51,391 bases of DNA from an uncultured Lachnoclostridium sp. (GTDB lineage: Bacteria > Bacillota > Clostridia > Lachnospirales > Lachnospiraceae), in assembly GCA_946402335.1 (NCBI GenBank), contig CAMIWE010000007.1, positions 1 to 51,391 on the forward strand. The letters run 5' to 3'. The notes beneath the pieces are model-generated. The model saw only the letters and a program-made list of their open reading frames with translations, ran no database searches and was not told the DNA's origin. Below, in pieces: positions 1-51,391 of this stretch. The position numbers and the translations under genes are program-made. How positions within the stretch are numbered: position 1 is the stretch's first letter; the number at the start of each line of letters is the position of its first letter.

Positions 1-7
1 CATATTT

Positions 8-275
8 GGAACCGATGAGCAAGAAGAGTAGCTTAAGGAAACGGTTTAAGAGAGCCGCAGGCGGTGGGATTGCGGTACCCGGAACTTTTGTGAATGGACT
101 TGTGAGGGCGAACCGAAAGCGAAAGCAAGTAGGGGAGACGTGAACCGCACGTTACAGCGGTACATGTATGTTAGTACATGACAGAGTGTATGCGTAAGCA
201 TAAAAATAGGTGGCACCGCAGAGATGAGATTATCACCCCTGTCCTATTAGAAGGACAGGGGTGTTTCTATTTTCC
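8..275 (+). promoter_or_regulatory. T-box leader, probably tryptophan-specific
   Basis: This untranslated leader carries the T-box core AGGTGGCACCGCAG at 208-221, close to the family consensus, just before a strong intrinsic terminator. The upstream part is long and structured, as expected of Stem I. The likely specifier is TGG at 95-97, in the context GAATGGAC followed by GAGGG, which reads as a Trp codon. Uncharged tRNA-Trp would then bind and favour antitermination. The next gene, a tryptophan synthase beta-like protein, supports Trp specificity. The specifier choice was made by eye, without folding; the T-box call itself is firm. The leader's promoter lies outside the window or in the first bases. 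Confidence 0.9.
234..275 (+). terminator. T-box regulated intrinsic terminator
   Basis: A perfect 12-base-pair stem (234-245 with 252-263) has a six-base loop and is followed by TTTCTATTTT. It sits right after the T-box core, so it is the terminator arm that competes with the antiterminator. Confidence 0.92.
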
Positions 276-378
276 GCGCACCCTTCGATTCCGGATATTT
301 ATCACGCATCCGTACCGGTGAGAGAGCCGTACGGAACGAAAAATCACATTTTCCGAAAAGGAAAGAAAGGAATCCGTT

Positions 379-1749
379 ATGAGTAAAGAAATCCCTTACA
401 AAATTTATCTGACCGAAGAGGAGATGCCCAAGGCATGGTACAACATGCGCGCGGATATGAAGAATAAGCCCGCTCCGCTTCTCAATCCCGGAACCCTGCA
501 GCCCATGACGGCCGAGGAACTCGGCGGCGTGTTCTGTGACGAACTCGTAAAGCAGGAACTGGATAATGACACTCCGTTTATTGAAATTCCGCAGGAAATC
601 CGCGATTTCTACAAGATGTACCGCCCTTCACCGCTTGTGCGTGCTTACTGCCTTGAGAAGAAGCTCGGCACTCCCGCGAAGATTTATTACAAATTCGAAG
701 GCAACAATACTTCCGGAAGCCACAAGCTGAATTCCGCAATTGCGCAGGCTTATTACGCAAAGAAGCAGGGCCTTAAGGGCGTTACCACCGAGACCGGAGC
801 AGGCCAGTGGGGCACGGCCCTTTCAATGGCATGTGCTTATCTCGGCCTTGACTGCAAGGTATTCATGGTTAAGGTTTCCTATGAGCAGAAGCCGTTCCGC
901 CGCGAAGTAATGCGGACCTACGGCGCAAGCGTTACCCCGTCTCCGTCCGAGACCACCGAGGTCGGCAAGCGGATTCTTGCCGCACATCCCGGAACCGGCG
1001 GAAGCCTCGGCTGTGCGATTTCCGAAGCCGTTGAGGTTGCGGTAAGCAATCCCGGATACCGTTACGTACTTGGAAGCGTACTGAATCAGGTACTGCTGCA
1101 TCAGTCCGTCATCGGTCTTGAGACCAAGGCCGCTCTTGACAAATACGGCATCGTTCCGGATATGATCATCGGCTGCGCAGGCGGCGGATCGAACCTCGGC
1201 GGCCTGATCTCCCCGTTCATGGGCGAGAAGCTCCGCGGCGAGAAGAATTATCAGATCATCGCGGTTGAGCCGGCATCCTGCCCGAGCTTTACCCGCGGCA
1301 AATACGCCTACGATTTCTGCGATACCGGTATGGTTTGCCCGCTCGCAAAGATGTACACCCTCGGTTCAAATTTCATGCCCGCTCCGAACCATGCAGGCGG
1401 CCTTCGCTACCACGGCATGAGCAGCACCCTTTCCCAGCTTTACGCAGACGGATATATGGAAGCAAGAAGCGTTGAGCAGACGAAGGTATTCGAAGCAGCC
1501 GAGATGTTTGCACGCGTTGAGGGTATCCTTCCGGCTCCCGAGAGCAGCCACGCAATCCGCGTAGCCATCGACGAGGCACTCAAGTGCAAGGAAACCGGCG
1601 AGGAGAAGACGATTGTATTCGGCCTGACCGGAACCGGTTATTTCGACCTCGTTGCATACGAGAAGTTCAACAACGGCGAGATGGGCGATTACATCCCGTC
1701 CGACGAGGAAATCGCAAAGAGCCTCGCACAGCTTCCGAAGGTTGACTGA
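379..1749 (+). CDS. trpB: Tryptophan synthase beta chain, TrpB2 type
   Basis: This cytoplasmic PLP enzyme would make L-tryptophan from indole and L-serine. The 456-residue length and N-terminal extension match the TrpB2 branch rather than the roughly 400-residue TrpB1 that pairs with TrpA. Lys116 in GSHKLNSA is the expected PLP lysine, ETGAGQWG (138-145) is the catalytic/indole-site motif, and the glycine-rich GCAGGGSNLGG binds PLP phosphate. The start has AAAGG eight bases upstream. No trpA or other trp gene is adjacent, so a role in indole salvage or a stand-alone synthase is inferred. The upstream Trp T-box implies induction on tryptophan starvation. Codon use is strongly biased (CGC, AAG, GGC), suggesting high expression. 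Confidence 0.93.
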   Translation: MSKEIPYKIYLTEEEMPKAWYNMRADMKNKPAPLLNPGTLQPMTAEELGGVFCDELVKQELDNDTPFIEIPQEIRDFYKMYRPSPLVRAYCLEKKLGTPAKIYYKFEGNNTSGSHKLNSAIAQAYYAKKQGLKGVTTETGAGQWGTALSMACAYLGLDCKVFMVKVSYEQKPFRREVMRTYGASVTPSPSETTEVGKRILAAHPGTGGSLGCAISEAVEVAVSNPGYRYVLGSVLNQVLLHQSVIGLETKAALDKYGIVPDMIIGCAGGGSNLGGLISPFMGEKLRGEKNYQIIAVEPASCPSFTRGKYAYDFCDTGMVCPLAKMYTLGSNFMPAPNHAGGLRYHGMSSTLSQLYADGYMEARSVEQTKVFEAAEMFARVEGILPAPESSHAIRVAIDEALKCKETGEEKTIVFGLTGTGYFDLVAYEKFNNGEMGDYIPSDEEIAKSLAQLPKVD

Positions 1750-1784
1750 TTGCATAAAAAGACAGGACTTAAACAACAGAAAAA

Positions 1785-1820
1785 CGGGCTCTCAACTTGA
1801 TTGAGAGCCCGCTTTATGTT
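1785..1820 (+). terminator. Terminator after trpB
   Basis: CGGGCTCTCAA (1785-1795) pairs with TTGAGAGCCCG (1801-1811) across a five-base loop. The tail CTTTATGTT is only moderately T-rich, so termination may be partial. Confidence 0.75.
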
Positions 1821-1893
1821 ATTCTGAAAGTGGGTTTATACGGGATCTTTACCGGTTTTTGTTACGCTTTTTTGGATATGGGGAGGTAGCAGG

Positions 1894-2838
1894 ATGTATT
1901 TTCAGGATCAGGTTTCCGGAAAGCAGATCGCAAAGGGCCGTCTGCCGGTCGGCTGGACCGAGTATTCGGCCGTGATCAACACGGCGCAAAGCTTCGGAAG
2001 GCCTTTTACGGCAGTAGTGGAGCTTCGAAAGATTGAAGGCGGCCAGGTGATGTTCTTTGAGACCGGCGAGTGTTTCCATCAGATAAAATTCGGCCAGGGA
2101 GAACGGCATGTCGAAGGCGCATTTGACGAACGCACCATGACGCCGGAGAGCAATTACCGTACTGCGGAGAGCTATCTGGACCGCAAAGCGCTGTTTTACA
2201 GCGAAGGACGTCCGGTTAAGCTGTTTGCAAAGGAAAATATGCCGGGATTTGTGGAAGAATCGGAACTGTATTATGAATTGCAAAGAAGTAAAGAAAGGCT
2301 GATGGAGCTTGTCGCTCCGGGCATTACGGCCAACCTGCAGAATGTATGCGCCACGGCGACGTTACGGACCTACCGGTTAGACCAGCCGGACGGGATCTTT
2401 ACGCTTGTGCTCGGCGCGGAAGTTACCGCAAGCGAGTATTGTCTCAGGGAATCCAAAGAAGGGATATTTACGAAACAGGTTGTTACCCCGGTAGACGGAA
2501 TGAGTCTGGGAATCGGGATGACTGCCGAAGCGTTTCGCAGGGAAGCCGGCAAATTCGGCGGCGCCAAAACCGCCGGAGCCAAGGCAGCCTACATAGACTG
2601 GGAGGCGCGAAAGGTATTCGGCCTTTTATGCGCCGGAGAGCCGGACCACGCAAAGATTACCACGCTTCGGGAATGGATCGGATCCTTTGTCGTTGATCCG
2701 GAACTGTTTGATTCCATGAAAAGAAGTGCTGTCGGGCTTACGCCTGAGGATATCCAGGAGCAGAACCTGCTGCATGGACTGCAGGCGAAGCGAACGAGAG
2801 ATAACCGAATGGCAATTGCAAGAAACGGGATGGTTTAA
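1894..2838 (+). CDS. Hypothetical protein, 314 residues
   Basis: I do not recognise this family. The protein is soluble, with no signal peptide or membrane segment. The N-terminal half is rich in beta-prone segments, and a patch near residues 205-235 is Gly/Ala-rich (GKFGGAKTAGAKAA). The C-terminus is helical and charged. GGGGAGG lies eight to ten bases before the ATG. Codon use matches the neighbours, so the gene is real. It sits alone between the trpB terminator and a convergent lipoprotein gene that ends 11 bases away, with no convincing terminator between them. A weak promoter-like pair, TTATGT (1814-1819) and TATACG (1837-1842), precedes it. Confidence 0.7.
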   Translation: MYFQDQVSGKQIAKGRLPVGWTEYSAVINTAQSFGRPFTAVVELRKIEGGQVMFFETGECFHQIKFGQGERHVEGAFDERTMTPESNYRTAESYLDRKALFYSEGRPVKLFAKENMPGFVEESELYYELQRSKERLMELVAPGITANLQNVCATATLRTYRLDQPDGIFTLVLGAEVTASEYCLRESKEGIFTKQVVTPVDGMSLGIGMTAEAFRREAGKFGGAKTAGAKAAYIDWEARKVFGLLCAGEPDHAKITTLREWIGSFVVDPELFDSMKRSAVGLTPEDIQEQNLLHGLQAKRTRDNRMAIARNGMV

Positions 2839-2849
2839 GATTCCAAAGC

Positions 2850-4307
2850 CTACTCGGACGGAAGTTCGGAGCCGGACGAACCGTTGAACCGGGGCCCGTC
2901 GGGGTCGGATTCATCCGTGATCGAAGGCCATTTGCCGTTAAAACCTTCCGAAAAATCAGGCGCTCCGTTGTCGTCTTCGGACCGGTTGCCCCAGCCGCCG
3001 AAAGACCCTTTTCCGCCTTCGGACCCGTCAGGGCGCCGGGGGCCGTCGCCGCCGTTGCCCTGCCTCCCCTGTCCGGGGAAGCCGCCGCCCGGGCCACCCA
3101 TCATGGATTTCGGAATGGAATCCACCTGCTGGCCGTTTATAATGATGGTACCGCCGTTGTATTCGGCTTTTCCTTCATAGTCAAAGGAGGAAACTGTAGA
3201 AGTAATTGTAATGGTACCGCCGTTTACATAAAGATCGCCGTTCGAATCGATGGCATCGGTGTCGCCCTGTCCGACGGTTACCGTAAGCGTTCCGCCGTTA
3301 ATGGTGATAACGGGCGTTCCGTGTGCCGTGCTCTTTTTCGCGGCATTGATTCCGTCATCGGTTGCGTTGATCGTAATGGTTCCGTCGTTGATCGTGATAC
3401 AGGTTCCTTCAATGCCTTCTCGGCCCTTAAGGTCAAAGGTTCCGCCGTCCAGAACAACGTCCGTCGTGCCCTGGATCGCATCGCTTTTTGCATTGATCGT
3501 AAAGGTTCCGCCGCTGATATAGATGTTTCCGAGCGTGTTATCGTCTTCGTTTTCGCAATGCATTCCGTCCTTCTGCGTGGTAACGGAAAATGTGCCGTCA
3601 CAGATGGAAATCGAATCATTGGCTTCAAGGCTGTCAAGCGCGGTGTTAAAGGTATAGGTTCCGCCGGTGACTTTCAGGTCGTCCTTACAGCTGACGCCGT
3701 TTCCTTTGGCGGAAGTCACGGAAAGCGAACCGGTACCGTTTAAAACGATATCGTCTCTTGAGAAAATGACCGCATCGGTATTGGTTTCTCCGTCTGCGCG
3801 GAAGGTTCCGCTTACGCTGAGATCGTTTTTGTTAAACGAGGTGATCAGGCATTTGTCGGCGGAAACTACATAAATCGCCGGGAAATCCTTATTGGTGATC
3901 GTTACGCCGTCCAAAACGAGCTGGACCTTGGCTTTGTCGCCGGCTTCCACGCGAATCGTGCAGTCCGTGGCAGAGCCGGTAATATGATAGGTTCCGTCCT
4001 TCGTGACGGAAACGGTTTCGCCATCCGAAACGGTAAGCTCGGTGGCACCGTTCAGATCGGGATTCTGGTCAAGGTCGCGGGTCGTAAAGACGGTCTCGTT
4101 CGTATTCTTTGAGGAAGGCGACTTTTCGGAAGGCTCCGTCGTCGGAACGGTTGTATCCGTTCCGTCCGGTGTGGGCGTCTCGGTTACGGTTGTTCGTTTC
4201 TTTGCGTCGCCGGTGGCAGAATCCTTTCCGTCGCATGCGGCCAGGACTGCTACGGTAAAGAGCAGGATCAATACGGCAAAAAGACGGGTAATCGGTTTAC
4301 GTGTCAT
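2850..4307 (-). CDS. Beta-helical carbohydrate-binding lipoprotein (DUF4353 / Cthe_2159-like)
   Basis: This 485-residue surface lipoprotein begins with a signal peptide ending in the lipobox LAAC at about residues 21-24. I start it at the ATG whose CAT is at 4305-4307, because GGAGGT (plus-strand complement 4313-4318) sits six bases upstream; an upstream ATG at 4337 has no such site. Residues ~75-390 repeat short beta strands with GG-T/S-T-IN turns (for example ITINGGTLTV), typical of right-handed beta helices. This resembles the DUF4353 family, whose member Cthe_2159 binds pectic acids. The C-terminus is a Gly/Pro/Asp-rich low-complexity tail. Sugar binding is inferred from the family. Confidence 0.8.
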   Translation of the reverse strand: MTRKPITRLFAVLILLFTVAVLAACDGKDSATGDAKKRTTVTETPTPDGTDTTVPTTEPSEKSPSSKNTNETVFTTRDLDQNPDLNGATELTVSDGETVSVTKDGTYHITGSATDCTIRVEAGDKAKVQLVLDGVTITNKDFPAIYVVSADKCLITSFNKNDLSVSGTFRADGETNTDAVIFSRDDIVLNGTGSLSVTSAKGNGVSCKDDLKVTGGTYTFNTALDSLEANDSISICDGTFSVTTQKDGMHCENEDDNTLGNIYISGGTFTINAKSDAIQGTTDVVLDGGTFDLKGREGIEGTCITINDGTITINATDDGINAAKKSTAHGTPVITINGGTLTVTVGQGDTDAIDSNGDLYVNGGTITITSTVSSFDYEGKAEYNGGTIIINGQQVDSIPKSMMGGPGGGFPGQGRQGNGGDGPRRPDGSEGGKGSFGGWGNRSEDDNGAPDFSEGFNGKWPSITDESDPDGPRFNGSSGSELPSE

Positions 4308-4479
4308 GCTGGACCTCCGTTCTTTGTATAAGGGCAATCCGGACCGGACGGCCGGATAATAGTTACTTTATTAAATTCAGAATAACAGTCGAAAACGAAG
4401 AAAATTTGGATGAATTGTGGTTTTTGTGTGTAATTTATGCAGAATCCTGTAAGGAAGGGCTTCCGAGGGAGGGTTTCGG

Positions 4480-4508
4480 TTGACTTTTCGGGGTTTGCAT
4501 AGTAATTT
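4480..4508 (+). promoter_or_regulatory. Possible promoter for metF operon
   Basis: TTGACT (4480-4485) is followed after 17 bases by TAATTT (4503-4508); the -10 element matches only half of the consensus. It is the best candidate in the 233-base gap before metF. I saw no S-box or other methionine riboswitch there. Confidence 0.35.
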
Positions 4509-4540
4509 TGTTGTGAAGTAAAAGAAACGGGGTAGGGATC

Positions 4541-5419
4541 ATGGAATTAAGCGAAATCATGAAAAACGGAAGAACGGCATTTACCTTCGAAATCTTTCCG
4601 CCGAAGAGAGATATGCCGATTGAGACGATTTATAAAACGCTGGACGGACTGCAGGGTCTTCATCCGGATTTTATCAGCGTGACCTATGGTGCCGGCGGAA
4701 GCGCTGCCGACACGAAAACGGCGGATATCGCCCAGATCATCAAAGATAAATACGGCATGGAGTCGGCGGTTCATTTGACCTGCCTCTATAACACGAAAGA
4801 AGATATCGACCTGATCTGCGAGCAGCTGAAGGAAAGGAACATCCGGAACATTTTAGCGCTGCGCGGCGACCGCAATCCGAATGCGGTTCGTGAGCCCCAG
4901 AAGGATTTCCCGCATGCGTCCGACCTGATCGCCTACCTTCGCACAAAGGGTGATTACCATATCATGGGAGCCTGCTATCCGGAAGGACATCTGGAAGCGA
5001 AGAGCCTTGATGAAGATATTGAAAATCTGAAAAAGAAGGTGGATGCCGGTGCGACGCACCTGCTTTCCCAGCTCTTTTTCGATAACGACGTATATTTCCG
5101 CTTTTTGGAGAAAGCCCGCAAGGCAGGCATAAATGTTCCGATCGAAGCCGGAATCATGCCCTGTACGAGTAAGGCCAGCATTGAACGTATGGTTATGATG
5201 TGCGGCGCGAGCCTTCCGGCCAAATTCACCCGTACGATGGCGCGTTACGAAAACTATCCGGACGCGCTTCGGGAAGCCGGAATCGCTTATGCGATCGACC
5301 AGATCATCGACCTTGTGAGCCGTGGTGTAGACGGGATTCATCTGTATACGATGAACAGCCCTTATGTGGCAAGAAAAATCACCGAAGCGGTTGCGCCGCT
5401 TCTGAATCCGGGCAAATAA
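4541..5419 (+). CDS. metF: 5,10-methylenetetrahydrofolate reductase
   Basis: The enzyme reduces 5,10-methylene-THF to 5-methyl-THF, the methyl donor for methionine synthase. At 292 residues it has the usual bacterial MetF length. The N-terminal motif FTFEIFPPK, the SVTYGAGGS segment, ILALRGD and the SQLFFD motif are all typical of the flavin-dependent TIM barrel. The ribosome site is weak (GGGGTAGGG before ATG). The stop codon is two bases before the next start, so it is translationally linked to the MetH reactivation protein and then MetH. Confidence 0.95.
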   Translation: MELSEIMKNGRTAFTFEIFPPKRDMPIETIYKTLDGLQGLHPDFISVTYGAGGSAADTKTADIAQIIKDKYGMESAVHLTCLYNTKEDIDLICEQLKERNIRNILALRGDRNPNAVREPQKDFPHASDLIAYLRTKGDYHIMGACYPEGHLEAKSLDEDIENLKKKVDAGATHLLSQLFFDNDVYFRFLEKARKAGINVPIEAGIMPCTSKASIERMVMMCGASLPAKFTRTMARYENYPDALREAGIAYAIDQIIDLVSRGVDGIHLYTMNSPYVARKITEAVAPLLNPGK

Positions 5420-5421
5420 AT

Positions 5422-6153
5422 ATGGTAAAACTGAGACCAATCAATAAAAAAGAAGCTGCGCTGTATCTCGGATACGGAAAGAACGAGCCGGACCAGGTCA
5501 TTCTGAACCTGATGGACGAGTGCGAAGGACCTCTTATGGAGGCCTGCCACCCGTCTTTTTGCTACGGAATCTTTGATATCGAGCTGTGCTCCGAAGAACG
5601 GGTAGTTCTTTCTGAGTGCGACCTGGAGCTTACCGGGAAGGATATCGTAAAACTGCTGACCGGTTGCGGCAAAGCAGTGCTTTTTGCGGCAACGCTCGGC
5701 GCGGGCGTGGATACACTGATGCGCAGGCTGCAGGTCGGAAGCATGCCGAAGGCAATCCTTACGGATGCGATGGCCGGTGCCGCGATTGAGCAGATCTGCA
5801 ACGATTTTCAGGAAGAACTGGCGGTACAGTTCCCGGATCTTAAGCAGACAATGCGGTATTCGCCGGGCTACGGCGACCTGCCGCTTTCGATTCAGAGAAA
5901 GCTTTTGGAAACACTTTCCGCCGGCAAGCGGATCGGCCTTTCCGTCACGGAAGGCAATATGCTGACGCCGCTTAAGTCCGTGACAGCCGTGATCGGTCTT
6001 CGCGATATCAAAAATGAGGAAGAGCGGAGCCGCATCCGGGACATGGCCCTTCAGGATGCCACACTGAACGCAGAGCTGAGTGTCGGTGACTGCAGCAAGG
6101 AAGCATGCGCAGGCTGTGCATTTGCCGCAAAATGCCATCGAAAAGAGAATTGA
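5422..6153 (+). CDS. Methionine synthase reactivation domain protein (split MetH)
   Basis: This 243-residue protein corresponds to the C-terminal activation domain of full-length MetH, which binds SAM and reductively methylates inactive cob(II)alamin. The signature RYSPGYGDLPLSIQ (near residues 151-164) is the characteristic SAM-binding stretch. A small Cys-rich end (CSKEACAGCAFAAKC) closes the protein. The start is the ATG at 5422, two bases after metF stops; reading further upstream in frame would run through metF. The following metH lacks this domain, so the two polypeptides probably act together. Confidence 0.88.
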   Translation: MVKLRPINKKEAALYLGYGKNEPDQVILNLMDECEGPLMEACHPSFCYGIFDIELCSEERVVLSECDLELTGKDIVKLLTGCGKAVLFAATLGAGVDTLMRRLQVGSMPKAILTDAMAGAAIEQICNDFQEELAVQFPDLKQTMRYSPGYGDLPLSIQRKLLETLSAGKRIGLSVTEGNMLTPLKSVTAVIGLRDIKNEEERSRIRDMALQDATLNAELSVGDCSKEACAGCAFAAKCHRKEN

Positions 6154-6210
6154 GCGAATATGAGGGCCGGATCACAGCGGCCCGGGACAATATAAAACAG
6201 GGAGTTTTGG

Positions 6211-8640
6211 ATGAAAAACGGCACAATTAAAATATTGGACGGCGCGATGGGAACCAGACTGCAGGCAATGGGGCTGCCTCTCGGCGGCATTCCGGAGGTT
6301 TGGAACATCGCGGAGCCGGAAAAGGTGACAAGCGTACACGAGAGTTACCTGGCAGCAGGCTCGGACATTGTCTATACGAATACGTTCGGCGCGAACAGCT
6401 ATAAGATGAGTGCGTCCGGATATACGGTGCAGGAACTGATTTCGGCCGGCGTGGCCAATGCCCGCAGGGCCTGCGCAAAATACCCCGGCTCGCAGGTTGC
6501 CCTCGATATCGGGCCCATCGGGAAGATGCTTTCCCCGCTCGGTGATCTCGCGTTTGAGGATGCGTATGAGCTGTTCCGCGAGCAGGTGCTGGCCGGTAAA
6601 GACGCCGATCTGATCGTTATCGAGACGATGACCGATCTGTATGAGGCGAAGGCGGCGCTGCTTGCGGCCAAGGAGAATTCGGACAAGCCCGTATACGTTA
6701 CCATGAGCTTTGAGGCAAACGGGCGGACGTTTACCGGAACCAGCATTGAATGTATGGCGCTTACGCTTTCCGGACTCGGCGCGGATGCCATCGGGTTTAA
6801 CTGCTCCCTCGGACCGGAGGAGCTGACGCCGATGGTGAAGACGCTTTATGAACTGACGAAGCTTCCGATCGTTTTGAAGCCGAATGCGGGACTTCCCGAT
6901 CCGGTTACAAATACTTATAACGTTTCCCCGGAGGAGTTTGCGGACTGCATCGGGGAACTGCTTCCGTACGGCATTGTTGCTACCGGCGGATGCTGCGGCA
7001 CGACACCCGAATATATCGCGGCACTGAAGCGGAAAGCGGTGGCATTTGCCGAAGAGGAGAAGCGGACGGACCTGCCCGCGAAGCGGGAGGTATCGGGAAT
7101 CTGTTCCTCCACGGAGGCAGTCTGGTTCTCGGAGCCGAGAGTCATCGGCGAGCGGATCAACCCCACCGGCAAGAAGCGCTTTAAGGAAGCCCTTTTAAAC
7201 GGCGATATGGATTATATCCTTTCTCAGGCGATCTCGCAGGTTGACGCCGGCGCGGACATCCTGGACGTCAACGTGGGGCTTCCCGGCGTGAACGAGAAGG
7301 AAATGATGGTACGGGTGGTAAAGGAACTGCAGGCCATCGTCAGCGTTCCCTTACAGATTGACTCGAACATTCCCGAAGTCGTTGAGGCGGCACTGCGGAT
7401 TTATAACGGACGCGCTCTTGTAAACAGCGTAAACGGCGAAGAGAAGAGCCTTTCCTCGATTCTTCCGATCGTGAAGAAGTACGGTGCGGCGGTTGTCGGA
7501 CTGACGCTTGACGAGGGCGGCATCCCGAACGAAGCCGAGGGCCGTTTCGCCATTGCGGAGCGGATCGTAAACCGCGCGGAGGCAATCGGGATTCCGAGAT
7601 CCGACGTACAGATCGACTGCCTTACGCTTGCGGCAAGTGCCGAGCAGGCCGTTGTCGCCGAGACGCTTAAGGCACTGAAAATGGTACACGACAGGCTGCA
7701 CACGGGTGCGGTTCTCGGGGTTTCGAACATCAGCTTCGGCCTGCCGAACCGGGAACTTGTCAATACGACGTTTTTAACGATGGCACTCCAGAACGGGCTG
7801 ACGCTTCCGATCATGAATCCTAATTCGGATTCGATGATGGGCGCAATCCGGGCGTACCGTCTTTTAATGAATATCGATAAACACGCAATGGCCTATACGG
7901 AAGCCTATAAGGATTTTGTGCCGGCCAAGGCGGAGGCAAAGCCCGGCGCGGCTACCCCGGCAGCTTCGGTAGCCGATGAAACCGAGGCGAAGATCCGGGA
8001 AACCCTCGGGGAAAAGGCGGCGGAACTGTATGCCGCAATCCTGACCGGAAGAGCGGAACGGGGAGAACTTCTTGCAGACGAATGGCTGAAGGAAGGCGAC
8101 CCGATGGCCATGGTGAACGGGGTTCTGATCCCGGCACTGGATACGGTCGGGGCAGGCTTTGAGAAAGGAAGAATATTCCTTCCGCAGCTGATGCTGTCCG
8201 CGTCGGTTGTACAGGGCGTTTTCGTCCGCGTGAAGGAGTTTATGGCAAGTTCCGGACAGGAACAGGTGAGCAAGGGCACGATCGTGCTCGCCACCGTAAA
8301 GGGCGATATCCACGATATCGGAAAGAATATCGTTAAAATGCTTCTTGAGAATTACGGCTTCACCGTAAAGGATCTCGGCCGCGATGTGGACCCGCAGGTT
8401 GTCGTGCAGGCGGCAAAGGAGACCGGCGCCCCGCTTGTGGGACTGAGTGCGCTGATGACGACGACCCTCGGAAGCATGGAGGAAACGATCCGGGCGCTTA
8501 AAGAAGCCGGACTGAACTGTAAAACCGTGGTCGGCGGCGCCGTGCTGACGCCCGAATATGCGGAGCGCATCGGAGCGGATTATTACGGCTCCGACGCGAA
8601 AGCAACCGTTGATATCGCAAAAGAAGTATTTCATTGTTAA
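6211..8640 (+). CDS. metH: Cobalamin-dependent methionine synthase lacking activation domain
   Basis: The 809-residue enzyme transfers the methyl group of 5-methyl-THF to homocysteine through cobalamin. Residues 1-290 are the homocysteine-binding barrel, with zinc ligands Cys198, Cys261 and Cys262 (GFNCSLG and TGGCCGT). Residues ~308-565 are the pterin-binding barrel (VIGERINPTG). An Ala/Pro linker (571-590) leads to the helical cap (~593-685). The B12 Rossmann domain follows, with DIHDIG at 699-704, His701 being the lower cobalt ligand. The canonical C-terminal SAM domain is absent and supplied by the upstream gene. AGGGAG at 6199-6204 fixes the start. Confidence 0.95.
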   Translation: MKNGTIKILDGAMGTRLQAMGLPLGGIPEVWNIAEPEKVTSVHESYLAAGSDIVYTNTFGANSYKMSASGYTVQELISAGVANARRACAKYPGSQVALDIGPIGKMLSPLGDLAFEDAYELFREQVLAGKDADLIVIETMTDLYEAKAALLAAKENSDKPVYVTMSFEANGRTFTGTSIECMALTLSGLGADAIGFNCSLGPEELTPMVKTLYELTKLPIVLKPNAGLPDPVTNTYNVSPEEFADCIGELLPYGIVATGGCCGTTPEYIAALKRKAVAFAEEEKRTDLPAKREVSGICSSTEAVWFSEPRVIGERINPTGKKRFKEALLNGDMDYILSQAISQVDAGADILDVNVGLPGVNEKEMMVRVVKELQAIVSVPLQIDSNIPEVVEAALRIYNGRALVNSVNGEEKSLSSILPIVKKYGAAVVGLTLDEGGIPNEAEGRFAIAERIVNRAEAIGIPRSDVQIDCLTLAASAEQAVVAETLKALKMVHDRLHTGAVLGVSNISFGLPNRELVNTTFLTMALQNGLTLPIMNPNSDSMMGAIRAYRLLMNIDKHAMAYTEAYKDFVPAKAEAKPGAATPAASVADETEAKIRETLGEKAAELYAAILTGRAERGELLADEWLKEGDPMAMVNGVLIPALDTVGAGFEKGRIFLPQLMLSASVVQGVFVRVKEFMASSGQEQVSKGTIVLATVKGDIHDIGKNIVKMLLENYGFTVKDLGRDVDPQVVVQAAKETGAPLVGLSALMTTTLGSMEETIRALKEAGLNCKTVVGGAVLTPEYAERIGADYYGSDAKATVDIAKEVFHC

Positions 8641-8740
8641 CAAAGGATCCGATGCAGGAAGGGATGAACACAGAATGTGCTTATTGCTGTTTCGCAGAAA
8701 CCGGGAGAACACCGCATCGCGGGAAGGAGAGAATGAAAAA

Positions 8741-9298
8741 ATGATTCTGATTGTCGGACTCGGCAATCCCGGACGAAAGTATGCGGGAACGAGGCATAAC
8801 GTGGGATTTGACGCGGTTACGGCGCTGGCAGACGCGTTCGGGATCAATCTGACCGGAAACGAATTAAAGGGCGTATCCGGACGCGGCGTGATCGGCGGAA
8901 AGAGGGTACTGCTCGTACAGCCGCAGACCTTTATGAATAACAGCGGCGAATGCGTCCGCGCATTTATGGACTTTTACAAAATTCCGCCGGAAGACCTGCT
9001 GGTTTTATGCGACGACATTTCCCTGGAACCCGGCAAGCTTAGGCTTCGCACGAAGGGAAGCGCCGGCGGACATAACGGATTAAAGAGCATTATCGAACAC
9101 ATCGGAACAAGCGTATTCGCAAGACTTCGCATCGGTGTCGGCGAGAAACCCTTCGGGTGGGACCTTGCGGACCATGTGCTTGCACATTTTCCGAAGGAGC
9201 AGGAGCCGCTTATCCGCGAGGCACTGAAGACGATTACCGAAGAAGTTCCGCTGTATCTTGAGCAAGGCGCGGAAGCCGCCATGAACAAATACAACTGA
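8741..9298 (+). CDS. pth: Peptidyl-tRNA hydrolase
   Basis: Pth releases tRNA from stalled peptidyl-tRNA. At 185 residues it is family length. GLGNPGRKYAGTRHNVGF near the N-terminus carries Asn9 and the catalytic His19; FMNNSG, LVLCDDI and SAGGHNGLKSI are the other conserved blocks. I choose the ATG at 8741, with AAGGAG at 8724-8729; the in-frame ATG at 8558 lies inside metH and gives a non-homologous leader. It is followed by mfd and a PrsA-like gene, a common Firmicutes arrangement. Confidence 0.96.
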   Translation: MILIVGLGNPGRKYAGTRHNVGFDAVTALADAFGINLTGNELKGVSGRGVIGGKRVLLVQPQTFMNNSGECVRAFMDFYKIPPEDLLVLCDDISLEPGKLRLRTKGSAGGHNGLKSIIEHIGTSVFARLRIGVGEKPFGWDLADHVLAHFPKEQEPLIREALKTITEEVPLYLEQGAEAAMNKYN

Positions 9299-9309
9299 CC
9301 CCGAATCAT

Positions 9310-9326
9310 TTCCTCAAAATGAGGAA
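9310..9326 (+). other. Small perfect hairpin between pth and mfd
   Basis: TTCCTCA and TGAGGAA form a seven-base-pair stem with an AAA loop in the 46-base gap. There is no T-tract, so it is not a normal terminator. It may affect mRNA stability or mfd translation; this is inference. Confidence 0.5.
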
Positions 9327-9344
9327 TTCCATTGACGGAGTACT

Positions 9345-12300
9345 ATGAGAAAGACCTTTTTGGAACCGCTTGCGGAGGACCGCGAGTTCTGCGCGGCGCG
9401 GGAATTTTTAATGCGTAAAAAAGCCCCGGTACAAATATCGGGGTGCACTTCTGTGCAAAAAAGTCACTTCGTAAGCGCTTTGGGGCAGGATTATCCGTTC
9501 CGGCTGGTCATTACGGCGAGCGAAATCCGCGCGAAGGAAATGGCGGAGGATATCAGCCTTTATGACCGGAACGTCTGCGTATATCCGTCGAAGGACGTAA
9601 TCTTTTACAATGCCGACGTGCGCGGTAACGCCATCGTTAAGGAGCGGATGAGCGTGATCAAAAAGCTCGCGGAAGGCGAGCCGTGCACCGTCATCACAAG
9701 CGTGCAGGGACTTCTGGACCGTCTGCTGCCGCTTGAGGAGATCCGAAGTGCCGTGATCCGCATTAACATGGACAGCGTGCTTCCGCTTTCAGAACTTACG
9801 GAGCAGCTGGTCGTACTCGGCTATCAGAAGCAGGCACAGGTGGAGAATCCGGGCGAATTTGCCGTTAGAGGCGGCATCGTCGACGTCTTTCCGCTGAGCG
9901 AGGAGACGCCGTACCGTATCGAGTACTGGGGAGACGATATCGATTCCATCCGCAGTTTCGATGTTTCGAGCCAGCGTTCCATCGACAAAGCGGACGAACT
10001 GGTCATTTACCCGGCCATGGAATACATATTCCGGGACGATGAGATTGAGGCCGGCCTTCGAAAGATCACGAAGGAAGCCGAGACGGTCGGAAAGAAATAC
10101 TATGATGAGATGAAAACCGAGGAATCGGCGCGGATCAGGCGTACGGTTGAGGAATTCCGCGATAACGTACGCTTCTTGAAAAATGCGACCAACCTGGATG
10201 CCTATATAACGTATTTCCGCAAGGAAACGGTAAGCTTTCTGTCGTATTTTCCGGAGGATACGACGCTTTTTGTCATGGACGAACCGAGCCGTATCGAGCA
10301 GGGTGCGCAGGCCAGCACGACGGAGTTCGCGGAAAGCATGCAGGGGCGCCTTGAGAAGGGCTATATCCTTCCGGGACAGACCGATGCCATCTTCGCATAC
10401 GGAAAGATTCTCGCGCAGTTTACGAAGCGACGGACGGTTTTGCTGACGACGCTTGCGGGCGTTCCTTCGGACTGGAAGAAGGAGGCGAGCTTTGACGTAT
10501 TTGCCCGTCCGGTCGTTTCCTATAACCAGCATTTTGAAACGCTTGTGCACGACCTGACGAACTACCGGAAGAACGGCTACCGTGTACTGATCGTGTGCGG
10601 TTCGCATACGCGTGCGGCCAGAATGGCGGAAAATCTGCGCGAATACGAACTTAGCGCGTTCTTCAGCGAGGACGAGGAGCGGGTTGTCGGACCGAAAGAG
10701 GTCATGGTTATATACGGAAACCTGCATCAGGGCTTTGAATATCCGCAGATTAAGTTCGTTGTAATTGATGAAAGCGACATCTTCGGACGCGAGCGGAAGA
10801 AAAAGGCGAAGAAAAGCCCCTATTCCGGCGCGCGTGTCAATGCTCTCAGCGAGCTGACGAACGGCGACTATGTGGTGCATGAGAATCACGGAATCGCCGT
10901 CTACAAAGGAATTGAACAGATTACGACCAACAAGGTCGTGAAGGACTATATCAAACTGGAATACGGGGACGGCGGCGTTTTGTACGTTCCGGCGACCGGA
11001 CTCGACGTAATCCAGAAATACGCGGACTCCGATGCCGCGAAGAAGCCGAAGCTGAACAAATTAAACGGCACGGAGTGGAAGACGACCAAGACCCGCGTTT
11101 CCCATGCGGTAAAGGATATCGCGCAGGATCTGATCAAGCTTTACGCAATCCGCCAGGAGCGCCCGGGACATGCGTACGGCGCGGATACGGTATGGCAGAA
11201 GGAATTTGAGGAGTTGTTCCCGTACGAAGAGACGGAGGACCAGCTCCATGCAATCGAAGATACGAAGCGGGACATGGAAAGCACGAAGATCATGGACCGT
11301 CTGATCTGCGGCGATGTCGGGTTCGGAAAGACCGAGATCGCGATTCGTGCCGCCTTCAAGGCCGTTTCGGACGGAAAGCAGGTTGCCGTTTTAGTACCGA
11401 CGACAATCCTTGCCCAGCAGCATTACAACACATTTTCCATGAGGCTTCGGGACTTCCCGTTCACGGTGGAGCTGCTCAGCCGGTTCCGCACGCCGGCCGA
11501 TTCGAAGAAGGTCATCGAAAAGGTCCGCACGGGCCGCGTGGACATTCTGATCGGAACGCACCGGATCTTAAGCAAAGACGTGGAATTCAAAAACCTCGGA
11601 CTGCTGATCGTCGATGAGGAGCAGCGGTTCGGCGTGACCCATAAAGAAAAGATCAAGCAGATGCGCAAGGACGTTGACGCGCTGACGCTGACGGCGACAC
11701 CGATCCCGCGGACGCTCCATATGAGCCTGATCGGAATCCGCGACATGAGCGTTTTGGAGGAGGCGCCGAGAGACCGGCTTCCGATCCAGACATTTGTCTT
11801 AGAGCGGAACGAGGAAATGATCCGCGAGGCAATCAACCGCGAACTGAACCGCGGCGGACAGGTATACTATGTCGTGCCGAGGATTAACGGAATCGAAGAA
11901 ATCGCGGGAAAGCTGCAGGAACTCTGCCCCGGCGCAAACGTTTCCTTTGCCCACGGGCAGATGAGCGAGCGCATGCTCGAGGATGTCATGTTCGAGTTCA
12001 TCAACGGCGACATTGACGTTCTGGTTTCGACGACGATCATCGAGACCGGTATGGATATCAGCAACGTCAATACGATCATCATCGATGACGCGGACCGTTT
12101 CGGTCTGTCCCAGTTATACCAGCTGCGGGGCCGTGTCGGGCGTTCGAGCCGGACGGCGTACGCCTTTATCCTGTACCGGAAGGGAAAGATGCTTTCGGAA
12201 GTTGCGGAGAAGCGTCTTGCCGCGATCCGCGAATATTCCGACCTCGGTTCCGGAATCAAAATTTCCATGCGGGACCTGGAAATCCGCGGTGCCGGAGACC

Positions 12301-12893
12301 TTCTGGGAGCGGCCCAGAGCGGACATATGGAAGCGGTCGGATACGATTTGTATTGCAAAATGCTCAAAGAAGCGGTACGCTCTATGAAGGGGGAAGAAGT
12401 CGAGGAGGAAACCTTCGAGACGATGGTCGATGCCGATCTGGACGCTTACATTCCGTCCACCTACATCCGCAACGAAATGCAGAAGTTAGATATGTATAAG
12501 CGGATTGCGTGCATTGAGAATGATGACGATTTAAGCGATATGGCGGAGGAAATGTGCGACCGGTTCGGTGATATGCCGGATTGCGTGAATCTCTTATTGT
12601 ATGTGGCACTGTTAAAATCGTCCGCACACCGCTGCTACGCGGAAAAGGTGACGCTTCGGAAGGGATTTCTTGTCCTTTCAATGTACAAGAAGGCGAAGAT
12701 CCGGATTGAGAAGATTCCGGAATTTTTGAAAGCCTACGGCCGGAAGATCGCCATGACGCCGGGAGCCTGCCCGTCCTTTACCTATACGGTTTCCGGGGAG
12801 CGGACCGATTCCGTCGGAACGATCAAAGAATGTATTTCGGTACTCGACACGATGAAACGGATCCTGATTGATGAGAACGGAGGAAACGCATGA
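9345..12893 (+). CDS. mfd: Transcription-repair coupling factor
   Basis: Mfd is a DNA translocase that removes RNA polymerase stalled at lesions and recruits UvrA. The 1182 residues match the family. A UvrB-like N-terminus includes NPGEFAVRGGIVDVFP (168-183). The RNA-polymerase-interacting CarD-like domain starts near 500 (GDYVVHENHGIAVYKG). The helicase core has Walker A GDVGFGKT (656-663, Lys662) and DEEQ (757-760). The TRG region (RGRVGRSSR) and a C-terminal TRCF domain follow. It overlaps the next gene by four bases (ATGA), indicating translational coupling. Two small hairpins lie inside the early coding region (9424-9457). Confidence 0.97.
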   Translation: MRKTFLEPLAEDREFCAAREFLMRKKAPVQISGCTSVQKSHFVSALGQDYPFRLVITASEIRAKEMAEDISLYDRNVCVYPSKDVIFYNADVRGNAIVKERMSVIKKLAEGEPCTVITSVQGLLDRLLPLEEIRSAVIRINMDSVLPLSELTEQLVVLGYQKQAQVENPGEFAVRGGIVDVFPLSEETPYRIEYWGDDIDSIRSFDVSSQRSIDKADELVIYPAMEYIFRDDEIEAGLRKITKEAETVGKKYYDEMKTEESARIRRTVEEFRDNVRFLKNATNLDAYITYFRKETVSFLSYFPEDTTLFVMDEPSRIEQGAQASTTEFAESMQGRLEKGYILPGQTDAIFAYGKILAQFTKRRTVLLTTLAGVPSDWKKEASFDVFARPVVSYNQHFETLVHDLTNYRKNGYRVLIVCGSHTRAARMAENLREYELSAFFSEDEERVVGPKEVMVIYGNLHQGFEYPQIKFVVIDESDIFGRERKKKAKKSPYSGARVNALSELTNGDYVVHENHGIAVYKGIEQITTNKVVKDYIKLEYGDGGVLYVPATGLDVIQKYADSDAAKKPKLNKLNGTEWKTTKTRVSHAVKDIAQDLIKLYAIRQERPGHAYGADTVWQKEFEELFPYEETEDQLHAIEDTKRDMESTKIMDRLICGDVGFGKTEIAIRAAFKAVSDGKQVAVLVPTTILAQQHYNTFSMRLRDFPFTVELLSRFRTPADSKKVIEKVRTGRVDILIGTHRILSKDVEFKNLGLLIVDEEQRFGVTHKEKIKQMRKDVDALTLTATPIPRTLHMSLIGIRDMSVLEEAPRDRLPIQTFVLERNEEMIREAINRELNRGGQVYYVVPRINGIEEIAGKLQELCPGANVSFAHGQMSERMLEDVMFEFINGDIDVLVSTTIIETGMDISNVNTIIIDDADRFGLSQLYQLRGRVGRSSRTAYAFILYRKGKMLSEVAEKRLAAIREYSDLGSGIKISMRDLEIRGAGDLLGAAQSGHMEAVGYDLYCKMLKEAVRSMKGEEVEEETFETMVDADLDAYIPSTYIRNEMQKLDMYKRIACIENDDDLSDMAEEMCDRFGDMPDCVNLLLYVALLKSSAHRCYAEKVTLRKGFLVLSMYKKAKIRIEKIPEFLKAYGRKIAMTPGACPSFTYTVSGERTDSVGTIKECISVLDTMKRILIDENGGNA

Positions 12894-13888
12894 GAAGAAT
12901 TCGGAAAATACTCGCGTTAATGATGATAGGCGTGTTCCTTACGGGAACGCTTACGGCCTGTAAGAAGAACCGCGGCGGAGATAAAAAGTTTCCGTCAAGC
13001 CAGGGATTCACGAAGGATGTGCTGATGCGCATCGACGGAACCGAAGTCAGCTATGCGGAAGCCAATATATATCTGTTAAGCATGCGGGAAGAGGTGGAAA
13101 CGCTTTACGGCGAAGGAATCTGGGATTTCCGCTTCACAAGAGACGGACGTACCTACTCCGAGCTGATGAAAGACGAACTGCTTGAGAAGATTATTTACAT
13201 TAAGCTGGTCGGAAAGATGGCCGACGAGTTCGGAATTGCCCTCGGGGCCGATGACGTTTTAGACGTAAACGATTACACCCATGATTTCTTAAACGGCATT
13301 ACGGAGGAAACCGCAAAGCGTTACGGAATCACCGAAGAGCTCGTACGTTCCATTTATACGGATAATGTTTTAGCGAAGAAGGTTTACGAAGCGGTTACGC
13401 TGAACGTTAAGGCGAAACCGGATGAGAATGAAACAAAAAGAGCCGATTTTTACTATCTGTTCAAAAAGAAGATCTATATCGACAACGAAGGAAACCCGGT
13501 ACAGATTTCCGGTGAAGGCTTACGGGAACTCCGGGAGGACATGCAGATTCTGCTCGGGCAGGCAACCACGACCGAGGATTTCATGAAATTTGCCAAATCC
13601 AAGACCGATGCGCCGAGCGTTGAGATGACGATCGGGCCGGATTCCTTTGACCGTGAGATTACGGACCGTTTGTTCCAGCTGAAGGAAGGCCAGGTCAGCC
13701 AGGTTGTGGAAACGAATGACGGATTCTACATCTTCTGCTGCAAGAACAGAGTGAATGCCGCGGAAACGCAGCGCGCCGAGGAAGAGGCATACGCCCAGAT
13801 CTGTAAAGAATACTTCAAGGAGCTTTATGAGGAATGGCGCAGCAAATCCCGCGTCGAGGTCAATGAAGCCCTTTGGGAAGCTATGTAG
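12890..13888 (+). CDS. PrsA-like foldase lipoprotein (parvulin-type PPIase)
   Basis: This 332-residue membrane-attached lipoprotein likely helps fold exported proteins. The signal peptide ends at lipobox LTAC, about residues 21-24. A helical SurA/PrsA-like N-terminal region (~45-180) precedes a degenerate rotamase region around 215-290; LFQLKEGQVSQVVETNDGFY resembles the C-terminal half of a PpiC domain. The ribosome site is GGAGG before the ATG, and the start overlaps the mfd stop. Whether isomerase activity is retained is unclear, because the N-terminal half of the rotamase fold is poorly conserved. Confidence 0.8.
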   Translation: MRRIRKILALMMIGVFLTGTLTACKKNRGGDKKFPSSQGFTKDVLMRIDGTEVSYAEANIYLLSMREEVETLYGEGIWDFRFTRDGRTYSELMKDELLEKIIYIKLVGKMADEFGIALGADDVLDVNDYTHDFLNGITEETAKRYGITEELVRSIYTDNVLAKKVYEAVTLNVKAKPDENETKRADFYYLFKKKIYIDNEGNPVQISGEGLRELREDMQILLGQATTTEDFMKFAKSKTDAPSVEMTIGPDSFDREITDRLFQLKEGQVSQVVETNDGFYIFCCKNRVNAAETQRAEEEAYAQICKEYFKELYEEWRSKSRVEVNEALWEAM

Positions 13889-13890
13889 GA

Positions 13891-14301
13891 TTACTTTTTA
13901 AGCTTATCGTAAACGACGGTAAAGATAATGTGAAAGATCATAAAGAGAACGGCGAAAACAGCGCTGATCCCGAAAGCGGGAATCGCCATGCGGGGCTGCG
14001 CGTTGGCTGTTCCGAAATGAATAAACTGGAAATAAATACACTCGATCAGAAATCCACCGAGAAGGATGTAGAGGAAGTTCAGAAGAACGAATCCTTTCCC
14101 TGACCGGTGGATTTTTCTTGTCAGGCACAGAAGACCCGCACCGATTGACAGGATCCCGGGGATGGTCAGCAGCATATGCGTCGCATAGGGCATTTCCTCG
14201 GCATTCGCCTGGCCGGAGTCAAGGATTCCGAGAAGGATCAGCAGGACGCCTAAAGCGGACAGGAGTCCGCAAAACAGAAAGGAAAGAATTCGTTTACTCA
14301 T
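13891..14301 (-). CDS. Small four-helix membrane protein
   Basis: The 136-residue protein has four hydrophobic segments at about residues 5-25, 42-60, 70-90 and 107-130, and a basic C-terminus (YDKLKK). I recognise no named family. It converges on the PrsA-like gene with only two bases between stop codons and no visible terminator, so antisense read-through is possible. It lies 21 bases downstream of the LtaS-like gene on the same strand and is probably co-transcribed with it. CGAGGT about 11 bases upstream serves as its ribosome site. Confidence 0.7.
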   Translation of the reverse strand: MSKRILSFLFCGLLSALGVLLILLGILDSGQANAEEMPYATHMLLTIPGILSIGAGLLCLTRKIHRSGKGFVLLNFLYILLGGFLIECIYFQFIHFGTANAQPRMAIPAFGISAVFAVLFMIFHIIFTVVYDKLKK

Positions 14302-14322
14302 GGAATGGATTTACCTCGTTTA

Positions 14323-16530
14323 TTAATTGATGACCGGTCTGTGAAACGGATAATCTTCCGATTCGGACAGCAGTTCGCCGTCATTATATATTCCCACACT
14401 GAGAATATCGCCGTCCTCTAATGTAATCCCCGGAAGGAACAGTTCGTTCTCGGTAACATAAATCGTCTCTTTATACCGTGTTCCGTTAATATAGACGGAA
14501 GCATACGGCGAGAAACGGGTGCCGTATACGGTCAGGTAGCAGGTGTCATCAGAAGCATATACGGTATGCGTGTCCGTGATCGTCGGCTTGTGGAAACCGA
14601 AGCGTAATTCCGTCGGTTTATACGGATTCACGCCTTCCCAGCAGTACTGTTCCCCGTACAGCATGTCATACGAAAGAACCTGCAACTCGGAAAGGTATGT
14701 GTCGGAAACCGGGGCCTCGTCATGCAGATGCGCCTGGTGGAGTCTTGTTAAGTAGCCCTCGTGAAGCCCGATCCGCTCCTGCACATAGGCGGCAAGCTGA
14801 TAAGCATAAAGGTCCTTGTGCACGGTTTCCATCGGGTAGTTGGACCAGATCACGTATTCCGTCTGCAGAAGGCTTCCGAATTTCAGGCTGTCTTCTTCAA
14901 AATCAAAGCCCGGAAGGTGGTCGCCGTAAAGGACCAGGACCGTTTTCTCCTTCCGTTCGGCGAGGTAGCTTAACAGACTTCCGACAAATGCATCCATCTC
15001 GTTCAGCTGCGAAGTATAATAGCGAAGCCCGTAGATCGTGGAATCGTCAAAGGCCGCCGTGAGCCGGTTCAGGGTTACGGTGTTCTCCAAAATCTCTTCG
15101 TCGGGGTATTTGCCGTGGCCCTGTACGGATACGGCAAATACGAAGTCCGGTCCGGGCGTGGAATCAAGAGCGGTAACGATTTCCGGGTAAAGAACCTTGT
15201 CCTTAGCCCAGTTCAGGGCGTTCCGCTCCACGCCGGTCATGGTTTCGATGGGATCAAAATCGTCAAAGCCGAGATTGGAAAATACGACGTCCCGGCCGTA
15301 GAAGGATGCGGTATTGTTGTGAATCGCATGGCAGGCATAGCCGTGATTCTTCAGGTTATAGGCAAGACTTTCGGTCGTGGTGGTCTGCAGAATGGTGCGG
15401 TACGGGTATTCGCCGGTACCGAAATCGGCCATATTCATGCCGGTCAGCACTTCAAATTCCGTATTGGCCGTACCTGCACTGATGCTCGGAACGGTCAGGT
15501 AGCCGGAAGAATAATGGTTAAACAGGCGCGTGAAATTCGGAATCGGATCGGTCTCGAAGCGGATACCGTCTATGCGCTTCGGGTCAAAGAAAGATTCCAA
15601 CTGGATCACGATGACGTTCGGAAGGGAATCGTCCACTTTGTCGGGCTCCTTGGAGGGAGTCGGCGTGGAGGACGGGAGCTTATCGATAACCTGGTTTACA
15701 CGTCCCTTGGAGTAATCGCTCGGCTTCTTAATTCCCTTGTCCACGATACTGAACGTGAAGCAGTAGGGAAGGCCGTAGTCCTGATACGCGTTGGCGAGGT
15801 TCGGGAAGGTTCTTTCCAGAATACCCACGCGGACGGAACCGGAAATCAGCATGATGTGAAGTCCGATCAGCGCGGCGCAGAGCGGGATGGAGGTTTTAAA
15901 CGGAACCGGTTTCGCGGTTTTCGGGGATTTGATTGCTGAGAAAACAATCACGAATATGCCGAATATAATCGCGACAACGACCATAATGATCTGCGGCACG
16001 GTGAAATAATGGACGACGACATTGAGCGCATCGTCAATCATCTTGAAGTCGTTGGCATTGAACGGCGTAACCCGGTTATGCAGGACGATAAAGTCCACAA
16101 CGCCGACCGTAAGCCAGACAACGGCTGCCATAATAAAGGCAAATACACGCTTCCGGAACAGGATCGCCGGAATAAAGAGGATCGAAACGATCAGCATATT
16201 TGCCAGAAAGACAAGCGGATGACGGATGACGTGTAAAAGCTGCGGAAGTGATTTGTAATGGGAAAATGCTTCCACAACGTAGGTCGTCAGAAAAGAAAAC
16301 AAATAAATCTGAACCAGCCGGTAGCAAAGCGGCGGTTTCGAGAAAAGGGTATGCAAAGGATGCTTCTTCGGCTTAACGGGCGCTTCGGCTTGCGCATCTT
16401 CACAGACAGTCTCTTCGGAATTCGCCTTTTCACTGGCGGATTCTTCCAAAACGGCTCCGGAAACGTCGGACACTTCGGAAACGACCGGTTCATCCGGTAT
16501 GCTATTCGGTTTTTTCTTCTTATTTTTCAT
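14323..16530 (-). CDS. LtaS-like membrane sulfatase / phosphoglycerol transferase
   Basis: The 735-residue membrane enzyme belongs to the alkaline-phosphatase superfamily branch that polymerises glycerol phosphate onto lipid or glycan. Residues 1-58 are an acidic, Glu/Ser-rich cytoplasmic tail. Five hydrophobic segments lie at about 70-90, 103-124, 129-151, 176-200 and 213-231. The outer catalytic domain begins near 303, with metal-binding Glu312 in QLESFFD, the predicted nucleophile Thr354 in SAGTANTEFE, and the YGDHLPG metal site. A roughly 90-residue beta-rich C-terminal extension (about 645-735) goes beyond typical LtaS. GGGGAG ten bases upstream supports the start. The substrate could be lipoteichoic acid or another phosphoglycerol-decorated glycan. 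Confidence 0.87.
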   Translation of the reverse strand: MKNKKKKPNSIPDEPVVSEVSDVSGAVLEESASEKANSEETVCEDAQAEAPVKPKKHPLHTLFSKPPLCYRLVQIYLFSFLTTYVVEAFSHYKSLPQLLHVIRHPLVFLANMLIVSILFIPAILFRKRVFAFIMAAVVWLTVGVVDFIVLHNRVTPFNANDFKMIDDALNVVVHYFTVPQIIMVVVAIIFGIFVIVFSAIKSPKTAKPVPFKTSIPLCAALIGLHIMLISGSVRVGILERTFPNLANAYQDYGLPYCFTFSIVDKGIKKPSDYSKGRVNQVIDKLPSSTPTPSKEPDKVDDSLPNVIVIQLESFFDPKRIDGIRFETDPIPNFTRLFNHYSSGYLTVPSISAGTANTEFEVLTGMNMADFGTGEYPYRTILQTTTTESLAYNLKNHGYACHAIHNNTASFYGRDVVFSNLGFDDFDPIETMTGVERNALNWAKDKVLYPEIVTALDSTPGPDFVFAVSVQGHGKYPDEEILENTVTLNRLTAAFDDSTIYGLRYYTSQLNEMDAFVGSLLSYLAERKEKTVLVLYGDHLPGFDFEEDSLKFGSLLQTEYVIWSNYPMETVHKDLYAYQLAAYVQERIGLHEGYLTRLHQAHLHDEAPVSDTYLSELQVLSYDMLYGEQYCWEGVNPYKPTELRFGFHKPTITDTHTVYASDDTCYLTVYGTRFSPYASVYINGTRYKETIYVTENELFLPGITLEDGDILSVGIYNDGELLSESEDYPFHRPVIN

Positions 16531-16610
16531 TCATTCAAACTCCCCGGCACATACAAAACATTAATAGGAACGATTCATTCAACATGTAAACCCAATAGAC
16601 TTAATACTAA

Positions 16611-16639
16611 AATATAGCACATTTTACATAAAAAAGCAA
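16611..16639 (-). promoter_or_regulatory. Predicted sigma-A promoter for LtaS-like gene
   Basis: Read on the minus strand, TTGCTT (16634-16639) and TATATT (16611-16616) are separated by 17 bases, about 80 bases before the start codon, in an AT-rich stretch. Confidence 0.55.
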
Positions 16640-16680
16640 ATCATCGCGTCATAAGTAACGGGGGAGAACGGTCGGAACAA

Positions 16681-16728
16681 GAAAAAAGCGGCCTTCCGTC
16701 GGATGGGGAATCCGGCTTAGGAGGCCGC
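16681..16728 (-). terminator. Terminator overlapping the MATE stop codon
   Basis: On the minus strand GCGGCCT (16722-16728) pairs with AGGCCGC (16688-16694), followed by TTTTTTC. The 5' arm is inside the last codons of the MATE gene, so the stop codon lies within the hairpin. Confidence 0.7.
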
Positions 16729-18069
16729 CAGGCGTTTCTTTCGTGCCCAGAGGAAATAGACTGCAAGGTGTGCGGCAAATGTGACCGACCAGCTGATCGG
16801 GTAGGAAACGAACAGCATGGAAAGCGTATGGTGCGCACGAAAATAGGTGAAGATCCATACGACACGGAATCCGCAGACGCCGGCCAGGGACACGAACATC
16901 GGAACAAGCGAGAAGCCCATTCCGCGGAGGGACCCGACGGCGACATCCATGGTCCCGCAAAGGAAATACAAGGTGTTGATCATGAAAATACGTGTAATTC
17001 CGTAGGAAATCGCATCCGCGCCGGAAATATACAGATTGAGAAGCGGAACCCGCAGCAGAACAACCAAGTTTCCGAGTACTCCGCCGACCAGGGTCACGTA
17101 GAGAAGGCCCCAGAACAGTGTTTTGCGGACGCGGTCGAATTTGCCGGCGCCGTAATTCTGACCGGTGAAGCTCAAGACCGTATGGTGGAACGCGTTCATG
17201 GATACGTAAACGAAGCCCTCGAGATTGGCGGCGGCAGCGCTTCCCGATATTGCAGCGTCGCCGAAGGAATTGACGGAGGACTGGATCAGCACGTTGGAAG
17301 CGGAGAAGATACAGCCCTGAATTCCTGCCGGAATACCGATCTGGGCGATGCCCTTCAGTTTGGAAGCCGTAATCTTAAGCTTCGAGGGGATCAGACGGCA
17401 GCAGTGTTCCGAATGGTATAAATTGTTCAGTATAAGGATTGCCGACAGTCCCTGGGAGATTACGGTTGCCCAGGCAACGCCGTCCACGCCCCGCTTTAAG
17501 ACGATGACGAAGAAAAGGTTCATGAGGACATTGACAATACCGGAAACCGTCAGATAGTAAAGCGGGCGTCTGGTATCGCCGATCGCACGAAGAATCGCGC
17601 TGCCGAAGTTATAAAGCATCATAATCGGCATACCGAGGAAATAGATTCGAAGGTATAAGGCGGCCTGATCGATAACGCCCTCGGGAGAGCCCATCAGGGC
17701 AAGCATCGGTTTTGCGAAGAGCACGCCGACAAATGCAAGGAGAAAGCCGCATACAACGCTGATCAGAATCGAGGTGTGGACGGTTTCGGAAGCGTCTTCC
17801 TCACGCCCGGAGCCGACATAACGCGCGGTCAGGACGTTCGTGCCGACCGAAAGACCCATAAACAGGTTGACGATCAGGTTGATGAGGGCGCTCGTGGAAC
17901 CGACGGCGCCAACCGCGGTATCATTGACAAACTGGCCCACGACAACAAGATCCACCGCGTTGAACATAAGCTGCAACAGGCTGGACAGGATCAGCGGAAC
18001 GGCAAACAGGATCATCTTCTTCGGAAGGGATCCGCTGCACATATCGATTGTATGGGATTCTTTCAGCAT
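16717..18069 (-). CDS. MATE family multidrug efflux transporter
   Basis: A 450-residue inner-membrane antiporter with twelve predicted helices in two related halves, a normal MATE length. MatE-type features include the N-terminal segment KKMILFAVPLILSSLLQLMF, the VGQFVNDTAVGAVGST loop, and the second-half GIPAGIQGCIFSASN. MATE proteins export cationic drugs or metabolites using Na+ or H+ gradients; the substrate cannot be deduced. AGGAAA lies about ten bases before the ATG. It diverges from a small membrane-anchored gene with 67 bases between start codons. Confidence 0.92.
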   Translation of the reverse strand: MLKESHTIDMCSGSLPKKMILFAVPLILSSLLQLMFNAVDLVVVGQFVNDTAVGAVGSTSALINLIVNLFMGLSVGTNVLTARYVGSGREEDASETVHTSILISVVCGFLLAFVGVLFAKPMLALMGSPEGVIDQAALYLRIYFLGMPIMMLYNFGSAILRAIGDTRRPLYYLTVSGIVNVLMNLFFVIVLKRGVDGVAWATVISQGLSAILILNNLYHSEHCCRLIPSKLKITASKLKGIAQIGIPAGIQGCIFSASNVLIQSSVNSFGDAAISGSAAAANLEGFVYVSMNAFHHTVLSFTGQNYGAGKFDRVRKTLFWGLLYVTLVGGVLGNLVVLLRVPLLNLYISGADAISYGITRIFMINTLYFLCGTMDVAVGSLRGMGFSLVPMFVSLAGVCGFRVVWIFTYFRAHHTLSMLFVSYPISWSVTFAAHLAVYFLWARKKRLAAS

Positions 18070-18073
18070 ATCA

Positions 18074-18102
18074 TTGCTTTCCTGAAGGTTTTCGTATAAA
18101 AT
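18074..18102 (+). promoter_or_regulatory. Predicted promoter for 18137 gene
   Basis: TTGCTT (18074-18079), a 17-base spacer, and TAAAAT (18097-18102). The implied transcript start near 18109 lies after the ATG at 18104, supporting the ATG at 18137 as the true start. Confidence 0.55.
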
Positions 18103-18136
18103 AATGATGTTATATCACTTTTTAAGGAAGAATGCA

Positions 18137-18685
18137 ATGGAGAATAAAAAACAACCGGGGATGTCAAAACATGTCATCATTATCGGCTGCCTGCTGGCCG
18201 CGATCCTGCTTTTGGTCATTGTACTTCTCGCCATTCCGTATCTGGCGGGAAAGAAGCGTTTTACATCCAAGGAACACGGGTATTCGCTTGTTGTGGATAC
18301 CAGGAATGCAGACTATAAAAGCGTCCTTTTGGATACCGTTACAAAGGTCAGGATGGACCGCTTTGACATAAAAAGATCCAACGGTGCCTATTATATGTCG
18401 GTTGCGCCGATTGCCGAGGGTTCCGACCTCGAGGAGGATATCGCCCTTGTCATGAAGTCCGAAACCTACAGTTATGAGTTCCGGCGCGAAGACAACGTAA
18501 CCTACGGGGAAGGCAGGTATCCGGCCGTCAAGCTTTCCTATACCGATTCGGACGGAGGCGAGACCAGAGAGGTGGATTATTATTACGATAAGGAGAACCG
18601 CCTCATCATAACCGTCTGCACCAATGAGGCGAACCGTGCGGAACTGGAATCCATGCTTGCAAGCATCCGCATCTTGGAGAAATGA
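18137..18685 (+). CDS. Hypothetical membrane-anchored protein
   Basis: The 182-residue protein has a short basic N-terminus, one hydrophobic helix at about residues 12-38, and an extracytoplasmic domain of about 140 residues. I recognise no family. The outer domain alternates charged beta-like strands (YTDSDGGETREVDYYY) and ends with a helix (RAELESMLASIRIL), a layout seen in small PsbP/lipoprotein-like domains, but this is only a guess. The ATG at 18137 has AAGGAAG six bases upstream. It is a single-gene unit closed by a bidirectional terminator. Confidence 0.65.
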   Translation: MENKKQPGMSKHVIIIGCLLAAILLLVIVLLAIPYLAGKKRFTSKEHGYSLVVDTRNADYKSVLLDTVTKVRMDRFDIKRSNGAYYMSVAPIAEGSDLEEDIALVMKSETYSYEFRREDNVTYGEGRYPAVKLSYTDSDGGETREVDYYYDKENRLIITVCTNEANRAELESMLASIRILEK

Positions 18686-18687
18686 TT

Positions 18688-18728
18688 AAAAAACGGGATA
18701 GCCGGATGACCGGTTATCCCGATATTTT
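18688..18728. terminator. Bidirectional terminator
   Basis: CGGGATAGCCGG (18694-18705) pairs with CCGGTTATCCCG (18710-18721) with one G-T wobble and an ATGA loop. AAAAAA precedes it and ATATTTTT follows, so it can serve both the plus-strand gene and the convergent cysteine synthase. Confidence 0.88.
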
Positions 18729-18731
18729 TGC

Positions 18732-19664
18732 TTATTCGCCGTCGAACAGCGGTGTCGAGAAGTAGCGTTCCGCTGTATCCGGAAGGATGGTAACGACCGT
18801 CTTGCCGGGTCCGAGCTTTTTCGCGAGGGCAAGGGCGGCAGCCACGTTGGTTCCGCTTGAGATGCCGCAGAGGATACCTTCCTTTGCAGCCAGGTCGCGG
18901 GACGTCTGCAAGGCAACTTCGTCGGTAACGATATAGATGTCGGAGTAGATGTTCTGGTTCAGGTTATCGGGGATCAGTCCGTCGCCGATACCCATCTGCA
19001 AATGGGTTCCGATGGAACCTCCCGAGAGGATCGCCGCATTTTCCGGCTCCACGGCCCAGATAGTGATATCCGGGTTCTGGGTTCGGAGCACCTCACCGAT
19101 GCCGGATATCGTTCCGCCGGTACCGATGCCGCTGCAGAAACCGTCAATCGGACCGGCTACCTGCTCGAGAATCTCCACGCCGGTGTGGTATTTGTGCACA
19201 AGCGGATTGTTCGGGTTGCTAAACTGCTGGGGAACGAAGACGTTCGGGTCTTCCTCCTGCATACGGATCGCCGTGTTCAGGCATTCCTCGATGCATGCGC
19301 CGATGTCTCCGGCGTCATGGATCAGGATGACTTCCGCACCGTAGTGGTGTACGAGCTTGCGGCGCTCTTCGCTTACCGAATCGGGCATAATGATGATCGT
19401 GCGGTATCCGCGTACGGCGCCGATCAGTGCAAGACCGATGCCCTGGTTGCCGCTTGTCGGCTCCACGATAATCGTGTCTTTTTTGATCAGGCCTTCCTTC
19501 TCGGCGGCCAGGATCATATTGTATGCGGTCCGGGTCTTAATGGATCCGCCGACGTTCAGGCCTTCGAATTTGACAAGTACATCCGCGCAGTCCGGACCGG
19601 TCATGCGCTGCAGTTTGATCATGGGTGTATGCCCCATTGCATCAAGAATCGTATTATAAACCAT
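18732..19664 (-). CDS. cysK: Cysteine synthase family PLP enzyme
   Basis: This 310-residue beta-family PLP enzyme would make cysteine from O-acetylserine and sulfide. Lys43 in VGGSIKTRTA is the PLP lysine, TSGNQG (70-75) is the substrate loop and GTGGTISG (181-188) binds PLP phosphate. Two positions differ from the usual CysK pattern: KTR instead of KDR after the lysine, and TSGNQG instead of TSGNTG. The start is the ATG complementary to 19662-19664, with AGAGGT close upstream; further in-frame codons upstream lie beyond the predicted promoter. A related beta-replacement reaction cannot be excluded. Confidence 0.85.
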   Translation of the reverse strand: MVYNTILDAMGHTPMIKLQRMTGPDCADVLVKFEGLNVGGSIKTRTAYNMILAAEKEGLIKKDTIIVEPTSGNQGIGLALIGAVRGYRTIIIMPDSVSEERRKLVHHYGAEVILIHDAGDIGACIEECLNTAIRMQEEDPNVFVPQQFSNPNNPLVHKYHTGVEILEQVAGPIDGFCSGIGTGGTISGIGEVLRTQNPDITIWAVEPENAAILSGGSIGTHLQMGIGDGLIPDNLNQNIYSDIYIVTDEVALQTSRDLAAKEGILCGISSGTNVAAALALAKKLGPGKTVVTILPDTAERYFSTPLFDGE

Positions 19665-19697
19665 AAGGACCTCTTTCTGTTGTGTCATAACGTTTAC

Positions 19698-19726
19698 AGT
19701 ATAAAACGAAGGAAGAAAAATGGCAA
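19698..19726 (-). promoter_or_regulatory. Predicted promoter for cysK
   Basis: On the minus strand TTGCCA (19721-19726) and TATACT (19698-19703) are separated by 17 bases, about 35 bases before the start codon. Confidence 0.65.
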
Positions 19727-19791
19727 CATCATCTTTTCCGGGGCGGTGGAAAAGCCTTTTTCGGAGAAGAAAAAAATTTTTTGAAAAAATG

Positions 19792-19819
19792 TGTAATGTT
19801 TTGCAGAAAACTCTGTCTG
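19792..19819 (+). promoter_or_regulatory. Candidate ECF-type promoter before sigma gene
   Basis: TGTAAT (19792-19797), 16 bases, then TGTCTG (19814-19819). This resembles the TGTAAC / CGTCT pairs of some Firmicutes ECF regulons and may be autoregulatory. An AT-rich tract (19770-19790) precedes it. The match is by eye only. Confidence 0.4.
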
Positions 19820-19862
19820 TATAGGTGAGAGGGCTTATATCAAGCATAAAGGAGGAAAGGTT

Positions 19863-20426
19863 TTGGAAGATTGTCAGATAATCGAATTGTATCTGCACAG
19901 AAATTCCGACGCAATCCGGGAGACGGAGGTCAAATACGGCGCATATTGCATGACCGTTGCCGACCGCATCCTTCATAACCGTGAGGATTCCGAGGAATGT
20001 GTAAACGATACATGGTTTAAAGCATGGAACTCCATTCCGCCGACGATTCCGCAGAAACTGAAGATGTTTCTTGCGAAGATTACCCGGAACATTGCCGTGA
20101 ACCGCGTACAGGCGGAAACGGCTGCAAAACGCGGCGGCGGGGAGCGTGACCTGGTTTTAGAGGAACTGGGGGAGTGCATTGCAAGCAGCAGCAATGTGGA
20201 AAAGGAATATGAGGCGAAAGAACTGGAGGAATGCATACGCACATTTGTCCGGGCGCTTCCCGAAACGGAAGGAAATGTCTTCGTAAGACGGTATTTCTTT
20301 ACGGAACCCGTTGCGGAAATCGCCGGACGTTACGGCATGACGGACAATCATGTCACGGTAATGCTTTGCCGCGTACGCAAGAAGTTGAAGAAATGCCTCA
20401 GGAAGGGGGGATTTTTCAATGACTAA
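19863..20426 (+). CDS. ECF-type RNA polymerase sigma factor
   Basis: The 187-residue protein has sigma-70 region 2 (about residues 20-85, including DSEECVNDTWFKAWNSIP) and region 4 (about 125-182, with helix-turn-helix VAEIAGRYGMTDNHVTVML). It would direct RNA polymerase to a stress regulon. The start codon is TTG, supported by GGAGG at 19851-19855, seven bases upstream. The gene overlaps its downstream partner by eight bases, the classic sigma/anti-sigma arrangement. Candidate autoregulation is described at 19792. Confidence 0.92.
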   Translation: MEDCQIIELYLHRNSDAIRETEVKYGAYCMTVADRILHNREDSEECVNDTWFKAWNSIPPTIPQKLKMFLAKITRNIAVNRVQAETAAKRGGGERDLVLEELGECIASSSNVEKEYEAKELEECIRTFVRALPETEGNVFVRRYFFTEPVAEIAGRYGMTDNHVTVMLCRVRKKLKKCLRKGGFFND

Positions 20427-22164
20427 AGAAGATTTGTTCAGAAGTATGGGAGCAATTGATGAAGACATTTTGCTAAGAAGCGAGAACGCCGGGAAGAACT
20501 ATGTGAAAAAAGAAGTGACTCCGGAACCGAAGAAGACAGCGGAAAGAAGAAAATCAGGCGACATCTCTATGTTTGGAAGATGGGTTGCCGTGGCAGCAGT
20601 TTTGTGTGTGGGAATTCTGATCGGCGTAATCGGCAAGACCGTATGGGTGGAGAAAAACCGCCGGCAGAAGGAACCGACCGTAACACCGACCGTTACGCCC
20701 GATGTGACGCCTACGCCGAAGCTGACGCCTTCCGCAACACCGACGCCTGATGTCACGCCGACCGGTGAACCTACGCCGACTCCGGGCTTAACACCGACGC
20801 CGACGCCGGTTCTGTCAGACGAAGCAATCGATTATGGGGACATCTCGAGATTTGTCGGGAAGCCGGCCAATGAAGTGATTGCCGAAATCGGAAAGAATTA
20901 CCGGTATGAATACTGGGGCAAGAATCGTGAAGACGGCCTTACGGGCGGAATGACATTTGACGGCAAGGTATACTTTGCATTTACGAACAGCAAGGAGACG
21001 CTGCCGGAGGCATGCGTAGTAAGAATGGTAGATTTGGGGAATTCCGGACAGGAAGCGCCGTATATTGATCTCGGGCAGGGACTTCACTCCGGAATGAGCT
21101 ATTCCGATATCAGGAGTGTCGTTTATGACGAATTGTGCGGCCCTGTCGCAATTGACAATGGATCGAAATATATTCTGTATGGATATTTTAAGGGCAACTT
21201 CTATTGCTTTACCTGGAACGAGTCTCCCAGAAAGAAGGATGTGCCGGCTGAGTCCATCAAGCTTTATGACAATTATCTGTATTACGACGGGACAGAGTGG
21301 CCTCTGGACAAGATGCTTCAGAACACCCTGGAGGACTACCAGGCAAAGAATACCGCGTTGATGAACAGTCATAAGGAACAGTATTTGAAAGAACTGCGTG
21401 CATCCTTCAAAGATGTGCCGGTCACGAAATGTTCGTTGCTGACTTCGGTGCAGGTGGATGATTACAATGTCGTGCAAATTTATGAGGTTGCGGCTTACGG
21501 ATGCGGGGCGTCCTATAAAACGGAATACGATTCGGAAGGCGATGTCGATTCGTTCGTCTATACAGGAACGGAGAAGTCAAAGGAGACATATGATTATTTC
21601 CTTGCCGGATATCTAATGTCAGACGGGAACTACATCGGGAGCTATCAGGAGAATGATTATTGTCAGAAAGACTTCGGACGGTTCTACAGATCCGTTTCGT
21701 GGACCGAAGAAACTGCTGCCGAGGCGGAAACACTCGGACAACTGATCGGCATCAAGGTTGACCGGACGAACCATACGATTGTTTCTGCAACGGTTGAGAG
21801 AGAGGTAGACGAGCCTAATTATTATTTTTCTGTAAATCTCGGAGCAACTTATCTGGACGGGGATTCTACACCGTTGTTTAGTGAAGATTATGTTTCTTAT
21901 AACAGTAATGACGGTGGTATCTACAACCATAACATGTATGTATTGAACAAAGAGAGAGATAAGGTCTGGCCGAACAAGCAGACCAGGACCGGGGCTTACA
22001 CGATGGATGGAATGGATGGCACATGGCGTCTGTTTGAAGGAGATTCCGGAATCAAGATGGTCACGGTAGAAGTTGTTTATAATGAGTGGGGTGGTAGCCA
22101 CTACAGGGAGTATCTGATTGTCAATGACATCTGGATCTTATACCGGGAAGGCTGGGAGGCGTAA
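20419..22164 (+). CDS. Membrane-anchored putative anti-sigma partner with large outer domain
   Basis: The 581-residue protein has a cytoplasmic segment of about 50 residues, one transmembrane helix at 53-72, a Thr/Pro-rich spacer (about 86-131, TPTP repeats) and an extracytoplasmic domain of about 450 residues with many Tyr and Asp. I do not recognise the outer domain, and no zinc-binding anti-sigma HxxxCxxC motif is visible in the short cytoplasmic part. Its eight-base overlap with the sigma gene argues that it controls it, sensing an envelope signal. It could alternatively be an exported effector co-expressed with the sigma factor. Confidence 0.75.
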   Translation: MTKEDLFRSMGAIDEDILLRSENAGKNYVKKEVTPEPKKTAERRKSGDISMFGRWVAVAAVLCVGILIGVIGKTVWVEKNRRQKEPTVTPTVTPDVTPTPKLTPSATPTPDVTPTGEPTPTPGLTPTPTPVLSDEAIDYGDISRFVGKPANEVIAEIGKNYRYEYWGKNREDGLTGGMTFDGKVYFAFTNSKETLPEACVVRMVDLGNSGQEAPYIDLGQGLHSGMSYSDIRSVVYDELCGPVAIDNGSKYILYGYFKGNFYCFTWNESPRKKDVPAESIKLYDNYLYYDGTEWPLDKMLQNTLEDYQAKNTALMNSHKEQYLKELRASFKDVPVTKCSLLTSVQVDDYNVVQIYEVAAYGCGASYKTEYDSEGDVDSFVYTGTEKSKETYDYFLAGYLMSDGNYIGSYQENDYCQKDFGRFYRSVSWTEETAAEAETLGQLIGIKVDRTNHTIVSATVEREVDEPNYYFSVNLGATYLDGDSTPLFSEDYVSYNSNDGGIYNHNMYVLNKERDKVWPNKQTRTGAYTMDGMDGTWRLFEGDSGIKMVTVEVVYNEWGGSHYREYLIVNDIWILYREGWEA

Positions 22165-22199
22165 GCCGATCAGGTCTTTTTGAAAAACCGGATTGTTTG

Positions 22200-22228
22200 A
22201 AAATCCCCCCTTCGCGGGGGATTTTCTT
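22200..22228 (+). terminator. Terminator of sigma/anti-sigma operon
   Basis: AAAATCCCCC (22200-22209) pairs with GGGGGATTTT (22216-22225) around a six-base CTTCGC loop, and the T-run of the 3' arm doubles as tail. Confidence 0.85.
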
Positions 22229-22258
22229 ATGCCCCGGGGTGCCTGGCTCCCCAAACGC

Positions 22259-22287
22259 TTGAGTTTTCAAGTGAATTATTATATGAT
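22259..22287 (+). promoter_or_regulatory. Predicted promoter for 22326 gene
   Basis: TTGAGT (22259-22264), 17 bases, TATGAT (22282-22287). The in-frame ATG at 22287 overlaps the -10 box, so translation must begin downstream, at 22326. Confidence 0.6.
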
Positions 22288-22325
22288 TGATAAAAGCACT
22301 TTTGAAGACGGACAAGGGGGACAAT

Positions 22326-23057
22326 ATGGGAGACACTTTCGTAAGATTTCTAAAAGGACTTGCCATTTCCATTCTTTGCATGGTCATTTTCGCATTGGGA
22401 ATCAAGTTTATGATTAACCGGTTTCGTGAATCGGGAGATGAGAGGAACAAGCTTCGGGAGCAAAGGGCGAAGATTGTGGAGCAATCGAAGAGCCAAAGCC
22501 CGGAAGGAAAGGTCGTGATCACCGACGAATTGCTGAAGGTTGACTACGAGATTTATTACTCGGAGAAGAAGGATATGCGTGACCTGTTCTCGTTCTTTAT
22601 GTTTGGGGCAACCGGGGTAATCGCATTGTTCAGTGCGATTTCGCTTGGCGTATCGATTTTTAAGAAAAAGGTCAGCGTGCCGCGTATCATCGCCTGTGTC
22701 CTGCCGGTCGTTCTGACTGTCGGGATGATGATCTTTTTCAATTCACGCAATATCGCAAAGCTTCCTCCCAAGCCGGAGAAGACGTCCTGCTATGCGGAGA
22801 TCGTGAAAATCACAAAGAAAAATACGAAGACGACAACCGACCGGGACGAGAACGGAAACGCGACCGGAACGACGACCACCCACTATATATACTTTTTCAA
22901 CCGTCAGAATGAAGCAAAATCCTATGTCGTAGGACAGTCGGTTTATGATAAGGTCAAGGAAGGCGATTCCTGCTACATGGCATATGCCGAAGCAAAAGGA
23001 AAGGAAATCTATTATCAGTATTACGATCCGGCCGTATACGAATTGGAAAAGAAATAA
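22326..23057 (+). CDS. Membrane protein with DUF3592-like domain
   Basis: The 243-residue protein has three hydrophobic helices (about residues 8-30, 84-106 and 113-135). A C-terminal soluble domain of about 100 residues begins CYAEIVKITKK. That opening and the YxxxY-VGDxxxxxYxP-type ending resemble DUF3592-type beta domains, though the match is weaker than for the gene at 23781. A Thr-rich hydrophilic loop (TTTDRDENGNATGTTTT) sits in the domain. AAGGGGG at 22313-22319 sets the start at 22326. Function unknown. Confidence 0.65.
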   Translation: MGDTFVRFLKGLAISILCMVIFALGIKFMINRFRESGDERNKLREQRAKIVEQSKSQSPEGKVVITDELLKVDYEIYYSEKKDMRDLFSFFMFGATGVIALFSAISLGVSIFKKKVSVPRIIACVLPVVLTVGMMIFFNSRNIAKLPPKPEKTSCYAEIVKITKKNTKTTTDRDENGNATGTTTTHYIYFFNRQNEAKSYVVGQSVYDKVKEGDSCYMAYAEAKGKEIYYQYYDPAVYELEKK

Positions 23058-23096
23058 AAAACAGGCTGTTTTCACGGAAAATGTCAGGCGATAAAG

Positions 23097-23126
23097 TTGC
23101 CTAATCCGTTGGCCGTGTGGTATAAT
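23097..23126 (+). promoter_or_regulatory. Predicted extended -10 promoter
   Basis: TTGCCT (23097-23102), 18 bases, then TATAAT (23121-23126) directly preceded by TGG, an extended -10 element. It probably drives the cytidylate-kinase-like gene and the next DUF3592 gene. Confidence 0.75.
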
Positions 23127-23156
23127 AGATAAAACATAAATAAAGGAGGCGCTGCC

Positions 23157-23765
23157 ATGAAAAAGATTATTACAATCAGCCGTGAGTGCGGAAGCGGCGG
23201 AAGGCAGATCGGCAAGCAGCTGGCCGAGAAGCTCGGATATTCCTACTATGATAAGGAGCTGATTGACAGAGTCGCAAAAGAAAGCGGCCTGGCGAAGGAC
23301 TTCATCGAAGAGCAGGGAGAACATATCACGGGAAGCCTTCTGTTTAATATCGCAAGCAATATGACGTATGCAGGGATGGTATTTGGCGGAAACATGCTTC
23401 CGCTGCAGGACCAGCTGTTTGTTGTGCAGTCCGATATCATCAAGGATATCGCAGCCAAGGAGAACTGTGTCATCGTAGGCCGCTGTGCCGACTTCATCTT
23501 AAGAGACGTTCCGGATTCGTTACATGTATTTATCCACGGCAATATGGAGAACAAGGCGGAACGCGCCGTGAAGGAATACGGATTTGCCCCGGAGGATGTG
23601 GAGAAGACCATCCGGAAGCGCGATAAGGCGCGTGCAAACCATTACAAGTACTATACGGACTATGAATGGGGCAAAGCGCAGAATTATGACATGACATTGA
23701 ACAGCAGCACCTTCGGAATCGAGGGATGCGTAAACCTGCTGTATGATGTGGCAACCAAGGAATAA
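23157..23765 (+). CDS. Cytidylate kinase-like family protein
   Basis: A 202-residue P-loop protein of the AAA_26 / cytidylate-kinase-like family. KKIITISRECGSGGRQIGKQLAEKLG is written here only in part: the nucleotide-binding segment is SRECGSGGRQIG (about residues 8-19). IVGRCADFIL and a C-terminal YDMTLNSS motif are also family-typical. The family phosphorylates a nucleotide or related substrate, but these Clostridia paralogues are distinct from housekeeping cmk, so the substrate is unknown. GGAGG precedes the ATG. Confidence 0.87.
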   Translation: MKKIITISRECGSGGRQIGKQLAEKLGYSYYDKELIDRVAKESGLAKDFIEEQGEHITGSLLFNIASNMTYAGMVFGGNMLPLQDQLFVVQSDIIKDIAAKENCVIVGRCADFILRDVPDSLHVFIHGNMENKAERAVKEYGFAPEDVEKTIRKRDKARANHYKYYTDYEWGKAQNYDMTLNSSTFGIEGCVNLLYDVATKE

Positions 23766-23780
23766 AGGGGAGGTAGAGGA

Positions 23781-24179
23781 ATGTTACATTATGTTTTGCT
23801 GTTCGGAGGCATTGTTTTAGGGGTTGCGGGTATCGGCGGATTGTTGCTTACCCTGCGCCGCAAGAAAGTATTTAATGTCCTTGCAAATGCGGAAATCGTG
23901 GACATTCATGAGGATGTTGACATGACCAACGACGGCAAGAAGGTGACCAATTACGTTCCGGTTGTTTCCTTTAACGCCAACGAAGAGGAGATTCGGGATA
24001 TGTTGAATATCCGCTCCCAGAGAAAGAAGAAATACAAAGTCGGTAACAAGATCGATATTTACTATAATCCGAAGAATCCGAAGAGCTACATTGCAGCGAA
24101 AACAAGGAATGCGATTGTTGTTCCGATCATTCTTACCGCAATCGGTGTTGCCGGCATCGTAGCATCATTTTTCAAATAG
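23781..24179 (+). CDS. DUF3592 family membrane protein
   Basis: The 132-residue protein has hydrophobic helices at about residues 3-25 and 112-130. They flank an extracytoplasmic beta domain with the DUF3592 pattern: AEIVDIHED, then YVPVVSFNANEEE, then KYKVGNKIDIYYNPKNPKSY. The role of DUF3592 proteins is not established. It begins 15 bases after the kinase-like gene with GGGGAGG as ribosome site and is followed by a terminator, so the two form an operon. Confidence 0.8.
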   Translation: MLHYVLLFGGIVLGVAGIGGLLLTLRRKKVFNVLANAEIVDIHEDVDMTNDGKKVTNYVPVVSFNANEEEIRDMLNIRSQRKKKYKVGNKIDIYYNPKNPKSYIAAKTRNAIVVPIILTAIGVAGIVASFFK

Positions 24180-24186
24180 GAATTAC

Positions 24187-24226
24187 GGCCTCCGGAAGTC
24201 GTTATGCGGCTGGGAGGCCTATTTTC
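24187..24226 (+). terminator. Terminator upstream of RsmJ-like gene
   Basis: GGCCTCC (24187-24193) pairs with GGAGGCC (24213-24219), then TATTTTC. The hairpin covers the ATG at 24204, which argues for the downstream start at 24249. Confidence 0.65.
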
Positions 24227-24248
24227 ATGCGCAGAAAGGAAAGAACGG

Positions 24249-24980
24249 ATGAGGCTGATCGCCATAGAACAACCGGACCGTCTGCTGGCGGAAGGAATCG
24301 CGTCGGAATTCGGATTTGAGCTTGCAACGGACGCCCCGAGGGGAGACATGGTGCTTAAAATGGAGGAAGGGCAGCTGTTCCTGACGGACGGAGAATTGTC
24401 CATGTGCGGGGATTTCACCAGAATACTTCCGCGCACGCAAAAGGGACGTCTGGCCGGAGAACTCCTTGTAAAAGCAGCCAAAAGGAAAGCGTTCGGGGAG
24501 CGCGCGACGGCCGTGGATGCCACGGCGGGGCTCGGGGAAGATGCGTTTTTACTGGCAGCAGCCGGGTTTTGCGTGCAGTTGTACGAGTCCGACCCGGTGA
24601 TTGCAGCGCTTCTTTCGGACGCCTTAAGGAGAGCCGCATGCGACGAAACCATGGCCGGAATCGTATCGCGGATGACCTTGCACTGCGGGGACAGCATCGA
24701 AGCGATGAAGGCAATGGCGGAAAGACCGGATGTCATCCTTTTGGATCCGATGTTTCCGGAACGTCATAAGAGTGCATTGATCAAAAAGAAATTCCAGCTT
24801 CTGCAGCAACTCGAGAAACCATGCGGGGAGGAAACGGAATTGTTCGATGCCGCGGTTTCGGCCGGCGCACACAGGATTCTGGTAAAGAGGCCTCTGAAGG
24901 GCCCGTTTCTTGCAGGCCGGAAACCGGATTACAGCCTTAACGGCAAGGCAATCCGGTATGACTGTTACATTTTCCCGTAA
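24249..24980 (+). CDS. RsmJ-like 16S rRNA (guanine-N2) methyltransferase
   Basis: The 243-residue SAM-dependent enzyme resembles RsmJ, which methylates G1516 of 16S rRNA in Escherichia coli. Motif I is VDATAGLGEDAF (89-100); LYESDPVIAALL follows and matches RsmJ. The diagnostic LDPMFPERHKSALIKK is at 165-180, and VKRPLKGP lies near the C-terminus. The start at 24249 has AAAGGA at 24235-24240. RsmJ is best known from Gammaproteobacteria, so the exact target in this host is inferred. It has no obvious promoter of its own. Confidence 0.83.
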   Translation: MRLIAIEQPDRLLAEGIASEFGFELATDAPRGDMVLKMEEGQLFLTDGELSMCGDFTRILPRTQKGRLAGELLVKAAKRKAFGERATAVDATAGLGEDAFLLAAAGFCVQLYESDPVIAALLSDALRRAACDETMAGIVSRMTLHCGDSIEAMKAMAERPDVILLDPMFPERHKSALIKKKFQLLQQLEKPCGEETELFDAAVSAGAHRILVKRPLKGPFLAGRKPDYSLNGKAIRYDCYIFP

Positions 24981-24988
24981 AGAGATTG

Positions 24989-25021
24989 AACAAGGGTACG
25001 CGGTTTGCGTACCCTTGTTTA
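24989..25021. terminator. Terminator between convergent genes
   Basis: CAAGGGTACGC (24991-25001) pairs perfectly with GCGTACCCTTG (25007-25017), tail TTTATTG on the plus side. It sits between the RsmJ-like gene and the convergent bactofilin gene. Confidence 0.85.
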
Positions 25022-25037
25022 TTGATAATCCCCCTGT

Positions 25038-25763
25038 TCAGCCGTTCAGCTGTTCTACGCTGCCGACGGAAGCATCGTCGGAAACCTCGATTTTTTCGAT
25101 GTAGGAAACCTGCCCGATGTCACAGCCGGGGCCGATTTTTACGACACGTCCGGTAACGGAAGCGGCGCCGACATATTCGAGATAGATCTCATCGCCTTCA
25201 ATGGAGCCCGGAACGTCGAAACGGTTGGTCTCCTTAGCCCCGAAAATGCGGGAGATAAATCCTCCGATGTTGAAGGAATCGCCGCGTACGATTTTAATGG
25301 AACTTCCGCCGACACTGCCTGCGCCGGAATTCCCGCCGAAGCGGATATGGATGTTCTCCGCATTCAGAAGGCCGGAACACTTGATTCCTCCGGAAATCTT
25401 TACATCCTCCGCGGAAAGGTCTCCTTCCACATTGGCCGATCCGCTGGTATGGAACTCCGCGACATTTACGGTTTTGGAATGGAAAGCACCGGATGCCCGG
25501 ACGGTTCCGGGTGACGAAACCGTTCCTCCGGCACGGAAAGAACCGGAAGTGGATACGGATTCCGCCTGTACGGAGCCTTCGATTTTACAGGAACCGCTGC
25601 TGTGCAGGGATTCGCTGCAGAAGATATCACCGTCCACCTTTCCGGATCCGGATGAATGGAAAGAGGTGCAGGAAACGGTTCCGGTTATTTTACCGCTTCC
25701 GCTGATGTGGATTGAGTCGTCGTATACGCCGCCCGGGAGCGAGCCGGCACCAGAAATGTTCAT
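25038..25763 (-). CDS. Bactofilin-like polymer-forming protein
   Basis: The 241-residue protein consists of many short beta repeats with SGSG turns (ISGSGKITG, SSGSGKVDG, TSGSANVEG), the pattern of the bactofilin right-handed beta helix that self-assembles into filaments near the membrane. There is no signal peptide. It follows the YhbD-like gene with three bases between them. Bacillus subtilis has the comparable yhbD-yhbE-yhbF cluster, in which YhbE and YhbF are bactofilins. The C-terminal third (about 150-241) is less repetitive. Confidence 0.85.
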   Translation of the reverse strand: MNISGAGSLPGGVYDDSIHISGSGKITGTVSCTSFHSSGSGKVDGDIFCSESLHSSGSCKIEGSVQAESVSTSGSFRAGGTVSSPGTVRASGAFHSKTVNVAEFHTSGSANVEGDLSAEDVKISGGIKCSGLLNAENIHIRFGGNSGAGSVGGSSIKIVRGDSFNIGGFISRIFGAKETNRFDVPGSIEGDEIYLEYVGAASVTGRVVKIGPGCDIGQVSYIEKIEVSDDASVGSVEQLNG

Positions 25764-25766
25764 AAG

Positions 25767-26168
25767 TTAATTCCTCCCTTTCGGAATAAGTTGTTTCACG
25801 GTTTCCGTGATGTCAATCATCGCTCCGCCGTCCCCGCGCAGGGTAACGGAGCGGATGTCGTTCATTTTGAAGGACTTCTCCCCGTAAGGTGTGTCAATCA
25901 CAATAAAGGCATTCTGCCGTTCCTCGCCGGACAGTTTGCCCGCCAGTTCATCCAGAAGAACTTCGTTCTTCGTTTCTAAAATCCGCTCCACACGTTCACA
26001 GATCAGTGCCTCCGGAAAATACGTCTCCTGTCCGGTGGCGGTGGATTTACGGATGAACCAGTCGTCGGGAATCAGGCCTTTTCGTTTCCAGCGGTACAAG
26101 GCACCGTAGGAAATTCCATAGCGGGAAAGCAGTTCCCGCTTGGAAATCAGGTTGCGGTCTTCTTCCAT
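25767..26168 (-). CDS. yhbD: YhbD-like DNA-binding regulator (DUF4004)
   Basis: The 133-residue protein opens with a MerR-like winged helix: [20 protein letters not shown], then [16 protein letters not shown], then TGQETYFP. This matches the YhbD/DUF4004 family. A C-terminal beta domain ends in a helix. GGAGGTGAA lies just before the ATG. The upstream region holds two identical palindromes around a consensus promoter, so autoregulation of the yhbD-bactofilin operon is inferred. No metal- or drug-binding motif is evident. Confidence 0.88.
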
Positions 26169-26179
26169 GTTTCACCTCC

Positions 26180-26192
26180 GTAACATTGTTAC
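26180..26192. promoter_or_regulatory. Palindromic operator 1 (start-site proximal)
   Basis: GTAACATTGTTAC has perfect six-base arms around one central base. It lies at about +1 to +13 of the yhbD transcript, just before the ribosome site. Its repetition at 26208 indicates a regulator-binding site. Confidence 0.8.
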
Positions 26193-26199
26193 GATGGTC

Positions 26200-26228
26200 A
26201 TTATAGCGTAACATTGTTACACTGTCAA
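26200..26228 (-). promoter_or_regulatory. Consensus sigma-A promoter for yhbD-bactofilin
   Basis: On the minus strand TTGACA (26223-26228) and TATAAT (26200-26205) are both perfect, with a 17-base spacer. The second palindromic operator fills most of the spacer. The expected transcript start is near 26193. Confidence 0.92.
26208..26220. promoter_or_regulatory. Palindromic operator 2 (in promoter spacer)
   Basis: This copy of GTAACATTGTTAC is identical to the one at 26180, 28 bases away, and lies between the -35 and -10 boxes. A further half-site, TGTTAC, is at 26235-26240. Occupancy would block RNA polymerase unless the protein distorts DNA as MerR does. Confidence 0.82.
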
Positions 26229-26278
26229 GAGGGTTGTTACATTTTTTTCGGAAAATGGGTCTATTTGTCCCCTTCTCA

Positions 26279-26307
26279 TTGCAAAAACGTCTTCTTTCTG
26301 CTATGCT
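26279..26307 (+). promoter_or_regulatory. Predicted promoter for GH115 gene
   Basis: TTGCAA (26279-26284), 17 bases, TATGCT (26302-26307). A leader of about 110 bases follows. Confidence 0.5.
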
Positions 26308-26370
26308 AAACTGAAGCGTTAAAGCGGTTTTCCAATTGGAGAAAGATACGTTGAACGATTAGAAACACCT

Positions 26371-26389
26371 ACGGCGGGAAACCTGCCGT
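26371..26389 (+). other. Leader hairpin before GH115 gene
   Basis: ACGGCGGG and CCTGCCGT form an eight-pair stem (one G-T) with an AAA loop in the untranslated leader, about 30 bases before the start codon. No T-tract follows. It may influence mRNA stability or translation. Confidence 0.5.
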
Positions 26390-26421
26390 TTGGCATAGAA
26401 AAGTTCGAAAGGATAAAAAAC

Positions 26422-29400
26422 ATGGACTTCAGTATTTCAAAGCGTAATATCAGCAGAGGAGCGGTTGCCTTGATCGGCAGCGCAGATGAATGGAGCGGCG
26501 TAATTAAGATTGCAGGCCGCGTGAGTGAGGACATGAAGGAGGTTTTCGGTGCGCAGCCGCAGGTATTTACGGGCGCGGAAGGCACGGATGCGGTGATGAT
26601 GCCGGTTCTGTTCGGAACCGCCGGAAAGAGTAAATTGATCGCCAATCTCGGAAAAGCAGGTCTGATCGATCTGAAAGCGGTTGAAGGCAAGCGGGAAGTG
26701 TTTTCCTTTGCCGTTTTGAAGGATGTCCCGAAGAAAGCGGTATTCGGCAAGGGAGACGGTACGTTTAAGACGGCGCTCGTCATTGCCGGAAGCGAGAAGA
26801 GAGGTACCGTTTACGGACTGTTCCACCTTTCCGAAATGCTCGGCGTTTCCCCGTTCATCGACTGGCTTGACATGAAGCCGGCACGTCTTAGCGATTTCTC
26901 CCTGGAAGAGGGCTTCAGTTTCGTTTCGAAGGAGCCTTCCGTACGTTTCCGCGGCTTCTTCATCAACGATGAATGGCCGGCCTTCGGCAATTTCTGTGCG
27001 AAGAATTACGGCGGCTTCAACGCAAAGGCTTATGTGCATGTATTTGAACTGCTCCTTCGTTTGAAGGGCAACTATCTGTGGCCCGCCATGTGGTCGGCAA
27101 TCTTCCCGAATGACGGCCCGGGACTGGAGAACGCAATCCTTGCGGACGAACTCGGCGTCGTAATGGGAGCGTCCCATCATGAGCCGTGCTGCCGCCAGGG
27201 CGAAGAATACCGCTATGTGCGCGGCAAGGATTCCGTGTACGGCGACGCCTGGAACTTCAACACGAACGAAAAGGGCATCACCCGTTTCTGGGAGGACGGC
27301 CTTAAGAGAAGCGGCAAGTTTGAGAACGTGATCACGGTCGGCATGCGCGGCGAGGCGGATACGGCAATCCTCGGACGCGAAGCGACGCTTGCGGACAACA
27401 TTGATCTGTTGCGCCGCGTCCTTAAGACGCAGAACGGGCTGATCAAAAAGCATGTCAATAAGGATCTTGATAAGGTCCCGAGAATGCTTGCCCTTTATAA
27501 AGAAGTCGAGCCTTATTTCTACGGCGACGAGACGACTCCCGGTCTGATGGGCGATCCCGAGCTCGAAGGCGTTACGCTGATGCTCTGCGACGATAACTAC
27601 GGAAACCTCCGTACCCTCCCGACTCCCGAGATGCGGGACCACAAGGGCGGCTACGGCATGTATTATCATTTTGATTATCACGGCTACCCGATTTCCTTCG
27701 AGTGGTACAACACCTCGTTCCTGCCGAAGGTTTGGGAGCAGATGACGACCGCCTACGATAACGGTATCCGCGAACTGTGGATCGTAAACGTCGGCGATAT
27801 CTTCAGCAATGAATATCCCCTTGCGTATTTCTTAGATCTCGCTTATGATTTCGACCGCTACGGAACGAGTGACCGAAACAGCGCGGTAAAGTATACGAAA
27901 ACGTTCCCGGCAAAGCATTTCGCAGGACTTATCGACGATGCGGAAAGCGCAAAGATGGCGGAGCTGTTGCGCGGCTACACGAAGCTTACCGTAGCAAGAC
28001 GTACCGAAGCGATGAACGATACCATTTATGCGCCTTTCGCAAACAACGAGTGTGACGAACTGATCGCGGAGTGCGACCGCCTGATTGCGTCTGCGGAGAA
28101 GCTCCGTGCCGAAATTTCGGAGGAGGCGGCATTCGGATACTACGAGCTTGTTTACCTGCCGGTTGTTGCGGACCTTACCGTTATGAAGATGTGGGCCCTT
28201 ACAACGCTGAACCACGCCTATGCTTCGTTCGGAAGCACGTATGCGCTGAAGCTTGCGAAGGAAATCGATGTCTGCTATCAGAAGGACCGCGCGCTTGTCG
28301 AAGAACTTCATACGATTCATAAAGGAAAATGGTACGGCATGGGCATGTCGGAGCACATCGGCTTTAAGTACTGGTGTGAGGAAGAGTGTCAGAATCCGGT
28401 CGTGCACACATTTGTCCCTGCTGATAAGGACCGCCTGATCGTGACAATCCCCGGAACGGGCCAGCATACCGAAGGCACGCCCTGGACCGCACGTGTACTG
28501 ACGATGGGAGCATTCCTTGACCCGAGAGCGGAGCATGGAACCATCGGTCTTTCGACCGCTTCGGGCAAACCGATCGCATTTACCGTTGAGAATCCGTCAG
28601 ACTGCATTACCGTTTCGAAGATGAGCGGAACCGTAAAGCCGGAGAGCCTGCTGCTTTTGAAGGTTACGATTGACCGCGCGAAGGTTACGGAGAGCACGAT
28701 TTTCGAGTTGAAGATCCACGGCGCGGCGGGCCATATCCGCGTACGGATTCCGGTTTGTGTTCCGACGCTTAAGGAGGAAGCCGGCACGTTCCTGTACTGT
28801 GCCGAGAACAGTGTGGATATGTCGGAGAAGATTCATGCGATGCCGAACCTTTCAAAGGTATTCGGCGAGGGAGCAATGCTCGGACATTATATTTCCATCG
28901 AGGCGGAGCATTTCTACGGGAAGAAGGATACGAAGGCCGGTTCCTTTGAGATTCTGCCGGATTACGGACGCACGCTTTCGGCCGTGAAGGCGTTCCCGCA
29001 GGATGTCACATTTGCCGCAAAGGACGCACCGGGCGTGACCTACCGCTTTACGGTGCCGGCATCAGGCAGATATTTTGTAAGCATTTATCAGAATCCGAGC
29101 AATCCGCCCGTGAGGGTGCCCGAGCTGTTCTTCGGAATCGGCGTGAATGACGGCCGTTTGAAGAAGATCAACGCGATTCCGGAAGGCTTCCGTGTCGGCG
29201 ACGGCAATGATGCGTGGGCAGCCGGCGTACTGGACAACATCCGTGTAACGACGGTTCCGGTGGACCTTAATGAAGGCGCGAATACGGTTACGATCTATGC
29301 ACTGTCGCCGAATTTCGTTCTTGAGAAGCTTGTCATCTTTAAGGAAGGCGAAGAGCCCGCCCGTTCCTATCTCGGACCGAAGGAAAGCTTCCGCGTGTAA
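26422..29400 (+). CDS. Glycoside hydrolase family 115 alpha-glucuronidase
   Basis: The 992-residue enzyme would remove (methyl)glucuronic acid side chains from xylan or its oligosaccharides. Family blocks include RFRGFFINDEWP near residue 175, KGNYLWPAMW, GVVMGASHHEP and VTVGMRGEAD in the TIM barrel. A C-terminal beta-sandwich of about 150 residues begins near 825 (HYISIEAEHFYGKKD). There is no signal peptide, so it probably acts in the cytoplasm on imported oligosaccharides. AAAGGA lies before the ATG. No transporter or xylanase is adjacent; it is a single-gene unit. Confidence 0.9.
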   Translation: MDFSISKRNISRGAVALIGSADEWSGVIKIAGRVSEDMKEVFGAQPQVFTGAEGTDAVMMPVLFGTAGKSKLIANLGKAGLIDLKAVEGKREVFSFAVLKDVPKKAVFGKGDGTFKTALVIAGSEKRGTVYGLFHLSEMLGVSPFIDWLDMKPARLSDFSLEEGFSFVSKEPSVRFRGFFINDEWPAFGNFCAKNYGGFNAKAYVHVFELLLRLKGNYLWPAMWSAIFPNDGPGLENAILADELGVVMGASHHEPCCRQGEEYRYVRGKDSVYGDAWNFNTNEKGITRFWEDGLKRSGKFENVITVGMRGEADTAILGREATLADNIDLLRRVLKTQNGLIKKHVNKDLDKVPRMLALYKEVEPYFYGDETTPGLMGDPELEGVTLMLCDDNYGNLRTLPTPEMRDHKGGYGMYYHFDYHGYPISFEWYNTSFLPKVWEQMTTAYDNGIRELWIVNVGDIFSNEYPLAYFLDLAYDFDRYGTSDRNSAVKYTKTFPAKHFAGLIDDAESAKMAELLRGYTKLTVARRTEAMNDTIYAPFANNECDELIAECDRLIASAEKLRAEISEEAAFGYYELVYLPVVADLTVMKMWALTTLNHAYASFGSTYALKLAKEIDVCYQKDRALVEELHTIHKGKWYGMGMSEHIGFKYWCEEECQNPVVHTFVPADKDRLIVTIPGTGQHTEGTPWTARVLTMGAFLDPRAEHGTIGLSTASGKPIAFTVENPSDCITVSKMSGTVKPESLLLLKVTIDRAKVTESTIFELKIHGAAGHIRVRIPVCVPTLKEEAGTFLYCAENSVDMSEKIHAMPNLSKVFGEGAMLGHYISIEAEHFYGKKDTKAGSFEILPDYGRTLSAVKAFPQDVTFAAKDAPGVTYRFTVPASGRYFVSIYQNPSNPPVRVPELFFGIGVNDGRLKKINAIPEGFRVGDGNDAWAAGVLDNIRVTTVPVDLNEGANTVTIYALSPNFVLEKLVIFKEGEEPARSYLGPKESFRV

Positions 29401-29502
29401 TCGGAAGGCAAAACCGCGAAAACTTCCGGAAGCGGATGCAAAGACATCGGATTCCTACGAAAAATGCAAAATATATTACGCATTTTCCGCAAGGTGTGCA
29501 TC

Positions 29503-29531
29503 TTGACAGTAATTTTTTGCGGGGATAAAAT
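29503..29531 (+). promoter_or_regulatory. Strong predicted promoter for ddh
   Basis: TTGACA (29503-29508), 17 bases, TAAAAT (29526-29531). It lies about 40 bases upstream of the ddh start and rules out in-frame starts further upstream. Confidence 0.85.
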
Positions 29532-29571
29532 AACGCTTGGAATACGGGTAACCGTCAAATCGGAGGTATAT

Positions 29572-30555
29572 ATGAGTATTAGAGTAGGAATCCTCGGCTA
29601 CGGAAATCTGGGCCGCGGTATTGAGCTCGGCATCCGCCAGAATGCTGACATGAAGCTTGTTGCGGTATTTACGAGAAGAGCTCCGGAAACCGTTAAATTG
29701 CAGACGGAAGGTGTTCCGGTTTATAACGTATCGGAAATCCTTTCCCATAAAAACGACATCGACGTGCTGATGATCTGCGGCGGAAGCGCTACGGACCTGC
29801 CGGAGATGACCAAGAAATACGCGAAGGACTTCTGCGTTGTGGACAGCTTTGACACCCACGCAAGAATTCCGGAGCATTTTGCGAATGTCGACGCTGCCGC
29901 AAAGGAAGGCGGCCAGGTTGCCATGATCTCCTGCGGATGGGATCCGGGTATGTTCTCCCTTGCAAGGCTGTATGCAAACTGCATCCTTCCGAACGGACAG
30001 GATTATACGTTCTGGGGCAAGGGCGTAAGCCAGGGCCATTCCGACGCAATCCGCAGAGTGGAGGGCGTAGCAAACGGAAAGCAGTATACGATTCCGGTTC
30101 CCGAAGCGCTTGAGGCGGTAAGAAACGGGGAGAATCCGGAGCTGACGACGAGACAGAAGCACACGAGAGTATGCTATGTCGTTCCGAAGCCGGGTGCAGA
30201 CCTTGCAAAGATTGAGAATGACATCAAGACGATGCCGAACTATTTCGCCGACTATGACACGACGGTGAACTTCATCAGCGAAGAGGAATTCGCGCGCAAC
30301 CATCAGGGAATGCCCCACGGCGGATTTGTGTTCCGTACCGGAAGCACCGGAAACGGAGAGCATAAGCATGTGATCGAGTACCGTTTGCAGCTTGACTCCA
30401 ATCCGGAGTTCACGGCGTCGGTGCTGCTGGCATTTGCCCGCGCGATCGTACGCATGAAGGCGGAAGGAATGTGTGGATGTAAGACCGTATTCGATGTGCC
30501 GCCGGCATATCTGAGCCCGTTGTCTGCAGACGAGATCCGTGCACATCTGCTGTAA
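29572..30555 (+). CDS. ddh: meso-Diaminopimelate D-dehydrogenase
   Basis: The 327-residue NADPH enzyme makes meso-diaminopimelate in one step from tetrahydrodipicolinate, serving peptidoglycan and lysine synthesis. The N-terminus IRVGILGYGNLGRGIE is the nucleotide-binding fold; CGGSATDLPE, DSFDTHARIPEH, SCGWDPGMFS and GKGVSQGHSDAIRR are the family's conserved blocks. GGAGG at 29562-29566 fixes the ATG at 29572. The downstream small gene may be co-transcribed; an imperfect hairpin (GCCGC 30556-30560 with GCGGC 30571-30575) lies between them without a T-run. Confidence 0.95.
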   Translation: MSIRVGILGYGNLGRGIELGIRQNADMKLVAVFTRRAPETVKLQTEGVPVYNVSEILSHKNDIDVLMICGGSATDLPEMTKKYAKDFCVVDSFDTHARIPEHFANVDAAAKEGGQVAMISCGWDPGMFSLARLYANCILPNGQDYTFWGKGVSQGHSDAIRRVEGVANGKQYTIPVPEALEAVRNGENPELTTRQKHTRVCYVVPKPGADLAKIENDIKTMPNYFADYDTTVNFISEEEFARNHQGMPHGGFVFRTGSTGNGEHKHVIEYRLQLDSNPEFTASVLLAFARAIVRMKAEGMCGCKTVFDVPPAYLSPLSADEIRAHLL

Positions 30556-30607
30556 GCCGCAAGGCCTTAAGCGGCGGACGTTACGAAAGCGGAAGATGAG
30601 GTAAAAC

Positions 30608-30964
30608 ATGGAATTCTATCCCGAGAATCTCGGTGATGACGAGATGCCCCTTGTGAACGCAATGGGCGTAGATTACACGGTCGGACAGATCAAGAAGTAT
30701 ATTCTTGATCTGAGCTGTTTCCTTTCCGAAACGCCGACCTTAGATAACAGCGAAACGATTCTGGCTGTTTTGGTAAGACTCCTGGCATTTGTCTCAATGG
30801 AACCCGTGCCGGAAGGCGTGGAGCCCATATCGGACTGTGACCGCTGGCTGGCGCTCCGCGGCCTTGAAAAGATTCGCAAGGATGAGATGACTTCGGACGC
30901 GGACCGGCAGCAGATTTACATTCTGCAGTTCCTGCTGAAGGGGTACGACTGCGGCTGCCACTAA
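30608..30964 (+). CDS. Small hypothetical protein, 118 residues
   Basis: I do not recognise this acidic, soluble protein. It is predicted mostly helical, with a Leu-rich middle (ETILAVLVRLLAFVSM) and a C-terminal YDCGCH. GAGG lies nine bases before the ATG. It follows ddh by 52 bases and overlaps the convergent dGTPase-like gene by four bases at the stop codons. Codon use fits the neighbours, so it is probably real. Confidence 0.6.
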   Translation: MEFYPENLGDDEMPLVNAMGVDYTVGQIKKYILDLSCFLSETPTLDNSETILAVLVRLLAFVSMEPVPEGVEPISDCDRWLALRGLEKIRKDEMTSDADRQQIYILQFLLKGYDCGCH

Positions 30965-32169
30965 TCGAAATACGAGCGGAAACGGATGTCGCGGGACTGC
31001 TTCGGAAACAGATGATGATACAGCTCCAAGAAATAGTCGTCGGTCATGCTGGCGATATAATCGCAAACAATAAAATCGGGGTCTTCCGAAAGATATTCAC
31101 CGGGTGCACTGTAGTGTGCCCGGTTTTTGTTTATAAACGCAATGTGATGACGGAATATGAGCGACGATTCGTCACCTGAAAGCAGATCGGCGCGGAGTTT
31201 TTCGTACAGTTCCTCAAACATCGGGGCAATCTGTTCGTCGTAGGTCTTCTTGACTTCGTCATTCAGGTAGATTACCTGATAATTCTCGGTTTTCGCTTCT
31301 TTGAGACCTTCGAAAACGTCCGGGCTCATCGCAATATAATCCCGCCCGTAGCTCTGCTCGACAATATCGACGATCAGATTGTTGATCATCGCCGCGTTGT
31401 GCGGGCCGAGGTAGACTGAGCGGAACGGATAGTCCTCCGGAATGATTCCGGCAGTCACGGCGTCCTGGCGGTCCTTGCCGAGATAGGCGATGATGTCGCT
31501 CAGGCGCATGACGCAGCCTTCCAGCGTCGCCGGAACGAGAAAGCGTCCGCCGTCCGAAACGGCATAGCAGCGTTCCATGTCGCGGTCGAATACGGCAAAG
31601 TCACGGTTTCCGGAGGGCATATATTTCTGCTGCTCGAATTCGCCGTTATGGCTGAGTGCCCCGTCCAGAACCTGCAGGCTCACGTTCCGTTTAAAGAGAC
31701 TGTCCAGCACACGGGCGCTCTGCACGTTGTGGTTAAAGTACAGCCCGGTATGTTTGTGGAAAATCTCGCTCAGGCACCGCTCCCCGGCATGTCCGAAGGG
31801 CGTATGGCCGATGTCGTGCCCGAGGGAGATGGCTTCGATCAGGTCAAGATTCAGCCCGAGAAGGGAGCCGATGTTTCGGGCAATTCGCGAGACGAGCTGG
31901 ACGTGGAGCGCCCGCCTTGTAATATCGTCGTTCATGTAGAAGGAAAATACCTGCGTTTTGTCGGCATAGCGGTTGTAGTACGGCAGATACAGAATCTTCT
32001 CAATATCCCGAAGATATGCCGGCCGCCACAGATTGGGACGGTCGTGTTCGGGATCCCTGCGGACGCAGTCTTCCTCCCTGGCCGCAAACGGATTTACGAA
32101 GCCCTTTGCCCGGTCTTGCCGGATTCTCTCTGTCACTTCTTCACTCATGTTTTTGTAAAGTCCGTTCAC
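30961..32169 (-). CDS. dgt: dGTPase-like HD-domain triphosphohydrolase
   Basis: The 402-residue HD-superfamily enzyme would hydrolyse dNTPs to nucleoside and triphosphate. Key blocks are NRYADKTQVF, His89 in RRALHVQLVSRIARNIG, and H118-D119 in SLGHDIGHTPFGHAGE. I choose the GTG start at 32167-32169, because AAGGAGG (complement 32178-32184) lies eight bases upstream. ATG codons near 32235 overlap the predicted -10 box, and the ATG at 32148 has no good ribosome site. Substrate specificity within the dGTPase family is inferred. Confidence 0.87.
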   Translation of the reverse strand: MNGLYKNMSEEVTERIRQDRAKGFVNPFAAREEDCVRRDPEHDRPNLWRPAYLRDIEKILYLPYYNRYADKTQVFSFYMNDDITRRALHVQLVSRIARNIGSLLGLNLDLIEAISLGHDIGHTPFGHAGERCLSEIFHKHTGLYFNHNVQSARVLDSLFKRNVSLQVLDGALSHNGEFEQQKYMPSGNRDFAVFDRDMERCYAVSDGGRFLVPATLEGCVMRLSDIIAYLGKDRQDAVTAGIIPEDYPFRSVYLGPHNAAMINNLIVDIVEQSYGRDYIAMSPDVFEGLKEAKTENYQVIYLNDEVKKTYDEQIAPMFEELYEKLRADLLSGDESSLIFRHHIAFINKNRAHYSAPGEYLSEDPDFIVCDYIASMTDDYFLELYHHLFPKQSRDIRFRSYFD

Positions 32170-32233
32170 GCCGAAATCCTCCTTCTTGCCGCATCGGTCC
32201 GGAAAATGTGCCAAAAGACCGCTTCTTTCCTTC

Positions 32234-32262
32234 ATCATAGCGCATTCGCGTGGGATTTGCAA
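32234..32262 (-). promoter_or_regulatory. Predicted promoter for dgt-like gene
   Basis: On the minus strand TTGCAA (32257-32262) and TATGAT (32234-32239) are separated by 17 bases. Its -35 box directly abuts the -35 box of the divergent promoter at 32263. Confidence 0.7.
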
Positions 32263-32291
32263 TTGACACCCCAACGGCTTTATTCTATAAT
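32263..32291 (+). promoter_or_regulatory. Consensus promoter for zinc-ribbon gene
   Basis: TTGACA (32263-32268), 17 bases, TATAAT (32286-32291); both hexamers are perfect. Confidence 0.9.
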
Positions 32292-32367
32292 TTAATAACC
32301 TGCGGGACACAAATCGGCCTGCAGACAGTCAGACACGGTCCCCGAAGGACCGGGAATGGAGGAAAAT

Positions 32368-34344
32368 ATGAAGTATTGTAATCAGTGCGGAGCGCAGCTG
32401 GAAGACATCATGATGTTTTGCAACAAATGCGGCGCGAAGCAGGAAGTACCTGCGGCACCCGCTTCGCCTGCGGAAATACCTGCGGAAGCGGCGGCAAGCG
32501 TAGCGGCAGCGGAAGCAGCCGTGACGGAAACGGCTCAGGCAGCCGAGGCGGCTGTTACGGAGACCGCAGAAGCGGCAGAGACAGCGGTAACGGAAACCGC
32601 AGCGGCAGCGGAAACTGCAGTTACGGAGACGGCTCAGGCAGCAGAGACGGCAGTTACGGAGACGGCTCAGGCTGTGGAAACGGCAGCACCCGAACCGCTG
32701 ATGTTTTTCCCTTCGCAGAATCCTTCTTCGGACGGAACGGCTGCAGGGACAACCGAGCCGGTTAACCCGCCGAAAAAGTCTAAGAAGGGTCTTATCATCG
32801 GTATTATTGCGGCTGTTGCAGTAGTTGCAGCAGTAGTGATCGGTCTTCTGGTGATGAACGCCCTTAAGAAGGAGACGATTGACGCCTCCAAGCTTGTTAA
32901 GGTTACCGGCTACGGTCCGAACGGCTTCGGCAAGGGAGCGGTTATGGTAGCCAGCGAGAAGAAGATGCATGACGTATTCTGGCCCGAGGGTGAGGACGAG
33001 GAAGCTTTCCCCGGCCTTTGGGATTCCATGTATGAGCGGACGAAGGATGAGGAAACCTATCCGGAAGGCGTTCTTTCCTGGATTGAGCAGAACCGAAGCG
33101 ATTATTTCCGCGGCACGAAGGGCTTTAAGACGTTAAAGAACGAGGACAAGATTGACGAAGCCAAGGAAGCGCTTGCGAAGATCAAGGTTTCCATCGAGGA
33201 CGACGGCAAGAACGGTTCCTACAGCGTCGGCGATACGATTAAGATCATCGTAAAGGCCGATGAGGACGACCTGAAGAAGGCACATGTCAAGCTGACCAAT
33301 ACGACGTTTGAATATACCTTTACGGATGAAGATTTCGCACCCTGCAAGAAGATTGATCCGTTTGCGGGATTTACCTGCACCTTTGAAGGCTATGAGGGCA
33401 ATCCCGACATTAAATTCAGCTTTGATAACCTGGATCCCGATGTCAAGAAGATCATGTATCACTCCGTAAATTATGACGAGCTGTATGCGGCGAAGAACAA
33501 CGGAGACAAGATCACATTTACCGCATCTCCTTACGGGGACCTTTCCAAGGGATATCTCGTATGGGACGGCAGCTACTATACCTGCTCGGAAGCGGAACTG
33601 ACGAAGGTTGTTACCGTATCCGGACTGAAGGAACTTGTCGATTTGGATCTTTTTGAAGGAATCCGTTTCGAATTCGAAGGATGCGTACCGTCTCTCGGAC
33701 TTTCCGTTGATACCGGCGGAATGCCCCAGATCATTCAGGACAACAGCGATTACATCGACTATCGTCTGAGCCAGTCCTCAAGACTCGATGTCGGCGATGT
33801 CGTTACCGTTACGGCCCGCATATCCTATTCCGGACAGAAGGCTTTAGCCGAGGCCGGATACAAGTATGACGAGACGAAGATGACGATGGAATACACGATT
33901 CCGGCAAATGCCCCGCACATTCTTGACGGAAACCAGTCCGGTTTTGCATACGATCCGGCAAGCTTGTTCGGAATTAAGGAAATGATGGAAGCATGCATCG
34001 GACAGCCTTACCTTCCGGGAAATGTACCGATTAACGGAACCATCGGCGTAGTCGGCGACATCCGCTATTCCGCGAGAAAGCTTCTGATCAACCAGACCTC
34101 TTCCGGTAAAGTAACCAACGCGCTCTGGCAGCTTTGCGAGATTGATTACACCGTTATCACTGACGGAGTCGAAAGAGCGACGCAGGTTTACCTGATCTGC
34201 AAGGCGGATGACGCTTATGTGGACGAGAACAACAAGGTGGAGATCAGCGCTTCTTTCAACGGAATCTATTGTGAGACCATAGAAGCGGCACTTGAGGAAT
34301 TCCAGAACGGAGAGTCCAAAGCGGGTTCCGTGATTGATTTCTGA
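32368..34344 (+). CDS. Zinc-ribbon, repeat-linker membrane protein
   Basis: The 658-residue protein starts with a zinc ribbon (Cys4, Cys7, Cys18, Cys21), common in Clostridia membrane proteins. A Pro/Ala segment and five 11-residue repeats (50-104, AAVTETAQAAE-type) follow. One transmembrane helix spans about 141-164. An extracytoplasmic region of about 490 residues contains repeated beta domains (FTCTFEGYEG and IRFEFEGCVP look like parallel openings). GGAGG at 32358-32362 sets the start at 32368, since the ATG at 32356 overlaps that site. Function unknown; a surface sensor or envelope role is plausible. Confidence 0.75.
   Translation: MKYCNQCGAQLEDIMMFCNKCGAKQEVPAAPASPAEIPAEAAASVAAAEAAVTETAQAAEAAVTETAEAAETAVTETAAAAETAVTETAQAAETAVTETAQAVETAAPEPLMFFPSQNPSSDGTAAGTTEPVNPPKKSKKGLIIGIIAAVAVVAAVVIGLLVMNALKKETIDASKLVKVTGYGPNGFGKGAVMVASEKKMHDVFWPEGEDEEAFPGLWDSMYERTKDEETYPEGVLSWIEQNRSDYFRGTKGFKTLKNEDKIDEAKEALAKIKVSIEDDGKNGSYSVGDTIKIIVKADEDDLKKAHVKLTNTTFEYTFTDEDFAPCKKIDPFAGFTCTFEGYEGNPDIKFSFDNLDPDVKKIMYHSVNYDELYAAKNNGDKITFTASPYGDLSKGYLVWDGSYYTCSEAELTKVVTVSGLKELVDLDLFEGIRFEFEGCVPSLGLSVDTGGMPQIIQDNSDYIDYRLSQSSRLDVGDVVTVTARISYSGQKALAEAGYKYDETKMTMEYTIPANAPHILDGNQSGFAYDPASLFGIKEMMEACIGQPYLPGNVPINGTIGVVGDIRYSARKLLINQTSSGKVTNALWQLCEIDYTVITDGVERATQVYLICKADDAYVDENNKVEISASFNGIYCETIEAALEEFQNGESKAGSVIDF
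32515..32679 (+). repeat. Five tandem 33-bp repeats encoding 11-residue units
   Basis: Units AAVTETAQAAE, AAVTETAEAAE, TAVTETAAAAE, TAVTETAQAAE and TAVTETAQAVE follow without gaps. DNA identity is high but synonymous differences exist, so the array is not newly amplified. An 11-residue period suits a long helix. Confidence 0.9.
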
Positions 34345-34369
34345 GAACAATAGAATTGGGTTTCTACCG

Positions 34370-34400
34370 GGACCGTCGCAGGCTTTGCGGCGGTCCTTTT
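34370..34400 (+). terminator. Terminator after zinc-ribbon gene
   Basis: GGACCGTCGCA (34370-34380) pairs with TGCGGCGGTCC (34386-34396), one G-T pair, five-base loop, then TTTT. Confidence 0.85.
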
Positions 34401-34507
34401 CGGTTGCTTTTATGAGCCGGAATACACCGCTTTATCCGGGGAAATGCGGGTACGAAAAACCCCTTTGAAAAAACCGCCCGAACACCATCTTTTCACAGTC
34501 CAATAAG

Positions 34508-34536
34508 TTGACATAAAGACTCGGAAACTGTATAAT
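34508..34536 (+). promoter_or_regulatory. Consensus promoter for isomerase-like gene
   Basis: TTGACA (34508-34513), 17 bases, TATAAT (34531-34536), both perfect. Transcription would start near 34543, about 54 bases before the coding region. Confidence 0.92.
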
Positions 34537-34596
34537 GAGAGCAGTATGGGTGTATCCCCAAAAACTATATACTCAAGAAAGGTATGGTATTACGTG

Positions 34597-36078
34597 ATGG
34601 CTATGACTAATATTCCTGTTGTGAAACTCGGAATCATCGCAGTAAGCCGTGACTGCTTCCCGATCGAGCTTTCTAAAAAGCGTCGTGATGCAATCGCTGC
34701 AGCTTACAAGGGCGACCTTTATGTTTGCCCCGTTATGGTAGAAAATGAGAAGGATATGCTTTCGGCAGTTGCAGACGTAAAGGCTGCAGAGTGTAACGCA
34801 CTCGTTGTATTTCTCGGAAACTTCGGTCCCGAGACCCCCGAGACCCTGATTGCTAAGAATTTTGACGGACCCTGCATGTTCGTTGCAGCAGCAGAGGGCG
34901 ACGGCGACATGATCAACGGCCGTGGCGATGCATACTGCGGTATGCTGAACTGCTCTTATAACCTCGGAATGCGCCACCTGAAGGGCTATATTCCGGAGTA
35001 TCCGGTTGGAACCGCTGACGATATCGCTAAGATGATCGGCGAGTTCGTTCCGATCGCACGCGCTATCATCGGTGTTAAGAACCTTAAGATTATTACCTTC
35101 GGTCCCAGACCGCAGGATTTCTTCGCTTGTAACGCTCCCATTAAGGGCCTGTACGAGCTTGGTGTTGAGATCGAAGAGAACTCCGAGCTTGACCTGTTCG
35201 TAGCTTACAAGGCACATGCTAACGATCCCCGTATCCCGGCTGTCTGCGAAGACATGGCTAAGGAGATGGGCGAAGGCAAGTATTATCCTGAGATGAATGC
35301 CCGTATGGCACAGTTCGAGCTTACGCTTCTTGACTGGGCTGAGGCTCACAAGGGTTCCCGCAAGTATGTTGCATTTGCCGACAAGTGCTGGCCTGCATTC
35401 CCCGAGACCTTCGGTTTCGAGCCTTGCTACGTTAACAGCCGTCTCGCAAGCCGCGGTATCCCGGTATCCTGCGAAGTAGATATCTACGGCGCTCTGTCCG
35501 AGTACATCGGCGCTTGCGTATCTCAGGATGCAGTAACGCTTCTTGATATCAACAACTCCGTTCCGCAGTACATTTACGATGAGGACATCAAGGGTAAGGT
35601 TGACTACAAACTTACCGATACCTTCATGGGCTTCCATTGCGGCAACACCCCGTCCTGCAAGATGTGCAGCGACCGTGCGATCAAGTATCAGCTCATCCAG
35701 CACCGTCTGCTTGAGCCCGCCGGCAGCGATCCCGATTTCACCCGCGGAACGCTCGAGGGCGACATCGCAGCAGGCGACATCACCTTCTATCGTCTGCAGT
35801 GCAACAGCGACGGTGAGCTTGTTTCCTACATCGCTGAGGGCGAGATCCTCGACGTACCGACCCGTTCCTTCGGCGGTATCGCTATCTTCGCCATCAAGGA
35901 GATGGGACGCTTCTATCGTCACGTTCTCATCCAGAAGAGATATCCTCACCATGGTGCCGTTGCTTTCGGTCACTACGGAAAGGCCCTCTTCGAAGTATTC
36001 AAGTTCCTCGGAATCAAGGACATCGCTTACAATCAGCCGAAGTCCCTTCCTTATCCGACCGAGAATCCTTGGGCATAA
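34597..36078 (+). CDS. L-fucose/L-arabinose isomerase family protein
   Basis: The 493-residue protein belongs to the fucose/arabinose isomerase fold, which interconverts aldoses and ketoses at a metal site. Visible blocks are VVFLGNFGPETPE, the FADKCWPAFPETFGFEPCYVNSR segment (quoted in part: CWPAFPETFGF), CEVDIYGALSEYI and FMGFHCGNTPSCKM. I cannot assign the sugar. The ATG at 34597 (or GTG at 34594) has AGAAAGG 11-14 bases upstream; the in-frame ATG at 34546 is at the transcript start. Codons are much more biased (GCT, GTT, CGT, ACC) than in neighbouring genes, implying very high expression. Confidence 0.82.
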   Translation: MAMTNIPVVKLGIIAVSRDCFPIELSKKRRDAIAAAYKGDLYVCPVMVENEKDMLSAVADVKAAECNALVVFLGNFGPETPETLIAKNFDGPCMFVAAAEGDGDMINGRGDAYCGMLNCSYNLGMRHLKGYIPEYPVGTADDIAKMIGEFVPIARAIIGVKNLKIITFGPRPQDFFACNAPIKGLYELGVEIEENSELDLFVAYKAHANDPRIPAVCEDMAKEMGEGKYYPEMNARMAQFELTLLDWAEAHKGSRKYVAFADKCWPAFPETFGFEPCYVNSRLASRGIPVSCEVDIYGALSEYIGACVSQDAVTLLDINNSVPQYIYDEDIKGKVDYKLTDTFMGFHCGNTPSCKMCSDRAIKYQLIQHRLLEPAGSDPDFTRGTLEGDIAAGDITFYRLQCNSDGELVSYIAEGEILDVPTRSFGGIAIFAIKEMGRFYRHVLIQKRYPHHGAVAFGHYGKALFEVFKFLGIKDIAYNQPKSLPYPTENPWA

Positions 36079-36096
36079 TTGCATCCTGAATGCTGC

Positions 36097-36127
36097 AGAG
36101 GCTCCGCATATTGCGGGGCCTCTTTTT
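36097..36127 (+). terminator. Terminator after isomerase-like gene
   Basis: GAGGCTCCGCA (36098-36108) pairs with TGCGGGGCCTC (36112-36122), one G-T pair, loop TAT, followed by TTTTT. Confidence 0.92.
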
Positions 36128-36172
36128 ATGTCCTGTGGCAGATTGACGAAGGAGTCTCTTTTTTTTCTATGG

Positions 36173-36201
36173 TAGACAATCATGCGCGAATGTGATAGTA
36201 T
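36173..36201 (+). promoter_or_regulatory. Predicted promoter of polysaccharide operon
   Basis: TAGACA (36173-36178), 17 bases, TAGTAT (36196-36201), preceded by TGA as an extended -10. It is the best candidate in the 220-base gap. The leader to the first gene is about 90 bases and contains a C/T-rich stretch near 36240. Confidence 0.55.
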
Positions 36202-36298
36202 TTAATATGTATGAGTATGCGTATGGACCGTCCGAAGGGCTTCTTTTTTCGGGCATTGTACGCAGAAAAGGAATAATGAGTTTGAGGTGTTTGTCCGG

Positions 36299-37081
36299 AT
36301 GAAGGCTTTTTTAAGTCGTATTCCTTTAATGATTTCGCTGTCGCAGAACGATTTTAAGAGCAAATATGCCAGTTCCCAGCTGGGAATCCTGTGGGCATTT
36401 GCCAAACCCGTCGTTCAGGCTTGCGTATATATCTTCGTTTTTACGATCATCGCACGTGCGGCTCCGGTGGACAATATCTATCCGTATGCGTTTTGGCTTC
36501 TGCCGGGAATGATCTGCTGGTTTTTCTTCTCCGATGCGGTAATGTCGGGAGGAAACGCCTTGCTCGAGTACTCGTATCTTGTCAAGAAAGTCAAGTTCGA
36601 GATTGACATTCTCCCGATGGTCAAAGTCATCTCGTCCGGAATCGTGCATGTATTCTTTGTCATGTTCGTGCTGTTTTTGTATTTGCTTTGGGGACTACCC
36701 CTCTGCCTTACAATGCTGCAGATTCCCTATTATATGTTCTGCACGTTCTTCGTTGCGCATGCCTTTGCAAGACTGAACTGTGCACTGGTTCCCTTCTTCC
36801 GGGATTTCTCCCAGATTCTTGAAATCCTCCTCATGGTTTTAATGTGGGCATGTCCGGTTATGTGGGACATTTCCATGATGCCGAAGGGAATCGCGTGGGT
36901 TTTCAAACTGAATCCGCTTTATTATTTGATTGACGGATACCGCCAATCGTTTATGAACGGAAAATGGTTCTTTGAAAGCCCGCTAATGACGGTTTATTTC
37001 TGGGCATTTGCCCTCCTTGCCGCATTCCTGTCGAAGAAGCTCTTTTCACGACTTCGGGTACATTTTGCGGATATTCTTTAA
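36299..37081 (+). CDS. ABC-2 polysaccharide export permease (Wzm/TagG-like)
   Basis: The 260-residue membrane protein has six predicted helices and the ABC-2 start pattern SQNDFKSKYASSQLGILWAFAKP, of which QLGILWAF is typical for Wzm, RfbA and TagG permeases. It would form the channel that carries a lipid-linked glycan across the membrane. Hydrophobic segments lie at about 29-51, 60-80, 108-130, 135-160, 168-190 and 228-250. I choose ATG at 36299 with GAGGTG at 36284-36289; a GTG four codons upstream lies inside that site. The ATPase gene follows by 63 bases. Confidence 0.92.
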   Translation: MKAFLSRIPLMISLSQNDFKSKYASSQLGILWAFAKPVVQACVYIFVFTIIARAAPVDNIYPYAFWLLPGMICWFFFSDAVMSGGNALLEYSYLVKKVKFEIDILPMVKVISSGIVHVFFVMFVLFLYLLWGLPLCLTMLQIPYYMFCTFFVAHAFARLNCALVPFFRDFSQILEILLMVLMWACPVMWDISMMPKGIAWVFKLNPLYYLIDGYRQSFMNGKWFFESPLMTVYFWAFALLAAFLSKKLFSRLRVHFADIL

Positions 37082-37144
37082 CGGAAAGCGTTTATCGGGA
37101 AAGGAAGACCTTTTGCATCCGGGCGGAGGGTCATACGGGACGGA

Positions 37145-38434
37145 ATGGATAATGTAGTTGTCGATGTACAACATATCAATAAAGTTTACAACACATATGA
37201 ACGGGAGATTGATCGTTTCCGCGAAGCCATCTCCTTTCGCCAGAAGAACCTCCACGGCCGTTTTACGGCGCTCGATGACGTCAGTTTTCAGGTTCGCAAA
37301 GGAGAATGCTTCGGAATCATCGGAACGAACGGTTCCGGCAAGTCAACGCTTCTGAAGATCATCACCGGCGTGCTTCAGCCTACGGGCGGAACGGTCACCA
37401 CGGACGGTAAGATCAGCGCCTTATTGGAGCTTGGTGCCGGATTTAACGGCGACTATACCGGAATCGAGAACATCATCTTAAACGGAAAAATCATGGGATT
37501 TTCCGAAGAGGAGATGAAATCCCGCATCCCGATGATTGCGGAATTTGCAGAAATCGGGGATTTTATCAACATGCCTGTAAAGATTTATTCGAGCGGTATG
37601 TTCGCGCGTCTGGCATTTGCCGTAGCGATCAACGTATCTCCGGACATTCTGATCATCGACGAGGCTTTGAGCGTCGGAGATATCTTTTTCCAGACGAAAT
37701 GCTACCGCAAATTTGACGAATTCCGCGAGCAGGGGAAGACAATTCTGTTTGTTTCACATGACCTCGGCAGCGTGATCAAGTACTGCAACCGGTGCATGCT
37801 GTTGCACCACGGAAAGCAGATCGCGGTCGGAGACTGCAAGGAAACGGTTGACATATACCGAAAGATTCTCGTCAACCAGTACGATGAGGATAACGGCCTG
37901 AAACAGGCCAAAGAGGAAGAAACGAAGATTGAGGAGCCGGTACACACCGGAGCGCTCTGGAAGGAATCGGTTCTTCAGAATCCGAATTATGTGGAATACG
38001 GCGACCAGAGCATTATCATCGAAGATTTCGGAATCATCAACAAGGACGGAGAAATCTCCAGCATGCTGATGAAAGGCGACGATTATACGGTTGCCGTAAG
38101 ATTCCGCATGAACAAGGCCGTTCAGGACCCGATCTTCGCATTTACCGTCAAGGATCCGAAGGGAACGGAACTTTGCGGAACCAATACGATGTTAGAGGGA
38201 CAGACGCTTGAGAAGACGCACGATGGCATGACCGGCGTCGTAAAATTCAAACAGCGGATGCTTTTGCAGGGTGGACAGTATTTTCTCTCGCTTGGGGTAA
38301 CGAGTTATGCGGGAGAGGAGCTGGTTGTGCACCACAGACTTTACGATATCTGTCATATTCAGGTTCTTTCGGATTATAACACAATCGGGGTATATGACGT
38401 AGAGTCTAAGATTCAATACGAAGGTGTGAAATAA
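37145..38434 (+). CDS. Polysaccharide ABC transporter ATPase with C-terminal glycan-binding domain (Wzt-like)
   Basis: The 429-residue protein has an ATPase domain at 1-245: Walker A GTNGSGKS (60-67), signature YSSGMFA (148-154), Walker B ILIIDE (168-173) and His205. A charged linker (246-268) leads to a roughly 160-residue domain resembling the Wzt C-terminal carbohydrate-binding jelly roll, including AFTVKDPKGTELCGTNT and QGGQYFLSLGV. In systems of the O9a type this domain recognises the modified non-reducing end of the finished glycan. Its presence implies terminal modification, which the next gene could provide. Confidence 0.93.
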   Translation: MDNVVVDVQHINKVYNTYEREIDRFREAISFRQKNLHGRFTALDDVSFQVRKGECFGIIGTNGSGKSTLLKIITGVLQPTGGTVTTDGKISALLELGAGFNGDYTGIENIILNGKIMGFSEEEMKSRIPMIAEFAEIGDFINMPVKIYSSGMFARLAFAVAINVSPDILIIDEALSVGDIFFQTKCYRKFDEFREQGKTILFVSHDLGSVIKYCNRCMLLHHGKQIAVGDCKETVDIYRKILVNQYDEDNGLKQAKEEETKIEEPVHTGALWKESVLQNPNYVEYGDQSIIIEDFGIINKDGEISSMLMKGDDYTVAVRFRMNKAVQDPIFAFTVKDPKGTELCGTNTMLEGQTLEKTHDGMTGVVKFKQRMLLQGGQYFLSLGVTSYAGEELVVHHRLYDICHIQVLSDYNTIGVYDVESKIQYEGVK

Positions 38435-38445
38435 GGGGATTTTTC

Positions 38446-40758
38446 ATGCAGGAAATGATAGGCAAGGTTCGTTTGAACCTGAATTGGTATAACGGGGAAG
38501 ACCGCTATTCGGACGGCGACGCCACGGAGAATGAACTTCTTTCGATTGTCGAAAAATCGCAGAAGGATTATAACGACATCATTGCAGAAAGAGGCAGCTG
38601 GCCGGTTCTGTATCATCTTTCTCCAATCCGCGAGAATATAGTTAACTGGTATCCGTTTCGAAAAGGCGCCAGAGTGCTGGAACTCGGATCGGGCTGCGGC
38701 GCGGTGACCGGAGCACTTCTTTCGGCGGGACTTGACGTCTGTGCCGTAGACTTGTCGTTGAGACGGAGCCGGATCAATGCAACAAGGCATCAAGGCAGCG
38801 ACAGGCTTGAGATTATCGTCGGGGCGATGGAAGAGGTACTTTCGAACCTTCATGAGCAGTTTGATTATGTCCTTTTGATCGGTGTGCTGGAATACGCAGC
38901 AGTGTTCTCCGATTCCGGGAATCCTTATGCGGCAGTGCTTACGGCGGTCAAAAAGGTTTTGAAAAGCGATGGAGAGGTACTCGTCGCAATTGAGAATAAG
39001 CTCGGATTGAAATACCTTGCAGGCTGCAGGGAAGACCATACGGGCCGGTTCTTTGAAAGCATCGAAGGCTATCCCCATGCGGACGGACCGAAGACCTTCA
39101 GCCGTTCGGAGCTGCAAACTCTGGCGGAAGCATGCGGTTATGAGAGCGAGTTTTATTATCCGTATCCGGATTACAAATTCCCGCTCCGGATATACTCCGA
39201 TGCGTTTCTGCCGGGGCAGGGGGAATGGAACCGCAACTGGCAGAATTTCGATGCTGACCGCGTGGTGTTGTTTAATGAGCAGCGGGCAGCGGACACGCTG
39301 CTGTCGGCGGGTCTGATAAAGGAATTCGCCAATTCGTTTCTGGTAAGGCTTTTCGCAAAAGGAAGCGCACGGGATACGTCTGTGATCTATGCGAAAATGT
39401 CGACCGAACGGAAGCCGGAATACCGTCAGTCCACAATCATTTGTAAAAACGGCGGGGAATACTCGGTAAGAAAAATCCCTGCCTCAAAGGATGCATCCGG
39501 ACACCTTCTTAAGATGACGGAATCCTATAAAGACATTACGTCGCGTATTCACGAAGGATGCGGCGTGAGTCTCGCGCCGTGTAAGCTTTCTAAGGACGGG
39601 TCCGTTGAATTTGAATACCAAAAGACCGGCACGTTAAGCGACCGCCTTTCGGAAACGGATGACGCGGAGCATTTTCTTGCTCTTTTGAAACGGTTTTACG
39701 AAGCGCTTGAAAAGGCCTACGGAACGATGCCGTTTACAATAAGCGAAGGATTCCGGGAACTGTTCGGGGAACAGGAACTGCCGGACGGGTTTACCGCCCT
39801 TAAGGTAACGGATCTTGACCTCAATTATGACAACGTGTTTATCAAGGAAGACGGAACCTACCGGATCACGGATTACGAATGGGTATTCCCATTTGCCGTA
39901 CCGCTTCCGTTTTTGATCTACCGGGCATTGCTCGTGAACCCTCGAATGGCTGCATTTTCGTCTGCGGACCGTGACCGGATCTATAAGGAATTCGGAATTG
40001 ACGCAGATCTTCGCGACCGTTTCTTCGCGATGGAATTACGGTTCCAGGAGTATGTATCCGGTAAGAACAATAAACTTGAAGAGTTTAGAAACAGTGAGAT
40101 TCCGAAGCAGCCTTTAAGTCTTGATGAAATGATTGCGGCCGGGAAGGAGCTTCGCAGGCTTTCCGGTGACCTGGAAGAATACCGCGGCGCGTACGACACC
40201 CAGTCCGTTGCCTACCGAAAGATCGAAAGCGAACGAGATGAATATCGCGATGCGTATGACCGACAGGTAAAAGCCGTAAACGAGCTTGAACGGCAGCGGG
40301 ACGAATACCATGAGGCTTACGACCGCCAGGCGGAAGCAGTACAGGAACTGAATCGTCAGCGTGATGAATACCATCGGGCTTACGACGAACAGGTGAAGGC
40401 CGCAAACGAACTCGAGCGTCAACGCGATGAATACCGGGATGCCTATGATAAGCAGGTTGCGGCGTGCGGAGAGCTTGAACGGCAGAGAGACGAATACCGA
40501 ACGGCCTATGACAATCAGACGCAGGCTTCGGATGAACTCGGTCGTCAGCGCGACGAGTATCACAATGCTTATGATGAACAGGTAAAGGCCGCAAATGAAC
40601 TCGAACGACAACGTGACGAGTACAGGACGGGGTATGATGAGGCTATGAAGCGTGCGCTTCAGGCAGAAGAGGCACTCGCCGCAAAGAGTGCGGAATTCGA
40701 AGCCTATGTGGAAGCGCATAAGCATTGGTGGAATAAGAAACGAAAGAAGAACGATTGA
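38446..40758 (+). CDS. WbdD-like methyltransferase-kinase with repeat coiled coil
   Basis: The 770-residue protein has three parts. Residues ~60-250 form a class I methyltransferase (LELGSGCGAV 78-87; VLLIGVLEY; ENKLGLKY 183-190). Residues ~275-545 look like a kinase fold: VRK at 341-343, TDLDLNYDNVF with Asp458 and Asn463 in a D-x4-N loop, and ITDYEW with Asp476 in the DFG position. Residues ~571-738 are eight 21-residue repeats predicted to form a coiled coil, and the C-terminus HKHWWNKKRKKND is aromatic and basic, fit for membrane or partner contact. This order matches WbdD of E. coli O9a, which caps the glycan and measures its length. It lies 11 bases after wzt. Confidence 0.82.
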   Translation: MQEMIGKVRLNLNWYNGEDRYSDGDATENELLSIVEKSQKDYNDIIAERGSWPVLYHLSPIRENIVNWYPFRKGARVLELGSGCGAVTGALLSAGLDVCAVDLSLRRSRINATRHQGSDRLEIIVGAMEEVLSNLHEQFDYVLLIGVLEYAAVFSDSGNPYAAVLTAVKKVLKSDGEVLVAIENKLGLKYLAGCREDHTGRFFESIEGYPHADGPKTFSRSELQTLAEACGYESEFYYPYPDYKFPLRIYSDAFLPGQGEWNRNWQNFDADRVVLFNEQRAADTLLSAGLIKEFANSFLVRLFAKGSARDTSVIYAKMSTERKPEYRQSTIICKNGGEYSVRKIPASKDASGHLLKMTESYKDITSRIHEGCGVSLAPCKLSKDGSVEFEYQKTGTLSDRLSETDDAEHFLALLKRFYEALEKAYGTMPFTISEGFRELFGEQELPDGFTALKVTDLDLNYDNVFIKEDGTYRITDYEWVFPFAVPLPFLIYRALLVNPRMAAFSSADRDRIYKEFGIDADLRDRFFAMELRFQEYVSGKNNKLEEFRNSEIPKQPLSLDEMIAAGKELRRLSGDLEEYRGAYDTQSVAYRKIESERDEYRDAYDRQVKAVNELERQRDEYHEAYDRQAEAVQELNRQRDEYHRAYDEQVKAANELERQRDEYRDAYDKQVAACGELERQRDEYRTAYDNQTQASDELGRQRDEYHNAYDEQVKAANELERQRDEYRTGYDEAMKRALQAEEALAAKSAEFEAYVEAHKHWWNKKRKKND
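40156..40659 (+). repeat. Eight tandem 63-bp units encoding 21-residue coiled-coil repeats
   Basis: Units start at 40156 (degenerate), 40219, 40282, 40345, 40408, 40471, 40534 and 40597. The consensus is ELERQRDEY, two to three variable residues, then AYD and Q, three heptads per unit. Units at 40345 and 40534 share the unusual ending YDEQVKAAN, suggesting duplication of sub-blocks. Synonymous differences between units show the array is maintained by selection. Confidence 0.95.
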
Positions 40759-40759
40759 A

Positions 40760-42985
40760 GTGGATGTAACAATTTGTATTCCCACAAAAAACGGCGGGGA
40801 ACAGCTGGATCAGGTACTTAGCGCAATATTCCGGCAGAAGACCGATCTCGAATATGAAGTAATCTGCGTGGATTCGGGATCGGTGGACGGTACGCTCGAA
40901 GTAATCCGCAAGTATCCGCAGGTTAAACTGCACCAGATTCCTGCGGAATGGTTCGGGCACGGGATTACGAGAAACCTCGGCGCCTCTTTGGGAACGGGAG
41001 AATTCATTTATTTTCTGACGCAGGACGCACTTCCCGCGTCGGATGAGATGCTCGATCAGATGATCAAAGCGATACGCCGCGATCCGAAATGTGTGCTCGG
41101 ATTCGGAATTCATTATCCGTATCCGGACTGCAATCTTTTGGATGAGCGCGATTTGACGAATCATTTCAAAGGGTTCGGCATCGACAATACGTATTACTGG
41201 ATCAAGGATCCCGAACGGTATGAGAGAGAGGAAGGGTATCGCCATCTGCTCGCATTTTCCTCGGATAACAATGCATGCTTGAGACGTTCCGTCTTTGAGA
41301 AGTATCCGTACCCGGCGGTGGAATTTGCCGAAGACCAGGTGTGGACGAAACAGATGATGGAACTCGGTTACCACAAGGTGTTCTGCCCGTACGCGCCGGT
41401 GTACCATTCGCACAATTATCCGCTGAAACAGTATTCCAAGCGGTATTTCGACGAATACAAGGGACTAAGAGAGCTTCACGGATACCGGATCGTTCCGGCC
41501 GCGAGGAAGATTCCGCGGGCAACACTTGCACTGATAAAGAGCGATCTTAAGTACATAAAGAGCACGAAGCTCTCGTTTTTCAAAAAGGTTTATTGGGCCA
41601 ATTACGCAATCCGCCGTGATACCAAGAGACATGTTTTCGGGTATCTCGGAGGCAAATACGCGGATTGCCCTCCGGACATGCAGGAATTGATGGATGAGCT
41701 GTTCTCCCAGCAATACCAGCAAAGGAACCGAAAGAACAAGAAGGAGAAAAAGCATATGCTGAAAAAGTACTGGGCTTTTTTCAAGAAAGGGATTCGTTAT
41801 CTGAAGCAGAATCACGGTGTCCCGGATTCTATCGTTCAGGAGATGAACGCACCGTCTCAGGTACATGTGGAGAAGGTGTTCGGATTTACCATCGACCGGG
41901 ATACCTTCCCGTTTAAGGAAAAGGAATACAAGGCTGCACAGGACGGTCCGATTATTCTGAACTGGGTGATTCCGGAGATGGGAAAGGGTTCCGGCGGCCA
42001 CATCAATATATTCCGTTTTGTTTCCGGTCTTCAGAAGAAGGGAATAAGAAACCGGATTTATGTGGAAACTCCGGTGAATTTCAACTCGGATAAGGAACTC
42101 CGGAACTTCCTTCAGGAGAATTATCCGATTCTGGATCCGGAAATCGAGGTGTATTTTTCGACGGACGGTATGGATTTCTGTCATGGTATCGTTGCGACTT
42201 CCTGGTCGACTGCATATTATGTGAGACGGTTTGAAAACACAATTTCCAAATTCTATTTTGTTCAGGATTACGAGTCGTATTTCTTCGCGGTCGGTTCCGA
42301 GGCGATGCTTTCGGAAAATACGTACCGTTTCGGTTTCCGCGGCCTGACTGCCGGAGACTGGCTTAAAAACAAACTGGAGAAAGAGTTTGGCATGAAATGC
42401 GACAGCTTCCGGTTCTCGTATGACCGGGATATCTATCATCCGATTGAGAAGCGTGATGATAAGAAACGTCTGTTTTTCTATGCGCGACCGGTAACACCGA
42501 GACGCGGATTTGAGCTCGGAATGCTTGCGTTGATGGAATTGTACCGCAGGATTCCCGAGATTGAGGTCATATTTGCCGGATGGGATGTCGGAAACTATTA
42601 TATTCCGTTCGTACATCTGAATGCGGGAAGCGTTCCGTTAGATCAGCTTGCGGATCTGTATGCGCAGTGCGATATCTGCCTGATCATGTCGTTAACCAAC
42701 CTTTCGCTTCTCCCGCTTGAAGTAATGGCTTCCAATTCCGTTGTGGCAACGCAGGGAACCGAGAACAACTCCTGGCTGATTGACGAATCCAATTCCATCG
42801 TCATCGATTCGGATCCGGTTCATATCGCGGACAAACTCGAATATTATCTGAACCATAAAGATGAACTGGCAAATCTCCGCAAGAAGGGACTGGAGTGCGC
42901 AGCCGCGACCGATTGGAGCACGGAGATTGACAAGGTTTATAAGAGTATTACAGAAGGAATCAAAGAGGATGAACAAAAGCGGTAA
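40760..42985 (+). CDS. Bifunctional glycosyltransferase: GT2 plus WsaF-like domain
   Basis: The 741-residue protein joins two glycosyltransferases. Residues ~1-250 are GT2 (VTICIPTKNGG, CVDSGSVDGT, FLTQDALP, and AEDQVW as catalytic Asp region). A Lys/Arg-rich linker ends near 335. Residues ~360-735 resemble WsaF-type rhamnosyltransferases (VIPEMGKGSGGHINIFRF, FVQDYESYFF, LPLEVMASNSVVA). The GTG at 40760 is one base after the previous stop; no strong ribosome site is seen, so coupled translation is likely. An internal ATG at 41756 has AAGGAG at 41741-41746, so a separate second-domain product is possible. Linkages are unknown. Confidence 0.87.
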   Translation: MDVTICIPTKNGGEQLDQVLSAIFRQKTDLEYEVICVDSGSVDGTLEVIRKYPQVKLHQIPAEWFGHGITRNLGASLGTGEFIYFLTQDALPASDEMLDQMIKAIRRDPKCVLGFGIHYPYPDCNLLDERDLTNHFKGFGIDNTYYWIKDPERYEREEGYRHLLAFSSDNNACLRRSVFEKYPYPAVEFAEDQVWTKQMMELGYHKVFCPYAPVYHSHNYPLKQYSKRYFDEYKGLRELHGYRIVPAARKIPRATLALIKSDLKYIKSTKLSFFKKVYWANYAIRRDTKRHVFGYLGGKYADCPPDMQELMDELFSQQYQQRNRKNKKEKKHMLKKYWAFFKKGIRYLKQNHGVPDSIVQEMNAPSQVHVEKVFGFTIDRDTFPFKEKEYKAAQDGPIILNWVIPEMGKGSGGHINIFRFVSGLQKKGIRNRIYVETPVNFNSDKELRNFLQENYPILDPEIEVYFSTDGMDFCHGIVATSWSTAYYVRRFENTISKFYFVQDYESYFFAVGSEAMLSENTYRFGFRGLTAGDWLKNKLEKEFGMKCDSFRFSYDRDIYHPIEKRDDKKRLFFYARPVTPRRGFELGMLALMELYRRIPEIEVIFAGWDVGNYYIPFVHLNAGSVPLDQLADLYAQCDICLIMSLTNLSLLPLEVMASNSVVATQGTENNSWLIDESNSIVIDSDPVHIADKLEYYLNHKDELANLRKKGLECAAATDWSTEIDKVYKSITEGIKEDEQKR

Positions 42986-43883
42986 CATCATGATACTCGG
43001 CGGGAACGGGTTTATCGGACAGAATCTGACGCAGTATTTCCATACGAACGGATACTCAGTCTCGGTATTTGACCTGAAGGCTCCGGACAATCCGATCGAA
43101 GGCGTGCATTATCTCGAAGGAGATTTTTTCGATGATACCAATCTCGACCGGATCACGGAAGGGCAGGATACGATTATCCATGCCCTGACCACGATCAATC
43201 CGAGCAATTCGAATGCGAGTTATATGCGCGGATACTCGAAGGATTTCGTGCAGACCATGAAATTGTTCGATAAGTTGACGGAGACAAAGGGCAAGCTGTT
43301 GTTCTTCTCTTCGGCAGGAACGATTTACGGCAGATACGAAGAAGGCCGTCCTTTTGTGGAGAACGACCGGCTTCGTCCGATTAATCATTACGGGAGCATT
43401 AAACTCTGCATTGAAACTGCCATGCGGGCATTTAACGTGCAGCAGCATACGCATCTGATGGCATGCAGGGTTTCCAATCCATACGGACCCGGTCAGGACT
43501 ACCGGAAGGGAGTCGGATTTATCGATGCCGTAGTAAAAGCGATCATGAACGATACAACCGTGGAAGTATGGGGAGACGGAAGCATTATCCGCGATTACAT
43601 ATACATCGAAGACCTCTGCCGCATGTTAGAGGGATTGGTGCACTATGATGGGGACCTTCAGACCTTCAATATTTCCACAGGAATCGGCACGTCCCAGAAT
43701 GAGATCATCGAATTGTTCCGGCGCCTCGGTTTCAACGTGAAGGTAAACTATCTCGATGCAAGAACGGTTGATGCCAAATGCAACATCGTCAGCAACGACA
43801 AGATCGTCGGTGTGACCGGTGTGCAGTGCCGCTCTTTGGAAGAGGGCATAAAAGCGTATCTACGCTATTTGAATATGATTTGA
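42969..43883 (+). CDS. NAD-dependent sugar epimerase/dehydratase
   Basis: The 304-residue extended short-chain dehydrogenase has GGNGFIGQNL as nucleotide-binding motif, FFSSAGTIYG, and the catalytic Tyr-Lys pair in NHYGSIK. It resembles UDP-glucose 4-epimerase-like enzymes, but the substrate could be another nucleotide sugar. The ATG at 42969 overlaps the end of the glycosyltransferase gene by 17 bases, with AAGGA at 42954-42958. It probably supplies an activated sugar for the glycan. Confidence 0.87.
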   Translation: MNKSGNIMILGGNGFIGQNLTQYFHTNGYSVSVFDLKAPDNPIEGVHYLEGDFFDDTNLDRITEGQDTIIHALTTINPSNSNASYMRGYSKDFVQTMKLFDKLTETKGKLLFFSSAGTIYGRYEEGRPFVENDRLRPINHYGSIKLCIETAMRAFNVQQHTHLMACRVSNPYGPGQDYRKGVGFIDAVVKAIMNDTTVEVWGDGSIIRDYIYIEDLCRMLEGLVHYDGDLQTFNISTGIGTSQNEIIELFRRLGFNVKVNYLDARTVDAKCNIVSNDKIVGVTGVQCRSLEEGIKAYLRYLNMI

Positions 43884-43899
43884 CGGGAGCGTGGATCTT

Positions 43900-46800
43900 T
43901 TGAACGTATTTCGATCACATAAAAAGTTTTGGATTGGGGTGATAATCGTATTATCACTCTATATCTTTGCGTATTTTTTCGGGAAAAATGTGGTTGCTCC
44001 CCGCAGAAATGCAAGCGGAAAGCAGACACCCGGAAATACGCAGCAGACGGCGGTGCTGAAAGACGGTCAGTCTGCTCCTATACAGCCGCTTTGTGTAGGG
44101 GAATCTGCATCCAACGAGCAGTTGCCCAAGTTCGGATATGCTGAATTGGAAGACTTAAACGGTCTTGAAACGCGTATTTCCGAATGGAAAGAGGAAGGAA
44201 TCAGCAGTCTTCTGATTCCTGTCGCCTGGTCTCTGACGGAACAATCGGAGGGCGTTATTTCTTTGGACCGTTACGAGACGGCGCTTGACCGGCTGCAGAA
44301 AGAAGGCTTTCGTTTTATTCTGATCCTGGATGCAGGCGGACGGGCGATCAATGTTTCCGGTTTGGAAGCAAAGAGTTCTATCCCCGCATGGGTGTTCCGA
44401 AAGGTCAGTCCTTCGCTTGACTGTTACGGAAAATGCGTGGGAGCGGAAGGATCGCTCAGTTATTCCGACGAGGCAGGCAGCGAACTTCTCGTAAATTATG
44501 TAAAGCGGGTTGTACCGGAACTGAAAGCCCGCTATGAAACATCCATCATCGCATTTGCCCCCGCCGTTACCCCGGACCTTACGGTTGCTTATCCGGAGGC
44601 GGAAGAGGCCTGGTTTGATTATTCCGAGAACGCGGAGAACCGCTTCCGCGCATTCCTTCGCGACAAATATGACACCATCGAAGCTTTGAATGAGGCATGC
44701 AGCTGCAGTTATGTCAGCTTTGCGCAGATTACGCTTCCCACCGGTATGCTTTCCGCGAACAGTATTGCGAACGGCGTGTTGAACGAGGCAGCGGTTTATC
44801 CGGATTTCCAGCTGTTCCGCGAAGAGGAACTGAAGGTTTTTCTGAAGCCGGTTTATCAGGCGATCAAGGCTGAAGGATATCAGACGGCGGCGCGATTCGG
44901 CTGTGTTCTGTCCGTTGACGACGGAAAGACTGCGGCGGGTATCGCTTTAAAGCTTTCGGATTCCGTAGATTTTGCGATTGTGGAAGTAACGGTTTCGGAT
45001 ACCGTTCTTCCGGCCATGACGGCCAACTGTCTGAAAACGGCAGGATATCAAAAGGTCTATCTGCAGGCAGATCTGAATGCGGTTGATTCGCAGCAGCTTA
45101 CGGAAGCACTTGATTACGCTTCTGCAGACGGAAGTCTTGACGGGATTGTGCTCAACCGGTGCGGAGACCGGATTAAGTGTTCGCGGAAATCACATGCTCA
45201 GGCTGACTATGCGATCTATGTGGGCGAATGGAACTTCTACCGAAGCCAAGGCGAAGCGGAGACGCATACGGCCTATTTTTCGGACAGCATATCACAGATG
45301 TATAAGATTGTTTGCTTCGAACTCGGCCGCAATGTTGCTATCGTATCCGATGAAGCAATTCAATCCGGAAGACTCGGACAATACAGCGTGCTGATCATTC
45401 CCGCCCAGTTTTATGTATCTGATGAAACGGTTGCCGCAATAGAGCAGTTTGCAAAGAACGGCGGAGCGTTGCTTCAGGATTACCGGTTCGGGGAATGGGA
45501 TATGTACGGAAAGAATCGCGGGAACTGGAGCGATGAATTGTTCGGGATCGCTGCCAGGAACGCACTGATCTCCGAGAAGGAACTGGTCGGAAGTAATTCC
45601 GCAGTCGCGGGAATGAAGCTTTCCGTGGACCCGGTTTATAGGAATGTTCCGAATCTTTTCGAAATAGCCGTTACGGGCGATGCAAAGGCGTTGTTTACGG
45701 ACAGCGAGGGTCATACCTATGGCGTGATTCAGGGCAATAACGCATGCCTTTGCTTCCAGCCGCAGCTGCAGTACAAATATGAAAGCGATCTTGAAAACCG
45801 CCGGCTTTGTGTGGAGCTGATCCGTTTGCTTCTTGAGCAGATTCGTCCGGAGACGGCCGTTTTTTTTGAGCCGGAGCATTCGGTCGTCGTTTCGGAGGAA
45901 CAACCGGTCACGCTTTTTCTGAGTGATATTCAGTATGTTGATCTTGACAGCACAATTCCGGTACTTAAGGAAAGCAACGTCAATACATTGACCATTCCGT
46001 TGCCGTGGACATTCCTTGAGAGTAGTAAAGGAGCTTTTTCCCCGGAGTTGTATGTTGAACCGCTGAATCGTCTCGCGGAGGAAGGTTTTCAATTTATTTT
46101 TATCTTGGACGGAAGCGGAAGGGATATTCCGCTTAACGGAGTTGTCCTTGATCAGTCTGTTCCCGCTTGGGTATATGAAGAAGCAGTACCTGCGATGGAT
46201 TTTACGGGTTCTACACGGAACGGACGTGCTCCGCTCAGCTTTTTTTATGAGCAGAACAAGGCATTATATCTGGATTTCTGCGAAAAGACCATTGAATGTT
46301 TCGGCGCGTTGTACGGCGATCGGATTGTCGGATTTGCACCTGGGATTGCACCGGAACTGGAAGTGAAATATCCTCAATGGAATTACAACTGGTATGATTA
46401 TTCCGAGGGCGCGAAGAAAGCGTTTCGGGAATTTCTGTGCGAAAAATACGACGATGTTGAGGTGATAAACGACATCTACGGCACAAAGTTTAAGTCTTTC
46501 GATGAAGCGGACATGCCGCTTGTGAATTACAACAACAGCATCCGCACTTCTCTACGTGAGGCACCTTTGTTTAATGATTTTTTAGTGTTTCGAGAGCGGT
46601 CCGTGGTCAAATATATAAGTCCGGTTTGCGACCTGATTCATGAGGAAGGATATCAGACCATAGCGTATTTCGGTCAGCTTTTCCATCCGCATGATGCCAT
46701 TTACGCGGCAGGACTTGTTTCTTCTCTTTCGGAGTGCATTGATACTGCCGTGATTGACTTCAATTACTATGACGGTTATCATCTGATTTCCGACAGTATT

Positions 46801-47691
46801 ATTCCTGCCATGCTTACGAATTATGTAAAAGCAATCGGATATGGAAATGTCTGGACCGGAATCTACTGCGAACGGCTGGATTTAAATCTGTCGACTGGAT
46901 TATTGCAGGAATCCGTCAATTATGCGGCGCAAGACGGACGAAGCGACGGATTCGAATTCGGCGGAATGGTTGATCAGGTACGGGAAGGTTCCTTCAGCAT
47001 GGATTTGTCTTTTCGGGTAACGCAGAGAAACGAATCGGCGAGAATCGCAATTTATGTGTCCGAGTGGAACTTTTATCATGACCATGGAGAAACTCCGCCG
47101 CATGTAGATTATCTGCTTGATTCCCTGTCCCAGATGTATCAGATTGTCCGTTTTGAACTCGGCTACGAGGTAGACATTATCGGAGACGAGGCAATTGGTT
47201 CCGACCGTATCAGGCAGTATGATTTGCTGATTATACCCGCGCAGTTGTGTCTGGGGGAAGAATCCGCAGAGGCGATTGTGGAATATGTTAAAAACGGCGG
47301 GCGGGTTCTCCAAGATTTTCGGCTCGGAGAATTGGATGAGTATGGAGAAGTAAATTCGTTCCCGGTTGACAGTCTGTTTCATATAACCGGAAAGGAATCT
47401 CTTGTGTTAGACGGAACCTTAAAGGGTAATGCGGATTTTCTTTCGGGAATCACCATTCCGGTCACGCCGCTGTTTGAGCATGTGCCGAATGCTTATGCCG
47501 TTGCGGGAGAACCGGATGTGACTTATCTGTTTCAAACGGACGACGGTCGATACTTCGGAACAAAAGCCGGAAGAACCTGCAGCATCGGATTTCAGCCGCA
47601 GCTGCACTACAAGTATTCGGATGATGAGAATGTTAAGAAAGCCTGTGTCACAGTGCTGAAAAATATAATTGACCGCATGCTGTCGGAATAA
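43900..47691 (+). CDS. Membrane-anchored protein with two tandem GH42-like modules
   Basis: The 1263-residue protein has an N-terminal membrane helix (about 10-29) and a short spacer. Two homologous modules of about 580 residues follow, at about nt 44125-45850 and 45900-47688. Each has a TIM-barrel-like part and a part like the GH42 trimerisation domain (AIYVGEWNFYRSQGE in module 1, AIYVSEWNFYHDHGE in module 2; LIIPAQFYVSDE and LIIPAQLCLGEE). At the position expected for the acid/base, module 2 has APELEV and module 1 has TPDLTV, so activity may differ. I prefer TTG at 43900 with GGGAG at 43885-43889; GTG at 43891 lies too close to that site. It could trim or bind the glycan outside the cell. 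Confidence 0.78.
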   Translation: MNVFRSHKKFWIGVIIVLSLYIFAYFFGKNVVAPRRNASGKQTPGNTQQTAVLKDGQSAPIQPLCVGESASNEQLPKFGYAELEDLNGLETRISEWKEEGISSLLIPVAWSLTEQSEGVISLDRYETALDRLQKEGFRFILILDAGGRAINVSGLEAKSSIPAWVFRKVSPSLDCYGKCVGAEGSLSYSDEAGSELLVNYVKRVVPELKARYETSIIAFAPAVTPDLTVAYPEAEEAWFDYSENAENRFRAFLRDKYDTIEALNEACSCSYVSFAQITLPTGMLSANSIANGVLNEAAVYPDFQLFREEELKVFLKPVYQAIKAEGYQTAARFGCVLSVDDGKTAAGIALKLSDSVDFAIVEVTVSDTVLPAMTANCLKTAGYQKVYLQADLNAVDSQQLTEALDYASADGSLDGIVLNRCGDRIKCSRKSHAQADYAIYVGEWNFYRSQGEAETHTAYFSDSISQMYKIVCFELGRNVAIVSDEAIQSGRLGQYSVLIIPAQFYVSDETVAAIEQFAKNGGALLQDYRFGEWDMYGKNRGNWSDELFGIAARNALISEKELVGSNSAVAGMKLSVDPVYRNVPNLFEIAVTGDAKALFTDSEGHTYGVIQGNNACLCFQPQLQYKYESDLENRRLCVELIRLLLEQIRPETAVFFEPEHSVVVSEEQPVTLFLSDIQYVDLDSTIPVLKESNVNTLTIPLPWTFLESSKGAFSPELYVEPLNRLAEEGFQFIFILDGSGRDIPLNGVVLDQSVPAWVYEEAVPAMDFTGSTRNGRAPLSFFYEQNKALYLDFCEKTIECFGALYGDRIVGFAPGIAPELEVKYPQWNYNWYDYSEGAKKAFREFLCEKYDDVEVINDIYGTKFKSFDEADMPLVNYNNSIRTSLREAPLFNDFLVFRERSVVKYISPVCDLIHEEGYQTIAYFGQLFHPHDAIYAAGLVSSLSECIDTAVIDFNYYDGYHLISDSIIPAMLTNYVKAIGYGNVWTGIYCERLDLNLSTGLLQESVNYAAQDGRSDGFEFGGMVDQVREGSFSMDLSFRVTQRNESARIAIYVSEWNFYHDHGETPPHVDYLLDSLSQMYQIVRFELGYEVDIIGDEAIGSDRIRQYDLLIIPAQLCLGEESAEAIVEYVKNGGRVLQDFRLGELDEYGEVNSFPVDSLFHITGKESLVLDGTLKGNADFLSGITIPVTPLFEHVPNAYAVAGEPDVTYLFQTDDGRYFGTKAGRTCSIGFQPQLHYKYSDDENVKKACVTVLKNIIDRMLSE

Positions 47692-47731
47692 GACGGTGTC
47701 GGAATTGTTAGGATAATTCGGAGGTATTATC

Positions 47732-48646
47732 ATGAAAGTTTTGGTAACCGGTGTCTGCGGACAGCTCGGACATGACGTGATCAATGAATTGGCAAAACGC
47801 GGTTATACGGGAATCGGTTCGGATATTCAGCCTGAATATGCAGGTGTTGCCGACGGTTCGGCCGTAACGACGGCTCCCTATGTACGGATGGATATTACGG
47901 ATGAGGAAGCGGTTCTTGCAACGATCAAAGAGGCCCGTCCGGATGTAATCGTTCACTGTGCGGCTTGGACGGCAGTGGATGCAGCCGAGGATGAGGAGAA
48001 TCAGGACAAGGTATTCCGGATCAACGCAAAGGGAACGGAATTCATCGCAAAGGCTGCAAAGGAAATCGACGCTAAGATGGTTTACATTTCAACGGACTAC
48101 GTATTTGACGGACAGGGAGTCCGTCCCTGGGAGCCCGATGACAAATGCTACGCGCCTTTGAACGTTTACGGACAGACGAAACTTAAAGGCGAGCTTGCGG
48201 TATCCTCCATCCTTGAGAAGTATTTCATCGTCCGGATTGCATGGGTATTCGGCTTAAACGGCAAGAACTTCATTAAGACCATGATCAATGTCGGCAAGAC
48301 GCATGACACGGTAAGGGTTGTTAACGACCAGATCGGAACCCCGACCTATACGCTGGATCTTGCCCGTTTGCTGGTTGATATGATCGAAACGGACAAATAC
48401 GGCTATTATCACGCTACCAACGAGGGCGGTTACATCAGCTGGTACGAATTCTGTAAGGAATTCTACCGTCAGTACGGCCTGTCCACCAACGTGATTCCGG
48501 TAACGACGGCGGAGTACGGCCTTTCCAAGGCGGCCCGTCCGTTCAATTCAAGACTGGATAAGTCGAAGCTTACAAAGATGGGATTTGTCCCGCTTCCGAC
48601 CTGGCAGGATGCCGTAGCAAGATATTTGAAGGAAGCAAACATTTAA
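47732..48646 (+). CDS. rfbD: dTDP-4-dehydrorhamnose reductase
   Basis: The 304-residue reductase completes dTDP-L-rhamnose synthesis with NAD(P)H. It shows VLVTGVCGQLGHD at the N-terminus, HCAAWTAVDAAEDE, YISTDYVFDG, PLNVYGQTKLKGE with catalytic Tyr and Lys, and RIAWVFG, all typical of RfbD/RmlD. GGAGG lies ten bases before the ATG. The rfbA, rfbB and rfbC genes are not in the window, so they must be elsewhere. It supports rhamnose as a component of the glycan made by the upstream genes. Confidence 0.93.
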   Translation: MKVLVTGVCGQLGHDVINELAKRGYTGIGSDIQPEYAGVADGSAVTTAPYVRMDITDEEAVLATIKEARPDVIVHCAAWTAVDAAEDEENQDKVFRINAKGTEFIAKAAKEIDAKMVYISTDYVFDGQGVRPWEPDDKCYAPLNVYGQTKLKGELAVSSILEKYFIVRIAWVFGLNGKNFIKTMINVGKTHDTVRVVNDQIGTPTYTLDLARLLVDMIETDKYGYYHATNEGGYISWYEFCKEFYRQYGLSTNVIPVTTAEYGLSKAARPFNSRLDKSKLTKMGFVPLPTWQDAVARYLKEANI

Positions 48647-48690
48647 CGCACGGAACGAAAAAGGGACGGGATGCGGATTAGGAGGTCGTG

Positions 48691-49650
48691 ATGGGACTAA
48701 GATTTCGGAAAAGCATATCGATACTGCCGGGCGTAAAGCTCAATCTCGGAACGAAGGGAGCAAGCGTTTCCGTCGGAAAGCGCGGTATGCATTATACGAT
48801 GCATACGAGCGGGCGGAAGACGGTTTCGGTCGGTCTCCCGGGCACCGGGCTTTCGTATGTGAAAACGCTTGATTCCGGTAAGAAGAGCAGCAAAAAGAGC
48901 ACCAAGCCGCTTACGGGCTACCGGGACGGAAAGAGCAATGCTTCCGGTGCGAACGCGCTTACGGCGCAGGAGACGGCTGCGGCGCAGGAAGAGGTTGCAC
49001 GTTATTTAGAATATGTGGACAATCTGAAGAGTCTTCACAAAACCTGCGATACGCCGGTTGACTGGAGGGCTGTCTGTGACGGTAATCTTGCGGCTTACGG
49101 TTATGAGAAACTGAAGGATATCGCCATTCACGTGCTCGGCGGAGACGTGGACGCTTACTATACGGCCGTGGAACGTATGCAGCCCTATGAGGACCTGCGG
49201 GACTTCGGAAGCACGTTTGAGTTCGGCACGGACGCGTCGGATTTTGCGGAAGTACAGTTCGGCATCATGGAAGAGGAAGTAATGCCAGTTATCGAACTGA
49301 GCGTGACGCAGACCGGCAAGCTGTCGCAGAAAGACCTTACGAAATCCAAATACTATGAGCTTTTGCAGGACTATGTATGCAGTACGTGCATCCGCACGGC
49401 GCGCGACACATTTGCCCTCTTACCCGTGAATACGGTTTATGTGCACGCCGTAAAGACGGAAGTCAATCCCGCGACGGGACTTGACGAGGAGGAAACGTAT
49501 GTTTCCGTGCAGTTTACGAGAGATTGGTTTGAGAAGGTTGACTTTGAGCGGATCGATCCGAGTCAGTTTATGTCTTTATTCGAATGCCGCATGAAGTTCG
49601 GGAAAACAACCGGTTTTGCGCCGGTGATCCGGCTTATAAGCGGACAATAA
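48691..49650 (+). CDS. DUF4236 domain protein
   Basis: The 319-residue protein starts with the DUF4236 pattern: GLRFRKSISILPGVKLNLG, then SVSVGKRG and SVGLPGTGLSY (residues ~2-52). A Lys/Ser-rich linker (about 60-85) leads to a roughly 230-residue charged domain that I do not recognise. There is no signal peptide or membrane helix. GGAGGT at 48681-48686 places the start at the ATG 48691; the GTG at 48688 is too close. The family has no established function. Whether it belongs to the glycan operon is uncertain; it begins 44 bases after rfbD. Confidence 0.75.
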   Translation: MGLRFRKSISILPGVKLNLGTKGASVSVGKRGMHYTMHTSGRKTVSVGLPGTGLSYVKTLDSGKKSSKKSTKPLTGYRDGKSNASGANALTAQETAAAQEEVARYLEYVDNLKSLHKTCDTPVDWRAVCDGNLAAYGYEKLKDIAIHVLGGDVDAYYTAVERMQPYEDLRDFGSTFEFGTDASDFAEVQFGIMEEEVMPVIELSVTQTGKLSQKDLTKSKYYELLQDYVCSTCIRTARDTFALLPVNTVYVHAVKTEVNPATGLDEEETYVSVQFTRDWFEKVDFERIDPSQFMSLFECRMKFGKTTGFAPVIRLISGQ

Positions 49651-49684
49651 AAGGCGGGCGCATACCCGCAGAATGGAGAACCAG

Positions 49685-51391
49685 GTGAAAGAATATGTAA
49701 TGGGGAACGGGGCCATCGGACTTGCCGCACTGGCAGCAGGAGTCAATCTTGTCTCCGGCTATCCCGGAACGCCTTCGTCGGAAATCGTCGAAACGATTGC
49801 GAAGTATCCGCACAACGGCGTTCATGTGGAATGGTCCGTCAATGAGAAGGCGGCGATGGAGGTTGCGGCTGCCGCATCCTACAGCGGCGCAAGAACGCTT
49901 GTGACGATGAAGCAGGTCGGACTCAATGTGGCTTCCGATCCGTTGATGTCGCTTGCCTATGTGGGCGTAAAGGGCGGTATGGTCGTGGTTTCCGCGGACG
50001 ATCCGGGTCCGATTTCTTCGCAGACCGAGCAGGATACGAGAAGGTTCGCCGAATTTGCCCGCATCCCGGTCTTCGATCCGGCATCCCCCGAGGAAGCCTA
50101 CGAGATGATCGGGGATGCTTACGAGTGCTCCGAAAAATACAAAACACCCGTATTATTCCGTCCAACGACGCGTGTGGACCATGCATATGCGGCAATCGAG
50201 TATCCGGAGCATACGGTACCGAAGCAGTATCCGGGCTTCATTAAGGATTCTTCGAAGTGGGTTATCTTCCCGCGTCTTTCCTTTGCTAACCATGCGATGA
50301 TCGAGAAGCGGAACCAAGAAATCGGCGAGGAGTTCTCCGCATACCGGTTTAATACCGTGGAGGGCGGCGATTCCGAGAAGGCGGTTGTGGCATCCGGCAT
50401 CAGCTATTCTTATACAAAAGAGTTTTTGAAGGAACATCCCGAGGTGAAGCTGATCCGCGTGGCGACGCCGTATCCTTTTCCGGAAAGTTTTATGAAAAAG
50501 GCGCTGACGGGCGTTAAGGAAGTGCTCTGCCTAGAGGAACTGAGCCCGTATAACGAGGAGCAGATCGCAAAGCTGTGCGGACGGAACGGAATTCTTCTTA
50601 CGATCCGCGGCAAGCTGACCGGGGACGTTCCCGCAAGCGGCGAACTCAGCACGAATATGATCGAAGGCATTCTGCAGGAATACCTCGGGCTTCCGAAGGA
50701 ATCCGACGAGATTGATATGAGCGATGCGCCGAAACTTCCCGTACGGCCTCCGGTTCTTTGCGCAGGCTGTCCCCACCGTGCGTCCTTCTATGCGGTTAAG
50801 AAGGCCATGAAGGGCCGCAAATGTTATTTCTGCGGCGATATCGGCTGTTATACCCTCGGCAACGCGCAGCCGCTTGATATGTGCGATACGTGCCTTTGCA
50901 TGGGCGCGGGCATTACGATGGCACAGGGCTTTTCATGGGTGGACAAGGAAGGAATCGCGTTCGCATTTGTCGGCGATTCGACCTTCTTCGCATCCGGCAT
51001 GACCGGCGTCGTGAATGCGGTTTACAACAATGCAAATATGATATTGTGCGTTCTCGATAACTCGACGACGGCGATGACCGGCCACCAGCCGCATCCGGGA
51101 ACGGGACGGAACATGATGGGCGACATTGTTGCGAAGGTGGATATCGCTTCGGTGCTTCAGGGGATCGGTCTTACGAAGGTGGTGACCGTGAACCCGCTGA
51201 ATCTCACTGAGGCGATGGGAGCCGTGCGGCAGTGCGCGGACCTTCCGGGCGTGAAGGCAATCATCTTCAAGTCTCCCTGCGTGGCGATCACAAAGCCTTC
51301 CGGCCGGTGCCATGTAAACGAGAACTGCATCAACTGCGGCGCCTGCATCCGCGAGATCGGATGTCCTGCGTTGATCCGCGTGGACGGACAG
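49685..51391 (+). CDS. iorA: Indolepyruvate:ferredoxin oxidoreductase alpha subunit (partial, cut by window end)
   Basis: The reading frame is open to the last base, giving 569 residues. IorA with IorB oxidatively decarboxylates aryl pyruvates from Trp, Phe and Tyr to aryl-acetyl-CoA, reducing ferredoxin. The N-terminus VMGNGAIGLAALAAGV and SGYPGTPSSEI are typical. LCAGCPHRASFYA, CGDIGCYTLG and GDSTFFASGMTG (thiamine diphosphate site) follow, then a ferredoxin-like cluster NCINCGACIREIGC. I choose GTG at 49685 with GGAG at 49675-49678; the in-frame ATG at 49673 lacks a site and follows a small hairpin (49654-49669). iorB is expected just beyond the window. Confidence 0.94.
   Translation, partial: MKEYVMGNGAIGLAALAAGVNLVSGYPGTPSSEIVETIAKYPHNGVHVEWSVNEKAAMEVAAAASYSGARTLVTMKQVGLNVASDPLMSLAYVGVKGGMVVVSADDPGPISSQTEQDTRRFAEFARIPVFDPASPEEAYEMIGDAYECSEKYKTPVLFRPTTRVDHAYAAIEYPEHTVPKQYPGFIKDSSKWVIFPRLSFANHAMIEKRNQEIGEEFSAYRFNTVEGGDSEKAVVASGISYSYTKEFLKEHPEVKLIRVATPYPFPESFMKKALTGVKEVLCLEELSPYNEEQIAKLCGRNGILLTIRGKLTGDVPASGELSTNMIEGILQEYLGLPKESDEIDMSDAPKLPVRPPVLCAGCPHRASFYAVKKAMKGRKCYFCGDIGCYTLGNAQPLDMCDTCLCMGAGITMAQGFSWVDKEGIAFAFVGDSTFFASGMTGVVNAVYNNANMILCVLDNSTTAMTGHQPHPGTGRNMMGDIVAKVDIASVLQGIGLTKVVTVNPLNLTEAMGAVRQCADLPGVKAIIFKSPCVAITKPSGRCHVNENCINCGACIREIGCPALIRVDGQ

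Follow-up and report, generated by a model that had tools for sequence, protein, structure and literature searches.

A methyltransferase-kinase protein with a 21-residue repeat coil in a Lachnoclostridium glycan export locus: a candidate chain terminator probably related to the Klebsiella O7 enzyme

Gene content of the locus

The window, that is, the whole stretch of 51,391 nucleotides from an uncultured Lachnoclostridium species, a Gram-positive gut bacterium, that was analyzed here, contains a gene for a 770-residue protein (P0001; 38446..40758) in which a methyltransferase, a kinase and a repeat-built coil are joined; this and the other window genes described below lie on the forward strand. 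The gene is located directly downstream of the genes for the two components of an ABC exporter and upstream of a gene for a two-module glycosyltransferase. The exporter consists of a Wzm-like permease (ABC2_membrane; 36287..37081; PF01061, 3.7e-20), which is found in the same place, with 97% and 95% identity, in the loci L031 and L032 of two sister species, and a Wzt-like ATPase (37145..38434; PF00005, 1.3e-21) with a C-terminal glycan-binding domain (Wzt_C; PF14524, 1.8e-38, residues 283-419).

The two-module glycosyltransferase (40760..42985) is the candidate polymerase of the locus and combines a GT2 module (PF00535, 3.6e-21) with a WsaF-like GT-B module (PF22772 WsaF_C, 3.6e-15). The profile matches fall on 40718-42982 and the mechanical open reading frame starts at 40652; the GTG start, 1 nt past the stop codon of the upstream gene, was placed by eye. 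The signature PHPSYPPLE reported for WsaF (in the available part of PMC3898925) is not conserved in the WsaF-like module of the window, which reads TNLSLLPLE at this place. The GT2 module is 96-97% identical to its counterparts in the sister species and the WsaF-like module only 74-75%, which suggests either different selection on the two modules or exchange of one of them.

Further downstream, the window encodes an NAD-dependent epimerase/dehydratase (42861..43883 as the open reading frame is listed, with the true start probably further in; PF01370, 1.6e-35), a 1266-aa GH42/GH14-like protein whose N-terminal part includes a hydrophobic stretch (43891-47691), and the dTDP-4-dehydrorhamnose reductase RmlD (47732..48646; TIGR01214, 289.4 bits against a cut-off of 224.05), the last of which hints at rhamnose in the glycan. 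The GH42/GH14-like protein has an apparent internal tandem duplication with two GH42 stretches, and its counterparts in L031 (13392-15365, 657 aa) and L032 (7885-9840, 651 aa) are about half as long. Since one PF02397 priming transferase and two LytR-CpsA-Psr proteins are encoded elsewhere in the same genome (G000), priming of the glycan and its attachment to the wall are possible. Overall, the genomic setting of Wzm, Wzt with a Wzt_C domain, and glycosyltransferases fits a predicted chain-capping enzyme.

Several other features were observed in the window. A protein similar to Fucose_iso_C and sulfoquinovose isomerases (34546-36078; PF02952, 1.3e-27) is preceded by a perfect TTGACA-17-TATAAT site (34508-34536) and followed by a 12-pair hairpin (36097-36123). 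A second repeat-built stretch, Ala-rich and with a 33-bp period (32505-32686), lies within a zinc-ribbon protein (32356-34344). A GH115-type glycosyl hydrolase of 992 aa is encoded at 26422-29400 (PF15979, 3.1e-119), and a T-box leader on the forward strand (6-249; RF00230, 94.5 bits, just over the 93-bit threshold) precedes a PLP-dependent enzyme (379-1749).

Domains and catalytic residues

The protein begins with a class I methyltransferase domain (residues 1-270, 38446..39255), which is followed by a kinase domain of the aminoglycoside/choline kinase-like fold (about residues 289-549, 39310..40092), eight 21-residue units of 63 bp each (residues 577-744, 40174..40677), and the end of the helix with an aromatic and basic tail (residues 745-770, 40678..40755; HWWNKKRKKND). 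The kinase contains the motif D458-x4-N463 together with K343, D476 and E478, and its catalytic residues are kept in 60-61 of 61 relatives. The preliminary description of this DNA had proposed exactly this order of a methyltransferase, a kinase-like domain with D458-x4-N463 and Asp476, eight repeats and an aromatic/basic tail within one protein, and our analysis confirms it; a kinase fold in residues 275-545, on which that description had made its reading depend, is present both in the predicted structure and in the Foldseek comparison. When the kinase model was compared alone, the best Foldseek matches were aminoglycoside kinases.

In the predicted structure, residues 597-769 form the helix of the rod, and repeat unit 1 is modeled with low confidence. 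Between the last part of the kinase (helix 544-549) and the rod the model has only short helices, and no beta domain of the Ig-like CBM type precedes the coil. No glycosyltransferase match was found in the protein, either by domain profile searches or in the predicted structure. With a hydrophobic moment that does not exceed 0.29, the C-terminal helix is only weakly amphipathic. A tail with at least six Lys or Arg and at least one aromatic residue among the last 25 is present in 29 of 41 freely ending relatives, and a stricter net-charge test is satisfied by 23 of them; 16 further open reading frames cut by the end of the locus and five long ones were left out of this count.

The repeat array

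The start positions of the eight units run from residue 577 to residue 724 at intervals of exactly 21 residues. Units 2-7 have 13-20 of 21 residues in common, and the first and last units are degenerate. Identity at lag 21 reaches 0.61 in the array compared with at most 0.228 in 2000 shuffles. A hydrophobicity period of 3.5, corresponding to the heptad, is sharp in all three array-bearing orthologues and was reached by 0, 1 and 0 of 500 shuffles, respectively. Each unit has a computed length of 3.15 nm, and the whole rod measures about 26 nm.

The size of the array differs between the sister species, with eight units in the window, seven in L031 (genome G008) and eight in L032 (genome G017). 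The L031 orthologue is shorter by exactly 63 bp, in frame, corresponding to one unit. Thus, the change in copy number that had been anticipated from the window alone exists as a real one-unit difference between species, and the step of about 3 nm estimated for it is borne out by the computed value. With three array-bearing genomes at hand, the copy-number change is represented by one clear indel.

In the comparison of the window with L032, units 1, 3 and 8 each have a single partner (identical at 52, 53 and 57 of 63 bases), whereas the best matches of units 2 and 4-7 reach only 41-49 of 63 bases and are not always found at the same position. Because these units match so poorly although the kinase DNA of the two genomes is 82.5% identical, we read this as probable turnover of the inner units. 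Near-identical repeat DNA, as expected of a hypervariable array, was not found among the window units, which are identical to each other at 21-49 of 63 bases and thus give no sign of slippage within a species; with unit DNAs so different, collapse of the array during assembly is unlikely. Unit 5 of L031, compared with window units 5 and 6 as a possible clean hybrid, shows no clear breakpoint: of its 24 informative sites 12 follow unit 5, five follow unit 6 and seven follow neither.

We then have the question of how widely such arrays occur. Among 62 open reading frames of relatives with a kinase match, 58 have a tail of at least 60 residues. Identity values of 0.70-0.75, at lag 21 or 42, were obtained only for the L031 and L032 tails; the next-best signal is 0.32 at lag 7, and the remaining 56 tails have no such repeat. 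Among the tails tested, the array was therefore seen only in one clade of three sister species.

Relatives and their gene organization

The gene family is common in Lachnospiraceae, being present in 155 of 397 genomes of the family, the own genome included (query residues 281-770, E 1e-10 or better), and in three of 22 genomes of the genus, again with the own one. When 398 genomes from across the phylum were searched with a kinase profile, nine had a match at E 1e-6, and four of these nine, including the own genome, belong to the same family. In an initial search of 99 relatives, 33 genomes had matches at E 0.001, many of them weak and limited to the methyltransferase.

The methyltransferase and kinase are encoded by one open reading frame in 24 of 62 loci and by two in 36, and the other two loci have the kinase only; the methyltransferases of two of the 62, L039 and L054, are identical, and these are probably the same locus counted twice. 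In the midpoint-rooted methyltransferase tree of 61 rows, the three array-bearing proteins form one group (100/99), with L033 as their neighbor (96/90). In L033 (8828-11563), the kinase, a short segment and a domain labeled GT2-like from reading the sequence by eye are fused in one open reading frame, and the methyltransferase is a separate frame before it. Since L033 lies next to the repeat clade and yet is split and fused differently, this one branch has seen modules separated or fused.

Genes for Wzm and a full-length Wzt (425-443 residues aligned) are located upstream in 12 of 16 genome-contig loci, directly in ten of them and, in L034 and L035, at a distance of about 3 kb; they were not seen in the other four (L036, L042, L044 and the 3-kb locus L045).

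Probable kinship to the Klebsiella O7 terminator

A protein search of a plasmid collection identified two relatives, in Pseudomonas asturiensis (P0002) and Citrobacter braakii (P0003), and in both of these proteobacterial loci the permease and ATPase genes (Wzm and Wzt) are located directly upstream. P0002 aligns with the window protein at 37% over 364 columns (E 5e-59, residues 21-368, which take in the methyltransferase and the first part of the kinase), and P0003 at 28% over 552 columns (E 7e-40, residues 21-540). Both are also matched by kinase profile A3 (probability 96.5, E 8.6e-10 and 94.4, E 9.4e-8, respectively). P0002 is a protein of 1457 aa with two GT2 matches in its C-terminal part. 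The Citrobacter gene (L078:8923-10872) is located on plasmid pF217-3, typed as conjugative, where it belongs to an ABC-transporter glycan cluster that also contains genes for dTDP-rhamnose. At the DNA level, this gene had no match in E. coli genomes.

According to the available part of PMC11231755, the SAM pocket of the Klebsiella ORF6-O7 terminator contains Y28, Y66, G91, G93, E112 and Y158, and D441 is the kinase base; the enzyme, whose reaction is phosphorylation and methylation at O3 of the terminal sugar, phosphorylated and partly methylated a mimic of the glycan end, and the D441A variant gave no product. All six pocket residues occur in P0002 at identical numbers, and its D-x4-N motif is at 443-448, compared with D441 in the O7 enzyme. 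The aligned residues of the window protein are Y21, Y56, G81, G83, D102 (Asp in place of E112) and Y150, and the catalytic Asp of the kinase is aligned between the window protein and P0002 as well. By proxy of the Pseudomonas protein, the nearest characterized relative thus appears to be the O7 terminator. As these pocket residues align via P0002, and A3 matches both plasmid proteins, we file the window protein, by proxy, as a probable Bacillota branch of the O7-type terminators, which would be WbdD-like only in its possible way of working.

As far as PMC11231755 was available, the N-terminal part of ORF6-O7 has the same composition as the window protein, namely a methyltransferase, an unannotated kinase similar to aminoglycoside kinases, and a coiled coil; in the window protein, too, the kinase has an AmiN-like fold with the catalytic Asp, and the coil lies past it. 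The pocket residues and the ABC exporter genes upstream in the relatives are further points of likeness. The two differ in that the coil of ORF6-O7 is preceded by an Ig-like CBM and followed by two GT2 modules, all of them absent from the window protein, and in that the window coil is a 21-residue repeat array in a Gram-positive host. The CBM was not counted as defining, because in the part of that paper at hand the O7 orthologues are described by the methyltransferase, the unannotated domain and the coil and not by the CBM. These orthologues include proteins of alpha- and gammaproteobacteria and cyanobacteria, and the main text of PMC11231755 contains none of the words 'Gram-positive', 'Firmicutes' and 'Bacillota'.

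Comparison with WbdD and other capping enzymes

The preliminary description had called the protein WbdD-like. In its favor, the order of methyltransferase, kinase, long coil and short C-terminal part is that of WbdD from E. coli O9a, which serves as an analogy for both capping and the ruler (PMC3482155 and PMC5082667, in the parts available), and WbdD structures occupy ranks 1-4 and 15 in the Foldseek comparison of the whole model (4azt best, E 3.6e-12). However, the TM-scores of the first four are 0.18-0.20 by query and 0.30-0.32 by target, with an rmsd of 16-21 A, from which we infer that the domain order of the model is common with WbdD and the spatial arrangement is not. No sequence kinship was detected: WbdD was matched among PDB sequences neither by phmmer with the window protein (22 matches, E up to 10) nor by kinase profile A2 (two matches, E up to 10), and was not among the best 60 of 152 matches of profile A1. 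With the kinase alone, which seems closer to aminoglycoside kinases, WbdD was not among the best 50 Foldseek matches listed. The likeness to WbdD therefore holds for the domain order and the leading structural matches, and in kinship the O7-type enzymes are favored.

In the O9a system, the cap is reported to be recognized by Wzt_C (PMC3482155, in its available part), and, according to the accessible sections of the review PMC5082667, the WbdD rod is about 20 nm long and insertions into the coil give a higher, truncations a lower modal chain length. WbdD is a trimer held together by its coil, and its C-terminal part, with a membrane-associated helix described as amphipathic, has a part in polymerase recruitment; the C-terminal helix of the window protein is only weakly amphipathic. 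A tandem-repeat coil in WbdD is not mentioned in the available parts of these two sources.

Two other systems deserve comparison, each as described in the accessible part of its source. WsaE of Geobacillus stearothermophilus (PMC2943079) represents a Gram-positive terminal methyl cap combined with Wzm/Wzt export, its methyltransferase domain being thought to cap the glycan end, and a WsaF-like module occurs in the glycosyltransferase adjoining the window gene. WsaE, however, unites a methyltransferase with two glycosyltransferase domains and forms a 2-O-methyl cap, and the word 'coiled-coil' is absent from the available text on it; the window protein is free of glycosyltransferase domains. WbbB of K. 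pneumoniae O12 (PMC11231755) likewise has a coil ruler with a terminator and a polymerase, but there a glycosyltransferase acts as the terminator, and a single chain contains all modules. The earlier statement that no example is known in Lachnospiraceae stands in so far as none was found in the literature searched (titles and abstracts), and should be read beside the frequency of the gene family there and the capping already described for WsaE.

Possible mechanism and alternatives

The above analysis suggests, with a probability of about 0.6, that the protein is a capping kinase-methyltransferase of the O7 ORF6-N type acting on an ABC-exported surface glycan, with a rod that spaces the catalytic domains so as to set a minimum chain length. 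The kinase would phosphorylate the non-reducing end of the lipid-linked chain and the methyltransferase would methylate the terminal phosphate, stopping growth, after which the glycan-binding domain of Wzt would recognize the capped end for export. The protein may oligomerize and contact the membrane, and the long helix of 21-residue units would keep the methyltransferase and the kinase a fixed distance away from both membrane and polymerase, such that a chain would have to reach a minimum length before it could be capped. Gain or loss of one unit would shift this distance by about 3 nm with the heptad phase undisturbed. Against this explanation we count the 56 of 58 relatives' tails without the repeat, the split of methyltransferase and kinase in 36 of 62 loci, the four of 16 loci without Wzm and full-length Wzt, the weakly amphipathic C-terminal helix, the small number of array-bearing genomes (three), the use of a proxy protein for the kinship to ORF6-O7, and the low-confidence unit 1.

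In a somewhat unlikely alternative, the capping enzyme is the same and its coil is only a scaffold for oligomerization and recruitment; the repeat number would be neutral, and chain length would depend on the ratio of capping enzyme to polymerase or on something else. Turnover of some inner units between the window and L032, with clear orthology preserved in units 1, 3 and 8, is what a change-tolerant region would display, most of the relatives' tails tested are free of the repeat, and the array length is equal, at eight units, in two of three species. On the other hand, the only observed difference in length amounts to one complete 21-residue unit and leaves the heptad phase intact, and the glycan length altered by changes in the WbdD coil (PMC5082667, available part) speaks for a ruler. 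It is improbable that the kinase-methyltransferase instead decorates side positions of the glycan or modifies another surface molecule: the fold is common to small-molecule kinases and the sequence does not reveal the substrate, but the exporter genes upstream in 12 of 16 loci, the long coil and the kinship by proxy to a proven terminator all speak against it. That the protein is a true WbdD orthologue is very improbable despite the domain order and the top-ranking structural matches, given that the whole model does not superpose as one body, that the kinase matches are headed by aminoglycoside kinases, and that O7-type relatives, not WbdD, are matched by sequence.

If the rod of this proposed O7-type capping enzyme is a ruler, it might, as a tentative extension, also be an evolvable one: in this genus, and thus in a Gram-positive envelope, recombination between the 63-bp repeats would insert or delete complete three-heptad units and so retune the glycan length between sister species in fixed increments of about 3 nm. 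Coil-ruler capping enzymes have been worked out in Gram-negative O antigens, and the same logic would here operate across a Gram-positive family. With natural seven-unit and eight-unit versions of one enzyme, the relation of rod length to chain length becomes a question that may be asked with unmodified orthologues.
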